Source: Terebella lapidaria (lineage: Eukaryota > Annelida > Polychaeta > Terebellida > Terebellidae). Taken from it: a stretch of 64,000 nucleotides of DNA. Both the position numbers and the translations under genes were made by a program. Positions 1 to 64,000 of this stretch are shown one piece after another (within the stretch, counting starts at the first letter, position 1; each line of letters opens with the position of its first letter). The stretch covers positions 13,801,667-13,865,666 of the forward strand of contig OX424568.1 in NCBI GenBank assembly GCA_949152475.1, read 5' to 3'. A model generated the notes under the pieces. It was not told the DNA's origin. It ran no database searches and saw nothing but the letters and a program-made list of their open reading frames with translations.

Positions 1-256
1 TCTCGAAAACTCTCTGATCAGTTTTGAGATTTTTGCTTAAAAAGATTCCTCTTATATACGTCTGTGACGTGTTTAAGTTTTGTTGCCCTTGAATCGCCGA
101 TCTCAGTGTGGCGGCCATTTTGAATTTTTGACGAGTTGGCGAAAAAAAAAAATTTCGCCCCAAATAACATTACTATCCATTTTGGGCCATTTCTAGGCAA
201 AAAAAAATTTTCGCCCTTTGAAAAAAATTTTGGACGGAAAATTTTCGGCACTTTTT
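1..256. repeat. Truncated copy of the AGGTTACCGG element family
   Basis: This is interior sequence of the repeat family described at 257-1764, cut by the window edge on one side and interrupted by that next copy on the other. It carries the same landmarks as the later units: a CTGATCAGTTTTGAG segment, GAATCGCCG, GGCGGCCATTTTGAA and CCATTTTGGGCCATTTCTAG. It stops at CGGCACTTTTT, exactly where the equivalent unit at about 722-760 continues into CCTTCATAATGGG. The next element therefore appears to have inserted into this one. ORFs here are only repeat translations. Confidence 0.75.
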
Positions 257-1764
257 AGGTTACCGGACCTTTGGTCCGATAACCTATTGGCATGGCGTTG
301 CGTCCGTCCGTCCGTCCGGCCGTCTGGCGTTAACATTTTTATCTTCAAAGTTAACGATCGAATCTTTCTGAAATTTTGCACAAAAATGCCTAAAAATATT
401 TTGAGAAGGAGGTATTTTTTTGTTTTTTGATTTTCGCACTTTTTTCAAAATGGCGGCCGTTTTTGTCGAAAAACGCTCAATTTTGGACTTCGACGGCCAT
501 TTTCTCAAAAACTGTGTGATCAGTTTTGAGTTTTTGGTTTCAAAAGATTCCCCTCATATACCTCTGTGATATGTATAACTTTGGTTGCCCTAAATTCGCC
601 GGTTTCCGTGTGGCAGCCATTTTGAATTTTTGGCGGGTCGGCGAAAAAAATTTTTTCGCCCAAAATCGCATTACTATCCATTTTGGGCCATTTCTAGGGC
701 AAAAAAAATTTTTCACCCTTTGAAAAAATTTTTGGACTTAGAAAATTTTCGGCACTTTTTTCCTTCATAATGGGAGCTGTCTGGACTGTACTCATAGAAC
801 GCTTGAAGATAGAGCTTAGAAATTGGCACTTTCAAATGGGAAGTCATATATGGCGACTTGTGTGGTGACCTTGAATTTGACCTTGGATGACCTTGAAAGG
901 TCAAAACAGCCATTTTTGGGTCGAAAAATGCTCAAATTTGCACCTAATCTGTATTTTCTCAAAAACTGTCTGATCAGTTTTGAGATTTTCGCTTAAAAAG
1001 CTTCCTCTTATATACCTCTGTGACCTGTATAAGTTTTGTTGCCCTTGAATCGCCGATCTCCGTGTGGCGGCCATTTTGAATTTTTGACGAGTCGGGGGAA
1101 AAAAAATTTTTTCGCCCCGAATCGCATTACTATCCATTTTGGGCCATTTCTAGGCCAAAAAAAATTTTCACTCTTTGAAAAAAAGTTTGGACTTAAAAAA
1201 AAAATTTTGGCACTGTTTTCCTTCATAATGGGAACTGTCATGACTGTAATCATAGAACGCTTGAAGATAGAGCTTAGAAATTGGCATTTTCAAATGGGAA
1301 GTCATATATGGCGACTTGTGTGGTGACCTTGAATTTGACCTTGGATGACCTTGGAAGGTCAAAACAGCCATTTTGGGGTCAAAAAATGCCCAGATTTGCC
1401 TCTATAGATGAAATGCTTGCAGATAGAGCTCATGTTTGCATTATGAACATATAGGAAGACATATATGGCACAACTAATGATGGCCTTGAACTTGACGTCA
1501 GATGACCTTGAGTGCCAAATGTCTGATTTGGAATGTGTAAATTGACCTGAGCGGCCTAAACGATTCCACCCAACATATAGAATATCAAATGCCGCACACA
1601 TACTTGTAATGGTAACATCGAAGTTCATACGGATGACCTTGATTGGTAAATCCCAAGGTCATATGTTTACACTGCTAACCTTGATTGGTAAAAGGTCTGT
1701 ACCTGCCAATGCTGCCATGGCCAAACCAAAATTGTCCGGTAACCTATCTTAGCCTTTGGGCTAA
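257..1764 (-). mobile_element. Non-autonomous hairpin-ended element (AGGTTACCGG family), nested copy
   Basis: One end, 257-288, is a long palindrome: AGGTTACCGGACC, a short loop, then GGTCCGATAACCT. The other end, about 1736-1764, is CCGGTAACCTATCTTAG followed by CCTTTGGGCTAA, itself a small hairpin. Both ends share the inverted block AGGTTACCGG/CCGGTAACCT. Beside the palindromic end lies a GTCCGTCCG run (299-317). The interior holds two direct copies of a roughly 455 bp module (about 505-960 and 960-1410). No transposase or replicase ORF is visible, so the copy is non-autonomous. Terminal hairpins, short inverted blocks and internal tandem modules resemble Helentron-associated elements, but that class assignment is inference. 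Confidence 0.7.
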
Positions 1765-2562
1765 TTTTTGTTTTTCTTTTCTGAAAAATGGCGGCCGTTT
1801 TCATCGAAAAACGGTCAATTTTGAACTTTGGCGGCCATTTTCTCAAAAACTGTCAAATCAGATTTGAGATTTTTGTTTCAAAAGATTTTCCTAATGTACC
1901 TCTGAGATGTGTATGAGTTTGGTTGCCCTTGAATCGCCGGTCTGCGTATGGTGGCCATTTTGAATTTTCGACGGGTCAACGAAAAAAAAAAAATTTCGGC
2001 CCAAATCGCATTACTATCCAGTTTGGGCCATTTCTAGACCCCAAAAAATGTTCACCCTTTGAGAAAAAAATTCGGCACTTTTTTCCTTCACAATGGGAGC
2101 TGTTAAGACTGTACTCATAAAACACTTGAAGATACAGCTTAGAAATTGGCACTTTCAAATGGGAAGTCATATATGGCGACTTTTGTGGTGACCTTGAATT
2201 TGACCTTCGATGACCTTGAAAGGTCGAAACAGCCATTTTGGGGTCAAAAAATGCCCAGATTTGCCTCTATAGATGAAATGCTTGCAGATAGAGCTCATGT
2301 TTGCATTATGAACATATCGACCTGAGCGGCCTAAACGATTCCATCCAGATATATCTTTGACATATAGAATATCAAATGCCGCACACCTACATGTAATGGT
2401 GACATCGTAGTTCACACGGATGACCTTGATTAGTAAATCTCAAGGTCATATGTTCACACTGCGAACCTTGATTGGTACAGTAAATCTCAAGGTCTATTAC
2501 CTGCCTATGCTGCCATGGCCAAACCAAAATTGTCCGGTGACCTATCTTAGCATTTGGGCTAA
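1765..2562 (-). mobile_element. Truncated copy of the AGGTTACCGG family
   Basis: The sequence repeats the interior module of the previous element (GGCGGCCATTTT, CTGTCAAATCAG, GAATCGCCG, GGGAGCTGT). It finishes with the same terminus at about 2532-2562, CCGGTGACCTATCTTAG plus CATTTGGGCTAA. It lacks the long-palindrome end and starts directly against the preceding copy, so this is a truncated or tandemly joined unit. No coding sequence was recognised. Confidence 0.65.
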
Positions 2563-3720
2563 TTTTTTTGATTGAATCGATTATGCATTTTTGGCGGTCA
2601 TTTTTATGCCGAAAATGGCCGTTTTTGCATGTTTTCAACTTTAAAATTATTTTCGCAATAACTGTCTGATCAGTTTTAAGATTTTAGTTTCAAAATGTTC
2701 CCCTCATGTATCCTTATAATGTGTATAAGTTTCGATGCTCTTGAATCGCCGGTCTGCGTGTGGCGGCCATTTTGATGTTTTTTTATGGGGCCCAAATAGG
2801 ACTTTCCAATGTTAAATTCTCCTATGCTTTAATGGGCCACAATGTTCTTGATATCTCACTTGATATTGAGATTAGACACTTGGAATCAACTGTGGACATA
2901 TAGGAAATGATATATGCTGAATATTCTCGTGACATTGAATTTGACTTTTAACCCCATTTCCAAGGTCAGAGCACAAAATGGCCAATATCTCGCTTATTAT
3001 TGACTTTACAGCTTAGGAATCAATTGTGGACATATAGGAAGTGATATATGCTGAATATTCTCGTGACCTTGAATTTGACCTTTGACCTCGTTTTCAAGGT
3101 CAGAGCACGAAATGGCACATATCTCACTTGTTGTCAAAATGATATAACCAGGTATGCCGAATATTCTGAATACCTTGAATTTGACGTTTCACCTCATTTT
3201 CAAGGTCAGAGCACAAAATGGCTAATATCTCGCTTATGATTCACTTTACAGTTTGGGAATCAATTGTGGACATATAGGAAATGATATATGCTGAATATTC
3301 TCATGACCTTGAATATGATCTTTGACCTCATTTTCAAGGTCAAAGCACAAAATGGCTAATATCTCGCTTATTATCGACTTTACAGCTTAGAAATCAATTG
3401 TGGACATATAGGAAATGATATAATTATGCTGAATATTATGATTACCTTAAATTTGACCTTCGACCTCATTTCCAACGTCAGAGCATAAAATGGCTAATGT
3501 CTCGCCTATTATTTACTTATCAGGTTGGGAATCAATTGTGGACATATAAGAAATAATATATACTGAATATTCTCGTGACTTTGGATATGACCTTCGACCT
3601 CATTTTCAAGGTCATAGCACGAAATGGCACATATCTCACTTATTGTCAACTTCACAGCTTACGAATCAATTGTGGACATATAGGAAATAATATATATGCT
3701 GAATATACTTGTAACCTTGA
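2563..3720 (-). repeat. Tandem ~130 bp repeat rich in AGGTCA half-sites
   Basis: After a short module (2563-2790) with the GAATCGCCG and GGCGGCCATTTT landmarks, about seven degenerate units of roughly 130 bp follow. Each carries GACATATAGGAAATGATAT, a CTGAATATTCTCGTGACC segment, one or more TGACCTT/AAGGTCA blocks and AATATCTCGCTTATTAT. The GACATATA(A/G)GAA landmark recurs near 2896, 3029, 3268, 3402, 3540 and 3672. The same unit appears in the opposite orientation inside the elements near 8.4-9.2 kb, 25.7-26.2 kb and 59.6-60.1 kb, so it is a mobile satellite carried by the element family. Confidence 0.75.
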
Positions 3721-3783
3721 AGTTACCAGACCATCGGTCCGATCACCTATTGGCTAGCCGGTAAGCTACAGGTCCCTTGGGCC
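3721..3783 (-). mobile_element. Minimal element: two termini with no interior
   Basis: A palindromic terminus (AGTTACCAGACC, then GGTCCGATCACCT) at 3721-3749 is followed almost directly by the opposite terminus (CCGGTAAGCTAC, then AGGTCCCTTGGGCCT) at about 3758-3783. This looks like a family member whose whole interior is deleted, or two abutting ends of different copies. Confidence 0.5.
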
Positions 3784-5123
3784 TATGTTTGCTTTTCCTT
3801 TTTTATTCAATCGTTTTTGCCGATTTGGCGGTCATTTTTTCCGAAAAATGGCCAATTTTGGACTTCAATGGCCATTTTCTTGAGAACTGTCTTATCAGTT
3901 TTGAGATTTTTGTTTCAAAACCTTCTCCTCATGTACCTTTATGATGTGTATAAGTTTCATTGCCCTTGAATCGCCGGTCTGCGTGTGGCGGCCATTTTGA
4001 TTTTTTGACGGGTCAACGACGGGTCATTTTTTGGCCATTGAAAATTTTTTGGACTCGGAAAACTCCACCCAATTTATCCTTCATAATGGGAGCTGTGCAG
4101 AGTCAACTCATATTGGCACATTCGAATGTGAAATCATATATTGCGGTTTCAGTGATGACCTTGAATTTGACCTTCAATGACCTTGGAAGGTCAAAACGTC
4201 AAACCTTTTTGTTCGAAAAATAGCCAAATTTAGACTTTGATGGCCATTTTTTCTCAAAACAGTGTGCTCAGTTTTGAGATTTTTGTTTCAAAACATTCCC
4301 CTCATGTACCTCTATGATGTGTGTAAGTTTCGTTGCCCTTGAATCGCCGGTCTGAGTGTGGCGGCCATTTTGATTTTTTGACGGGTCGGCAAAAAAAAAC
4401 CAAATCAATTCACTATTCGTTTTGAGCCATTTCCAGCAAAAAACAAAAATAAATTTAGGCCATTGAAAAAAATTGTGGATCTAGAAAATGTTACCCAATT
4501 TTTCCCTCATAAAGGGAGCTGTGCGGAGTAAACTCATAGAACACTGGAAGATAGAGCCTAAGTATTTGCACATTCAAATGGGAAATCATATATTGTGGTG
4601 ACCTTGAATTTGACCTTCAATGACCTTGGAAGGTCAAAAGGATCTTTTTGTCGAAAAAACGATGAATTTTGTCTTTGGTGGCCATTTTCTCAAAATCTAT
4701 TCAGACAGTTTCTCAAAATCATGTATAAGATTCTCCTTATGTACCTTTGTGATGTGTATAAGTTTTGTTGCCTTTTAAATGACGGTCTGCGTGGGGCGGC
4801 CATGTTGATTTTTTGATGGGTAGGCGAAAAAATTTTTTTATCCGAAATCAAGTCATTATTTGTTTTGACTCACTTCCAGCAAAAAAAAATTTTTTTTGGA
4901 CCATGAAAAATGTTTTTGGTGAATATGTCATTAACGAAAATAATCTTTCAAGATGTAACTTGATTTCGTATTATAGACCATACAGAAAATGTGTTTCCAG
5001 CAACGTTTACGAACATGTTTTGACAATTAGAGTTTAAGATCAGTGTAACAATTTATATGTTGGAAAATCAATACTCTGCACTTCTCATGATTGCCGCTAA
5101 GCTACAGCACCCTTGGTGCTATG
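3784..5123 (-). mobile_element. Multi-module copy of the family, AGCTTACCGG subfamily
   Basis: Three successive modules start near 3840, 4230 and 4640. Each has GGCCATTTTCT, TCAGTTTTGAGATTTTTGTT, GAATCGCCGGTCTG and GGCGGCCATTTTGATTTTTTG. The segment ends at about 5093-5123 with CGCTAAGCTACAGCACCC followed by TTGGTGCTATG, the hairpin terminus also seen at 24519. No protein coding was recognised. Confidence 0.65.
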
Positions 5124-6718
5124 TTTGTACTTCGATGGCTAAACTTCGTTGCCCTCGACTTTCCACTCTGCCGTTTGCACATAGCGGTCATCTCCATTTT
5201 CCGATAACTCGGCGAGAAAAAATCCAAAGAATTTTGTCCAAAATCAAGACTATCTCTTTTTAGCAATATTTCCAACCCCCCCCCCCCGCTCCCCCCCCCC
5301 CCCCCCAACCCCGATAAAAGAAAAGAAATGAATTACCTTCCGTTAGGAGTTGTATGTGTTGGTACTGTCAAAAGAATGTTTCAAGAAAGTGCTCACTAAA
5401 TAGCTTATGGGGATTTTGAATGGGAAGTCATATAATATGGCGGTTTCAGTAGTTATCTTGACTTTGACCTGCCTTTTTAGTTAACCAGTTTGTTGCTTCA
5501 GCTTTTTCATTTCTCCAGTAACATTTTCTTATCTCTTGGGTCATTTCAATTATACGTATGCATTACTATTGATAACGATACTAATAATTGAAAGTGACTG
5601 TTGATTGTCGTATTCAGTGCATGCAGCTTTCATGTTTATTTTAATCTATTTTATTTTCATTGGTTTCCTGAAAGAATAAATCATGTGAGAATTATTCTTT
5701 GTTCGCATGATAATTGAGCTCACAACTGTTGTGTAGGATTGGTATATTTATATGCTCTGTGCATATAGCCATAAACTTGATTATTTCCTGATAATTTCCT
5801 ATTATGGTTGTTGTAAAAATTAATTCGGTTTTTTTCTCCTCGCAAAACAGATTGGAACGCTGGTCCAACAAATTAATTCATTTTATCTGAGGGGAAATAT
5901 GATCCGTCCTGTATGATTTCGTTGTTTGTAGATAATCATGCATAAAAATTATGACACGTTATTTAAAATTTAAAGCAATTGTTTCACTGATAATCACTGT
6001 GAATTAGTTTATTTAAATCAAGCATTAGCACAAACATCCTCATCGCCAACTTCGTTCATTTAAACCCAAGACAGACTAAACGTGCATATCGGTCATACAT
6101 AACTCGTTTTTGTGGCTGGATCAAAGCAAAGTTGAATTGGTTTTAAAATAATTATCCTACGAAGTTTCTCTCTTGTTGAATTTGAAATCCTCATCTAATC
6201 ATATCCTTCTATTTCGATGTCAATCATTTGGCAGATATCGTGATTTAGCTTGTTCAAAATCTGTTTTCCTGATTTCGAGCGGAGAAAAGCGTAGTATGCA
6301 CTGTATTTTGTATCATAGACATAGACTATTCTTCTATAGTCTATGTCTATGTTTTGTATGAAAATGGTTTGGCTTGAATTACAGGAAAGACCCCCCCCCC
6401 CCCATAACCCCGCCCGCATCCCCACCCCCAATTGAAGTAAACAAACTTGCTACAGCGATATTTTTTACGATATATGTTTTTAACATACGTTTGTAAGATG
6501 CATGCATATGACCATATACATACGGTGGATACTTAGAGGTGAGATTGGGGAAAAATATGTGTATGCCTATTGTATGAGCAATGCTAATCGCAATACGTAG
6601 CCAATGAGCTACAAAATGTTTACAGTGTACTCATTTGAAAACATTCATATACATAATTTACACCACTCAAGATGATTCCATCCAAACATGAGGCATTAGG
6701 TACAAGGCCAAATACATA
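5124..6718. other. Intergenic sequence, no gene recognised
   Basis: AT-rich unique-looking sequence. It contains a C-run interrupted once at about 5275-5305, a second C-run at about 6391-6402 and the hairpin listed separately. A repeat remnant (TGACTTTGACCT) lies near 5460. I see no exon with credible splice sites or family resemblance. Confidence 0.5.
6314..6351. repeat. Perfect 16-bp stem hairpin
   Basis: CATAGACATAGACTAT at 6314-6329 pairs perfectly with its reverse complement at 6336-6351 across a six-base loop TCTTCT. The arms are themselves internally repetitive (ATAGAC twice). Its function is unknown; it could be a small foldback footprint. Confidence 0.8.
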
Positions 6719-7717
6719 TAGGGGAAGAGGGGGCTAGTTGGCACAGGGGCAAGTTGGCCCAAGAGTCATAAATCAGCATTACATTATTGAAAATTATTAA
6801 ATGATGGCATAGGTAGATTCGCCTATTTATGTATGTTATTGTTGTTCCGTGTTGCCATGGCGGCAATATCTTCACTCCGATAAAAAGGAATTTGTTCATT
6901 TTTGCTCATATCAGGTGCAGCTGAACACATACCGCATAATTCTGAAACTTCATGCAGTTTATAAGTAAATAAATGTAACAAACAAATATCAACATCATAC
7001 TAGCTGCGATAAATGAGTATTGTATAAATTTTGTTTAAAAATCTTATTTCACTATATACTTTAGAAGATAGGAGGTTTTAAATGGTGCGAAGCCCTGTGG
7101 GGCAAGTTGGCACAATATGCCAAATATGTGATATATATTCGTTGAATAGTCACTATAATTATTTATTCTTATTCCAAATCTTGAGATATTTATGTTTACA
7201 GTTGATAACAACCAAACGACATGAAATGGGACTGGGAAAAAGAAAACTGAATGAATATTGTGATCGACATTGTGAATTGCGCCGAAAACGTTACTTTAGT
7301 GACGTTCCCTTTTGGTTATATTTCATGTTGTGTTGCTTTAATGTGGTATTTCGTGAAAACTAAATTATTTACGTGTCTTAGGTCACTTTAAGTGGATGAA
7401 AAATGAGTCAAATAACAACATTCATTCAAATAAGAATGAGTACATTGATCGCATACTCACCTGCGTACCATTTTAAGCAGGTGTGCCATCTTACCTCAGG
7501 AAATGTGCCAACTAGCCCCAAGTTGGGGCATGTTGGCACAAAATCTATTTCATGTTCCACGCCATTGGGACACACATAGAATATGACATGAAGTTTGGTG
7601 TTGTGAATGTCCCAAGGTCTACCTCTCACTCGCGTGTAGACACTTTGATATCTACACCTGGTAGAAATGTATGTCCTAAATTATACAATTTGTGCCAACT
7701 ATCCCCCTCTTCCCCTA
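6719..7717. mobile_element. ~1 kb TIR DNA-transposon relic (TTGGCAC-rich)
   Basis: The ends are inverted repeats. The left starts GGGGAAGAGGGGGCTAG at 6721 and continues TTGGCACA. The right ends with the complement, CTATCCCCCTCTTCCCC, at 7715. That is 25 bp with one mismatch. TA flanks both sides (6719-6720 and 7716-7717), consistent with a TA target duplication of a Tc1/mariner-like mechanism. Subterminal TTGGCAC/GTGCCAA motifs recur internally near 6738, 6750, 7104, 7510 and 7535. The ORF at 7082-7363 shows no transposase features I can recognise, so the copy is probably non-autonomous. Confidence 0.75.
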
Positions 7718-8082
7718 CTAGTGTACATATACACATTACAGAGGTATAATCAAAATACAGATGCCTATTTTGTAATAAAAAATCCTACGTTTTATATGAA
7801 ACGTGAAGTGAAAGGAACGAAATTACTGTTACAAACAACGTCATTGTATACCCGAACATTAGGCCTAACGTTACACGTTATCATGTCTCCACTCTTATTC
7901 ACACATTGAACTTGACCTTGAAATCTACATAATCTAATATGCGGCCTTATGTCAGCTTTATATGTGCCCAAAGGGAAATAAATTAAGTTGCTGACGTTCA
8001 ACGGTAGACCTGACCTATATGATCTATGATCGGCCTGACATGAACTGTCGCCAAAAACTTAGAGGGTTTAGGCTACGAGCGT
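7718..8082. other. Intergenic sequence downstream of the LRR/PAN-like gene
   Basis: No gene recognised. It lies just 3' of the minus-strand gene ending at 8083 and would include its 3' UTR. I could not choose a clear polyadenylation signal here. Confidence 0.4.
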
Positions 8083-11000
8083 CTATCTATATTCAAAAAC
8101 AGTTTGCACCGCAAACCACTCCGTGTAGCGGAGAAAATCGGCACTGAAACCAAGCATCCCATCGGAGAACTTTGCCAGCACGCATGCGCCGTCATCCGTC
8201 GCGTACATTGCGCATGCGTCGCTTAGCATACACCAGGTGGCGCAGTCGAGCGCGTGAACGTCCGGAAAGACATGAATCATGCTGGGATAGCATTTGAAGT
8301 TTGCTGGGTTGACAGCGCGGAATACTCGCCGGCGATTGGTGCTACTTCTATTAACTAGAAAGTATAATGAAGAAAAAATTAGTCCAAGGGCTAACAAAGG
8401 TCACCGGACAATATATATTTTAGATATTAGCCTTTCGTGATATGACCTTGAAAATCATCATTGGGTCAATTCAAGGTCACGAGAATATTCAGCATATATC
8501 ATTTGTAGTATGACCACAATTGATTCCTAAGCTGTAAAGTTGATAACAAGTGAGATATTAGCCATTTTGTGATCTGACCTTGAGAATGAGGTCAAAAATC
8601 AAGTTCAAGATCATGAGAATATTCAGCATAGATCATTTCCTCTATGTTCGCAATTGATGCCTAAGAGAAAACAAGATATTAGCCTTTTTGTCCTCTGACC
8701 TTGAAAATGGGTCGAAGGTCGAATTCAAGTTCATGGCAATATTCAGCATATATCATTTTCTATATGTTCACAATTGATTCCAAAGCTGTAAAGTCGATAA
8801 TAAACCAGATATTAGGCATTTTGTCCTGTGACCTTGAAATTTAGGTCAAAGTTCAAATTCAAGGTCACGAGAATAATCTGTATATATCATTTCCTATATG
8901 TTCATAATTGATTCCTAAGCTGTAAAATCTGATATTAGCAATTTTGTCCTGTGATCTTGAAAATTAGGTCAAATTTAAGGTCACGACAATATTCAGAATA
9001 TATCATTTTCTATACGTTCACAATGGATTTCTAAGCTGTAAAGTCGATAATAAGTGAGATATTAGGCCATTTTGTCCTGTGACCTTGAAAATGAGGTCAA
9101 AGGTCAAATTCACGAGAATATTCAGCATATATCATTTCCTATATGTCCACAATTGATTCCTAGTCTCTAATCACAATATTAAGTGAAATATTAGCAATAA
9201 TGTGTCCCATTATGAAGCATAGGAGAATTTAACATGGGAAAGTCCTATTTGGGCCAAGTTGGGCCAAAATGGCCCACTTCGAGCGGATCAAGCGCAATGA
9301 AACTTATACACATCACATGAGTACATATGAGGAGTGTTATGTATCGAAAAGAAAAAAAGTTACTGAACAGATTTAGAGAAAATGGCCGCCAAAGTCCAAA
9401 ATCAGGCATTTTTCGTCGAAAACGGCCGCCATTTTGAAAAAAAATCGAAATCGGAAAACTAAAAAAACCTTTCCTTGGAATATTTTTAGGTATTTTTGTG
9501 CAGAATTTCAGAAAGATTCGACCGTAAACTTTAAAAATAAAAATGTGAACGGACGCCGGACGCAACGCCACGGCAATAGGTTATCGGACCAAAGGTCCAG
9601 TAACCTAAAAAACAAAGATATAAGAAATTTCAAGAGGGTTATATAATACGCATAGGCCTATATGCTAGTACCGATTAGGTCAAATAACACTAGATTTATA
9701 TGTCGTTTTTCAAAAGACGCATCTAGGCCTAGTCTTGTTTTTCCGACTACATAGGAATAATTATGCTTATTCCAGTTCTGTAAACGAAATGAAAAAAAAT
9801 AGCCTAAAGGCTAAGATAGGTCACCGGACAATTTTGGTTTGGCCATGGCAGGTAACAGACCTTGAGATTTACCAATCAAAGTTGTCAGTGTGATCAAGGT
9901 CATCTGTGTGAACTTCAATGTCACCATTACATGTACGTGTGCGGCATTTGATTATGTTCATATACTAGTACAAAGATATGTCTGGGTGCAAGCGTTTAGG
10001 CCGCTCAGGCAAAATTACATATTTCGAGCCAGACATTGGCACTCAAGGTCATCTGAGGTCAAGTTCAAAGTCATCATTAGTTGTGCCATATATGTTCTCC
10101 AATATGTTCATAATGCAAACTGAAGCTCTATATGCTAGCATTTCATCTATATAGGCAAATCTGGGCATTTTTCACCCAAAAATGGCTGTTTTGACCTTTC
10201 AAGGTCATCGAAGGTCAAATTTAAGGTCACCACACAAATCGCCATATATGACTTCCCCTTTGAAAATGCCAATATCTAGGCTCTATCTTCAGGCATTCTA
10301 TGAGTACAGTTCCATTATGAACAAAAAAAAAGGATGAAAAAAATTGTTTGTCTAGAAATAGCCCAAAATGGATAGTAACGCGATTTGGGCCGAAAAGTTT
10401 TTCTTTCGTCGACCCCTCAAAGATGGCCGCCATACGCAGACCCGCGATTCAAGGGCAACTTATACACATCACAGAGGTACATAAGAGGAATCTTTTGAAC
10501 CAAATATTTCAAAACTGATCAGACAGTTTTTGAGAAAATGTCAGCCACAGTTCAAAATTAACCGTTTTTCGGCGAAAACGGCCGGCATTTTGAAAAAAAA
10601 ATCAAAAATCGAAAAAACTAAAAAATAACTCCTTCTCGAATTATTTTAAAATATCTTTTCCCAAATTTTCAGAAAGATTGGATCGTGAACGTCAAAGATA
10701 AAAATGTGGGCGGACGGACGACGGACGCAACGCCACGGCAATAGGTTATCGGACCATATGTTCGGTAACCTAAAATAGGCCCAAACCAAACTGCCACCGC
10801 GAATCTACATATCAATCGAAGCTTTATAGGCATACATCGGTCTTACTATTACCCGGGTGTTGTAGGTCGCTGACACGGATATCGCCCCACGTGGCGTTCA
10901 CGAGGCCCGGGGGTGAGGCGCACACGTCGACGGGACCGCCCACCATTACCAGAAGACCAGTCTCATCCGCCAGACGGGCCCACATCATCCCCGCGTCACA

Positions 11001-12035
11001 AGCGAAACCCCCCATGTGCTGCACCAGAACCTAAAGATTGTGTATAGTTTTGTTGCATTTTCATTTACTAGTATTACTTGCAGAGAAACAGGACATGTAT
11101 CAATGATGGCTAATATTTAATAATCATAAAAATATATCTGATAATGATTTGATCCCTAAATTTGCAAGAATAGCAGAGCATGTGTTTTGCTTGTCATATT
11201 TGTTTAGTGGAGTGTTCCGACATAAAATTTCAATCATTTTTCAAGTATTTATAAATGATTCTTATTTTTACAAGAATGCAATTTTTTAATTGTTTTATGG
11301 GAAAAGTACCAGAGCAGCTGACGGTGCTGACCCCTTTTCACAGAAGTTGGGCAGTCCTCGCAGTGGTGTGTTCGAGATGTCGAGGGCAGTTAGCGACCGT
11401 GGGAAGAACGATATGTGCGGCAACGCGACCAGCGGACAATACGCCATCTTCAGTCTCGTCAGGCGGTACAGCTGTGATTATACCATATCCATGGAGAAAA
11501 TTTGCACGGAAAAAAATGAAGCAAAATTTCATTCACATAATTAACATAAATCAATTTCCAAGGTCAGAGATTGTGCGCTCTACCTGTACGCTTTCTCGAC
11601 TTTTTTTTCGTCTGACCAAGAAATACAGTTCACAAAGAAACAGCTAGAATATCAACTGAAAACAACTCGAACTTAGAAGAGTGATTACATTCTTACTTGC
11701 AGAAGCAGTTTGGCAGGGTGGATCATTTTTATCGGGTTCCCTTCAAGTCCTAAGAATTGAAGTGTGTGCCTCAAGTTGTACAGATCTGGGAACTCCATGA
11801 TGAGGTTGTTCATGAGGGCCAAGTCTCTGATGTTGGTACCAGTCGGCGCCCAGGAGACCGCCTTAATCTTGTTGTTCATCGCTAAGACTTCGGTCGTCTC
11901 CATGGCAACAAGATTCCAAGGGAGTTGAGTGTAGGGTTCGTCAGTCGTGTCGGGTGTCAGATGAAGTTTGACGCCGTTTGTATGGGGGATTCGCGGCATC
12001 AGAGTTGCCAGTGGTAACAGCCACATTGTGAACAT
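8083..12035 (-). CDS. Secreted leucine-rich-repeat protein with PAN/apple-like C-terminus
   Basis: Four exons join in frame: 12035-11697, 11471-11310, 11030-10853 and 8354-8083 (316 residues). Every junction has GT-AG and matching phase (0, 0, 1). I chose ATG 12035 because it opens a hydrophobic signal-like stretch (MFTMWLLPLATLMPRI). Residues ~75-165 contain leucine-rich repeats (L-x-L-x-G-N and LDISNTPLRGLP). Exon 3 has FACDAGMMWA and VDVCASPP, like an LRR C-terminal cap. The last exon has a five-Cys pattern (FKCYP, DCATWC, DACAMY, GACVLAKF) resembling PAN/apple domains. An extracellular binding or recognition role is inferred. The family could not be named, and upstream exons encoding an LRR N-cap may be missing. 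Confidence 0.7.
8381..9606 (+). mobile_element. AGGTTACCGG-family element inside the last LRR/PAN intron
   Basis: The left terminus is the hairpin AGTCCAAGGGCTAA (8381-8394), then AGGTCACCGGA. The right terminus is the palindrome GGTTATCGGACC, loop, GGTCCAGTAACCT, ending 9606. Internally there are about six inverted copies of the ~130 bp AGGTCA repeat, then the CAAAATGGCCCA/AAAATGGCCGCC module and a GGACGCCGGACGCAACG block. The left end lies only 26 bp from the 3' splice site of exon 4 of the host gene (AG at 8356-8355). The element therefore makes up nearly everything upstream of the immediate acceptor sequence. Confidence 0.75.
9801..10771 (+). mobile_element. Second AGGTTACCGG-family element in the same intron
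   Basis: Left terminus AGCCTAAAGGCTAAG (9801-9815) then AGGTCACCGGA; right terminus GGTTATCGGACC, loop, GTTCGGTAACCT, ending 10771. Shorter than its neighbour (971 bp) and without the 130 bp satellite. It carries GGTTTGGCCATGGCAGG, GGCCGCTCAGG and AATGGCTGTTTTGACC modules. With the previous copy it makes up almost 90% of the 2.5 kb intron. Confidence 0.75.
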
Positions 12036-13009
12036 TTTGTGAATTTCTTCAGTTGAAGTTGACAATAGTCGCTTATGTTTTGGTGACGGGAATCGGCAAA
12101 AATACCTTAGGTGTCTTCTGATGTTAGGTTCATTAAGAAATCAAGACGATCCAAATGATCAAAATTTACTAAAACTGCTAATAAAACTGCAACGATCCAT
12201 TTTACATGAATTGATTCTACAACTGCTGACCTTTTGAGTTGCAGAATTTTGTCTTCCTCTATCCAGGCTGCCCGAAAAATGGACCCTTTTCACAGATCAA
12301 ATCAGTGTCATGTGAGTAAAATCTCAACACTACATTTTATACCCGGACAAAAAACAAGCCATAACCTTGATGCTTCGAATTTCCTTACAAACCGTGCCCA
12401 CTCTTTTAAACATTATTGTTAGTTAAATAAACGACCTGCCAATGCAAAGCATATTTGCTGAAACTCTAGCCACATTCAGGAATATGACCAGGCCATGGTC
12501 AACATATCGTGGAATACGGTAAATAGACACGCAATAAATAGCATACTTCCTCTGCGCTCGTTAATGGACCAAAGCAAATGCATAATGGAATATTATTGGT
12601 AGTATTTATTCTGCTTGCTTTATCCACACAAGACTATTTGATGCAATATGAGGACGATTTTGTTCGCTTACTACGCTACCACGATCATTTCCTGAAATTT
12701 GAGCTTATATGCTCTGCCTAAGTAAACCAAATATATATGTGAATAAATAGGCATGTCGTGGTATAACAGTTTTACATAACGTTGCTCATCTACAGTTATA
12801 TAAATTCGTACACTTTTACACTCGGAATAGTTCAATCGCAGACCTACAAGATTTGTGTCAATCTTTTGACTAAAATTTAGGCCTAATTTGTTCACCTCTT
12901 TATCCCCCGATTGTCACACATCATTTTGTTAACATACGCATTATAAGATTTAGAATAATATTATTGTCCTGATCAGTTCCAAGAAAAATGGACAACCGCC
13001 AATCGAACA
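12036..13009. other. Intergenic sequence between LRR/PAN-like gene and downstream foldback
   Basis: This would contain the promoter or earlier exons of the minus-strand gene starting at 12035. I see no confident TATA box or further exon, and no recognised coding sequence. Confidence 0.4.
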
Positions 13010-13625
13010 TCGGTAAAGTCAAGTTTATGTATCAGTGAAAATACGCTTTTTTCGCCGTAATTTTTGTTTTGGGTCATCGTATCAACTTTGTGTGTCCTAA
13101 TTGGTTGTCGTGCCGCAATTTTTCACGAAATTTCAGAATTCTATCTGAAAAAAAAAATTTCAGAATTCTATCTAAAAAAATTCAAAATGGCAATTCACCC
13201 CAATGTCAAATTTCAGTCCAAAATGGGATCAAATAAATTCCAACAAATTCAGGGCTTTTATCATGTTTATGCCCCTACAAAATGAGCCTATTGCGTTGAT
13301 TAGGGGTCGGAAGGCATAATCGATATATGTTTATTTGGAAGCAATATATAATTCCAATATCGAATAAAAGATGTTTCTTTTTTGGCGGGGGGGGGGGGGG
13401 GTAGGGGCGGCAGACTATGAAATTCTATGTTGGGACTGAATTTTAAAATTGGAGTATATATTGTCGAATTTTTGAGATACATGTAGAATTTTGAAATTTG
13501 GTGAAAAATTGCGGTATGATACCCAGTTATGACACACGAAATTTCAATTGATAGGATGACCCAAAACAAAACTATAGCCAAAAAGCGTATTTTCACTGAT
13601 ACATGAACTTTACTTTCAATAAATA
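13010..13625. mobile_element. Large imperfect foldback (inverted-repeat) element
   Basis: The left arm (about 13018-13150) reads CAAGTTTATGTATCAGTGAA, then AATACGCTTTTT, GTTTTGGGTCATC, TGCCGCAATTTTTCAC and GAAATTTCAGAATTCTA. The right arm (about 13480-13625) is its degenerate reverse complement, with the same blocks in mirror order. The spacer includes two direct GAATTCTATCT copies (13136 and 13162) and a G-run at about 13385-13400. No transposase is visible. ORFs across it are translations of the arms. Confidence 0.7.
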
Positions 13626-13768
13626 CTTCATAAACATCGAGACAAAAACATGACCAATCGCTTTTATACGCGATCATTGAAAAGCAGAATACAATTGTAC
13701 CACAAATTTGAACACTAGCAGGTGGTTTCATTGTGCTGTATACGGAAAAGTTCATATCCACAACATGG

Positions 13769-15975
13769 TCAAGACGTCCCATCAACCGAGAGCCGAAAGT
13801 TCCCTAAAACATCAATTTTGATCGCGGATTCATCGGTTAGATCAGCAGAGCTCTTCTCGCACAAGTCCGGGTTCGTATGAAAACGGAAGTTTCCCAAAGC
13901 GTCAGTGATGATCGATTTGGCGCTTTTCGCCCATGTTTCCACACCGCTTGTTTTGGGAAATTCAGTGCTGTCGATCGATATTCCGCTGTCATCTGTGTTT
14001 GACGATGCATGCCCAGAATTCTCAGGTACTTCCTCAAAGTGAACATTGCCAAGATTATCGATGAGTTCAGCTTGATTCTCCTGCTGCGAACTGTCAGTAT
14101 CTTTGGAAAGTGTATCGTTGATTTCACCGAGGTCTATTTCCGATTCTGACCAGCTTGAGTTCCCTATTTCCTGTGGTAGAGATTGTGAATTCTCAGAAGA
14201 CTCTACTTGGATTTTACTAAACACGTCATTCATTAGGTACGTTCGGCACCACTGATTCAACGTGATGTCTGGTGTATCCCTCTCCGCTACTCCTGTTTTT
14301 GGTTTTGTTTGATCTTCAGTATCCACAACTTCAGTAGGTGAAATCTGGCAAGTTTCAGTAGTATATTCCCTTGATGTTGCACTTAGATCTAGCTGTACAT
14401 CTTCCAGCTGGATCTCGAGTTTGGGATGTGTGCCTGAGTGAGAACTTTCCTCGTCGTCATCTGATGGTTCTTTCTGCCAGTCGTAGATCTCATACAGCCG
14501 AGTAAAGGAGGAAGCATTGTTCAGCTCATTGTCTTCTAGATCTGAGTGACGACTTGACAGCCTTGATAGTTTCTTCACCAGTTCGATACAGGCTTCCTCT
14601 TTTGAAATTGTTTCTGATGGCTCATTTTGTCCGGTTGATCGAATCGACAACTGCGACAGTTTATCAATTATCTCCAATAATCCGGCTTCAACTGGGTCAG
14701 TTTCTTCTCTACCTTCATCCAAATCCCCAGCTAGTAAGTTGACTTTCGAAGTGATGCGGTAGTACTTAGTTGCATGGTTAGAACTTATCAGTTTAGCTGT
14801 CACTGGTGAAGCCTCGCGATCTATATTTAGGGACTCTGCGCTCGTGACGGCTGAAGGCACATGTGATAAAGTCACCTCTTCTGAAAACAGCGGTTCACTA
14901 CATTTCTTCGATATGAGATCCTCAAATGATGTTATAAGTGGAGACCTGTAGCCCAGACCGTGGAGACTTGCTTCGCTGGTTTGCCAGGCCACTTCTAAAG
15001 ACACAGCGGAGAGCCTCGCTGAGTCCAGATTGATGATTTGCTCCTCCATTGAATGATCTGAGGTCCCACGGCATAACTCAGGCGATAGTGGGGTCGTTGA
15101 CGTGTCGCTTAGACATCGTGATAGGGATTGTTTGGGGATGGTCAAACTATTAACTACGGTAGAGGAAATCTGTTCATTTAGGCCTATGTAGGTGTCCGAA
15201 TCAGCTCTAGGCTGGCTTGGAACTTGTGGTAAATCGTCCATCAGCTCTGAGTCCATTGGTGACAAATCTTTCAAGTTATCTTCCAAAGGTGAGTTTTCAG
15301 CGCTGACTTCAGGATCAGTTGGTTTATTTTCTGGAGATCCATCTTGTAAACTAGACCTAAGTAGCACCGAATGTTGGACTGATACATTGATCCCATCATT
15401 CACAAAGATTTGGGTTTCCAAAGACTGTTGATCTTGCATGTCGTCATATTCTAAGGTGTCTTCTGGTGCAACATTGTCATCGTCGAAATGGGTAGGCTTT
15501 TTTAGCAAGGGTGCTATCGTTTTTATATTGCTCAGAATCTGCACAGTTTTTGGCGTGAGTTCTTGGAATTTCTGCGATATCATTTCAGCTTTTTCGCATT
15601 CAATGATGCCTTCGTGTTCGCCGACAGTGGAGGTGCTCCAAAACGATGCACATGAATGGAACGATTCAACCGAATCAGAGTTTCTGACCTTCGATGTAGA
15701 TTTACTTTTGACGACAGGTTTCAAGCTTTCGGCTTTCAGCACCTTCTGTAAAAGCAGATTTGGTGAGTAGGCATCCCAATGTAATGACGGGTTGTTGTCA
15801 TTTTCTGTCGGTGTTTTGCTTTTTAGGTCTTGCGGACTTACTTCCAATTTTGGGAGCGTTGCGTTGGTTTTGATCCAATTGAATCTACTGCGAAATGGAT
15901 CAAAAGCTATGTCCCATTCCAACTCCAAATTGAAATCAACTCCAACATTTGTGGACATTTCTGTTTTCTTATCAT
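13769..15975 (-). CDS. Unrecognised large acidic Ser/Glu-rich protein (3' exon)
   Basis: An open frame of over 730 codons ends at the TGA at 13771-13769. It is far too long to be chance. The frame also runs upstream to 16012, but TTTTTCCCCAG ending at 15976 is a good acceptor that would make this a terminal exon entered in phase 1. Otherwise translation could start at ATG 15958. The protein is acidic and Ser/Thr/Glu-rich with no membrane segment, and looks mostly disordered. The C-terminus has three copies of a short motif D-x-L-G-N-(V/F)-(H/R)-(F/L): DNLGNVHF, DALGNFRF and DVLGNFRL. A DDSGISIDS stretch resembles a DSG-type phosphodegron. I do not recognise the family and infer no function. 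Confidence 0.75.
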
Positions 15976-18224
15976 CTGGGGAAAAATGTATATTATAATG
16001 ATCTGCATCCACAGTGTACTTTTTTGTATAATCTTAGTATACATGTACATATGACTAATATGGATAAATGATATATCAACTAGCGAAACCTACCTGCACA
16101 AAAATTGATGTAGGCCTAGGTATTGTAGGGTGCATGCAATATTGGCGGGCATTATGTGAAGTTGCTGTCACCCCAAACGACAGATCCCACAAAATTGGGG
16201 AAGAGAAAGGTAATTACGTATTTTTGCGACGTAATTGAACGTTTGGACGTTTTTGTCCAGTGGGCAATATTGTGGTGGGAAATGAGCATGTTATTGTCCT
16301 GTCTATGTTGATGCAATCAATCATATCATTATCAAGCTTACAAGTCATCAAATCTATTTGCGGTTGGCCTACAGTATGGTTCAACAACTTCACTCCGAGT
16401 CTGCGTGTAGAGTTGTACGATATTGCCTTTCGTACATTGATTTGTATGAAAATAAATGGAGTCAATTTCAGTAAAAAATCGGGTTGACTCGGTCGGGACT
16501 CGAATCACGAACCTTCTGATTGCCGGGCGACTGCTCTATGTACCAGATGAGCTACCAAGGCTCTCCGATTTCCCACTGAAATGATGGCGCATATCATACA
16601 TTGTATGACAATTTTACGCAGTGTTCAAATTTTTGGGTGGCGAACATAATTGCGAAGAAATGGAAAGTAGTGACACATACTCGTACATGTAGACAGGGGC
16701 GAGGTTTGATATTTTCGGCCCTTTCGTGTGAGTGAATGGAGCGGTGGTGCATCCCCGTTCCAAGATTGCCACACGGAGAACATCCTTCATTTTTGTCCTT
16801 AATAAATAATCTCACAGTCCATTGTTCTCTTCGCGTGTATAGGCCCATGGAAATAGAGACGCCTTCTACACTAGTCATATAAATGTGTTGTCTAAATTAG
16901 GGTCAATTAGCCCCCTATACCCGTACTCTATGATTGATGGTAATTCTCCGATCCTCAGCTTCGGAAATGCCACAATTAGACTAAGTCAATTTATTACAAT
17001 TTCCCGTATGATCAAGCGACGTGGCTGTCATTAAAACTAGCCTCAATAAATTGGCTTTGTATAAATATCCGTTTTCGTCCTGTAATTTGTAATATTTGCA
17101 GGTCGAATTATCGTAATTGTCCTTAAAACTCGCGCTGTTATCTTGCGGAATCAGCAGAGGAAAAAAGTGTCACATATTTTACGAGTGTGCTGCCACAATT
17201 GCGAAGATCCGACAGGTTCTGTCGGAATTTGGCGACGCGAAAATTGCTGTTTACCATCGATTATGGCTGGAAAATGTAAATGTAAGTGGCCACTGAATTA
17301 GCTTAATATATTCAATAATACTTGTCCTATAATTTTTGGCGCAGCAAATCGTGAAATGTCGCCTCTCATTTGGTCAGTGTTTATTATAACATACAACATA
17401 TTTCGCTCATAATGTGTCCTGCTTGGAAATTGCCCTTTGTTCTATAATTGATGAGATGCGTTTTATGTATGTTAGCATTATTGTTTGCACTATATTCCAT
17501 GCTACTGCACTAAAATTCTAAATTAATTGAATATCAAAATCGTCATGTAGGCCGTAGAACACTGAGCCTACGATCACAAATTCTTCACGTAATTTCGTTC
17601 ACAAGATAACGGCATTGGCCAATATTTATGAAACTAAAATAGTAAGTTGTTCAGTAAATATAAATAGCAGGGCTCTGATCGGCTGCTGTGTATCGTAACC
17701 AGACTGACACTCAAAGTAGCCTTACAACGAGTTGATCTTAGGGGGAAAATGATCATAAAATTAGTATTTTGGGCCGATAAAGGATAAATTCCATGTACCC
17801 TCACTGATGTGTCCATCGATTCGTCAGAATATGGCTATAAATAACGGAACTGCTGTAATTTATATAGCGCTAATAATTAGAGTCAGATAGGCCTAGAAAT
17901 TTTATCAGCTGGCACCCCTCCCCTTAGGCCAACACTTTTCTGCGCCAGAACCCCCCCCCCCCCCCCCACATCCCCCCTACCCCCCACCCCCCACGTCAAG
18001 ATTTGTAAAATGACATTTTGTGTATGATCACCACTCTGTCGGTTGCAGCAAGCGATGCTAGCAGATTGTATTACATGAAACAACATATATCAGTATATAC
18101 GGCATTTTCTGAGACGATTCGTTTGACAATCTGAATTCGAAACCACAGGAATTTTGCTTCTCGTTATTGGATTCTTATAATTAATTTAAAGTGAAATTCG
18201 ATACGTAATTTGTTCCACTGAAAA
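15976..18224. other. Intergenic region between two divergent genes
   Basis: It lies between the minus-strand acidic-protein gene and the plus-strand homeobox gene, so it should hold upstream exons or promoters of both. Visible features are a tRNA-like sequence (listed separately) and a C-rich tract at about 17951-17998. No confident coding exon was found. Confidence 0.4.
16483..16566 (-). repeat. tRNA-like sequence, probable tRNA-derived SINE head
   Basis: Read on the minus strand it contains TGGTAGCTCATCTGG (A-box-like, with extra bases before AGAGC), GGCAATCAGAAGG and GATTCGAGTCC (B-box-like). The anticodon and acceptor stems do not pair as in a functional tRNA, so I call it a tRNA-derived repeat and not a tRNA gene. 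Confidence 0.4.
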
Positions 18225-21200
18225 ATGTCGGCGCTCCTCACACCAGGAAATTTTATCAAGGGTGAGATTTTTTAATTATTTATCCACTGTTTGTTTGTTT
18301 GTGATTTTACAATATAAATTATGCTCAATTCAATCATTTCGAAATACGAAATAGGCCTATGTAGATTTATTCCTTTCTAAAATTGAATAATTCACGTACA
18401 TTCGCACCAGTGGAGAGCAGGTCGCCTCAGATTTCCCTTTACCGCGGTCACGATGCTGGGAAACGCGTTGCTCTCGCGGTCGAAGACACTGCTAGGCCCA
18501 TGGACCTGACGCCTTTGAGTCGCCACACGACACCATGTGGTGACCAAAATAATCTGGATCACCGCAGAGAATCGCTCCCCTCGCATTCGAGGGACGAGGC
18601 ACCGTGCGATGCAGCCGACGCCAGCGATGATGTCAAGAAAAGAAAAACACGATACCGGTTAGTAGTGCAAAATGGGTTTACTGCAATGTTGAAGTCCAAC
18701 TGAAGTTTAGGACTAGTTATAAAAATCTCAAGACAAGTTCAGTGGCAATTTCATGTTTTTCTACCCTAGGCCTACTTCAACTAGATTGTAGACTTATATA
18801 GGCCTATAATACGTTTGTGAGGCATACTTCAACCTAATGAGTGTCACAAGGGTCTAAAAAGTTAATTGAGTTGATAAAACGTCTATTTTTCTATATTTAC
18901 TATATACTGAAATTTATTCACTGATTTAACAACTTTGACAGCATATAACAGAAAAAAAATAAGAACAGAATTGCAGAAAACATCTATCTAGTAGTTTTTA
19001 CTGAAAATTTATTTAGGTGAAAAGTATCAGAGAATACCCGTTTTGCAGGTATTTTTCTTTTCAAATTTTATCCATAATTCCACATATAATTGATTCCATG
19101 TTTCTGTACTTGAATGCACGATGTCACATTGATGAGTATTAAAATCAACAGAAGATAGTAAATATACTTTAGTAAAATAAATTTTAGCCCATCTTAGTGG
19201 GTAAAATACAGCTATCATCGTTCGAAATCAGATGAAAACGGTTCCCATGGCAACGGAAAGTATGGAAATCAAATGAATGTCAATGAATTTTCCAAACTAG
19301 TTTTTATCATTTATTCCTGTTCACTTTATCAGAATTTTCCAAACTATTTTTTGTGTGACAAATTCCTGTTCATATTGCGTATCACCGATCGATGATTAGT
19401 TATACAACCAAAAATACCCAATTTCCCATATCGAACAAAGTCGAAAATCCAGGGGTATTATTTGATTCTCGTTTACTTCACAAAAATCTAGTCCATAAGT
19501 CAAATTTAGGGCTCAGTGAGACGACAAGGACAAGGTTGAACGACAAAGTCAAGGTCATGGAAAAGGCCAAAATCGAAAATCGCAATTACTCCGTTTATCT
19601 ATGAGTAATGCTCCCTATATTGTATAATTTTCCTATTGCCAATTAGCTATCGCATCGTTTATGACTGAAAAACCATGACCGAAGTCGAATATGTGAGGGT
19701 CACCAGCTGAATTTATTTATCAGCTGAATATTTTCAACATGTTATGGGCGCTATACAAAAAACCCCAAAAATTTCATTGTCATTATTGTTGTCATAAAAC
19801 CGATAGCCCATTCCGATAGGGACAGATAGGGACAGATACCCCATTCTGTCTGTAACACCACAAAAGTATCTGGATTCATTTCTGTGGGCCTGAGAGTCCT
19901 TGTAGGGCTATTATTGTTATTAAATATTCTCATTCTTATTAGAAATATTCCGCGTCAAAAGGTTTGCAACCTGTATAATGACCCAATCTGCGAGGCGAGG
20001 GTCTGTAATCTCCGATTGTCTTAGTATTATGACGCAGATGGCAATCTTTCTTTGATAACGATTATTTGATAACAGATACGATAATAATTATGGTGAAACT
20101 AAATATCCCACTAAGATTGAAAATAGCGCCACAATTAAACCTAAACTAAAATTGTACTTTATCAAAGACAATCTGGAGCTATCGAAGATTATAGCTTTCA
20201 CTGGAATAACATAATTAGTATCAGTTGACATGCATAAATAGCTGCGTGTTTATATTTCTGCACTTAATATTTATCAGACTGGATAAAGCCTGAAATCAAT
20301 GCGTCGTACCAGCCTATATTTTGGCCTATGCAATGGTTTTGTTTATGTATATTTTATACCCCACGTATATATTTGAACAGCATACCCTGAAAACGACAGA
20401 GGCAAAATTCAACAAGTCTAATTTGGTGCAACATTTTAGCTGCCGAAAACGTATTGGGAATGATGTGGTATGTTCGGGATGTGTTAGATATAGGCCTATA
20501 TATATAAAGAAATGGAATGGCTACCATACACTTACAATTTAGGTGATAAAGAACCGATAGATATTCTGCAATAGCCCGGATGATCCCGCATTGAATTTTC
20601 ACATACATTGTGAACGACTTGCTGCTCATATTTTACGATTATTTGAAAAAAAATGAAAGCATTGAAATTATTGTCAATCGTTTACGAAGATCGTGCATGA
20701 TTTCACTCGGTTTTTGCAATTAAATTTGCACTCAATTATCTTTACATGTATTGTTGTGTTTTAATGTGTCTGATAGGCTTTGATCTTAGCACTTATATAT
20801 GTTTTCACCAAATAGGGAAAATTTATTGCAATAAAATGGGTAAAATTAAAAAAAAAAACCTATGGTGGTGGAGGCCTGGTTTTTGTTTTAATATAAACTA
20901 TATGGTTTATGCATGTGTCCAGTAGAAGTGTATTTTCCTGACTCAGTGGCGAATGCTCAGTAAATGCACACAAAATTAAGCCAGAAGCCGTTTATCCTAC
21001 TCTAAATAATACATTTTCGTCAAAAGTAATATTATCTATGAGTATCAGTCACATGGCATAGACTCCTTATCAAATGATTAATTTTCATTAGAGTTCATTA
21101 TAGTTTGTCAACCCATTTAATTAGCACGTGCACTAGATAACTCGCTAAATACGTATGGCTTTTCTACCGTCTTGTTCTAACAATGAAATTAAATTCTAAT

Positions 21201-22546
21201 TAGATTAATCAAGAGTTATTCATCAAATATAACGACATTTATCAGAAAGACGTATAGGCTACAAATGTTAATTGCACGAGCTCATAACGATGTACTTGAA
21301 CTGAATAACTAAATAATGAAGATATATTATTAAATCATCATTAGCTAGCTATGATATAATACCATCCCCTCCCCTCTCCTGCCCCCCCCCCCCCCCACCC
21401 CCGCAATTGCTTTACAGGACGACATTCACAGCCGTCCAGCTTGAAGAAATGGAGAAACTTTTCGAGAGTGCCCCTTACCCGGATGTATTTGCTCGAGAAG
21501 AATTGGCGCTGAAAATCGGCCTCAGTGAATCGCGTGTCCAGGTGGGAAAATAAGCTCGATGTCTACATATCATCATGATAAAATATAATAAAAAATAATA
21601 ATGAATATACATTTACAAAGTAGAATTACAGCAAGTTATGGAGTTTTTTAAGCCCCTAATGCCAAGTAATAGATTAAGTAAGTTAATATAGGCCTAATAG
21701 GCTACATGTATGTACATGGTTCTTGAATGTTGATTTATTCATTTCCATATGACTTTTTTTCCAATTGGCCAGGTCTGGTTCCAGAATAGACGAGCAAAAT
21801 GGCGCAAGAAAGAATCCCCGAAACGCGGTCACCAGTCTAGCTTTCGTAACTGTAAGTAACAATAGTAAAATGATTGTAAAATGAAATGTAACGTTAGTTG
21901 GATACGCATCTGGAATTAACTCCAAAACGGATATAACTTGGTATAATTTGAATCCGATTTCAAATTTATAGTGACAAATAATATTTACTTGTGCGGGAAT
22001 GTGTCATTTTGACTAAAGCGACAATATCATTTTGCAGTCTGCACGGGCACAACTCCGGCATGTTATGGACCAATTCCGACCCCCGTTGCGCAGGCCTCTC
22101 GTGTCGCCTTAGCAACGAACCAAACTCCACATTTCTACTCCCCGAATCTTGCTGCTTTTCCGGTGGATCAATGGTCCTTCTTCCAACCGCATTTCGATCC
22201 GTCGCCGGTAGCAACGGCCATGGCAACGCAGAACCTAATGACGTCACCACTAACTCACAGATTGGCGATGACAGCGACCCCGTGTGTTCATTCAATGCCA
22301 ATAGCGCCGCCTGGCGGGTACCAAATTGGTTCCATTCACGTTCCACACGCGACCGGTCACGTGACAGCGCTTCCCAGCTATCTGACCAATGGAAGCCGCG
22401 GTAACAACGCAGACGGCGGCGTATTGCTAGGGGCCGCGTGCTCCCACGTGTCAGAGGCAGTTCATCACGAGCCGATCCGCACACCGCCAGTGACCGCGTG
22501 TTCAACTGCAAGTGTGTCAGAGCGGCAACAAAGGCCTGCAAAATGA
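18225..22546 (+). CDS. PRD-class (paired-like, Q50) homeobox transcription factor
   Basis: Five exons join in frame: 18225-18261, 18411-18657, 21418-21541, 21773-21851 and 22038-22546 (331 residues). Introns are GT-AG with phases 1, 2, 0 and 1. The homeodomain is residues 91-150: [16 protein letters not shown], then [16 protein letters not shown] and [19 protein letters not shown]. Position 50 is Gln and position 47 Val, as in paired-like factors. The intron between homeodomain residues 46 and 47 is the classic PRD-class position. No paired domain or OAR tail is visible. The C-terminus is Pro/His/Ala-rich. Homeodomain helix 3 resembles Uncx-type proteins, but helix 1-2 ([19 protein letters not shown]) does not clearly match one family. 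A nuclear, sequence-specific DNA-binding role is expected. AATAAA at 23104 is a possible poly(A) signal. Confidence 0.85.
21364..21410 (+). promoter_or_regulatory. Extended C-rich polypyrimidine tract before homeobox exon 3
   Basis: A run of about 45 nearly pure pyrimidines, including a long C homopolymer, lies just upstream of the acceptor TTGCTTTACAG at 21417. Its placement suggests it serves as the polypyrimidine tract. Its length makes it a candidate polymorphic splice modifier. Confidence 0.45.
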
Positions 22547-23600
22547 CTGACTCTTTTTCATAGGAGCTGATACACAAAATTTGTGGAGGAAAAAAGTTGC
22601 TTCTGATAATAGATACCTATGCCTAACTGATAGACTGGACATTGATGCAAAAAAAAGGTTTAAAATAATGGACCATTTCATAGGGAGTCCCGCCAAATAT
22701 TTCCGAAGTCTGAAAACGTAAACATTTTTGGACCAATCAGAAGCGAGGGGTTTTGAATCACTTTCAACCGTTTTGGGCATAACTTCAAACGATAAATGTG
22801 CACATATATACATCGCATTCAGATAAAGTAAGCCTTTGCCTCGACTCGGGGCTCTGTGAAATGGTCCATTATTCGTCGGGTTTATATTTCCTCAAATTAA
22901 ACAGCTACGAAATGCGACACATGAATGACATGACAATAATCACGTCGTGTTGTTACAATTGTTATTTGTGGTTACTAGTGAGTATATGCTGATGATAGAA
23001 AATTTGCTGGTTTTATTTTGCAGTAAAAACAATGATTGGGACATTGAAGTATACATTGTATTTTTCATCCCCGCTGGTGCTCGAAAGTTTGATGTTAAGT
23101 CTGAATAAAATGGAAACTTCGTCTGGGCCACTAAATACCGACGTACATGCAATTTTGTGAATAATTAATCAGTAATATCGAAAGATAATTTTATCGTACG
23201 GAATGGACACAATTCATTTCCCGAAAAAAAACCGACAGTGATTACCTAAGTAAACACATATCAACACAGTTGAATTCTGTGTAGCCTGCGATTATATGAC
23301 TATCGGTATTCGGTACTAGTTTGATTTGAAAATATCCAATTGACGCTATAAATCAAGTTGATTAGTTTTCCAATTGCGGAACTTCCGTGCATAACTGAGG
23401 AATGTGTGTTATAATTTCCTGAAAATTAGCTATTGCAACATCGTTAATTATAGTGGTGTATGCACAATCATGATATTGTCATCCAATTCATTAGCTTTTT
23501 GCAGTGCATAATATGAGTTTTACTGTACGTGTGTCCGCATGTGGCTGCAACTAGATAACGAGTCATGTGCATGATATGCTCAATACAATTACATACTAAA
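22547..23600. other. 3' flank of the homeobox gene
   Basis: AT-rich, with a candidate AATAAA at 23104-23109 about 560 bp past the stop. No other gene recognised. Confidence 0.4.
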
Positions 23601-23704
23601 CTTGAGATCGGTTGGTGCACCCGAGGGTATGCAATCGTAGGGATTGTCGTAGGGACATGGGGGATAAAATGATGGTTTACCTCTATACCCAGATGAAAAC
23701 GTCT

Positions 23705-23816
23705 CTACTAGAGAAAAAGTTTTTGAGAAAATGGCCACCAAAGTCCAAAATTGGCAATTTTTCGTCAAAAATGGCCGCCAAATCGGCAAAAACGATTCCT
23801 AAGGTATGTTCTGACA
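23705..23816 (+). repeat. Fragment of the element family (duplicate of 25146-25250)
   Basis: A segment of roughly 100 bp beginning AGTTTTTGAGAAAATGGCCA and ending CCTAAGGTATGTTCTGACAA is essentially identical to 25146-25250. This points to a recent copy or a deletion derivative of the element at 24519-25377. Confidence 0.65.
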
Positions 23817-24518
23817 AACGTACCCGTCTAAGAACGTTTCCACTCGCTTACAAACCTTCAAGCCACGGGTAAGGGCTTTCGTAAAAAGGAAAAAAAAAAC
23901 TTCTGCAAACGGTCCTACGTTTTATATGTACATGAAATGACGTTATTCATGCATATACCGACAACCAATTTAAATCAGCCCGTTTGATATTTACAGTATA
24001 AAATCTAGCATGGTGATCCACAAAATAGATATATCACAAACAGGCACACTTCAGGTCGAACGTAACCTTTAGAACTGTTACCCAAATTAGGGGCGGATCC
24101 AGGAATTTACGGGAGGGGCTTCTTGGTCCCCCCCCCCCCCCCCCGAGTACAAATTCTTCACAAAAATATCGCTGATCACACCGATCTCAAACGTATATCG
24201 ACACTATTTGTTGTTGTTGTTTTGTTTTTGGTTTTTTTTTTTGGGGGGGGGGGGGCAGGCATATGTAACTTCAAATGTTTTGTCTCTTATGAACAATTTG
24301 TACATTTTCAGCTGACCGTATCCCCTAACATTCAGATCAACGATATCAATTTCGATGTCACCAAAATATTCACATCAGAAGACTTGTTGTAGGACTTTGC
24401 AAGGGCTTTGGGCTTTCTGACTAAAGTTCCTTCTGAAACATAGAGCCGTAGGGTCTCATATTTGGTCTCATATTTCATGAGAAGCATGCAGAATACAAAG
24501 GATGCCAGCTAAGAAACA
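23817..24518. other. Intergenic sequence with homopolymer tracts
   Basis: Contains a C-run (about 24128-24144), GTTGTTGTTGTT followed by a T-run, and a G-run (about 24243-24254). No gene recognised. The ORF across it depends on the homopolymers and is not credible. Confidence 0.45.
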
Positions 24519-25377
24519 TAGCACCAAGGGTGCTGTAGCTTACCGGCAATCATGTGAATTGCGTAGAATACTGAAATATTATAAATTGTTACACTGATGT
24601 TAAAATCAATATGTTAAAACATCTTCGTAAATGTTGATAGAAACACATTTTCTGTATGGACTATAATACGAAATCAAGTTACATCTTGAAAGATTTTTTT
24701 TGTTAATGACAAATTTTCACAGACAGTCGATTCAAAGGCAACTAAACTTATACACATCACACACGTACATAAGGATAATCTTATACATGATTTTGAGGAA
24801 AACTGTCTGAATAGATTTCGATAAAATGACCACCAAAAGCAAAATTCATCGTTTTTTCGACAAAAAAGATCGTTTTGACCTTTCAAGGTCATTGAAGGTC
24901 AAATTCAAGGTCACCACTCAAACCGCAATACATGATTTCCCATTTGAATGTGCCAATACTTAGGCTCTATCTTGAAGTGTTTTTTTTTTTGCTGATTTGG
25001 GACAAAAAAATGTGTTTTCGCCGACCCGTCAAAAAGTCAAAATGGCCGCCACAACACAGACCGGCGATTCAAGTGCAATGAAACTTATAAATGTCATAGA
25101 GGTACATGAGAGGAACGTTTTGAAACAAAAATCTCAAAACTGATCAGACAGTTTTTGAGAAAATGGCCACCAAAGTCCAAAATTGGCAATTTTTCGTCAA
25201 AAATGGCCGCCAAATCGGCAAAAACGATTCCTAAGGTATGTTCTGACAAATTTATGGGGAAATTCATCATGCCAAAAAAAAGTTACAGACCCGGACGGAC
25301 GACGGACGACGGACGACAGAAGACTGACGGACGAAAAACCACGATAATAGCTTATCGGCCCAAAGGGCCGGTAAGCT
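24519..25377 (+). mobile_element. AGCTTACCGG-subfamily hairpin-ended element
   Basis: Left terminus TAGCACCAAGGGTGCT (a hairpin), then GTAGCTTACCGG. Right terminus GCTTATCGGCCC, AAA, GGGCCGGTAAGCT, ending 25377. A GGACGACGGACGACGGACG run precedes the right palindrome. The modules match the first 5 kb in reverse orientation (CATCGTTTTTTCGAC, ACCTTTCAAGGTCATTGAAG, AAAATGGCCGCCA). Both terminal hairpins and the shared inverted block are intact, so this is a good type copy of the AGCTTACCGG subfamily. Confidence 0.75.
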
Positions 25378-25683
25378 AAAAAACTTAAATTGCCTTATGG
25401 CAATATTCGTGATATGTTCAGCAAGGTAACTGAGCATTGTAAATAATAATTATAATTGTTAATTCATATCAACTAATCAAGTAAAAATATCAATATATTC
25501 CAGATATATTTTACACAGCATATACGGATTGATACTTTGATATTTATAGTTAATTAATGGATTTGAGATCGTGTCAATAATAACAAACGAATGTGTTATG
25601 TCCCATTGAAACTTGGAATGTCCCATTGCTTTGAATGTCAAGGAGCCAACTGACCCACTGTTCAAATGCTCTAGCCCTCTCAC

Positions 25684-26621
25684 TGGATTCCTAAGCTGTA
25701 AAGTCGATAATAAGCGAGACATTAGCCATTTTGTCCTGTGACCTTGAAAATGAGGTCAAAGGTCAAATTCAAGGTCACGATAATATTCAGAATATATGAT
25801 TTCCTATATGCTGACAATAGGGCTGGAAAGTCACGTGATGACACGGTGTGATTTTGGTGACAAATAAATATACACCCATTGTTTCATGTGAGCAACTCCA
25901 TTCATGCCGAGTTGTTTACTGTGAGTTCAACTCAGAGTAAACAAAGGGTGTATATTTGTTTGTCCCCAAAATCACACCGTATCATCACGTGACTTTCCAG
26001 CCCTATTGATTCCTAAGCTGTAAAGTCGATAATAAGCGAGATATTAGCCATTTTGTGCTGTGACCTTGGAAATTAGGTCGAAGGTCAAATTCAAGGTCAA
26101 GAGAATACTCGGCATATATAATTTCCTATATGTGCACAATTGATTCCTAATGTCTAATCCCAATATTAAGTGAGATATTAGGAGAAATTTGTCCCCATTA
26201 TAAAGCATAGGCGAATTTAACATGGGAAAGTCCTGTCTGGGACACGTCGAAAAAATCAAAATGGCTGTCACACGCAGACCGACGATTCAAGGGCAACGAA
26301 ACTTATACACAGCACAAAGGTATATCAGGGGAATCTTTTGAAACAAAAATCTCAAAACTGATCGGACAGTTTTTGAGAAAATGGCCGCCAAAGTCCAAAA
26401 TTGGCCATTTTTCGACAAAAATGGCTGCCATTTTGGAAAAAACGATTCAATCAACGAAAAAAAAATGGTCCGGAGATATGGGCCCATAGAACATATTTTG
26501 TGAATTACAGCAATATTCATCAAACAAATTTTTCCCAGCGTTTTACAACGCCGACGCCGACGGACGGACGCCGGACGCAACCTGACGACAATAGCTTATC
26601 GGACCATAGGTCCGGTAAGCT
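25684..26621 (+). mobile_element. Element copy with AGGTCA satellite, interrupted by a MITE
   Basis: Begins inside the 130 bp satellite (GATTCCTAAGCTGTAAAG). It contains a clean AGGTCA-A-AGGTCA pair at 25753-25765 and ends with the palindrome GCTTATCGGACC, loop, GGTCCGGTAAGCT at 26621. The left terminus is missing. A separate palindromic MITE sits within one satellite unit at 25819-26004. Confidence 0.7.
25819..26004. mobile_element. 186 bp palindromic MITE nested in a satellite unit
   Basis: The ends are AGGGCTGGAAAGTCACGTGA and its complement TCACGTGACTTTCCAGCCCT. The terminal inverted repeats extend about 50 bp each (GGTGTGATTTTGG and CCAAAATCACACC further in). The satellite consensus ACAATTGATTCC is split as ACAAT / ATTGATTCC. 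A two-base AT duplication therefore restores the pre-insertion sequence exactly. Confidence 0.75.
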
Positions 26622-26724
26622 AAAAATGGGACTTTTACAACGCCGACGCCGACGGACGGACGCCGGACGCAACCTGACGACAATAGCTTATCGGACCATA
26701 GGTCCGGTAAGCTAAAAATGGGAC
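26541..26724. repeat. Tandem duplication (2 x 92 bp) of an element terminus
   Basis: Two essentially identical 92 bp copies start with TTTTACAACGCCGACG at 26541 and 26633. Each ends with the palindromic element terminus and TAAAAATGGGAC. The array duplicates the terminal hairpin. Confidence 0.85.
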
Positions 26725-26890
26725 TTATTACAAAACAGGCGGAACCCCGGGATCGATCCCAGGTTTCAATCATTGGTGAATTCAGCACGGGATATGTTGT
26801 CCTTCAGCCCGGAGAGGACATTAAACTTGGTGCTAAGTGAGGATTACGGTTGCTGCACCGGGATTTTCGGAGGTGGTGATGGGGAAGGTA
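26725..26890 (-). repeat. Possible tRNA-derived SINE fragment
   Basis: CCGGGATCGATCCCAGG resembles a reversed Pol III B box, and CCCGGAGAGGACATTAAACT resembles SINE bodies seen in invertebrates. There is no clear A box or tail, so confidence is low. Confidence 0.25.
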
Positions 26891-27481
26891 ATAGAAGTAC
26901 GATGATTTGCTTCAGGCCGCTATAGAAATACTGCAGTCAATACAACACCAAACACAACAGGACCCTATTAGAAACAAGTGCATGTACTCTCGTGGGTTAT
27001 CTCGACACCTAAATCCATGTGTTTTGTGTGAACGACAAATTCACTCAAATTAACGCAGCCATAACACTGGGAACGTGAAAGGTAACCTGTCGTAACACAA
27101 ACACAAACTAACGCTTCTAAAAGGTAATGTTGGAGCTCATAATACAAACACGAGCTCTAATTCCGATCATTTTGTCAATGGCCAACTTAAACAACTGCAG
27201 AATCCATAAGTCTTGAGGCCAAGTTCAAGATGCACCATAAATTTCTCCGAGTGTTTTGTCTCCAACGACCAATTTACGCTTTTTGCTGTAACCATAAACT
27301 TTGATTTGAACGATCAGGTCAGCCAAGATCAAACTCAAGGTCACCAGAAGGATCACCGAATACGACTTCCTATATATCCACTTGTGATACGAACCCAAGC
27401 TTCATATTCAAGTGTTTTGTCGAAAGAGGCCATTATATTGCAGACATCAACTTGATGTCCTTATGAGCATCCGAAGTTTGA
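26891..27481. other. Intergenic sequence
   Basis: No gene recognised. Scattered AAGGTCA-type motifs occur toward 27310-27345, leading into the following array. Confidence 0.4.
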
Positions 27482-27792
27482 TCACCCAAGGTAACCCGAA
27501 TTCAAGTTCAAGGTCACCAAAGGTAACCCGAGGTCAAGTTCAGGATCACCCAAAGTAACCCGTTGTCAAGTTCAAGGTCACCCAAGGTAACCCGATATCA
27601 AGTTCGAGGTCATCCAAGGTAACCCGAGATCAAGTCCAATGTCACCCAAGGTAACCCGAAGTCGAGTTCAAGGTCACCCGAGATCAAGTTCAAGGTCACC
27701 CAAGGTAACCCGAGATCAAGTCCAAGGTCACTCAAGGTAACCCGAGATCAAGTTCAAGGTCACTCAAGGTAACCCGAGGTCAAGTTCAAGGT
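27482..27792 (+). repeat. Minisatellite of ~32-33 bp units (AAGGTCACC...AAGGTAACCCGA)
   Basis: About nine degenerate tandem units have the core CAAGGTCACCCAAGGTAACC followed by CGAGATCAAGTT. Each unit contains an AGGTCA half-site and a near half-site AGGTAA. Unit length drifts around 32-33 bp. Confidence 0.8.
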
Positions 27793-28094
27793 CCCCAGAT
27801 GATGCACCACACATGATCTTCTGTTAGCACTCACGTTTAAACCCAGACATAAAATTGAGTTCGATCGCCCAAGGTAATCTGCGGTTGAGTTCAACTTGGA
27901 TTTGGACTATCAGATAATGCACCATGCAGCATAATGCACTATATTATACCTCATGTAAGGATCACGCTCTGTGATTGGCCAATACACATGAAGTAATACG
28001 CTCTGCTGGAGCCGACCGCCATATACGATATACTAACCGGTTGGTAATTTGATATATCAACCGACATGACGTTTTGTCAAGTCAGACATTCGGT
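27793..28094. other. Intergenic sequence
   Basis: No gene recognised. It includes GGTTGGTAATTTGATATATC followed by AACCGAC (near 28038-28064), an imperfect inverted pair that may belong to the hairpin element next to it. Confidence 0.35.
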
Positions 28095-28249
28095 ATAATA
28101 TAATGAATACAACCCTGTATGTATATCGATACCGCGGATTATTCCCCTCGTGAGACATTACCACCCTCGGCTAACGCCTCGGGCAGCAATCTCTCCCTCG
28201 GGGAATAATCCGCTGTACCAATATACATACAGTTTGTATTTATATAATG
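28095..28249. mobile_element. Hairpin/MITE with ~50 bp arms
   Basis: The left arm holds AATACAACCCTGTATGTATA and CCGCGGATTATTCCCC. The right arm holds the mirrored GGGGAATAATCCGC and TATACATACAGTTTGTATT. A 45-50 bp loop rich in CCCTCGG/CTCGGG separates them. The boundaries are approximate. Confidence 0.6.
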
Positions 28250-28540
28250 CAGCACTATGGCTAAAAGCCTAAAAAAAAACTTTAAAAGTTTCAAATCCAA
28301 ATGCTCTCTCTCCAGTGGTCAATATGCACACATAAACAGGAGATTGAGCACTCGAGTTCACCAAAGATCGAGTTAACGGTCACCACATGACACGACACAC
28401 AACTACCAATGTACTCATAATACAAACCTATGTGGTATCAAGTGTTTAGCCTCCAGAAAACACATTCGCAAAATGACCATATTGAGCTTGGCCATCAATG
28501 ATAATGATATTGGACGACAGTAGCCTCAAGCAAAAAATTT

Positions 28541-29400
28541 GCCCAAAGGCTAAGATAGGTTACCGGACAATTTTGGTTTGGCCATGGCAGCATTGGCAGG
28601 TAACAGACCTTGAGATTTACCAATCAAGGTTCGCAGTGTGAATATATGACCTTGAGATTTACCAATCAAGGTCTTCCGTGTGAACTTCGATGTCACCATT
28701 ACATGTATGTGTGCGGCATTTGATATTATATATGTTCATAATACAAAGATATATCTGTGTGGAATCCTTTAGGCCGCTCAGGTCAATTTACACATTCCGA
28801 GTCAGACATTTGGCACTTAAGGTCATCTGACGTCAAGTTCAAGGTCATCATTAGTTGTACCATATATGTCTTCCTAGATGTTCATAATGCAAACAAAAGC
28901 TCTATCTGCAAGCATTTCATCTACAGAGGCAAATTCGGGCATTTTTTTACCCCAAAATGGCTGTTTTGACCTTTCAAGGTAATCGAAGGTCAAAAATTCA
29001 AGGTCACCACACAAATCGCCATACATGTATATGACTTCCCATTTGAAAGTCCTGACAGCTCCCATTATGAAGGAAAACAGTGCCGGAAATTTTCGAAGTC
29101 CAAAATTTTTTTCAAAGGGTGAAAATTTTTTTTTTGCCTAGAAATGGCCCAAAATGGATAGTAATGCGATATGGGGCTAAAAAATTGTTTTCCGCCGACT
29201 CGTCAAAAATTCAAAATGGCCGCCACACGGAGATCGGGGATTCAAGGGCAACAAAACTTATTCACATCATAAAGGTACATAAGGGGAATCTTTTGAAACA
29301 AAAATCTCAAAACTGATCAGACAGTTTTTGAGAAAATTGGCTGCCAAAGTTCAAAATTGGTAGCCAATCGAAATATTTGTAGCCATTTTTGTGCAAAATA
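28541..29400 (+). mobile_element. 3'-truncated AGGTTACCGG-family element
   Basis: Left terminus GCCCAAAGGCTAAG (28541), then AGGTTACCGGACAATTTTGG. The interior modules match the copies at 9801 and 1-2562. The sequence fades after AAAATTGGCTGCCAAAG (~29350), and the right palindrome is absent. Confidence 0.65.
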
Positions 29401-30848
29401 AGTCTAGTTTTTTATGCAGAACGAAGACTGGACATTATTGTCTGATCACCTACTACCAGTTTACTCAACAAGAACTCTTTACACAGACTCGTCTAGGGCG
29501 ACAATTTCGGATTTTAGGTTAAAGTCATCACAAAATGGATTTATAAGTCAATATTAGGAGAAAAATATGTTCTTACCAGTTTGAATGAATGCAGTTCTTT
29601 GGCTTCAGTGTTTTATATTCATACATCGACAAGCAATAATTAGTTTTTTTTCATATTCAGATTAGTAAACATAACAATGTTTTGAGACAATTAGTTAATT
29701 TAATATTCAACCACATGTTTACAATAATGTTAAAATCAACAAGGAACTACATGTTCTCAAGAAAAATCCACTATGTTTACAATAATGTTAAAATCAACAA
29801 GGAACTACATGTTCTCAAGAAAAATCCACAATCTTCATGTTATTCATCCACTTGTAAAACATTAAAATTTCATAAACTAACAAGAAACAATGAATGGCTA
29901 TTCCTGCATGAATTTCTGAGACAATGATACAATTCAACAACCACTTCCAGACACTTGATTTCTCAAATATTCACCAAAAGGGATATAATTTAAATTTGAA
30001 CACACAACTCAAACCTCACATTTTGATCCACGTGCCTTGTAAAATGAGACTCAACACTATTCCACAATCAGAATACTAGCCTAGTTTTGTGTACGTCAGA
30101 TTTTGAGTCATAATGTACCTGTATCAATCAAAATGCATGCATTTAGCCAAGGACATCACAGGAAGAGACGATACCTAATGACACATGATCTAAAACCACA
30201 AATATAGCATACACGACCACTCTAACATTGTCTCACATTGCAAGAAGTACAGGCCATAAACGAGTTCTTCAGCATTTATCTATATCATCTACAACATGTC
30301 ACTGCTAAATAATGTCGGATTCGTGTAGTCCTGCCCAGGCAAATTATTTTCATCATCCGTCCATCACATCGTCCCATGCAAAAAGAAAACATTCGGCCAC
30401 ATGTATGCATACTATGCTTCACTATGTATGCATACTATACTATGTATGCACAGCAACTCACTTTTTTTTCTAAATATACACTACAGAAAAACATTTCCCT
30501 TGTTTTCTAACTCAGATGTGTCCAAATAGTACATCAATGCCTGAAATTCATGTCTATTGCATGAAGCAACAGACTACTTTTTACCAGAACTATCGGCATT
30601 GACAAACTGGGCTTTTACTATTTACCGGTCACACAACACAGTATTTTTTGTGAACAAAAAAATCACCAGCCAAGAAATAATACATTGAAGTTCAGCACAC
30701 TGTTGCTGAAACAATTACTGTTATTTAAACAGGCAAAATTTAAATACATGTTCACAACATAATACAAGTATTTTTCCTGCAATAATAATTCCCACATGCA
30801 TATAACATTTTTCTTTTGAAAGACATCAGCAGTTCTTGTGGCAGCCTA
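29401..30848. other. 3' flank of TMTC4, no other gene
   Basis: AT-rich sequence downstream of the TMTC4 stop at 30849, probably including its 3' UTR. I could not pick a single poly(A) signal. It contains a 59 bp tandem duplication (29713-29830) and palindromic ATGTATGCATAC repeats near 30403-30450. Confidence 0.4.
29713..29830. repeat. Tandem 59 bp duplication
   Basis: Two near-identical copies of a block starting ATGTTTACAATAATGTTAAA and ending GTTCTCAAGAAAAATCCAC lie head to tail. Confidence 0.85.
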
Positions 30849-33800
30849 TCAGGATCCCTTGTTGCGTTTCCTGCGCAGCATGTTGTAATTCTGTTGTATC
30901 TGTGCGTTACCAGGCTCCAGTTGTAATGCATTTCTGTAGGCAGCCTCCGCTTGCTCTAACTTGCCCCATCGATGATACAACACAGCTGGAAACATTATAC
31001 AAAATTTGATTAAAAAAGCTACTAACTGTAACTCAACTGACTACAGGGATAGTAGTTTGGTGGGTGTGATTTTCTAATTGGTAATTACCATGATTTCCAA
31101 TTAAATATGTGACAATATTATTTTGTTTAATAGCTACGAGTGCATGTTTATACCTGAAATCTTTTTCTTGAGAAACGAACAAACAGAAACTAATATGCAC
31201 CCTAAATATATATTAACATGACAATGAGACTCGACCACAAACTCATACCTAAATTAGAGTGGTACGTTGCGATGTCAGGTTTGAGCTGTAATGCCTTTGT
31301 GAAATACCCCTCTGCATCCTGGTATTGACCATTCTTCCCGAGCGCGTTTCCGACGTTGTAATAAATACTGGCCTCCTTGGGATTCTGTGCGAGTGCTTCC
31401 TTAGCAACCAGCTGCACGTCGGAAACACGTCCTGGAAATAAATAGAAACTTCAATAATTGAGGCTTTTCCGGTTTGAATTCAAAGCTGTAAATTCCAAAT
31501 TTTTAATGGATGGTGCTTTCTTGTTTGGTAAATATCTGAAGCTGTATGTCATTTTCGTATTTAATAGGAAGTTTTAACTTGTTTAAAACCAGTATTTATT
31601 ACATACCTACCTCTATAATAAACTCTTTGGGTAATCTTACCTTGGCATTCAAAGAAGAGGAGAGAGAAATGAATGTCACAAGAATTTTCTTAAAATTCCT
31701 GACATCCATCTCGAACTCGAAATTGAAGGAAATTACTCTCACACATCTCAGATTCCCCGCGGTGTAGATGTGACGTCACACCGGTCATATGATTGACCTT
31801 AGCCGCCATTAATTTGCCCACCTGGTTAAGGCAGGGGAGGCGGGAGGGAGAATAATCGTGTTTATTATAGAGGTAGGTATGTAATAAATACTGGTTTTAA
31901 ACAAGTTAAAACTTCCTATTTATTGCCATACCACTACCTCTATAATAAACTCTTTGGGTTATATCAGAATAACCAAAGGAGGTGGGTTTAACCCTCTCCC
32001 GGGAATTTCATCACCGATGTGTGAGAGTAGGAAATATCCATTGAAAGTAGTAAATATTGTGTTTTACTTTTAAATTATAATTTTAAGTCGAAAATACATA
32101 TTTACAGGATATTTACAACTAACCATAATACACGCCTGAATTACCTTCAGATGCATGGAGACGAGCAGGGGCTCTGCAGAGGTGACTTTCCTCTTGCAGA
32201 AGAACAAAAATTTCCCTCGCCAAAGAAGAGGAGCAACTCCCCTGGGAGTCGACCTCAGGTGCATCTGTACAGAGGCGTGTTGATCTATTTACAGGTATCT
32301 ACAGCTGGACTACACGCTCCGCCGCCACCAGTCGTCCAAGCTGGAGGCCGGAGTCATCCTCCCAAGCTAACTCCCTGAGATAGAAAGAAGTGAATGTGTT
32401 ATGAGATTTCCAGGTACAGGCAGACATGACATCATTCAGAGACACTTTATTTGTAAAGGCAAGTGAAGCCGCGAGAGCCCTCACATCATGCGCTTTGACT
32501 CTGAAACCTGTGGATTTTTTCGCCTGTGACTTTTCATAGCAAAATCTAACACACTTCTTGATCCAAGATGAGATCGTAGCAGGACGGATATCATTTGGAA
32601 AATCCTTAAGATAGGACACGAAAAGCAAACGCTTGCCGAGATGCAGCTCACGCGTACGATTAACGTAGATGCGGAGGGCTCGCACGGGACAAAGCTTCGC
32701 GTCTTCCTCCAGGCCCGGCCCCAGAGAAGGAGTCAGGGCGGGAATGGAAAAGCTCAATAATGGCGTACCTGCTAATTGAGTTTTGGCCAGAAAGGAGGGA
32801 ATGACTCCGAGGAGAACCGAGGAGCCATCCGACTTCCACTTAACTTTGGAAAAGGACAGGGCGTGGAGCTCACTCCGTCGCTTCCCGAAGCCAGAGCCAA
32901 AAGGAAGACCGTCTTAAACGTCAGAAACTTTAGTGAGGCCCGCTCAAGGGGTTCGAACGGATCTTTTCTTAAGACGTTGAGAACAAGCGATAGATCCCAC
33001 TCAGGAACCGGGTTCCTAGCCTTCGGTCTTTCGATCTCGAAACTATTAATCAACGCAGTCAAACCTTGATCATGACCAAAATCGATCCCAAGTTTGGGTT
33101 TTAGAGTCTTCGCGATAGCCGTACGGTAACCCGCGATCGTGGATGGAGCTCGCCCTTCATTGAACTTTTCGAGAAGAAATTCGGAAATTAGGGGAGCATC
33201 GACTCTGAAAGGACTAACCTTCCGGCGACGACACCAAGCACAGAAGGAAGTCCACTTCGATTGGTAGACTGCCAAAGAAGATTTTCGATTTGATCGGGCG
33301 ATCCTAGCGGACACCTCCCTTGAAAATCCCTTCTTTCGGAAACATCGCTCGACAATATCCAGGCATGAAGCTTCAGACTTGCGGGAGCCTGATGAAACAT
33401 GCTGGAGCGAGGTTGTTTGAGGAGGTCCCACCGATCCGGAAGCTGACGAGGGAAGTCTACTATCAACTCCAGAAGGTCCGGGAACCACGACCTCTGCGGT
33501 AGACACGGAGCAATCAGCAGGAGGCGACACTGGTGAGTCCGAAACTTGGCGATCACCTTGTCCAACAACACCGCTGGGGGGTAAGCATACGCATACATGC
33601 CCTCCCAGGACGTCGACATCGCATCCACTGACATGGCCGTGGGATCGGGAATGGGAGACACAAACGAAGGAAGTTTGTGGTTCCACCGGGTCGCAAGCAA
33701 ATCGACCATCGGCGTGCCCCATAGGCCGCAGAGAGATTGGAATACCCTGGGGGCAAGACTCCACTCCATGGCCTGGACCTGGCCCCTCCGGGAGAGGCGG

Positions 33801-36800
33801 TCCGCCCAAACATTCATATGACCAGGGATATGCCTCGCGAAAAGCGAAATACCCCGGTCGTGACACCAGAGCAGGAGGTCGATAGCGGCCTGGCACAGCG
33901 ACTGGGACTTCGTACCGCCCTGCTTGTTGATGTAAGCGACAACGGTGGAGTTGTCGGTGGCCACCAACACAGCCTGATTGAGGAAATGTGTTTCCCAATG
34001 CCTGAGAGCCAAGAACACGGCCTCCAGTTCCAACAGGTTTATGTGCCATTCCTGCTGAGACGAAGACCAGGTGCCCGAGACCTCGCTGTCGTCCCAGTGA
34101 GCGCCCCAGCCGTCCATACTGGCATCCGTAAATACGTGCCTGGATGGAAGCGGCCGGCGGAATGACGACCCTCGGAGCAGATTGACGGGATCCAGCCACC
34201 ATTGCAGATGGGAAACGACTTCCGGAGAGACCTGCACGAGCTGGGATCTGTCTCCCGTGACCTGGGACCATTGAGAGTGTAGATGCCGCTGAATAGGCCG
34301 CATGTGCAGGCGGCCCAACGGAACTAACTTTTCCGTGGAAGCTAGCATCCCGAGAAGGGACTGCCAGCGTCTGGCCGTCTGTGGAATGCGACGAAGGAAG
34401 CCTTCTGACAGCACGGATAATTTTGACTGACCATCCAGCGTCGGCAAAACAGTCTCTGAGGTAGTCTGATAACGATACCCCAAGAAGACGAAGTCTCGAC
34501 GCGGTGACAAGTCGGACTTTTTTTGGTTGATTTTGATCCCCATCCGTGAGCATAGATTTACCACAAACTGTGCTTGGACGATCAGCGTTTCGCGACAATG
34601 GTGCCGGATTAGCCAATCGTCGAGATACTGGTGGATAAAAATCCCCCGCTTGTGGGCGAGACTCTGGACTTCCCGAGCCACCATGGTGAAAATCCACGGC
34701 GCTGTCGATAATCCGAACGGGAGCGCCCGAAACTGCCATACGCGGCCGAGATAGAGAAATCTCAGGTATTTGCGAACTGCAGGTTTCATTGGAATATGGA
34801 AATAGGCATCTTTGAGATCGATCGTTACCACCCACGAATCGCGAGGCATGACTGAACGAACTTGCTCCGGCGTTTCCATGGAAAACGTCGGCACGATTAA
34901 GAACTTGTTCAACGGAGAAAGATCTATCACTGGTCTCCAACCCCCCGACGCTTTGGGAACCACAAACAACACGCTGTAGAACCCGGGAGTGTCCCCGGGA
35001 GCAGGTTCTATCGCTTGTTTCTCGATCATCGCCGTTATCTCCTCGTGGAGAACACGGCGGCGTTCTGGATCGTTTGGCAGAGTGAAACCCCTTGGGACGG
35101 GCGATAACGGTGGCAATTTCTCGAATTTCAGGCCGAATCCTCGACGGAGCGTCGAGACGACCCAGGGGCAAGCCCCGAGCCGCTCCCACTCTTTCCAAAA
35201 CAGAATTAAACGAGCTCCTACGGGCTCGTCTGAGGAAGGAATATCGACCGAAACGAGCTGACCATGCAGCTCTTCTCGACACTCGAGCAAAGGATCCGGC
35301 CCGGAATCCGAAGCTATACGTACCCGGTTTCTTTTCCCCTGCGGGCTTGGGAGCCTCTCCGCGTCCTCGGCCTCGGCCACGACCACGGTCTCCTCGGGTG
35401 CTGCCGGCAGGGGCCCCGCGAAAGGGCAACCCTGAGGCCCTGCCTCTAGCTCTACCACGGCCACGAGTCGGCTGCTGCTGAGGCTGAGACTGCTGAACTG
35501 CAGACTGGGGCTTCTTAAAGGCCGAAACCATCTGTTGCGTGAGACGTTCCAGAGACTTCGACTGGCTCAGGAGGGCATTGGAAGTAGAGGACTTCGCGGC
35601 CTTCTCGTCGGCCTCCTTCTTCACCTCCCGCAACTCCGCAGAACGGTCAGGGAGTAGAAGTGAAGTAGGGGCTCCGGAAGAGGGGATAACGGGGTGGAGG
35701 ACTCTCATGTCTGTCATGAGCTGGTCCGGAACCTCGAACTTGAGGGATGAGAGGAAGGCGTCACGCCGCCACAACTCGGACACCCAGAGTGAGTGGGAGT
35801 CCAGGGCCACCTTGTCACCCACACCTTTGCCAATGGAGGTGACCAATGAAGCGCAGCTCAATAAGGCTTCTGCCAAATCATCCCGGTCGACGTCAGGGTT
35901 GTCCAGGACCTGGTCACGGCACTGAAGAATGGCCCGTCTCGTAGCCATCGACAGCCAGTCCATGGCCGAATCCGTGGCCAGCCCCACTCGAAACGTGTGC
36001 TGCAGCTCCGCCAAGGCCGCCCATGGGATCTCCACGGCCTTAGGCTCCTTGAAAAAGGCGTAATGGGGGTGATGCCTCCTCAAAGCTGTAGGCTTGTCGT
36101 CCAACTCCGACGACGTATAGTAGTCGTTGACAGACGGGCGAGCAGGATACGCGCCAATCGCCGACTTGTTGGACCTGATGGTCTCGTCCATGCGCTCCTG
36201 CATGGAGCCGCGAACTCCCTGCGACAGAGGGAACCGTAAGGCGTCCTTCGACGGCCGGGGGTGCTCCATCTCCGAAGAAATCATCGAACGAGCCACCTTC
36301 TTGACTGGGGCCGGAGCATGCTCTTCGGGCCACAAACCCGGGAGGACCCTCTTCACAAAATCCAACTTCTCCCCCCAAGAGAGAGGGTCGTCGGACTCGG
36401 GCTGGTCCGCCTCCTGGTCCGGGTCCGCCTTACGCTTTCGCGGAAGCGTGAGGCCTGACGGGCCAGGTAACGGCTGGTCAGCCGACTGAGAGACCTGTAG
36501 GGAAGGTTCCTCATCTGAAGACGGCTCTTCCCTAGGCAGAGGGGAAGACGGGGGCGGTGGCGGCTGTGGAGGCGTGAACCTCGCCAGAAACTGCTGCCCC
36601 TGGCCTAACATCTCCTCCCGAAAAGACTGAAGCTCGCCCCTAAGGCGCTGCTCTGACGTCGTGGAAGAGCTCCCCTGGACAGGAACACCGGACGGCTCCG
36701 ACGCACGGGAAGACCCTTGGTCCGCCAACTGGGCGAAGGACAACATACCCTGGCTGGAGGCGACGAAACCGGAGGGCAGGGCCGTAAGAGGGGAATCGTC

Positions 36801-39800
36801 CTTGATATCCTCGGCGATCTGAAACACACAGGGCGAATCAGAAAAAGGAAACTCTGGAAACCGTGGAGACATGGAAACTCCAGGAACCCATGGGTTTGGA
36901 CGGCTCATGGCCCTTGGCTCCCGGCCCCTACTGGCCACGGCTCCGGTAGCCACGGCCTGGGGTCCAGTAACCGACGGGAAATCGGGTGCCGGCGGCCGTA
37001 TCACTGGCGACACGGGCCCGGACCGAAATCCGCCCTGGCTATGGGGTTGAAACCCAGCTCCGGGGGCAGGCGCCCGACCCGGAGGGGGAAACAACACTCT
37101 CTGTCCAGAGGGATCCCGGGCGCAGGGAACCGTCGTGAGCCCGACGGAACCGGCAGACCCCGAAACCACACTCGGACACTGAAACCCAGGTCGTTCAGCC
37201 AGAGAAGCATGAGAACGAGGGGCCAGTAGAGAGGGAGCCAAAAGTGAGCCACCCAAACCCGTAGGTTGTGGGGAAGTTAGGGTGCCGAGAGCCGAACGCG
37301 CGGCTCCCGGGACCCGTACCTGGCTGAAAGAAAATGACAATGATAAATCAAAACTTACAGCACAAACAGCATTGGATAACTGCAAATCTAAACGCCGCTT
37401 GCGTTCCTCAGACGCCTTGGGACGCGGCCTGGCGCTATCAGAATCTGACGGGGAAGGGGGAGTAGGGCAACCAGCAAACCTGCGGGCCTGAATCTCCCGT
37501 AAGCCTTGAAGACAAAGTTTCCACTCGTCGACGGACCAATCCGCGCATAATTCACAGGTGGCTGAAGGACGGCAATAAACAGTGTCCCTACACTGCCAGC
37601 AGGCGTTATGAACCTCCCACTTAGGAAGGTAGTGTTTGCAAACGATGCACTTCATATCTGAAACATATCAAACATCGAAGTACAAACGGGCGATAATGGG
37701 GGAAGGAAAGGGGCCTGGGGAGGCTTTACCATTTCCTCCCAAAAAAATCGCAAATCACTAACTCTAAGCTAGTCTAACAACGAAAGAACGATCTACTGAA
37801 GAAAAAGCTGTGCAAAGAACAGCCTAAAGACGATCGTAGACGTGAAGAAATTCGACTTTGAATGCCGAAAGCAAGACTTGCTGCACATCCAACAATGGAG
37901 GAGCAAATTAATGGCGGCTAAGGTCAATCATATGACCGGTGTGACGTCACATCTACACCGCGGGGAATCTGAGATGTGTGAGAGTAATTTCCTTCAATTT
38001 CGAGTTCGAGATGGATGTCAGGAATTTTAAGAAAATTCTTGTGACATTCATTTCTCTCTCCTCTTCTTTGAATGCCAAGGTAAGATTACCCAAAGAGTTT
38101 ATTATAGAGGTAGTGGTATGGCAATAAATAGGACCACCTAAAAGCGTAAAGGAAGATGGCCCTAACTGCTAAGTGATTTCCGACATGATAAACAAGAGTT
38201 AGTATCTAACAACATACTGTGCTCTCAATATAAAATCCTATCTCAATACTTTTTGTTACGGAAATTTTTTCAACTATCAGCTTCAATTTCTATGAAAACA
38301 CTTGCAAGCTTACCTAGGTTATCGAGTAAAATGATAATGTTTGTCCAAGCACTGACGTGCGTCGGTTTCTGTAGTGTCGCGTTTCGCCAAGCCGTGAGTG
38401 CAAGAGCGTGACGCTCTACACTCAAGTAGAGATTGCCGAGGTTGTAGTAACAGTCGGGGTAATTACGGCGGTGGCGTAGGGCGTTGTGGTAGCTCCTCTC
38501 AGCGTTGTCCGTCTGGTCCAGGCTGGCTTGAACAATACCCAGGTTCATCCAAGCAGCGGCAAATTCTGGTCTAGAAAAAACGTTTTTCAAGGTCATTATT
38601 TTTTCAATACCTCATCACACAATTCGAGTAATGTAAAACCATTTTATGTTTGGAGGCCAATTAATTTTTTACGTGAACTGCAGATTTTCAGTTCAATTCA
38701 AGTTTGCATCTTCTCTTGGTAAAAATATTTTAGTAGCCTCTGTACTTGTTTGTACTAAGTTCGATAACTTTTATCGTTATTTTGCAATATTGCCAGTTAA
38801 ATGGGTTGCCGTATCAACATGTCCCCCCTACTGACCTGATATCTGTTGCCTTCAGCAAAAGCTGCTCTGCCTCCTCCAACTGTTCAAGGTCTTTGAGGAT
38901 GTTCCCAAGGTTATTCATGGCCTGGTCATAGTCTGGATTCAATCTATAAAGAGATAAACCCAAGAAAATATATCAAATATTAAGAGATTTTCACTTTGTA
39001 TGCATGTAAGTTGTGTTGATATGAAACTCAGCCTTCATTTCACAATGGTCAAGTGATTTCAATCTTTCAGACATGTACATGTATGTGTAATTTGGGTAAC
39101 ATTTCAAAAGAATTTTATCCAAACTTTCTTCAAGTTTTTCAATTAAGGAGGTTTCCCTCAGAAGACATTGTACAGCATGTTGGATAGCTAAAACATATTG
39201 ATATAAAAGACCCAGATAAAGTGACCCACTTCAATGCGAGTCTGTATTCTTCGATGGCGGACTCCAAACTCCCTGCATCAGTTCTCACTTTCGCTATGTT
39301 GTAGTGAACCTGCTCGAAGATAGCACAATTTTAATCCTTCAATCGTCAGTTTTCAATTTTGGTGTATCTTCATATATCATTTGTATGATTCAAACTGAAG
39401 TACATTCGATTACATGTACGTTTTCAAAAGAACAAGGACCAAGACAAACCTTGGCGTTGAGAGGACAAACGACGGCACCGGATTCAAACAAGGATTTTTC
39501 CGTCCGCCATTCAAGACAGCGCTGTTAAATGTATGAAAGCAATTCATTTGTGTGCAATGAAAATGATCAGAACAGCAACAAAATGTTGAATCTTGTGTGA
39601 ACAAAAGTCTTTAAACTTTACAGTATTGCCATCATATGCTTAAAAATATGTGAATGAATTTGAATATGATGTAGGACTTACCCAGTGACATCTCCATGCA
39701 TGATTGGCTAACAAAATCGTCAACACAACAGGAAGCACCTGGCAAATAAGAAATACATGAAACACACATGAAAGCATTATATTTTAATGACAATAATTTA

Positions 39801-42800
39801 CATATCACATCCAATGTTACTAATATAAGGAATACATAACAACTTTATCTACTAATATGCTCATATCTTTGTGGATCATATATAGATCACATTCATTATC
39901 GTCATGTATGACAGATAAAACAAATATATAAATTCAAGTGCATAATAGCAATACATGGAAATATTTGAAGGTGGATCAGCTAGGAACATATTACCTTTCT
40001 AAAGTGTGGATACTTGCAGAGCTTTTTCGCTCCTACAACCATTAGTACAATAAATCCTATACTGGGCAGATATAGAACCCGCTCAGCTATGACAAAACCC
40101 ACTCGGAAGAGAAGGTTGCTTGCAGGAAGAAACGGGACGATTAGAAGCGCCAGACCCATCAGCAACTGTCTGTTAAATGGAGGAAATGTTCTAACATACA
40201 AATGAAGTAAAAAGGTATCGAACATTAAAAAAGCTCAATATTTATTCGAGAGCAAAAATCATCATTCATTCCAGCAAATTAAATATGTGATAATTATCAA
40301 TTTTCAGGAACGAAAATTGTTTTCTCATAAGTTTGAGAATATCTTTTCTGTTTGGCTGTTAACAATATACAAATGTGATTGTTTATATATGAATAATTCA
40401 TGGCCTAGTCTAATGCCAAATACATACCTTTGCTCAGTGTTTGGTGACTTGATAAGACTGTAGCCAATCACAGCCCCCGACACAAACCAGAAGAGACAAA
40501 CAGCCAATAGCCTGGGGTCTAACAAACTCTCTATTACTGACACACAGCCCATCGACCAATCAAAACACAGCCAGCAGGGGTTGAGCAGTAACCAGGCATT
40601 AATACTGTATAAATAATTGTAATTCAGCAACTGCAAACACAAAAATTGATATATATTATTATATATATTACATATATATATTGTATATTGTATATTCATT
40701 TTATTCTTCCAAAAATTTAGTCAGAACGATTCAATCACTTTTAGTATTCATATTTTCAACCGATATGTTTAAATGTGATTGCCTTCAGAGTGAACTGTTT
40801 TTAAACTACAAGAAATATACTCAACGAACCCTGTAAAAGGGGTTGCCAACAAAGGAATGTGGGTTATCCACAACTTGAAAAGTGGGCGGGGCAGAACCCA
40901 TGACCTGCCATCGACCAATCAGCAACAAGAATGCTGTCACCATGACAACTGATATCCTGAATGTAGGTAGTTTCTGGCTTGTCACTTCTGGCTGCAAGGG
41001 AATAATAGAGTTTAACTTGGATAAATATTTTTTGTGAACGAGAGGAAATTCAAATCAAGAATTGAAAACAAAGATATTTGTAAACTTATAATATTCAGTG
41101 TTGAGTGGCAATAGCAATAATTTTGATGAAATGTACATGCAACCAGTTTGACAAACTTTACACATTTCATGTCTTAATCTCTATCGAATTCTGTCAAGCA
41201 TTTCGTACCGCTGTAGATTTCCTGCTTGGAGGAACCTTCTTGGTTTCTGAAGTAGTAACCAGGTATTTTTCTCTACGGAGCCTGAGAAATGTCAGCGGGT
41301 CGATTCTACAGCATACGATGACATCATAGGCGATACAAATGCCCTGAAATGAAAAACACAAATAAAAGGATTACCGGTAACAGAGTTTTAAACTGAAGGA
41401 AAAAATACATTGATGATTTATGTATATAAATTATGCATGTACGCTTTACAAGTTCTGTGTTATGTTACAATATTGTCCTGTACTATCGGTATTTAAGATT
41501 TAGAAAGATCACTTTCCAAAAACATTCAATGCAAATTATCGTGTGAATTTGTGAAATGGTACAATATTACTTTATCGGACCTAACATTTCATGAATTCTA
41601 TTGTTTTACAAACATCTAATAAGTACCCATACAAACCAGAGCAGTGATTCCTATCTCTTTGCAGAGTGTGGAAATGACAGAAAGCAACATACTCAGACCC
41701 AGCCAGGAGACACCTAGAAAGAATATCCATTGAACACAATGAACAAGGAACCACAGGAGAAGGGAACATTATCATATATTATTCACTCGGTGGTATTCTC
41801 ATTGTAAGGACACTCCTGACGATTTGTACCACGTGACAATCCTACATACTCAATGTTGGACGGCGAAAGTCTACATTGGACGGCAAAAATGTGTATTGGA
41901 CGATGCTGTGCTTATCAGCCAATCAGATCACGTGTTGCATGTGGGTTTTCCCCACTCTGGGTTTCTCCCAACAAAAACGAATGTGGCTTTTGTTTGTTAC
42001 GACTCCGTGAATAATATAGCAAATGTTAGATGTTGAGAGTCGTCCAATACAGTGGTCCCCCTCAGATAAGACCTACCCTTCTGCCACAAAATTAAGGTCT
42101 TATCTAAGGGATTGTCTTATCAGAAGGGTTCATTCACATGTTACAGTCATTCTAGCGCCACAAGAAAAAGTCTTTACAGGGGGGGAAGTCTTTCTTGAGG
42201 GGGGTCTTATCTGAGGGGGACCACTATATACAGTTTACGGGATTCAAAAATGTCATATTGGCTGAGGCGACATCCCGTAAACTGTATATTTATCTCCTCA
42301 ACATCCAATATTGGTATGATATCATTACGTTTACATGATTGTTTGCTCTAATAAGACATATACTGGTAACGACACACCAACAGAAGACTTCTTATCTTTT
42401 TATATTCACCTTTGCTTTCAGTATTTTATTCTCCCAAACTACTCATCTACTTCAAAATGTTTTCATTTGTTTCTATATCAGCCAGCTAGATTCTATATCA
42501 CCTGAACTAACTGCTCTGTGGTAAGCCACTATTGACAGTAAGTACGTCACGGCACACAGCAAGTCAGCCCGTCCCACTACTGCTGCCACCTGTAGGCGAA
42601 TACAGACATCATAAATACTTATTTATCAAGTGACATTTTTCAATTTCATATGTTTGAGAGAATATAGATACACAAAGATGCAATACTGAATGAATATTCA
42701 GTTTTCATTCAATTATAAGAAATTATATGATGAATACTTTACAAAATATGTAAAGTTGTGCATGACAAGTACAGATTATTATATCTCCGAACAAAACAAC

Positions 42801-42810
42801 AAATTTTCCG

Positions 42811-42844
<34 letters not shown>

Positions 42845-43667
42845 ATGTACACCATTAATCTCCCTAATCATGCTATTTGTAACTACGGTAACCTACACTC
42901 TCTGTGTGTATGGGGTGAACGGCAAACAGCAAAGCACAAAGCGTGGAGATCCTTGAGTAACGACCTTGACCTCCACCCTCGATGTGACCTTGACCTTGAC
43001 CTCTGGCCTCCAATAGAAGGTCGAGGGTTGGCAGGAAAAGCACACAGATAAAGCCATGAAGCACAATGTTTACAATGTGGAAGCCCTTTGGGTGCAAGCC
43101 ATCAACCAGCCAGTAGTTCCACCTGGTGGATGAACATAGAACAAATCAGTGAAAAATATATTTTTTCAATTTCTATACGTCTTGTTATAATTTGTTGGAT
43201 TGTTCATATGTATTCACAATGTTATGTTTGTAAAGAAAAAGAATTTGTGAACCCAGATACCAAAACGTGGCCATGGTTACCAAAAAAAAGTATCGTGAGT
43301 GGTTTGTATCATCTTAAAATACACTGTACTGTTGCTATGGTTACCTGAGCGTAAGTACAGTGAGCGGTCTATATGACTTGTGGCTGGTGTTCGATGTTAT
43401 CTTGTTTCCCCAGAAGTCGTGAGCGAAAACGTCCGTCCATGGCACCTCCAGGGTGACGTCTTTATTACCAGTGACGGCCTCCGAATCATCAAAAACAAAG
43501 TCCCCATCGTAACTGCTTAGGAATGGAAGGATCGCAGCAAAGAACACGAGTGGCAGCGTGGCGACCCTAGGGAATTGTGGGAAGGGTAGCGTATCCTGCG
43601 AAGGCTCTGGTTGGTTAGTGGCTGGATTCGGTAGGGTTTGTTTGTTGCCATGGCGATGTCGTGTCAT
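30849..43667 (-). CDS. TMTC4: TMTC4, transmembrane O-mannosyltransferase with TPR repeats
   Basis: Fifteen exons join in frame: 43667-43345, 43122-42897, 42589-42502, 41713-41637, 41343-41209, 40991-40830, 40630-40428, 40169-39995, 39738-39682, 39521-39450, 39309-39230, 38943-38836, 38570-38314, 31431-31249 and 30985-30849. All junctions agree in phase, giving 760 residues (human TMTC4 is about 740). The N-terminus has FVFDDSEA (the TMTC acidic pair) and [12 protein letters not shown]. Membrane segments fill residues ~35-480, including [17 protein letters not shown], typical of TMTC4. TPR repeats run ~506-755 ([41 protein letters not shown]). TMTC1-4 are ER enzymes adding O-mannose, notably to cadherins. 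Assignment to TMTC4 over TMTC3 rests on the HDFWGNK and [10 protein letters not shown] regions. A DIRS element occupies intron 13. Confidence 0.9.
31565..31916. mobile_element. Foldback derivative of the DIRS terminus
   Basis: Outer arms GGAAGTTTTAACTTGTTT (31567) and its complement AAACAAGTTAAAACTTCC (ending 31916) enclose inner arms TTATTACATACCTACCTC and GAGGTAGGTATGTAATAA. Between them, about 225 bp (CTCTATAATAAACTCTTTGG to CGCCATTAATTTGC) is nearly identical to the reverse complement of the right end of the adjacent DIRS element (about 37908-38115). The remaining ~55 bp is unique. This is a non-autonomous, fully inverted derivative lying directly against the left terminus of the full element. 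Confidence 0.65.
32299..32890 (-). pseudogene. DIRS tyrosine recombinase C-terminal half, frameshifted
   Basis: Downstream of about 32885 the recombinase reading moves to another frame and continues to a stop at 32299. It includes the catalytic H-x-x-R box ([11 protein letters not shown]) and the Tyr box ([11 protein letters not shown]). The frame change falls at the first catalytic Arg box (ALASG followed by the RRSEL region), consistent with a single-base loss there. The recombinase of this copy is therefore predicted to be inactive, or to depend on recoding. Integration in DIRS elements depends on this enzyme. Confidence 0.75.
32772..37655 (-). CDS. DIRS long frame: Gag-like N-terminus, recombinase N-half at its C-terminus
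   Basis: From ATG 37655 this frame stays open for 1627 codons. The first ~50 residues are a Cys cluster ([31 protein letters not shown]) that could bind zinc. A Pro/Ser-rich region follows, then an alpha-helical Gag-like part, then an Arg/Gly-rich tract ([12 protein letters not shown]). Downstream of about 35464 the frame overlaps the RT ORF out of frame without a stop. It becomes meaningful again after ~33400, where it encodes the N-terminal half of the recombinase ([15 protein letters not shown] core-binding region, [13 protein letters not shown]). I regard the segment 35464-33400 of this frame as non-coding overlap. The frame breaks at a frameshift near 32885. Confidence 0.7.
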   Translation of the reverse strand: MKCIVCKHYLPKWEVHNACWQCRDTVYCRPSATCELCADWSVDEWKLCLQGLREIQARRFAGCPTPPSPSDSDSARPRPKASEERKRRLDLQLSNAVCAVSFDLSLSFSFSQVRVPGAARSALGTLTSPQPTGLGGSLLAPSLLAPRSHASLAERPGFQCPSVVSGSAGSVGLTTVPCARDPSGQRVLFPPPGRAPAPGAGFQPHSQGGFRSGPVSPVIRPPAPDFPSVTGPQAVATGAVASRGREPRAMSRPNPWVPGVSMSPRFPEFPFSDSPCVFQIAEDIKDDSPLTALPSGFVASSQGMLSFAQLADQGSSRASEPSGVPVQGSSSTTSEQRLRGELQSFREEMLGQGQQFLARFTPPQPPPPPSSPLPREEPSSDEEPSLQVSQSADQPLPGPSGLTLPRKRKADPDQEADQPESDDPLSWGEKLDFVKRVLPGLWPEEHAPAPVKKVARSMISSEMEHPRPSKDALRFPLSQGVRGSMQERMDETIRSNKSAIGAYPARPSVNDYYTSSELDDKPTALRRHHPHYAFFKEPKAVEIPWAALAELQHTFRVGLATDSAMDWLSMATRRAILQCRDQVLDNPDVDRDDLAEALLSCASLVTSIGKGVGDKVALDSHSLWVSELWRRDAFLSSLKFEVPDQLMTDMRVLHPVIPSSGAPTSLLLPDRSAELREVKKEADEKAAKSSTSNALLSQSKSLERLTQQMVSAFKKPQSAVQQSQPQQQPTRGRGRARGRASGLPFRGAPAGSTRGDRGRGRGRGRGEAPKPAGEKKPGTYSFGFRAGSFARVSRRAAWSARFGRYSFLRRARRSSFNSVLERVGAARGLPLGRLDAPSRIRPEIREIATVIARPKGFHSAKRSRTPPCSPRGDNGDDRETSDRTCSRGHSRVLQRVVCGSQSVGGLETSDRSFSVEQVLNRADVFHGNAGASSFSHASRFVGGNDRSQRCLFPYSNETCSSQIPEISLSRPRMAVSGAPVRIIDSAVDFHHGGSGSPESRPQAGDFYPPVSRRLANPAPLSRNADRPSTVCGKSMLTDGDQNQPKKVRLVTASRLRLLGVSLSDYLRDCFADAGWSVKIIRAVRRLPSSHSTDGQTLAVPSRDASFHGKVSSVGPPAHAAYSAASTLSMVPGHGRQIPARAGLSGSRFPSAMVAGSRQSAPRVVIPPAASIQARIYGCQYGRLGRSLGRQRGLGHLVFVSAGMAHKPVGTGGRVLGSQALGNTFPQSGCVGGHRQLHRCRLHQQAGRYEVPVAVPGRYRPPALVSRPGYFAFREAYPWSYECLGGPPLPEGPGPGHGVESCPQGIPISLRPMGHADGRFACDPVEPQTSFVCVSHSRSHGHVSGCDVDVLGGHVCVCLPPSGVVGQGDRQVSDSPVSPPADCSVSTAEVVVPGPSGVDSRLPSSASGSVGPPQTTSLQHVSSGSRKSEASCLDIVERCFRKKGFSREVSARIARSNRKSSLAVYQSKWTSFCAWCRRRKVSPFRVDAPLISEFLLEKFNEGRAPSTIAGYRTAIAKTLKPKLGIDFGHDQGLTALINSFEIERPKARNPVPEWDLSLVLNVLRKDPFEPLERASLKFLTFKTVFLLALASGSDGVSSTPCPFPKLSGSRMAPRFSSESFPPFWPKLN
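33188..35464 (-). CDS. DIRS reverse transcriptase / RNase H / DAM-like methylase ORF
   Basis: An intact 758-codon ORF in a different frame from the Gag/recombinase frame. RT motifs are in order: [44 protein letters not shown] and the catalytic [10 protein letters not shown] (about 34608-34636). RNase H follows with its acidic residues in [45 protein letters not shown] and WADRLSR. The final ~200 residues have the [16 protein letters not shown] and YAYPPAVLL blocks of the DAM-like domain found in DIRS elements. It would copy the retroelement RNA in the cell. All catalytic residues look present, so this protein may still be functional. Confidence 0.85.
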   Translation of the reverse strand: MAVVELEAGPQGCPFAGPLPAAPEETVVVAEAEDAERLPSPQGKRNRVRIASDSGPDPLLECREELHGQLVSVDIPSSDEPVGARLILFWKEWERLGACPWVVSTLRRGFGLKFEKLPPLSPVPRGFTLPNDPERRRVLHEEITAMIEKQAIEPAPGDTPGFYSVLFVVPKASGGWRPVIDLSPLNKFLIVPTFSMETPEQVRSVMPRDSWVVTIDLKDAYFHIPMKPAVRKYLRFLYLGRVWQFRALPFGLSTAPWIFTMVAREVQSLAHKRGIFIHQYLDDWLIRHHCRETLIVQAQFVVNLCSRMGIKINQKKSDLSPRRDFVFLGYRYQTTSETVLPTLDGQSKLSVLSEGFLRRIPQTARRWQSLLGMLASTEKLVPLGRLHMRPIQRHLHSQWSQVTGDRSQLVQVSPEVVSHLQWWLDPVNLLRGSSFRRPLPSRHVFTDASMDGWGAHWDDSEVSGTWSSSQQEWHINLLELEAVFLALRHWETHFLNQAVLVATDNSTVVAYINKQGGTKSQSLCQAAIDLLLWCHDRGISLFARHIPGHMNVWADRLSRRGQVQAMEWSLAPRVFQSLCGLWGTPMVDLLATRWNHKLPSFVSPIPDPTAMSVDAMSTSWEGMYAYAYPPAVLLDKVIAKFRTHQCRLLLIAPCLPQRSWFPDLLELIVDFPRQLPDRWDLLKQPRSSMFHQAPASLKLHAWILSSDVSERRDFQGRCPLGSPDQIENLLWQSTNRSGLPSVLGVVAGRLVLSESMLP
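42048..42228. mobile_element. MITE with TACAGTGG-type TIRs, in TMTC4 intron 3
   Basis: The left end is TACAGTGGTCCCCCTCAGAT; the right end mirrors it (ATCTGAGGGGGACCACTATA). The arms are ~26 bp with one mismatch, flanked by TA. The interior has AAGGTCTTATCTAAGGG and AAAGTCTTTACAGGG, also seen in the copy at 49458-49638. The termini suggest a Tc1/mariner-type family. Confidence 0.75.
42229..42294. repeat. Palindrome beside the MITE
   Basis: ATACAGTTTACGGGAT (from about 42228) and ATCCCGTAAACTGTATAT (ending about 42289) are inverted copies separated by about 28 bp. It may be a second small foldback abutting the MITE. Confidence 0.6.
42813..42847. repeat. (TA)n microsatellite
   Basis: An almost pure TA dinucleotide tract lies just downstream of TMTC4 exon 2, within intron 2. 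ORFs across it are not genuine. Confidence 0.9.
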
Positions 43668-44796
43668 GCTGAGTGATGAGCATTTTCTTTTTCAACTCAT
43701 TATGTGGGCAGATCTGCAATGAGATAATTATGGGGTTTGTTTTAAGACAAAAAAAATACCAGTATCACTGGAGACTGTTAATTGTAATCATGTTTGAAAT
43801 TTTTTTTTATAAATATATCATCTTCATTCATTCTACCTCATGACTAAATGTAAAACAAATATGCTGTGCTAGCATATTTGAATTGAATATCAGTCTTTAT
43901 TTCAAGGCCAAGCAGTGTGAGGTATGGCCCAAAGCCAGCTTATTGACAAAATGCAGAAATGGATATGGCACACTGTGATCGTGTAAATTACATAGAATAA
44001 ATAAAACACTGGTACCAACATTATGATTCATTACAAATTATATTGTTCGTGACATTATGATTCAACACAGATAACTTTGGTTGAAACATTATGATTCAGC
44101 ACAAACAACACTGATTGCAACATTGATTCACAACAAAAAATTTCTTCATGAAAAGGGACAGGTCATGTTTGTACTTTTTTCACTCATTTTATATATTTTA
44201 AGTATGAAATTTTCTATTAACATGTGTAAATTTATCCCTAACTTTAGCACACTTCGATCTTGCTAATGAATATTCAGGATTCGTTATAAGATTCCTCATT
44301 ATATATCAGTGCTTGAAATGGTCCTTGATTTTCTCAAGATCTATTGGAGTATACGAGAACAGGAGTCTTACAAAATTTTATGAAATTCTAGCTCTGAATA
44401 AAATGAGAGAAATCATGAACCATTTGCTCTTCATAAATATAAATGGGTAGCACATTTGAATATTTTTCAGGGAGGCACACACAAAAATGAGACTTCACAG
44501 TTGAGATTGAATTTATTTTGAGTTTTCCTGACAAAATGCATGAGTATTATTAACCAAACAATGTAGATAATATAAATATAAATGGCATATACTACCAGGT
44601 ATTTCACTGTTCAGTAATAGTATGAGTATGTGTGATCCAAAAATATTGTTCCATTTTGATGGCACATGTACATAGTCTATATTTTCTTCTAGTCAGTCAT
44701 TTGGTTGACGAGGATGTGTGCAGGAATGGAGGTATAAAGCTGGAATCCGATGTACAGAAGCTTGTCAGCAGGATGTTGTCACCATTATAGCATGCA
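43668..44796. other. Intergenic: TMTC4 promoter side and 3' flank of small peptide gene 1
   Basis: AT-rich, no gene recognised. On the minus strand an AATAAA (plus-strand TTTATT, 44512-44517) about 280 bp past the gene 1 stop is a plausible poly(A) signal for that gene. Confidence 0.4.
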
Positions 44797-45477
44797 TTAG
44801 TCTGGGGGGTTATTCGTGTTTCCTCCACAGCAGGAATCACGATCACACATCCTGCAACAACAAAAACATGTCACTAAAATCTTAGGATTTGAAGTTAAAA
44901 ATGTAGAAAATTCAGATGCACAAAGACCTCAAAATTCCTAAATAAACCAGGAGATATAGTACACATTACATATAGAGTATTAAACAACAATACAGTTAGT
45001 ATTTTTTCGAACATACATGTATATGTAGTATTTCATCAGTGAACACTTGGTGCACATGTGAATGTTATAACACTAACTTTTTGAATTGTTTGAGCAATAT
45101 AACAGTCTCACAATGCTAATTTGTTCTATTTGAACATTATGATATTGTCAAACCTTCCGCCCCATAGATTTTTCTTCTCACAAAACATTTACTGACCCTA
45201 ATATTCTGATATTAGAATCTTCTCAGACATACAAAATCAGTCAACAAAAAATTCCATCCTTTTAGCAATAATGAAACGTACCTTGTGCAATAAAGCACCA
45301 AATCTTCCCTGATTGTTTCCATCTTAAATCCCTCCTATCTGATATTAAAATGACTGAACAATCAACATGTCAGTAAAATATAATTAAATTAACTTACTTG
45401 CTACATCCCCCGCCATCCGAGTGCTGGGTTTTGTTTTCCTCCGTGGAAGAATCAGGTTTCTTTGCATCGACAGTCAT
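44797..45477 (-). CDS. Small metallothionein-like peptide 1 (44 aa, 4 Cys)
   Basis: Two exons: 45477-45398 and 44851-44797, GT-AG intron in phase 2. Exon 1 encodes MTVDAKK, an acidic middle (SSTEENK) and THE box QHSDGGGCSK. Exon 2 adds MCDRDSCCGG and the tail NTNNPPD. The first exon is nearly the same as that of genes 2 and 3, and the intron phase is shared by all seven cluster genes. This agreement is the main evidence that the model is real. No signal peptide, so cytosolic. Four Cys (C, C, CC) with Asp/His suggest metal binding. Metallothionein-like is an inference from composition, not from homology. A TATA box lies 34 bp before the ATG. Confidence 0.7.
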
Positions 45478-45510
45478 TTTGGCGCATTAAACAATCGGAT
45501 CACAGATAAA

Positions 45511-45519
45511 CTTTATATA
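45511..45519 (-). promoter_or_regulatory. TATA box of small peptide gene 1
   Basis: TATATAAAG on the minus strand, 34-42 bp upstream of the ATG at 45477. With usual spacing the transcript would start only a few bases before the start codon, giving a very short 5' UTR. An AAAACCAC motif (minus strand, 45546-45539) lies just upstream. Confidence 0.6.
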
Positions 45520-46250
45520 CCTACTGGTATCCAAGATTGTGGTTTTGGCACTATCCTCTTGGTGTGCTTAGGAACAGTAAACTTTCCGTGAATTTTTTCT
45601 GATCAGATTTCGAATGACAGTTCTAGGTGTAAAACCATCTCTAGCAACCGAGAAACACTACAGAAATAGAACGTGATTGAGAATTTCATTGAAAATGAAT
45701 TCCATGGGTGACTCTTAGACAAGCGCATTTTGATTTATGTAAATAATAAAATACAGTCATGTGAAAAGAGTTTTCTGTCTAATAAGTAATACTTTCAATT
45801 GGCTGTCATGACAGAGGTGACTCAGCTTGGTCATTATAAATTTGTTTTTTTTATAAATTCAAGACACTATTTTTATAATATGATCATCTCCCAAGAGTCA
45901 AATGAGGTGAGTTCAACACACCGAGCTTATTGTAATATTACTTGTGTCTTTATCTTGTGTAAAATTTGGGTGTTTTGTTGCTTCGTTTTAGTTATGAATA
46001 TTACTTGCACCTTTGTATAATATGCAACAGAGCACCTGTCAAATTCATACATGTTGGGATATGGTTAGAGTTCAATTTAGATTTTATTGAATATTTGTTA
46101 TGAAGTGAGCAACTCGTTCCATAGGTACAAAATAATGAACAAAAAAGCATTAACACAAACTGTGTGCTTTTGAGTTTGGTCTAAAAATTGTTTTTAAATT
46201 TAAGTCTAAAATTGTGTGGCAAGAAAAATTGTAGTGTTTATGAAAGGTAA

Positions 46251-46425
46251 TACATGTAGATCCTGTGTTTTAAGACCATGCAGAGGACCCCAAACAGGTG
46301 ATTTTAAATGACAGGTGGTCTCTCCTGGCAGGTTCACTTAAGAACCCATTTGGGACCGAGGAGAGCAGTTTTTTAAAACAGGGTGGTCCTTCATGAAGGT
46401 GGTCTTTAATACAGGATCCACTGTA
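46251..46425. mobile_element. Degenerate TACAGTGG-type MITE
   Basis: The right end GGATCCACTGTA and left end TACATGTAGATCC are inverted relatives. The TAAGACCA and GGTCTTTAATACAGG blocks mirror each other. It appears to be an older member of the family at 42048 and 49458. Lies upstream of peptide gene 1. Confidence 0.5.
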
Positions 46426-47369
46426 TGTGTGGATATGGAAATGAGAATTAAGGTTAATCATCAAGCTCAATTGAAACATATACACAACATCGAATGTAGT
46501 TACTTTAACTTTATTCCAAAGAAATGGTGAGTCGGTGCACATAAGCAGAAACATTCTAACTCAATACAAGAGTGGTAGTCACAAACAGTTTCACCTTTGA
46601 GATTCGATTTTGAAAGAGTATTAATCCAGATATACTGCAATAACCATGTTTTTCAATACACCACATAAAACAATGATATAAGGTATTTACCCTAAAGACA
46701 CTGTCTGAGAAACTATAGAAAATTACTTGTAGTAAAATGTATACCGTTTTGATCCTAATAGTAGCACGACGAGCCAAAGCGAGACCTCCTGCTGCAGCAC
46801 GCACAAAAATGAGGTCAGACTTACTTGGTCAAATTGGGAAAATCACTGAATAATATACCTATAGCCTTCAGACCCCTTTATAATTATTCAAATACATGTA
46901 ACATGTGTGGATTGGAACACGCCAAGATCTTATTAGAAAGATATGGAGTGTATTACAAGGCTACAAAAATTGAACCTTTCAGGCGGAAAAAAGGAGGGCG
47001 CTCTACTATTAGGGCACATGCTACTAATAAGATCAATTCGGTATAGCAAAAAATATTTTTACAATTATATTTTGATGTCAAACATGTCAAATAAAAATGA
47101 TCAAATATGTCTACATTAGTGTTGTAAGACTTAAGTCATTTTTTATGGTATTATCTTTCATTTGAACAAGTAAATTTTACTGGTTTCGCAAACAAAGCGA
47201 ATGAATCCATCAAACTCTGGTTTAAACATAAAACCTTCATTTGCTCTCAGACCTAAACTCAGCCTGAATTATTGAGTTTGACGGATACATTATAAATTCA
47301 GACATGCATAGTTCATATCGGTAAATATATGGACCGTAATTTTTGTGGTGTTCATTTGATATATTCATT
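46426..47369. other. Intergenic sequence between peptide genes 1 and 2
   Basis: No coding exon recognised. AT-rich sequence up to the minisatellite. Confidence 0.4.
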
Positions 47370-47591
47370 GATGTGCAGATGTCAACATGCTGAGGCTGAT
47401 AGGCAGATGTTGATGTGCAGATGTCAATGTGCTGAGGCTGATAGGCAGATGTTGATGTGCAGATGTCAACATGCTGAGGCTGATAGGCAGATGTTGATGT
47501 GCAGATGTCAATGTGCTGAGGCTGATAGGCAGATGTTGATGTGCAGATGTCAATGCACTGAGGCTGATAGGCAGATGTTGATGTGCAGATT
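47370..47591 (+). repeat. 42 bp minisatellite, 5.3 copies
   Basis: Units start at 47370, 47412, 47454, 47496 and 47538, with a partial unit at 47580. The core is GATGTGCAGATGTCAACATG, then CTGAGGCTGATAGGCAGATGTT. Copies 1 and 3 have CAACATG where 2 and 4 have CAATGTG, so an 84 bp dimer seems to have been amplified. The length is a multiple of three, so the array is open in several frames on both strands; those ORFs are artefacts. Confidence 0.9.
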
Positions 47592-47722
47592 TGGAGGTGT
47601 TGATGTCCAGGTGCAGATGTCAATGTTCAGGTTAGTCACTTCATGTCATCACAGGGTTGGAGGCCATCAAAGGTCTTGAGGACTAGACGTGCTCAAACGA
47701 CCAAAGACATCGTTGACATGTT

Positions 47723-48322
47723 TTATTCAGGAGGGTCATTGGGATTTGGTCCACAGCATTCAGAGCAATCATCGCAGCAGCAACCACAACACCTGCAACA
47801 ATAAAACATATCCAGTTTGTCCAAGTCTTTTCACGTCAATTCGAAGTATTCTGTGAATCGTTACTAATTGGCCAAAGATGTATTTGCAAAATCTGTTTGT
47901 TGATACAATTTATGATGCAACTCGGACAATTTTTGAGTGCATTTGAGAAAGGTCAATTAGGAATTAACTGACAAAAAGTCTTATTTCACATGTTCATTTA
48001 CATGTCAAATTGATCTTCGGGGAATAGGAAAAGTGGAATAGAATTGGAATGGTCTTATTAAACACCTACAAGTAGAGATATGGCAAGAATGTTCACAGAA
48101 CGTATATATAAAATCTCCAGAATTCAAATGTTATTTCCCAAACCGGCCTGATTTTTTCATAATTCATACTGAGTGAACTTACATGTGGCAATAAAAATGT
48201 TATACATGAATATAAAAATAGAATAAGGTTACTTACAACCATCCACGGCATTCACAGCCATCCGAGTGCTGGATTTTGATCTCCTCGGAAGAGACTGGAG
48301 GTTTCTTCGTATCCAAAGTCAT
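47723..48322 (-). CDS. Small metallothionein-like peptide 2 (51 aa, 10 Cys)
   Basis: Exons 48322-48237 and 47792-47723, GT-AG, phase 2. The N-terminus MTLDTKKPPVSSEEIK and IQHSDG match genes 1 and 3. The centre is a dense Cys block spanning the junction: DGCECRGWL, then CCGCCCDDCSECCG. The tail is PNPNDPPE. Ten Cys in 23 residues with CC, CCC, CxC and CxxC pairs is a classic thiolate-cluster composition. It is the strongest metallothionein candidate of the group, and heavy-metal or zinc/copper binding in the cytosol is inferred. The stop codon TAA overlaps AATAAA (minus strand, 47727-47722). A TATA-like TATTTAAAG at 48366-48358 lies 36 bp before the ATG. Confidence 0.75.
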
Positions 48323-48357
48323 TTTGACGCTATGAATTACCCATCTGGCAGGCTAGC

Positions 48358-48366
48358 TTTAAATAC
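48358..48366 (-). promoter_or_regulatory. TATA-like box of small peptide gene 2
   Basis: TATTTAAAG on the minus strand, 36-44 bp before the ATG at 48322, nearly the same spacing as in gene 1. AAAACCAC follows upstream at 48390-48383. Confidence 0.55.
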
Positions 48367-48390
48367 TGTTTGAAGTTTGAGAGTGGTTTT

Positions 48391-49457
48391 AGCACCTGTC
48401 CAATACTATAGTAAGAACATTAAACTTTCCGAGATTAATTTTGTCTGCTTTTTCGGATTACATCGTCCATTGTAAAACCATCTTGTATTCAACACCAGAA
48501 AACCACACCAGCTATATGTGGAAATACAAACTAGAACAGGTTTTTCGATGACATGGCTAGATGAAAACCACCGTTAACAACAGAAAACCACACGAGGATA
48601 AATAATGATTACAAAATCGAATGAGTAACCTTTAAATAACAGGTAAGTGCATTTTGAAAAATATAATGTACAGTCATACACATCAAAAAGCACGGTTTTT
48701 GTCAAAGGAGCAATGGTTTTAAATGTCCGGTCATGACTGAAACCTGACACTTAGGTTGGTAAATATGCATTTTTGTTTTGTCCAAGATTTTGTTTATTAG
48801 GAACATCTTTCAAAAATAAAGTAAGATAAAATGAACCAAAATATTGTCAATATGTGTGAATTCTGGGCGTTTCTTCTTTCTTAAAATTACATTTCATAAT
48901 GATTATGGATATTAATATGTAAATATATCAAATTATTGTGCTCATTTTTCATTCTTTATCTTGTATATGTATCGTGTAAATAATCAGTGTACTGTGTTGG
49001 CTAATCACAAATTAGATTGGATATGCTTTCTGCTTTCATAATAATCTAGCATGACATTCGGAAGAGTTTGGACAGTAAACAAAAATGTCAGCATATTTGG
49101 CCTACAATAAATCTAATGCATTTGGAAAAAGTTTTCTTTTTCCGTTATGAATAGGCCGAACGGGCTATTTTTTAGTTTACTGTCCAATCTTCTTGAACTT
49201 CTGTACCCAAACTTTTATATCTGCAATCTTACATATAAGACCATTCTCTATAAAGATTTTCAGTCTGTGAGTGAGATCCTTTGTAACAAAACTGCCCGTC
49301 AACTGTATAAGACCTTAGCCCCAGGTAGCATGTGCTGCCTGTTTTTCTGTATTCAATGAGGATTAAATAGATGCGAGACAGATTACATGGTATGTTTTCA
49401 GTGGACAAGGGCAGAACATGCTACTCGGGCCAGGCCTTATTTGATGGCCATTGTATA
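48391..49457. other. Intergenic, upstream of peptide gene 2
   Basis: Contains several AAAACCA(C/T) motifs on the plus strand (near 48474, 48499, 48563 and 48585), also seen upstream of genes 1 and 3. No coding exon recognised. Confidence 0.45.
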
Positions 49458-49638
49458 TACAGTGGTCGCTGTAAGATAAAACCTCACCTTTTGCAGTTAA
49501 AATGAGGTCTTATCTTACAGGAAGTCTTATTTTACAGGTTCATTTACATGTTAAATTGATCTTTGGGGAAGTTAAAAAAGTCTTTACAGATAGGGAAGTT
49601 TTATTTTGGAGGGGTTTTATCTTACAGGAACCATTGTA
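49458..49638. mobile_element. MITE with TACAGTGG-type TIRs
   Basis: Left end TACAGTGGTCGCTGTAAGAT; right end ATCTTACAGGAACCATTGTA, imperfect inverted copies. The interior shares GAGGTCTTATCTTACAGG, TTACATGTTAAATTGATCTT and AAAGTCTTTACAG with the copy at 42048-42228. Non-autonomous. Confidence 0.75.
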
Positions 49639-50164
49639 TTATAGAATCGAATGAACACAATTGACACACGCATAACATTTGTAGAGTAAAGAAATTTTAT
49701 TTCGAATGAAAATTGCGCCGATAGAAAGTTTGACGCACACACAACATTCATGGAGTTAAATAGTTTCAGTCCTATCTCAAACTGATATTGCACTAATAGA
49801 AAGTTCTAACATCACACTATAAGCACCCATGAATACTACCGGTAGTCATGACAGAGAAGACAATGGAAATGAACATATTGTATAAACCATGAATATGCAT
49901 GATATGTTACATTCTCAGTTACGTATCATATCATGCATATTCTTTGATGATTATGCAATCACCTTGTGAACACTTCATAATCGCCTGTACAAATTTAGTA
50001 CTACGTGTAATTTAATATAGTATATTCGTAACTCAATTTCACATACACATACTGCATTCTATGTGGCGGTATACATGTATATGAGTATCTTATGTGACAG
50101 TCCATTTTTAATGTCTATAGATTGGTTCCCCTAGGCACATGTAACAGTGTAAGCGAAAAAAGCT
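49639..50164. other. Intergenic sequence
   Basis: No gene recognised. AT-rich, with an inverted ATATGCATGATATG / CATATCATGCATAT pair near 49892-49941. Confidence 0.4.
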
Positions 50165-50329
50165 GTGGATGTCAGTAGGCGAAGTTGTACATCTTGGCGG
50201 TGAATGTGGATGTCGGTTGGTGAAGTTGTACATCTTGACGGTGAAAGTGGATGTCGGTTGGTGAAGTTGTACATCTTGGCGGTGAAAGTGGATGTCGGTT
50301 GGCGAAGTTGTACATCTTGGCGTTGGAAA
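50165..50329 (+). repeat. 41 bp minisatellite, 4 copies
   Basis: Units begin GTGGATGTC at 50165 and 50206, with 41 bp spacing. The core continues GGTTGGTGAAGTTGTACATC then TTGGCGGTGAAA. The minus-strand ORF across it is an artefact. Confidence 0.85.
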
Positions 50330-50370
50330 AGCGTTGTCAAGAGGTAGACATCATCTGATCGTTTATTACC

Positions 50371-50780
50371 AATTCATAGTTCCGCTGACATCCCAACAGG
50401 CCACGCCCCCTTGGCAACCGCAGGAAAAGTCCCACAAACATACCATGTGCTTTTGCTTGAGCAAGTCGGGAATAATGTAACTTTTGCTTGCTTCTGTTTA
50501 CACATTCGTTTTGTAAAATAATACATCATATTTCACATGTCTATACTCATAAGGGGATGGAGAATATATTGTAAGCTTAAATTTTTAACTTATTTTGCTT
50601 TACTTGGCCGTGAGTTCATCAGAAGTACACTATCATCCCACTTCATTCAAGAGGTTGGGCTGTTAAACACGCCGGTTTTGTTTGTGGGACTTTTACGTTT
50701 TGGCGCGTTATTGGAGGTCTTTTGATTGGGTAGTAAATATGGAAGTGGGCGGGGCTTATGTATCATCGGAACTATGAATT
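50371..50780. mobile_element. 410 bp TIR element overlapping the end of peptide gene 3
   Basis: The outer ends are inverted: AATTCATAGTTCCGCTGA at 50371 and, on the minus strand from 50780, AATTCATAGTTCCGATGA. Further inside, AAAAGTCCCACAAACA (about 50425-50440) mirrors TGTTTGTGGGACTTTTAC (from about 50678). GCCACGCCCCCTTGG and GTGGGCGGGGCTTA are also mirrored. The right terminus supplies the last codons of peptide gene 3. Confidence 0.7.
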
Positions 50781-51450
50781 TCTGTCATTGCCTTTGTTGG
50801 TTTCTTGACACTCATCACAGTCACAACATCTGCAACAATCAAATCATGTTGTCAACATTACACAAAGACTACACAAATTAAGTGTACAGAATAGTGATCG
50901 AAAAAAAAAATTGGAATATTCATTCAAGATCACAGTATGTGAAATATCATCATCAAGAATGTGGAAACGAAATCAGTGAACAAATCTATCTTAGATCTAC
51001 ATCGGTAGAACAGTAACTATGTGAGGGTCTTTTCATCTCTTCAACGCATTATGATGAATATACCACTTCATTGCTATATGCCATTTCAGCACCTTGCCCG
51101 AATCAAAATTTATTGAAAATTTGATATTTAATCTTTCACTTTCAATGACTCCATTTTCAGAATCAAATTACTGCTAGATTAGAATGTCAAATTCATAACT
51201 TCCTTGATTTAATTGACAGGGAACTATTTATATCAGGTCCCTGATAATACTGTCTCAATACAACTTCCCTGTTTCAACATTAATTTGTGTCGAATATCAT
51301 CATGAATATAGCCATATCCAGCAATGAAATAGTTAACAATAATACCAGTATCAGTAAATTTACTTACTTGCTACATCCTCCACCATCTGAGTGCTGGATT
51401 TTCTTTCCCTCTTCCGTTGAGGTAGCAGATTTCTTTGTATCCTTAGTCAT
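50772..51450 (-). CDS. Small metallothionein-like peptide 3 (46 aa, 5 Cys)
   Basis: Exons 51450-51368 and 50829-50772, GT-AG, phase 2. Exon 1: MTKDTKKSATSTEEGKK, then IQHSDGGGCSK, almost the gene 1 sequence. Exon 2: CCDCDECQETNKGND, then RNS and stop. The other cluster genes end NDPPE, NDTPE or NDAPE. Here the tail after GND is different, because the last codons (AAT TCA TAG) are the terminus AATTCATAG of a mobile element. The element has apparently replaced the ancestral C-terminus and stop. Five Cys in CC, CxC and CxxC spacing suggest metal binding (inferred). Cytosolic by lack of a signal peptide. Confidence 0.7.
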
Positions 51451-51498
51451 CTTGCTGTTTACTGTTTGCTCTTTGCCGGTAGAATGATTGGATATGGA

Positions 51499-51537
51499 CA
51501 CGTGGCACATCTTTAATAGCCCGAAGTCTGTGGTTTT
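51499..51537 (-). promoter_or_regulatory. Promoter motifs of small peptide gene 3
   Basis: On the minus strand an AAAACCAC (51537-51530), a TATA-like TATTAAAG (51518-51511) and a palindromic CACGTG E-box (51504-51499) lie 50-87 bp before the ATG. Confidence 0.5.
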
Positions 51538-52727
51538 GGCAGCAGGCCACCAATCAGCATGCACCAGCTGATCAATATTGCTGCATTCTGGGCTTCCCGA
51601 TAGTTTCTGACTTCATTTTATCAGTACATTTAGGTAAAACCATCATATTAACATCAGAAAACCACAAGGAGAAAATAGTCGGAAATTTACCATGACTCGA
51701 TGACAAACGGAAATGTTTCTCTGAGATAAGCGCTGGTGAATGTATTGATTTCTTTGTGAAAATGGATCAAATATAGTGCCCGATTAATATATATATATAT
51801 GATTTTTGGACTCTTGCCCAGAGGTAGGTGTAGTTTGTGTGCATATTTTTCACATTACTTTGTTTGCTCAACTGTATTTCAAATGCCATGTTTACATATA
51901 TTTACATATACGTGTATGCGACTCTAAAATCTTGTTTGGTCTGCTTCGTTTTTACTTATTTCAACAATCAGTGAAAAACTTAGCTCATTGACCAGGCGTA
52001 CCGAAATGATCTATTTCATGATCTATAGGAAAAGCTTGAAGAATATTTGTGCGATTGTTTTGTATGTGATCTTAAAAAGCTTAATATTAAATATATTACA
52101 ATATTAAATATATTGAAAAATATGTTTGAATCCTATATGAACTCTGTTAACTTTGTACTAGAAGTTTAAGCATGAAATTTAAATTTATTGACCTGCCCTT
52201 AAACAAACAGAAACGAACACATTTCAAGTGGATCTGTTGATTTATTATGCATATAAAACTACATCTGTGCGCACAAGTAATATCATGAATATTTCAGCAG
52301 AGCTCAGTTAACACTCATTGTGCATATAAACCTTGTTACAATCAATACATGTACGTGTACGCTTGCATATAAATTGTTGGTGTAAAAAAATATCGAAAAC
52401 AAACAAACAAAATTTGCTATGAAATACATCAATGATACATCTATATCTGGTAACACATCACAATGACGAAAATATTATTTTTTTAATTTGGTCATGTATT
52501 ATTGTGTACACACATGTATACATTAATGCCACAGAGAAGATATAGTGTATGATTTTGTTGCAATTGAGCAATGTTCCAAGAAAACAGGTCACTACAAGCA
52601 AGCAGTCATTAATTATAACTATTTAGAACTTTTATAGGCGCCGACCAATCAATGTTTCTTTGCTGCCAACCCGACGCTCCAAAGTTCAACAGTCGAAGGA
52701 CGGCGCCAGGCAGCTCACATCAAGTCA
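51538..52727. other. Intergenic between peptide genes 3 and 4
   Basis: Includes plus-strand AAAACCA motifs near 51634 and 51657, a short TA tract at about 51789-51801, and from 52029 the first copy of the segmental duplication. No exon recognised. Confidence 0.4.
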
Positions 52728-53820
52728 TTAGTCTGGTGTATCGTTTACGTTCTTCTCGCTGCGAAAACATAAACAAATACCACAAAATTACTTCAACATG
52801 TCAAATCGGTGAATAAAAATTTAAGATTTAGGACTTATTACCAGTTAAACTGAAAAACAAAAGTTACATATTTCGCCATGATAATTCATTTTCACCGTTT
52901 TTTGGAACACTCACTTGTAACATTTGGGGCACTTTTTCTTCGGATCATGGTCGTGCTCCTTCACTTTGCAACACTTAACACACCTAAAAAAATTTGCAGG
53001 AAAAAATAAAACTTTTGAAATGTACATAGATATGTAGTGTTACATGCAACCCCACATAAAGAGTAATGCTAAGAAGTATATTTTTTAATCCAACAACATA
53101 AAAAATATTAAGACTGCAGACAATATGTCGAACAAGATCAAGCCATTTTCCCTGTACTTCCAAATTATTGTATTCATCGAACATGCCGTTTAATTTTGGC
53201 ATAAAGCAATACAAAAATTTTCCTCCTTTCTCATAAAGTTATGATTTCAGAATAAAAAGTCTAATTATTTAACACTGACAGCTGAAATCTTCAATAAATA
53301 CAACACCAAATATCAAGTGATAATTATAAAACGACTGGTACTCACTTGGGGCAGGAATTTTGACCGCCTTTATCCATTTTCTGAACGAACAAATTCTCCA
53401 AAGATATGTTCACCAAACAGTGTCTCGAGACAATAATGGACCAATCTTGATCGGGCAAGGCATGTATGTGAAGTGATGGATACTTGCCACGACGGAAAGT
53501 TTCATCCACACCAGGCCACCCCCACCTCCACCCCTGCCCGGGCTTGAACAACCACACCAATCCCGACAGCTAAAACCACCACCATCAGGAAACCACCGCT
53601 ACAACTCCCCATCCAAGTCAACAGCATGGACGGCACACGTGACTCACGCTACAAATCAATACACATGAACTTGCACGGTAACTAGCTTTGTTTAGCTGTG
53701 TGAGCGTACACCTGTATAATTCATATATAGAATGTAATGTATGCATGTACATGTGCACTGGGTATTAGCAGCCAAAATACTACTCATCCATGCAATAAAT
53801 ATAACTTAATCCATCTATCT
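52029..53820. repeat. Segmental duplication, copy 1 (carries peptide gene 4)
   Basis: Starts AAAAGCTTGAAGAATATTTG and matches 53821-55713 along its length, gene and introns included, with scattered substitutions and small indels. The unit is about 1.79 kb. It lacks the 125 bp MITE found in copy 2. Confidence 0.85.
52728..53377 (-). CDS. Small Cys/Lys-rich peptide 4 (43 aa, 6 Cys)
   Basis: Three exons: 53377-53346, 52983-52915 and 52758-52728; GT-AG, both introns in phase 2. Sequence blocks: MDKGGQNSCPK; CVKCCKVKEHDHDPKKKCPK with CY; NEKNVNDTPD. CPKCVKCC and CPKCY make two CxxC-type pairs, with a His/Asp-rich linker (EHDHD) between, a plausible metal site. The tail NDTPD matches the other cluster genes, but exon 1 is different and shorter. 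Gene 5 is its close tandem copy with the same exons. Metal binding is inferred from composition. No signal peptide. Confidence 0.7.
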
Positions 53821-54480
53821 GAAAAGCTTGAAGAATATTTGTGCGATTGTTTTGTATGTGATCTTACAAAGCTTCTTATATTAAATATATTGAAAAATAT
53901 GTTTGAATCCTGTATGAACTCTGTAGACTTTGTACTAGAAGTTTAAGCATGAAATTCAAATTAATTTACCTGCCCTTAAACAAACAGAAACGAACACATT
54001 TCAAGTGGATCTGTTGATTTATTATGCATATTTAACTACACCTGTCGCACAAGTAATATCATGAATATTTCAGCAGAGCTCAGTCGCCACTCATTTTGCA
54101 TACAAACCTTGTTAATATCAATACATGTACATGTACGCTTGCATATAAATTGTTGATGTAAAAAAAATAGGAAAAAACAAACAAAATTTGCTATGAAACA
54201 AACAGTGATACATCCATATCTGACAACAATGACAAAAATATTATTTTTTGAATTTGGTCATGTATTATTGTGTACACACATGTATACATAAATGCCACAG
54301 GGAACATATAGTGCATGAAATTTATTGCAATTGTGCATAGTTCCAAGAACACAGATCACTACAAGCAAGCAGTGATATAACTATTTGGAACTTTTATGGG
54401 CGCCGACCAATCAATGTCTTTTCGCTGCCGACCCGAGTTCTACAGTCGAAGGCCGGCGCAAGGCATCTCATGTCAGGTCA

Positions 54481-55159
54481 TTACTCTGGTGTATCGTTTC
54501 CCACGTTCGTCTCGCTGCGAAAACATAAACAAAAACCACAAACTTAGTCCAACATGTCAAATCAAAAGAATAAAAATTTACGATTTTGGAGTTATTACCA
54601 GTTAAACTGAAAAACAAAAATAATCTAAAGTTACATATTTCGCTAAGATAATTCATTGTCACCGTTTTTTGAAACACTCACTTGAGACATTTGGGGCACG
54701 TTTTCTTTGCATCATGGTTGTGCTCCTTCACTTTGCAACACTTTGCACACCTAAAAAAAATGTATCAAAAAATTGTGCAGGAATAAAATTAAATTTTTGA
54801 AATGTACATAGATATGTAGTGTTACATGCAACCCCACATAAAGAGTAATGCTAAGAAGTATATTTTTTAATCCATCAACATAAAAAATATTAAGACTGCA
54901 GACAATATATCGAACGAGATCAAGCCCTTTTCCCTGTACTTCCAAATTATTGTATTTATCGATCATGCCGTTTAATTTTGGCATAAAGCAATACAAAAAT
55001 TTTCCTCCTTTCTCATAAAGTTATGATTTCAGAATAAAAAGTCTAATTATTTAACACTGACAGCTGAAATCTTCAATAAATACAACACCAAATATCAAGT
55101 GATAATTATAAAACGACTGGTACTCACTTGGGGCAGGAATTTTGACCGCCTTTATCCAT
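54481..55159 (-). CDS. Small Cys/Lys-rich peptide 5 (44 aa, 6 Cys)
   Basis: Three exons: 55159-55128, 54750-54682 and 54514-54481; same phases as gene 4. Exon 1 is identical (MDKGGQNSCPK). Exon 2 reads CAKCCKVKEHNHDAKKTCPK and CL. Exon 3 reads NETNVGNDTPE, one residue longer than in gene 4. All six Cys are kept while the linker changes (DHDPKKK to NHDAKKT). This argues for selection on the Cys pattern and against a dead copy. Function as for gene 4. Confidence 0.7.
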
Positions 55160-55494
55160 TTTCTGAACAAACAAATTCTCCAAAGATATGTTCACCAAAC
55201 AGTGTCTCCAGACAATAATGAACCAGTCTTAATCGGGCAAGGCTTGCATGTGAAGTGATGGAGACTTGCCACGACGGAAAGTTTCATCCACACCAAGCCA
55301 CCCCCACCTCCACCTCTACCCGGGCTTGAAAAACCACACCAATCCCGACAGCTAAAACCACCACCATCAGGAAACCACCGCTATAACCCCCCATCCAAGT
55401 CAACAGCATGAGCGGCACACGTGACTCACGCTACAAATCAATACACATGAACTTGCTTTGTTAAGCAGTGTGAGCTTACACCTATATCCTTCAT

Positions 55495-55619
55495 GGCCCA
55501 AGTATCATACACTGCGCCTTAATACTAATCATTCACTAAATGAATGCCATTTAATCCGTCTGTCACCTTTTTAATCCTTATTGAATATAGAGGAAGGCGC
55601 AGGATATGATACTTGGGCC
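55495..55619. mobile_element. 125 bp MITE with ~25 bp TIRs, present only in duplication copy 2
   Basis: The left end GGCCCAAGTATCATA and CTGCGCCTT, and the right end AAGGCGCAG and TATGATACTTGGGCC, are inverted with two mismatches. Flanks TCCTTCAT and TAATTCAT look like a degenerate 8 bp target duplication. The homologous site in copy 1 (about 53716-53723, TAATTCAT) is empty, so insertion followed the duplication. Confidence 0.8.
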
Positions 55620-55713
55620 TAATTCATATATAGACTGTAATGTATGCATGTATATGTGCACTGGGTATTACCAGCCAAAATACTACTCATTCGTGCAATA
55701 AATATAACTAATC

Positions 55714-57938
55714 TATCTGTCACCTATTTAAATCTGATCTGTTACAAAAGGTAACAATAATGATTCAAAACTCCATTTTATTGTTAAAATTTCATTGATG
55801 CAGCTAACTGCCCTAAGTTGTCACTTGTGCTGCTTGTAGGGCTAAAAATGTGTGAGATGAACTAAATGGTATGTTCTCAGTACAACTTACAAGTACTGTA
55901 CAAACTACTGCCCATGTAGTGCACTTTACTCAACTATTACTACTGACCCACTAATAAATGGCATTTAATCCATCTAGCATATTTTTAATCTGCATTAAAT
56001 TTAGAACAAGGAGTAAGCCATAAAAGGTTGAGCTGCTGTGAGATTAACAGTGGTAATAAATGAATGATTTCGATATTTGAAACCTAAAGTAAACTAACAG
56101 GTAAAATGTGAGTTTATCTTGTAAGATTTTGCCTCGTGTCATTCAAAGTTTTTAATAGATATTTGGTGTCAATTTATTCATTTGTTTCACTGAATATTTT
56201 GTTGGACATCGAAGAGTATGTGTGGTTTTTCACTATAATTCCAGCATACATGTACATGTAGATATATTTATGTAAACAAGAACACACAAGAAATTAATGT
56301 TTTCTACACCAGTTTTATTGAAATCAAAGCAATAGAATAGTCTCAATGTTACATGATTATGTATACATTGCAAAATGTGTTTTGATCGGAGTTTGATTTG
56401 AATTAAAATATGAAGCAAAATAACACAATGTTCACAACTCATAATGAGACATATTGAATTATACAACAGATATGCTAATGACAGCATAATTCTGAGATAC
56501 TTACATTAAATACTTAACCATTACAACTCTATTAATCAAACACTTCAAATCTATGAGTTTGAGATTGTACTGATGCTAAACAAGGTGTGTTAACTGATGG
56601 ATCTCATACATCATTTGGTCAGGACAGTTTCAGGTCAGCGACATTTCACCATGGCATCCTTTTACTGCATTTCGTTGAATTATTTGAGGGAATAAATGTT
56701 TGCTCTTTGGAGGAAAAATACAATAGGCATAAATATATCAGTGCACTGCCACATATTCTGGTTATTTTGCGGTGATCACCATGAATACCACCAGCGCGGT
56801 AGTTTACAGTAATAGGATGCCGTGGTAAAAAGATGCCACTGACCGTAGACCATCAACATGGCTTGTAGAAACAAACGTGTGAAAATCCCTTCGGCTTAGG
56901 GCCCGGCATGAAGGGACTACCAATAAATGGTAATCAAGCAGTAAACTCTAGGCCTAGCTTGTCATAAACTTTAGCAAGTGAAACTCAGTTGAACACCTCA
57001 CGAATACACGTATGCGTGTGGTCTTCAACCAAGCGGCGTTGCCATTCTTCCATATTTATCACCAGGGAATCAGACGTGTACGAGGCGTGCTAGACGCCGA
57101 CCGGGTGGGCGATATTACAGTAACTTGAAGAAACATGAGAAATATGCTGTATGATCTGAGCGTTCTTGTACAAGTGCGGGTTGTTATATTGAAAGTATCA
57201 TGAAATGAACATGTATCAATACCACCAAGAGCATACCAACCAAATGTACGTACAATAAACTTATTTTTCACACAAATATCACTTTTTCAACAGTTTGTGC
57301 GGCCTTGACCTCGCGTGGAAGCGGGAGGGATAGTTTGGTTTTACAGTTCATGTCGTAATTCATCGAATATCAAACTTGGGTTGACTGTAAGATTTCTATC
57401 ATGATCACAAAGTGCGAAGAAAAAATATAACATCTATCTGATTATGACATAGCTGTCGACACATAGTCCTGGCTAAATCTGGATGTTATTTATACCGGTA
57501 TTCAATTTATGATACAATATACAGTCGAATATCGAAGCAGGTGCCGCATAATTTAGATAAACGATATTATGTTAACTATTATAGCTTACCTCGCAATTTT
57601 CCCATACGATGGATCTACCTATCAAACTGTGGGTTGAGAACTATATAGCACATATTACTGTTTTATTGTGTTTATATACAATGTATGCCTACACTAAAAA
57701 CTAACATGCAAATGTCCATTTTCTAGCATGTCCTATTGAAATTCTGTCATTTTATTGCTCGTTGTCCAAAATTCTTCTTGGTGTACCTGAAGTATACAAA
57801 CCAAATAAGGATATATCTTATTATCTTTGATAAACGAATACCTTAAAATATATAGATTTGGGACAAATTATTCACTTTGCTTTCGTTTGCACGTTTGTAC
57901 AAAAACGCTTACAATCGTGTGCCTAGCTGTTACTTGGA
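55714..57938. other. Intergenic between peptide genes 5 and 6
   Basis: I searched by eye for another member of the small-peptide family on the minus strand and found none. AT-rich; no other gene recognised. From about 57345 it is the start of the second segmental duplication. Confidence 0.4.
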
Positions 57939-58200
57939 TCATTCTGGTGCGTCATTCCCTGTATTCGTCTCCGTGTCTTTCTTTGAACTGTCGATAGATA
58001 ATCATCTGATATAGCGACAGTCCAGTAATAAAGAAATTTAGTTGGTGTCCCAAACGGTAAATTTCAGCTAAAGGTCAATGCTTAATTACACCGAAGGAAG
58101 AAACGAATACAAATATAGGGTTTACTGACCATGAGCTGAGAATGCCCCCATCGTCGTGTTCCATCTTCTCTTCCTGGATTTCCTGTATTGGCTCGCCCAT
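57939..58200 (-). CDS. Small peptide 6, Cys-poor cluster member (39 aa, 1 Cys)
   Basis: Exons 58200-58130 and 57987-57939, GT-AG, phase 2. Sequence blocks: MGEPIQEIQEEKMEHDDGG, ILSSCSKKDTETNTG, NDAPE. The H-D-D-G-G box and CSK match HSDGGGCSK of genes 1 and 3, and the NDAPE tail matches genes 2 and 4-7, so kinship is clear. Only one Cys remains, so thiolate-cluster metal binding is unlikely. It may be a diverged or decaying member, or have taken another role. A different acceptor 22 bases earlier (ending 58009) would give an in-frame stop, so I chose the CTATCGACAG acceptor. Confidence 0.6.
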
Positions 58201-59540
58201 TTCGCCAGATATTTCACAATATTAAATTCGCCAATATATCACAGAAACACGTTAAAATATAAACAGGATCGAGATACTCCCGTAATGAACCGTATACGAA
58301 CAAAAGTTGTGACAGACGATTAGCAAATGTGTTAAATGGCGACTTGCACCTCATTATCATAATCAAACCACCCTTCGACCAATAAATCGCGGCACATGAA
58401 GCACTGACATCACGAACTTGGGAATACCTGACAACCATAGGTAAATAAATCGTCAATAATCTATGAGGTAGGCTATCGTTGGAAAATTCCTACGAATTCC
58501 AGATGGTTAATGTAGTTTTTGTCAGTGTCCATATTACATAAGTGTTTTCCAGTTTTCTCACAACTTTAGTTTTCCTCATGAAATTTTGATGCGCAGTTCT
58601 TGGTGAAATGTATGACGTGCACTGCACTAGTTTTTAACGGCCAGATTTTGTAACAGTCTGAGAATGAAGACTTTCAGACTATATGTCCCAATTTCCAGAC
58701 TTCATTCGGCTTGACTGGCCAATATAGGTACTGGGTCTATACATAATTCCAAACTTAGAAATTTCTGAAGATATATGCGCGAATATATATGAAAAGAGCT
58801 TCACAAATAACACGCTTCGATTAGATGTCTTGTTCTCATATCTGTAAACTAGCAAAACATTTGATGTTTGTCATGTCGTCCAAGTTGGCTTTTCATGGGG
58901 ACGTAATGATAACTCAAATCTTCCACGTTGCCCCCACTTCAGCAGGCCCATCGTCAGAAACTCTCACATTCATCAATCACAGTAGTGTTACGTATATCGC
59001 TCAATAGACATCAGTTTTTAAGAATGAATAAATCAGAAATAAAAATTAGAAAAAATAACAGATTTGAGAAAATGGAGCTGGTGTCAAAGATTAAAAAACA
59101 CAAAGTCATACTATACCAATGGTCATTCCTACCTCCAAAACTGATCAGAATTACATCATGTTGATAATATACGCTGTATACGTCGTTCCCGGGTGTTGGT
59201 GTCAAATGTGGATAACTTCTACAATACGCACATGTAACAGATGAGCTTGTCTTTCATTGTCTGTCTGCACCTCTCATAAGTCATAACCACCGATTATAGT
59301 ATTGATCAGCGGGAAAAACCCAAAGCAAGTTGCACTGGCGTGCGTTGGCATCGAATATCGACATGTTTGATGGAGCCAGTGTGGCCTCCGACAAGGAATA
59401 ACATAACATATAGCTTATACCAGCAAAATTTTATTACTACAACCACCAGTTACTACCGAGATATACGAAATAGATCATCACGGATATTCCAGATTTAGTT
59501 GGCATTGATACATTTTAGTGTTTCCCCACTGTGAATAATT
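58201..59540. other. Upstream region of peptide gene 6
   Basis: Contains AAACCAC at 58365-58371. No further exon recognised. The segment CTCTCATAAGTCATAACC near 59271-59288 looks like a transposon excision footprint relative to copy B. Confidence 0.45.
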
Positions 59541-60556
59541 AGCCCAAAGGCTAAGGCAGGTTACCGGAAAATATATGTTTTAAATTACATGTATAAATAT
59601 TAGATCTAGCCATTTTGTCCTGTGACCTTGAAAATGAGGGCAAAGGTCAACTTCAAGGTCATCAAAATATTTGGCATACATCATACCTTATATGTGCACA
59701 ATTGATTCCTAAGCTGTAAAGTCGATAAGAAGTGATATATTAGCCATTTTTTGCTCTGATTTTGAAATCTTGATCTTGATATTCGGCCTATATCATTTTC
59801 TATATGTTCACAATTGATTCATATGCTGTAAAGTCGATAATAAGCGAGATATTAGCTATTTTGTCCTGTGACCTTGAAATTTATGTCAAAGGTCAAATTC
59901 AAGGTCACGTCAATGATCTAAATATATCATTTCCTATATCTTCATAATTTAATCCTAAGCTGTAAAGTCGATAAGAAGTGAGATATTTTTGTCATGCCAT
60001 TTTGTCCTATGACCTTGAAAATTAGGTCGAATGTCGAATTCGTGGTCGCGAGAATATTCAGCATACCGCGTATATCATTTTCTATATGTTCACAATTAAT
60101 TCCTAATCTCTAATCTCGATATAAAGTGAGATATTTGGGGAAAAAATGTGTCCCATCATAAAGCATAGGATAATTTAACATGGGATAGTCCCAAAATGGC
60201 CCACTTCGAGCAATTCAAGGGTAATCGAAACTTATACACGTCCGTCACAGGGGCACATATGAGGAGTTTTACGCATCAATAAAGAAGTTAATGAACAGAT
60301 TTTGAGAAAACGACCGAAAAAAGTCCAAAATTGGCCGATTTTCGTCCAAAATAGCCGCCACTTTGAAAAAATTGCGAAAATCAAAAAACTAAAATATATC
60401 TCCGTCTTGAAATATTTTAAGCTATTTGTGCAAAATTTCAAGAAAATCTGACTGAAATCTTCAAATGTAAAAATATGGATGACACCTGACGACGGACGGC
60501 GGACGACGGACGCAACGCCATGCCAATAGGTTATCGAACCATAGGTCCGGTAACCT
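59541..60556 (+). mobile_element. AGGTTACCGG-family element inserted in duplication copy A
   Basis: Left terminus AGCCCAAAGGCTAAGGCAGG then TTACCGGA; right terminus GGTTATCGAACC, loop, GGTCCGGTAACCT, ending 60556. The interior has four or five 130 bp AGGTCA satellite units, then the AAAATAGCCGCC module and GACGACGGACGGCGGACGAC. The paralogous site in copy B (about 62862-62865, ACTATGAG / AAAGGCAAATTAC) is empty. This confirms the element boundaries to within a few bases. Confidence 0.85.
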
Positions 60557-61246
60557 AAAAAGGCAAATTACATCAGAACTCCTTTGGAGAAAAAAAAAAT
60601 ATGCTACACTGAAATAGTGACCCTCGGTAGAAAATACTGTTTCGAAACACAACTAATCTGACATCAGATAAAAACGTCGAACACATCAACACATTTTTAC
60701 ATTCTTTACATGTAGCTTCATTGAATATCAAACTCGGGATCACAAAGTGCACATTGAATAGAAAACATCTCTCTAATTATGACATGGCTGTCGACAAATA
60801 TTCCTGGTCTTGACCTTGACGTTATACATATTCAATTAGTGATACAGTCAAATATTGAAACAGATGAGGCATAATTTAAATAAACGGCAAATACATTTCA
60901 TCTTAGGTATTACATTAATCCCGTACAATGAATCTACGCATCAAAATGTTAGTTAAGAACTATGTTATACATATTACTATGTTACTGTGTTTATATACAA
61001 TGTAGGCCTACATTAAAAATAGCATATTATCATCTTTTTCCAGCAGCATGTCATATCGAGGTTCCATAGCTCGTTGTCCAATGATCTCCATGGTGTCCCT
61101 GAAATACAGAAAACAACAACATAGATAGCCCTATATTTTAAATAAACGAATACATATAAATATGTAGATTCAAGAGAAAATGATTCACTTTGTTTTCGTT
61201 TGCACGTTTTGTACAATCGATGCTTACAATCGTTTGCCTTGTTGGA

Positions 61247-61514
61247 TCATATATAGGTCTTCTCTGATTCTGCTGTGTCATTCCCTGTATTCGTCTCCTT
61301 TGTGTCGCCTCCGCAGCTAGATAATAATTCGATATAGCCACAGTCCATTAGTATAGAAATGTACTTGGTTTCACGATCGGTACAGTTAGCAAAATTAAAA
61401 ATCTGTTAATTATCACAAAGAAAGAAACAAATACCAGTAAACTTACCAGCCGAAAATGTCGCCATCCGCGTGTTCTACTTTTCCTTGATGGATTTCCTTT
61501 TTTGGTTCACCCAT
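61247..61514 (-). CDS. Small peptide 7, cluster member with extended tail (45 aa, 2 Cys)
   Basis: Exons 61514-61447 and 61316-61247, GT-AG, phase 2. Sequence blocks: MGEPKKEIHQGKVEHADGD, IFGCCGGDTKETNTG, NDTAESEKTYI. It is the paralogue of gene 6 (MGEP start, TKETNTGND). The ancestral stop after ND-x-x-E has been lost, and reading continues six codons to a new TGA. The CCGG is shared with gene 1. Two adjacent Cys only, so metal binding would need dimerisation. Upstream AAACCAC at 61680-61686. Confidence 0.6.
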
Positions 61515-62541
61515 TTCGCAAGATATTTCACGGTATTATATTCGCCAATATATCAGAGAAGCACGTTAGAATATGTTCAGGATCGAGATACTCCCGTAAT
61601 AATGAACCGAACGAACAGAGTTGGTGATAGACGGTTATGAAAGGTGTTATATAGCGACTTTCACCTCATTTTCATAATCAAACCACCTCGAACTCGACCA
61701 ATACAATTGTGGTACAAGACGATGACATCACATATTTGAGAATACCGAGCATCCAGGTAAATAAATTTCTACGAAGTAACACTGGAAAATTCCTATGAAT
61801 CCCAGATGGTTCTTACAGTATGATCGTCAGTTCTAAAATTAGGCACATGTATGTTTTTCATTTTTGTTTGAAATTTAGTTTTCCTTATGAATTGTTGAAT
61901 GCGCAATTCATGACGTGTACTGTTTTATTTTTTAACGGATAGATTTAGAAAAACAAATCTAACCGTTTTTGAGAATTGCGCTTTCCAGACTATGACTCAA
62001 TTTCCAGACTTTAGGCTATTGGGGTTGGCAGGCCAATAGGTATTGGATCTATACAGTTCCGAAGGTAAACAAAATTCTGTGCAGGTGCAGGCGAATGTAC
62101 AACAAAGAGAGGTTGACAAATTTACACACACTTCGATTAGAAATCTTCTCATATACATGTATCCAAGTGAGCTTTTCACGGGAACGTGGTGGTCATTAAA
62201 ATGTAATTTCAGGCGATCCCCCAAAAAAGAAGAAAAGAAGATTATGTGGCAGCACAATACTGTCACACGTGTATCACTCATTAGACATCACTTTTCTTTT
62301 TAATAAAACAGAAATAACAAATATGAAAAAAAATGGCGCTTGGTGTCCAAGTTTAAAAACACGAATTCATACTCTACCACTTTCTTACCTCCAAAACCGG
62401 TCACAATTACATGTTAATGTTGATATTAAAATACGCTGTATACATCGTTTCAGGGTGTTGGAGTCGAATGTGAAAAACTTGTGTTGTATACATATTTAAT
62501 AGATGAAATCATCTTTCATTGTCTTTCTGTAACACTCATAA
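61515..62541. other. Upstream region of peptide gene 7
   Basis: Paralogous to the flank of gene 6. A TATATAAC on the minus strand (61653-61646) and AAACCAC (61680-61686) are the only promoter-like signals noted. Confidence 0.4.
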
Positions 62542-62608
62542 TAGCTTGGTTCCCGCCTATGGCGCTACCGTCTACACGGAGTGTGTCAGAGGTCGCGGAA
62601 CAAGGCTA
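62542..62608. mobile_element. 67 bp mini-MITE with perfect 9 bp target duplication
   Basis: The ends are TAGCTTGGTTCC and GGAACAAGGCTA, imperfect inverted copies. It is flanked by CACTCATAA at 62533-62541 and 62609-62617. A perfect 9 bp duplication points to a Mutator-like or similar transposase acting in trans. Confidence 0.8.
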
Positions 62609-62970
62609 CACTCATAACCACCAATTATAATATCGATCAGCGGGAATCCCACAGCACTGCGCTTGCGCGCGCGTTGCATCACATATATCGATCTGTCTGC
62701 ATGACGTCTGTGTGGTTTCAGACAAGGAATGACATTACGTAGGTGATATCAGCAAAATGTTATGACTATAACCACCGGTTACTACCGAGCAATACGAAAT
62801 AGATCATCACGGATATTCCAGATTCAATTAGCATTGACAAATTTTAGTGTTTCCTGACTATGAGAAAGGCAAATTACATCAAAACCCCATTGGAGAAGGA
62901 AAATTTGTTGCACTGAAATGGTAACCTGCCGTAGAAAAATGTTGTTTTGAAACACAAATAACTCTGACAT

Positions 62971-64000
62971 CAATTCAACGCCCTTTTTAAAAATACTTTA
63001 GCTGTGAGCTGTGAGCTGTGAGCTCATGAGGGCTCTGATTTCATGCATGTCATTCGGCACGCAATGACTGGTGTGCTTTTTCACATAAACATGTAATTGA
63101 TATCGCGTCAACCGAACTTAGAAAACCCTTTGCTCCTCTATCCACATAGCACACTCCAACCCAAATGATAACGCGTGCAACAATTTAATCTGAAAAACCT
63201 GTATGCGAAAAAGTGGAATGTATGGTACGTGTGTTATCTGCAATATAATACTTTGCAGTGGGATTCGAGTGAAGATGAAATTGATCACGTGAATGAAAAA
63301 ATGAAACAAATAATTCGACATCATCTACAACATAGAATTATAGATAATATGTCATCAGAACTATCTTCATATGGATCGTTTTTTTTTTGTTTTTTTTGTA
63401 TTTTCGCCAGATAAAAATCTAGGTGAAGGGGGGGGGGGGGGGTTGATAACGATATGATGTTATTTCACACGAAGCTTTGAAATATCAATTTTAGGTCATG
63501 GGAACCAGACTGATTTGATCTGAGTTTACCAATTTGTCACGAAACTCGTACGAAAAGATGCACTGTGACCTCAACTTTTTTTCACCACAAAAACATCCAT
63601 GCCCGTTGGTTATAGGTATATAAATAGTTCTATATAGTCTATGAACCTTTTTGCTTATTTCAGAATACGTAACATGAAGAACACATGTGCACGGTGTTGT
63701 CCTGGCGTTGTGTGGGTTTACAAGAGAGACAATACATGTATTGATATTCATGTATTATTTCATGGAGAGCAGAGCAAGCGACGTAGAAAACCACTGAAAA
63801 TCCCGTGAGTTTCACATGCAGGCCTTGTAGAACCATGCGTGCAGCGATCGATATATATGTGTACTGATGACGCACATGTAAGCTTTCATCTAGTTCAGTG
63901 TGCGATGGTACTTTCGCACAAAAGCTTTTTCTCTGATTTTTTTAGTCTGTAATGAATGCATTATGTGTTCTGTCTTCGCACTGGAGTCCAAACATTGTTA
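62971..64000. other. Terminal intergenic sequence
   Basis: Contains a short GCTGTGA tandem run (62999-63024), a T-run near 63378, a G-run at 63428-63441 and no gene I can support. ORFs at 63175-63414 and 63491-63875 lack splice or family support. Confidence 0.4.

Follow-up and report, generated by a model that had tools for sequence, protein, structure and literature searches.

Seven small tandem gene models with a varying cysteine core in Terebella lapidaria

Gene models and upstream regions

The 64,000-nucleotide stretch of Terebella lapidaria DNA that we analysed (the window) carries seven gene models, g1 to g7, all on the minus strand and together spanning 17 kb. They were originally predicted as two- and three-exon genes of 39-51 residues, and their spliced translations reproduce all seven peptides, with 44, 51, 46, 43, 44, 39 and 45 residues in the order of the cluster. 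The predicted cysteine counts (4, 10, 5, 6, 6, 1 and 2, from g1 to g7) were recovered when we recounted them in the spliced peptides, and the introns are, as claimed, uniformly in phase 2, with GT..AG borders at all nine, so that exons of neighbouring genes, if joined, would stay in frame. A TMTC4 gene adjoins the cluster and assigns the animal to Spiralia.

All exons lie on the minus strand and the last exon of each gene includes the stop. Exon 1 of g1 (45398..45477) starts with ATG and opens with MTVDAKKPDSSTEENKTQHSDGGGCS, and its exon 2 (44797..44851) reads MCDRDSCCGGNTNNPPD. In g2 and g3, exon 1 lies at 48237..48322 and 51368..51450, respectively; exon 2 of g2 (47723..47792) carries the cysteine core CCGCCCDDCSECC and that of g3 (50772..50829) reads CCDCDECQETNKGNDRNS. 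The three-exon genes g4 and g5 start with exons (53346..53377, encoding MDKGGQNSCP, and 55128..55159) that are identical at 32 of 32 bases. These are followed by symmetrical 2-2 exons (52915..52983, CVKCCKVKEHDHDPKKKCPKCY, in g4 and 54682..54750 in g5) and by terminal exons encoding NDTPD in g4 (52728..52758) and GNDTPE in g5 (54481..54514). Coding evidence is weak for exon 1 of g6 (58130..58200) and of g7 (61447..61514), which are joined to second exons ending in ETNTGNDAPE (57939..57987) and reading ETNTGNDTAESEKTYI (61247..61316), respectively.

The motif QHSDG is present in g1-g3 as predicted, but the exon does not end there and continues, to GGCSK in g1 and g3. The corresponding HDDGG and HADGD of g6 and g7 are both in place. 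The statement that six of the seven peptides end in ND-x-P-E/D or close variants was too generous: the exact C-terminal form is found in four (g2, g4, g5 and g6), while g1 has NNPPD, g3 ends in NDRNS and g7 has NDTAE followed by six extra residues. A hydropathy scan of the first 30 residues found no hydrophobic N-terminal signal in any of the seven peptides, the highest nine-residue mean being 0.80. The reading as secreted cysteine-rich peptides was rejected on this ground.

The regions upstream of g1-g5 share putative promoter boxes, which were picked after inspecting the sequence. The pattern GRTGGTTTTA has five exact matches in the window, for a shuffle mean of 0.48, and all five lie upstream of these genes on the minus strand: as GATGGTTTTA at g1 (45630..45639), g2 (48473..48482) and g3 (51635..51644), and as GGTGGTTTTA at g4 (53571..53580) and g5 (55353..55362). 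A second box, CGGAAAGTTT, has four exact matches in the window, on the minus strand upstream of g1 (45579..45588) and g2 (48422..48431) and on the plus strand, inverted relative to the gene, upstream of g4 (53493..53502) and g5 (55275..55284); nine more matches with one mismatch lie elsewhere. The shorter GTGGTTT is present upstream of all seven genes, with 14 of its 25 window copies in the 400 bp upstream of them, which proves little for g6 and g7 because among 200 random sets of seven there were 2 in which some heptamer was likewise common to all members. The number of shared upstream 10-mers exceeds the 95% point of the control (4) within the first group (g1/g2 6, g1/g3 8, g2/g3 5) and is not above control for g4 with g1, g2 and g3 (2, 4 and 2) or for g6 with g1-g4 (0-1). 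Metal-response cores (TGCRCNC) upstream of the seven genes are not above background: the seven 500-bp regions contain one site, at g3, where the background would give 0.20 in each, and the window has 25 for a shuffle mean of 33. Metallothionein genes often, though not always, have such elements (MREs) upstream. The portion of PMC4101491 cited here describes a C. elegans metallothionein gene without them.

Coding evidence and divergence

The set exceeds what chance would give in a splice-grammar scan whose filters were set after the genes had been seen, and which missed exon 1 of g6 and g7. The scan returned seven candidate initial exons on the minus strand of the whole window, among which exon 1 of g1-g5 accounts for five, and none on the plus strand. 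Among internal and terminal exons, 10 of 16 minus-strand candidates are family exons, and the plus strand gave 10, none from the family. Cysteine-rich terminal-exon candidates lacking family features, of which the minus strand has 6 and the plus strand 10, might be expected if the whole set were an artefact of hand-joined short open reading frames, as might the lack of any database relative. We consider this very improbable, given that exon 1 of g1-g3 has a Ka/Ks near 0.2 next to unconserved introns and that acceptors and upstream boxes are held in common; the acceptor context TTGTTGCAG, for example, occurs in all of g1-g3. The three 14-residue reads of the window with the most cysteines (8, 7 and 6) overlap with exon 2 of g2, g1 and g3. 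Cysteine density alone is not decisive, because the g1 and g3 reads extend into the introns and 6-8 Cys per 14 residues were also reached in 5 of 30 Markov simulations.

The comparison of exon and intron divergence proposed with the original prediction gave different outcomes in the three groups. In g1-g3, the Ka/Ks of exon 1 is 0.19 (g1/g2), 0.23 (g1/g3) and 0.25 (g2/g3), on few sites (about 15-16 synonymous) and without a significance test, whereas differences make up 50-60% of the aligned sites in introns and 3' flanks, and the introns are unalignable. Ka/Ks is 0.58 both for g4/g5 and for g6/g7. The original prediction had also described a rapidly changing core under diversification. The cysteine core does vary, but selection for that variation is not demonstrated: Ka/Ks exceeds 1 in no gene pair, and exon 2 of g4/g5 (8 of 69 sites, 12%) is about as diverged as the adjacent intron 2 (14 of 156, 9%). 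Positive selection in g4/g5, which the contrast between exon 2 and intron 1 (3%) might evoke, was rejected in view of intron 2 and of the 3' flank (13%). The pattern suggests a conversion tract at the 5' end and not selection.

In g6/g7 the divergence is 28% in exon 1, 26% in exon 2, 29% in the intron, 25% in the 3' flank and 21% in the upstream 100 bp. One might argue that only g1-g3, perhaps with g4-g5, are genes. On this view g6 and g7 would be degenerate or non-coding copies, or a pair unrelated to the others, with frames that are open by chance. This explanation fits the exon divergence, which is as large as that of the intron, the indels of 3 and 11 nt in the coding part (in one alignment), the g6 donor GTCAGT and upstream 10-mer sharing that stays within the control. 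Yet both frames are open and can be spliced in phase 2, and both keep ETNTGND, as in g3 and g5; we find the explanation somewhat unlikely. The evidence for coding is good for g1-g3, moderate for g4-g5 and weak for g6-g7.

Paralogy is clear by tblastn within g1-g3, g4-g5 and g6-g7. Between groups the matches are weak, the best (E 0.016, the tail of g5 with that of g6) being close to the 0.020 obtained by g5 at an unrelated place, 42344. The tail ETN-x-GND is common to g3, g5, g6 and g7. The link between groups is weak and would come from this tail match, the intron phase, the tandem layout and, for g1-g5, the promoter boxes. The three groups may nevertheless descend from one ancestor.

Cysteine content and searches for relatives

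Metallothioneins are defined, in the portion of PMC9781358 cited here, as proteins of fewer than 100 residues with about 15-30% Cys and CC, CxC or CCC motifs. All seven peptides are short enough (39-51 residues), and only g2, with 19.6% Cys, falls within the compositional range. The others have 14.0% (g4), 13.6% (g5), 10.9% (g3), 9.1% (g1), 4.4% (g7) and 2.6% (g6), so that four of the seven are under 12%. Counting overlapping motifs, g2 has three CxC and four CC, one CCC among them; g3 has one CxC and one CC, g1, g4, g5 and g7 one CC each, and g6 none. The predicted label of metallothionein-like thus suits the composition of g2 and, loosely, of g4 and g5, and does not extend to g1, g3, g6 and g7. 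As the only member inside the compositional definition, g2 is a candidate new metallothionein.

Zinc-ribbon or CPxC-knuckle proteins are defined by two CPxC knuckles. Such a pair is found in g4 (C9PKC12 and C29PKC32), and the spacing in g4 and g5 is CPxC-x16-CPxC. No curated Pfam model scores above its cut-off for either: the best match of g4 reaches 13.6 bits for a cut-off of 24 (RNHCP, E 0.066; Anti-TRAP has E 0.29) and that of g5 reaches 11.1 bits for a cut-off of 32 (Anti-TRAP, E 0.41).

Up to E 10, with HMMER filters that may drop short cysteine-rich queries, Pfam gave no family for four of the seven peptides and only non-metallothionein families for the other three. NCBIfam, queried with all seven, gave no credible relative; pqiA_fam touches two members, at best with E 0.013. 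Among PDB sequences, g2 finds only NPC1 chains (E about 3) and a profile of the seven members finds none. In a collection of 5.8 billion proteins, which covers many animals as we showed with TMTC4, an alignment of the seven gave seven candidates, none at E<=10, and an alignment of g5 with a constructed g1-g3 consensus carrying a g5-type tail gave no candidate. This is weak proof of absence, because the method works only where exact 5-mers are shared, is limited to 100 words and can find only those short proteins that have been annotated.

In the genome itself, g2 finds only its own two exons (E<=0.001). At E<=10, g3 finds only g1-g3 within the cluster and g5 only g4-g5, with three further g5 matches on other contigs (E 0.8-4). 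These searches with g2, g3 and g5 revealed no close copy outside the cluster; they exclude close copies and not diverged ones, because the three groups are not linked by them even inside the cluster. No convincing further member lies within 30 kb beyond g7 or in the 10 kb that flank the window at its opposite end. The classical metallothionein model PF00131 has no match in this genome, which is uninformative because 0 of 14 control genomes match either and the exons are split. Rfam gave no match between 40 and 64 kb of the window. In the metallothionein literature, we found no paper for phoronids, nor for Annelida, Mollusca and Nemertea together.

A possible metal buffer and known systems

The exon anatomy, the tandem duplication, the low Ka/Ks of exon 1 in g1-g3 and the common upstream boxes of g1-g5 are established. 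Beyond these, we give roughly equal weight for and against the view that the cluster is a tandem family, lineage-restricted as far as searched, of very small cytosolic proteins, some of which would bind metal by thiolates and act as a metal or thiol buffer. Duplication would have kept the N-terminal exon, the phase-2 intron, the C-terminal tail and, in g1-g5, the promoter boxes, while the cysteine core changed. The peptides would be made and not exported. The cysteine-rich members, g2 first and then g4 and g5, may bind Zn(II), Cd(II) or Cu(I) through their thiolates, g2 possibly in a single cluster with about 3-4 divalent ions and g4/g5 more probably in a single Zn(Cys)4 knuckle pair. The cysteine-poor g1, g3, g6 and g7 might have another or a reduced role, the copies of the buffer having taken different loads.

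This could also be a real tandem family with a job other than metal buffering, made of small cytosolic proteins, acidic or basic, that act as adaptors or stress peptides and whose cysteines serve a single structural zinc (the CPxC knuckles of g4/g5), redox chemistry or nothing. The conserved parts are the cysteine-poor scaffold and tail rather than the core, g6 and g7 have one or two cysteines, metal-response cores are at background, and the faint matches are to zinc-binding or similar models (Anti-TRAP, RNHCP, pqiA_fam). But 10 cysteines in the 51 residues of g2, with CCC, CC and CxC, would be hard to fit to one zinc site, and we regard this alternative as plausible if doubtful. More ambitiously, the buffering family might be a new self-standing metallothionein class, born in one spiralian lineage, with a fixed N- and C-terminal frame, phase-2 introns and a cysteine core that can be exchanged; a single scaffold and (in g1-g5) a single promoter type would then serve copies with 1-10 thiol ligands. 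We think this unlikely. Were g2 a metallothionein, the cluster would catch one being gained or lost beside ligand-poor relatives with the same scaffold and promoter, with loaded and nearly empty copies side by side in 17 kb. The de novo origin of new metallothionein domains is treated as open for molluscs and appendicularians in the portion of PMC9781358 cited here.

Known systems offer partial likenesses. The knuckle spacing of g4/g5 is similar to that of zinc-ribbon or rubredoxin-type proteins, but their Pfam matches are far below curated cut-offs and no NCBIfam match has an E below 0.013. The amphioxus BfMT1 and BfMT2, as presented in the cited part of PMC3419175, are also small metallothionein genes in tandem on one strand; they have four exons each and several MREs or AREs upstream, whereas here there are 2-3 exons and MRE cores are at background. 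The mollusc beta1 and delta metallothionein domains (cited part of PMC9781358) are likewise small, with CC, CxC and CCC motifs, and delta is lineage-specific. Yet neither the beta1 pattern, [CxC]x3[CxC]x3Cx5[CxC]x3[CxC], nor the 14-Cys delta fits any of the seven peptides, judged by eye. The gamma domain of the limpet Lottia gigantea (LgiMT1/2), in the cited part of PMC10235030, is arranged as CCx5CCx4CCx6CCx7CC, where g2 has CxCx4CCxCCCx2Cx2CC, and it is part of a fusion with a 9-Cys beta1 domain, whereas g2 stands alone. Like g2, this limpet domain, which forms M4(SCys)10, is a short lineage-specific unit with 10 Cys and many CC pairs.

Gene models and coding evidence

The spliced models of the seven small minus-strand genes (g1 to g7, 44797-61514), rebuilt from the sequence, give the predicted peptides of 39-51 residues. 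All nine introns are in phase 2, each running from GT to AG, and the cysteine counts along the cluster are those originally predicted. There are two exons in g1-g3 and g6-g7, and three in g4-g5, the middle one being a symmetrical 69-nt cysteine exon. A shared tail, ND-x-P-E/D, had also been proposed: four of the seven peptides end exactly in this manner, so the claim is too strong.

Any two of g1-g3 agree at 70-81% of exon 1 positions, whereas 50-60% of aligned sites differ in the introns and downstream flanks. Pairwise Ka/Ks of exon 1 is 0.19-0.25; the counts behind these figures cover roughly 80 bases for each pair, with no test of significance. Nucleotide identity in exon 2 is merely about 45-49%. 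Three minisatellites, all different, lie 3' of the stop codons: 34-nt units about 0.7 kb from g1 (44017-44124), 42-nt units about 0.13 kb from g2 (47368-47590), with an open reading frame on both strands, and 41-nt units about 0.45 kb from g3 (50165-50322).

The g4/g5 duplicate (about 1.78 kb) is recent. Its two copies do not differ in exon 1 and differ by 3% in intron 1 (300 nt of it, at 53003-53302 and 54785-55084, are 97% identical), but by 9-13% in intron 2 and the 3' flank, a pattern that looks like a conversion tract, as after gene conversion. The peptides retain all six cysteines and both histidines, with seven residues changed and one codon gained or lost (Ka/Ks 0.58). The g6/g7 duplicate (about 3.3 kb) is older and its exons are no better conserved than its intron, except for the well-conserved stretch encoding ETNTGND; Ka/Ks is again 0.58. 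Judging from the exon/intron contrast in g1-g3 and then from the divergence within the two pairs, confidence in coding status falls from g1-g3 to g4-g5 to g6-g7. Diversification by selection, part of the original prediction, is not demonstrated in the cluster.

One family or three

In tblastn comparisons, g1, g2 and g3 are strongly joined through exon 1, and g1 and g2 also through exon 2 (E 5e-6); g4 matches g5, and g6 matches g7. Across groups, matches of the tail ETN-x-GND are weak (g5/g6, E 0.016; g5/g3, 0.054) and do not improve on the match of g5 to an unrelated place at 42344 (0.020). The position of the tail adds weight to the one-family reading: each time it occupies the last exon after a phase-2 intron, on the same strand and in tandem.

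Putative promoter boxes further link g1-g5. GRTGGTTTTA has five matches in the 64 kb, all upstream of these genes (shuffle mean 0.48), and exact CGGAAAGTTT has four, upstream of g1, g2, g4 and g5 (inverted in g4 and g5), with nine one-mismatch matches elsewhere; both patterns were chosen after the sequences had been seen. Measured from the ATG, the g1 and g2 boxes occupy nearly equal positions (about -160, -110 and -70), with a TATA-like element after them. The number of upstream 10-mers that g4 shares with g1-g3 stays within the control 95% point, and g6 and g7 have no convincing upstream element in common with the other genes.

We searched the genome (761.6 Mb, 438 contigs, the window lying on contig 15) in six frames with g2 at E≤0.001 and with g3 and g5 at E≤10. 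Matches fell within the cluster, plus three weak ones for g5 on other contigs (E 0.8-4). Because the other groups of the cluster itself escaped detection, the searches are informative for close copies alone. The flanks (30 kb and 10 kb) yielded no additional convincing member, and searches of the protein collection, Pfam, NCBIfam and PDB sequences gave no relative. The cluster is probably a real tandem family, so far an orphan, with a shared frame and an unusual spread of cysteine content.

Neighbouring features

The next gene is a minus-strand TMTC4 orthologue (38270-43667), whose best matches are molluscan proteins (about 50% identity). In a tree of 36 rows it falls within the spiralian part (29 rows, 99/98), outside a supported set of gastropods, bivalves and chiton and in no settled order relative to Lingula, annelids, nemerteans and cephalopods, a coarse placement because the query is roughly joined, its branch long and the root a midpoint. 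Beyond it lies a GC-rich retroelement (32299-37655) that has a reverse transcriptase domain (RVT_1, E 9.4e-22) and an RNase H domain (RT_RNaseH, 3e-5) and, from its layout, may be DIRS-like. A minus-strand single-exon frame of 747 residues (13769-16012) has no Pfam match at E≤0.01. A dispersed satellite of about 134-bp units with AAGGTCA-like words forms arrays at 2851-3721, 8460-9162 and 59607-60135, their likeness judged by eye; one copy is situated in the interval separating g6 from g7, and both flanks contain similar DNA.

Metal binding

The peptides lack a hydrophobic N-terminal start and are for that reason probably cytosolic. Metal-response cores are not enriched upstream of g1-g7, or in the window relative to shuffles, which argues, though not decisively, against control by MTF-1. 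With two CPxC knuckles, one CC and two histidines, g4 and g5 could equally well form a single Zn(Cys)4 site or a metal cluster. The remaining cysteine counts are four in g1, five in g3, one in g6 and two in g7. We consider the chances about even that the cysteine-rich members have the predicted metal-thiolate role; the bolder reading, a new metallothionein class, seems rather unlikely.

On composition, the proposed metallothionein label suits one member of the seven, g2, and not the others. This peptide has 10 cysteines in 51 residues, arranged CxCx4CCxCCCx2Cx2CC, and its composition agrees with the metallothionein definition in PMC9781358. The limpet gamma domain binds four Cd(II) (PMC10235030); g2 equals it in number of thiols but differs in their spacing.
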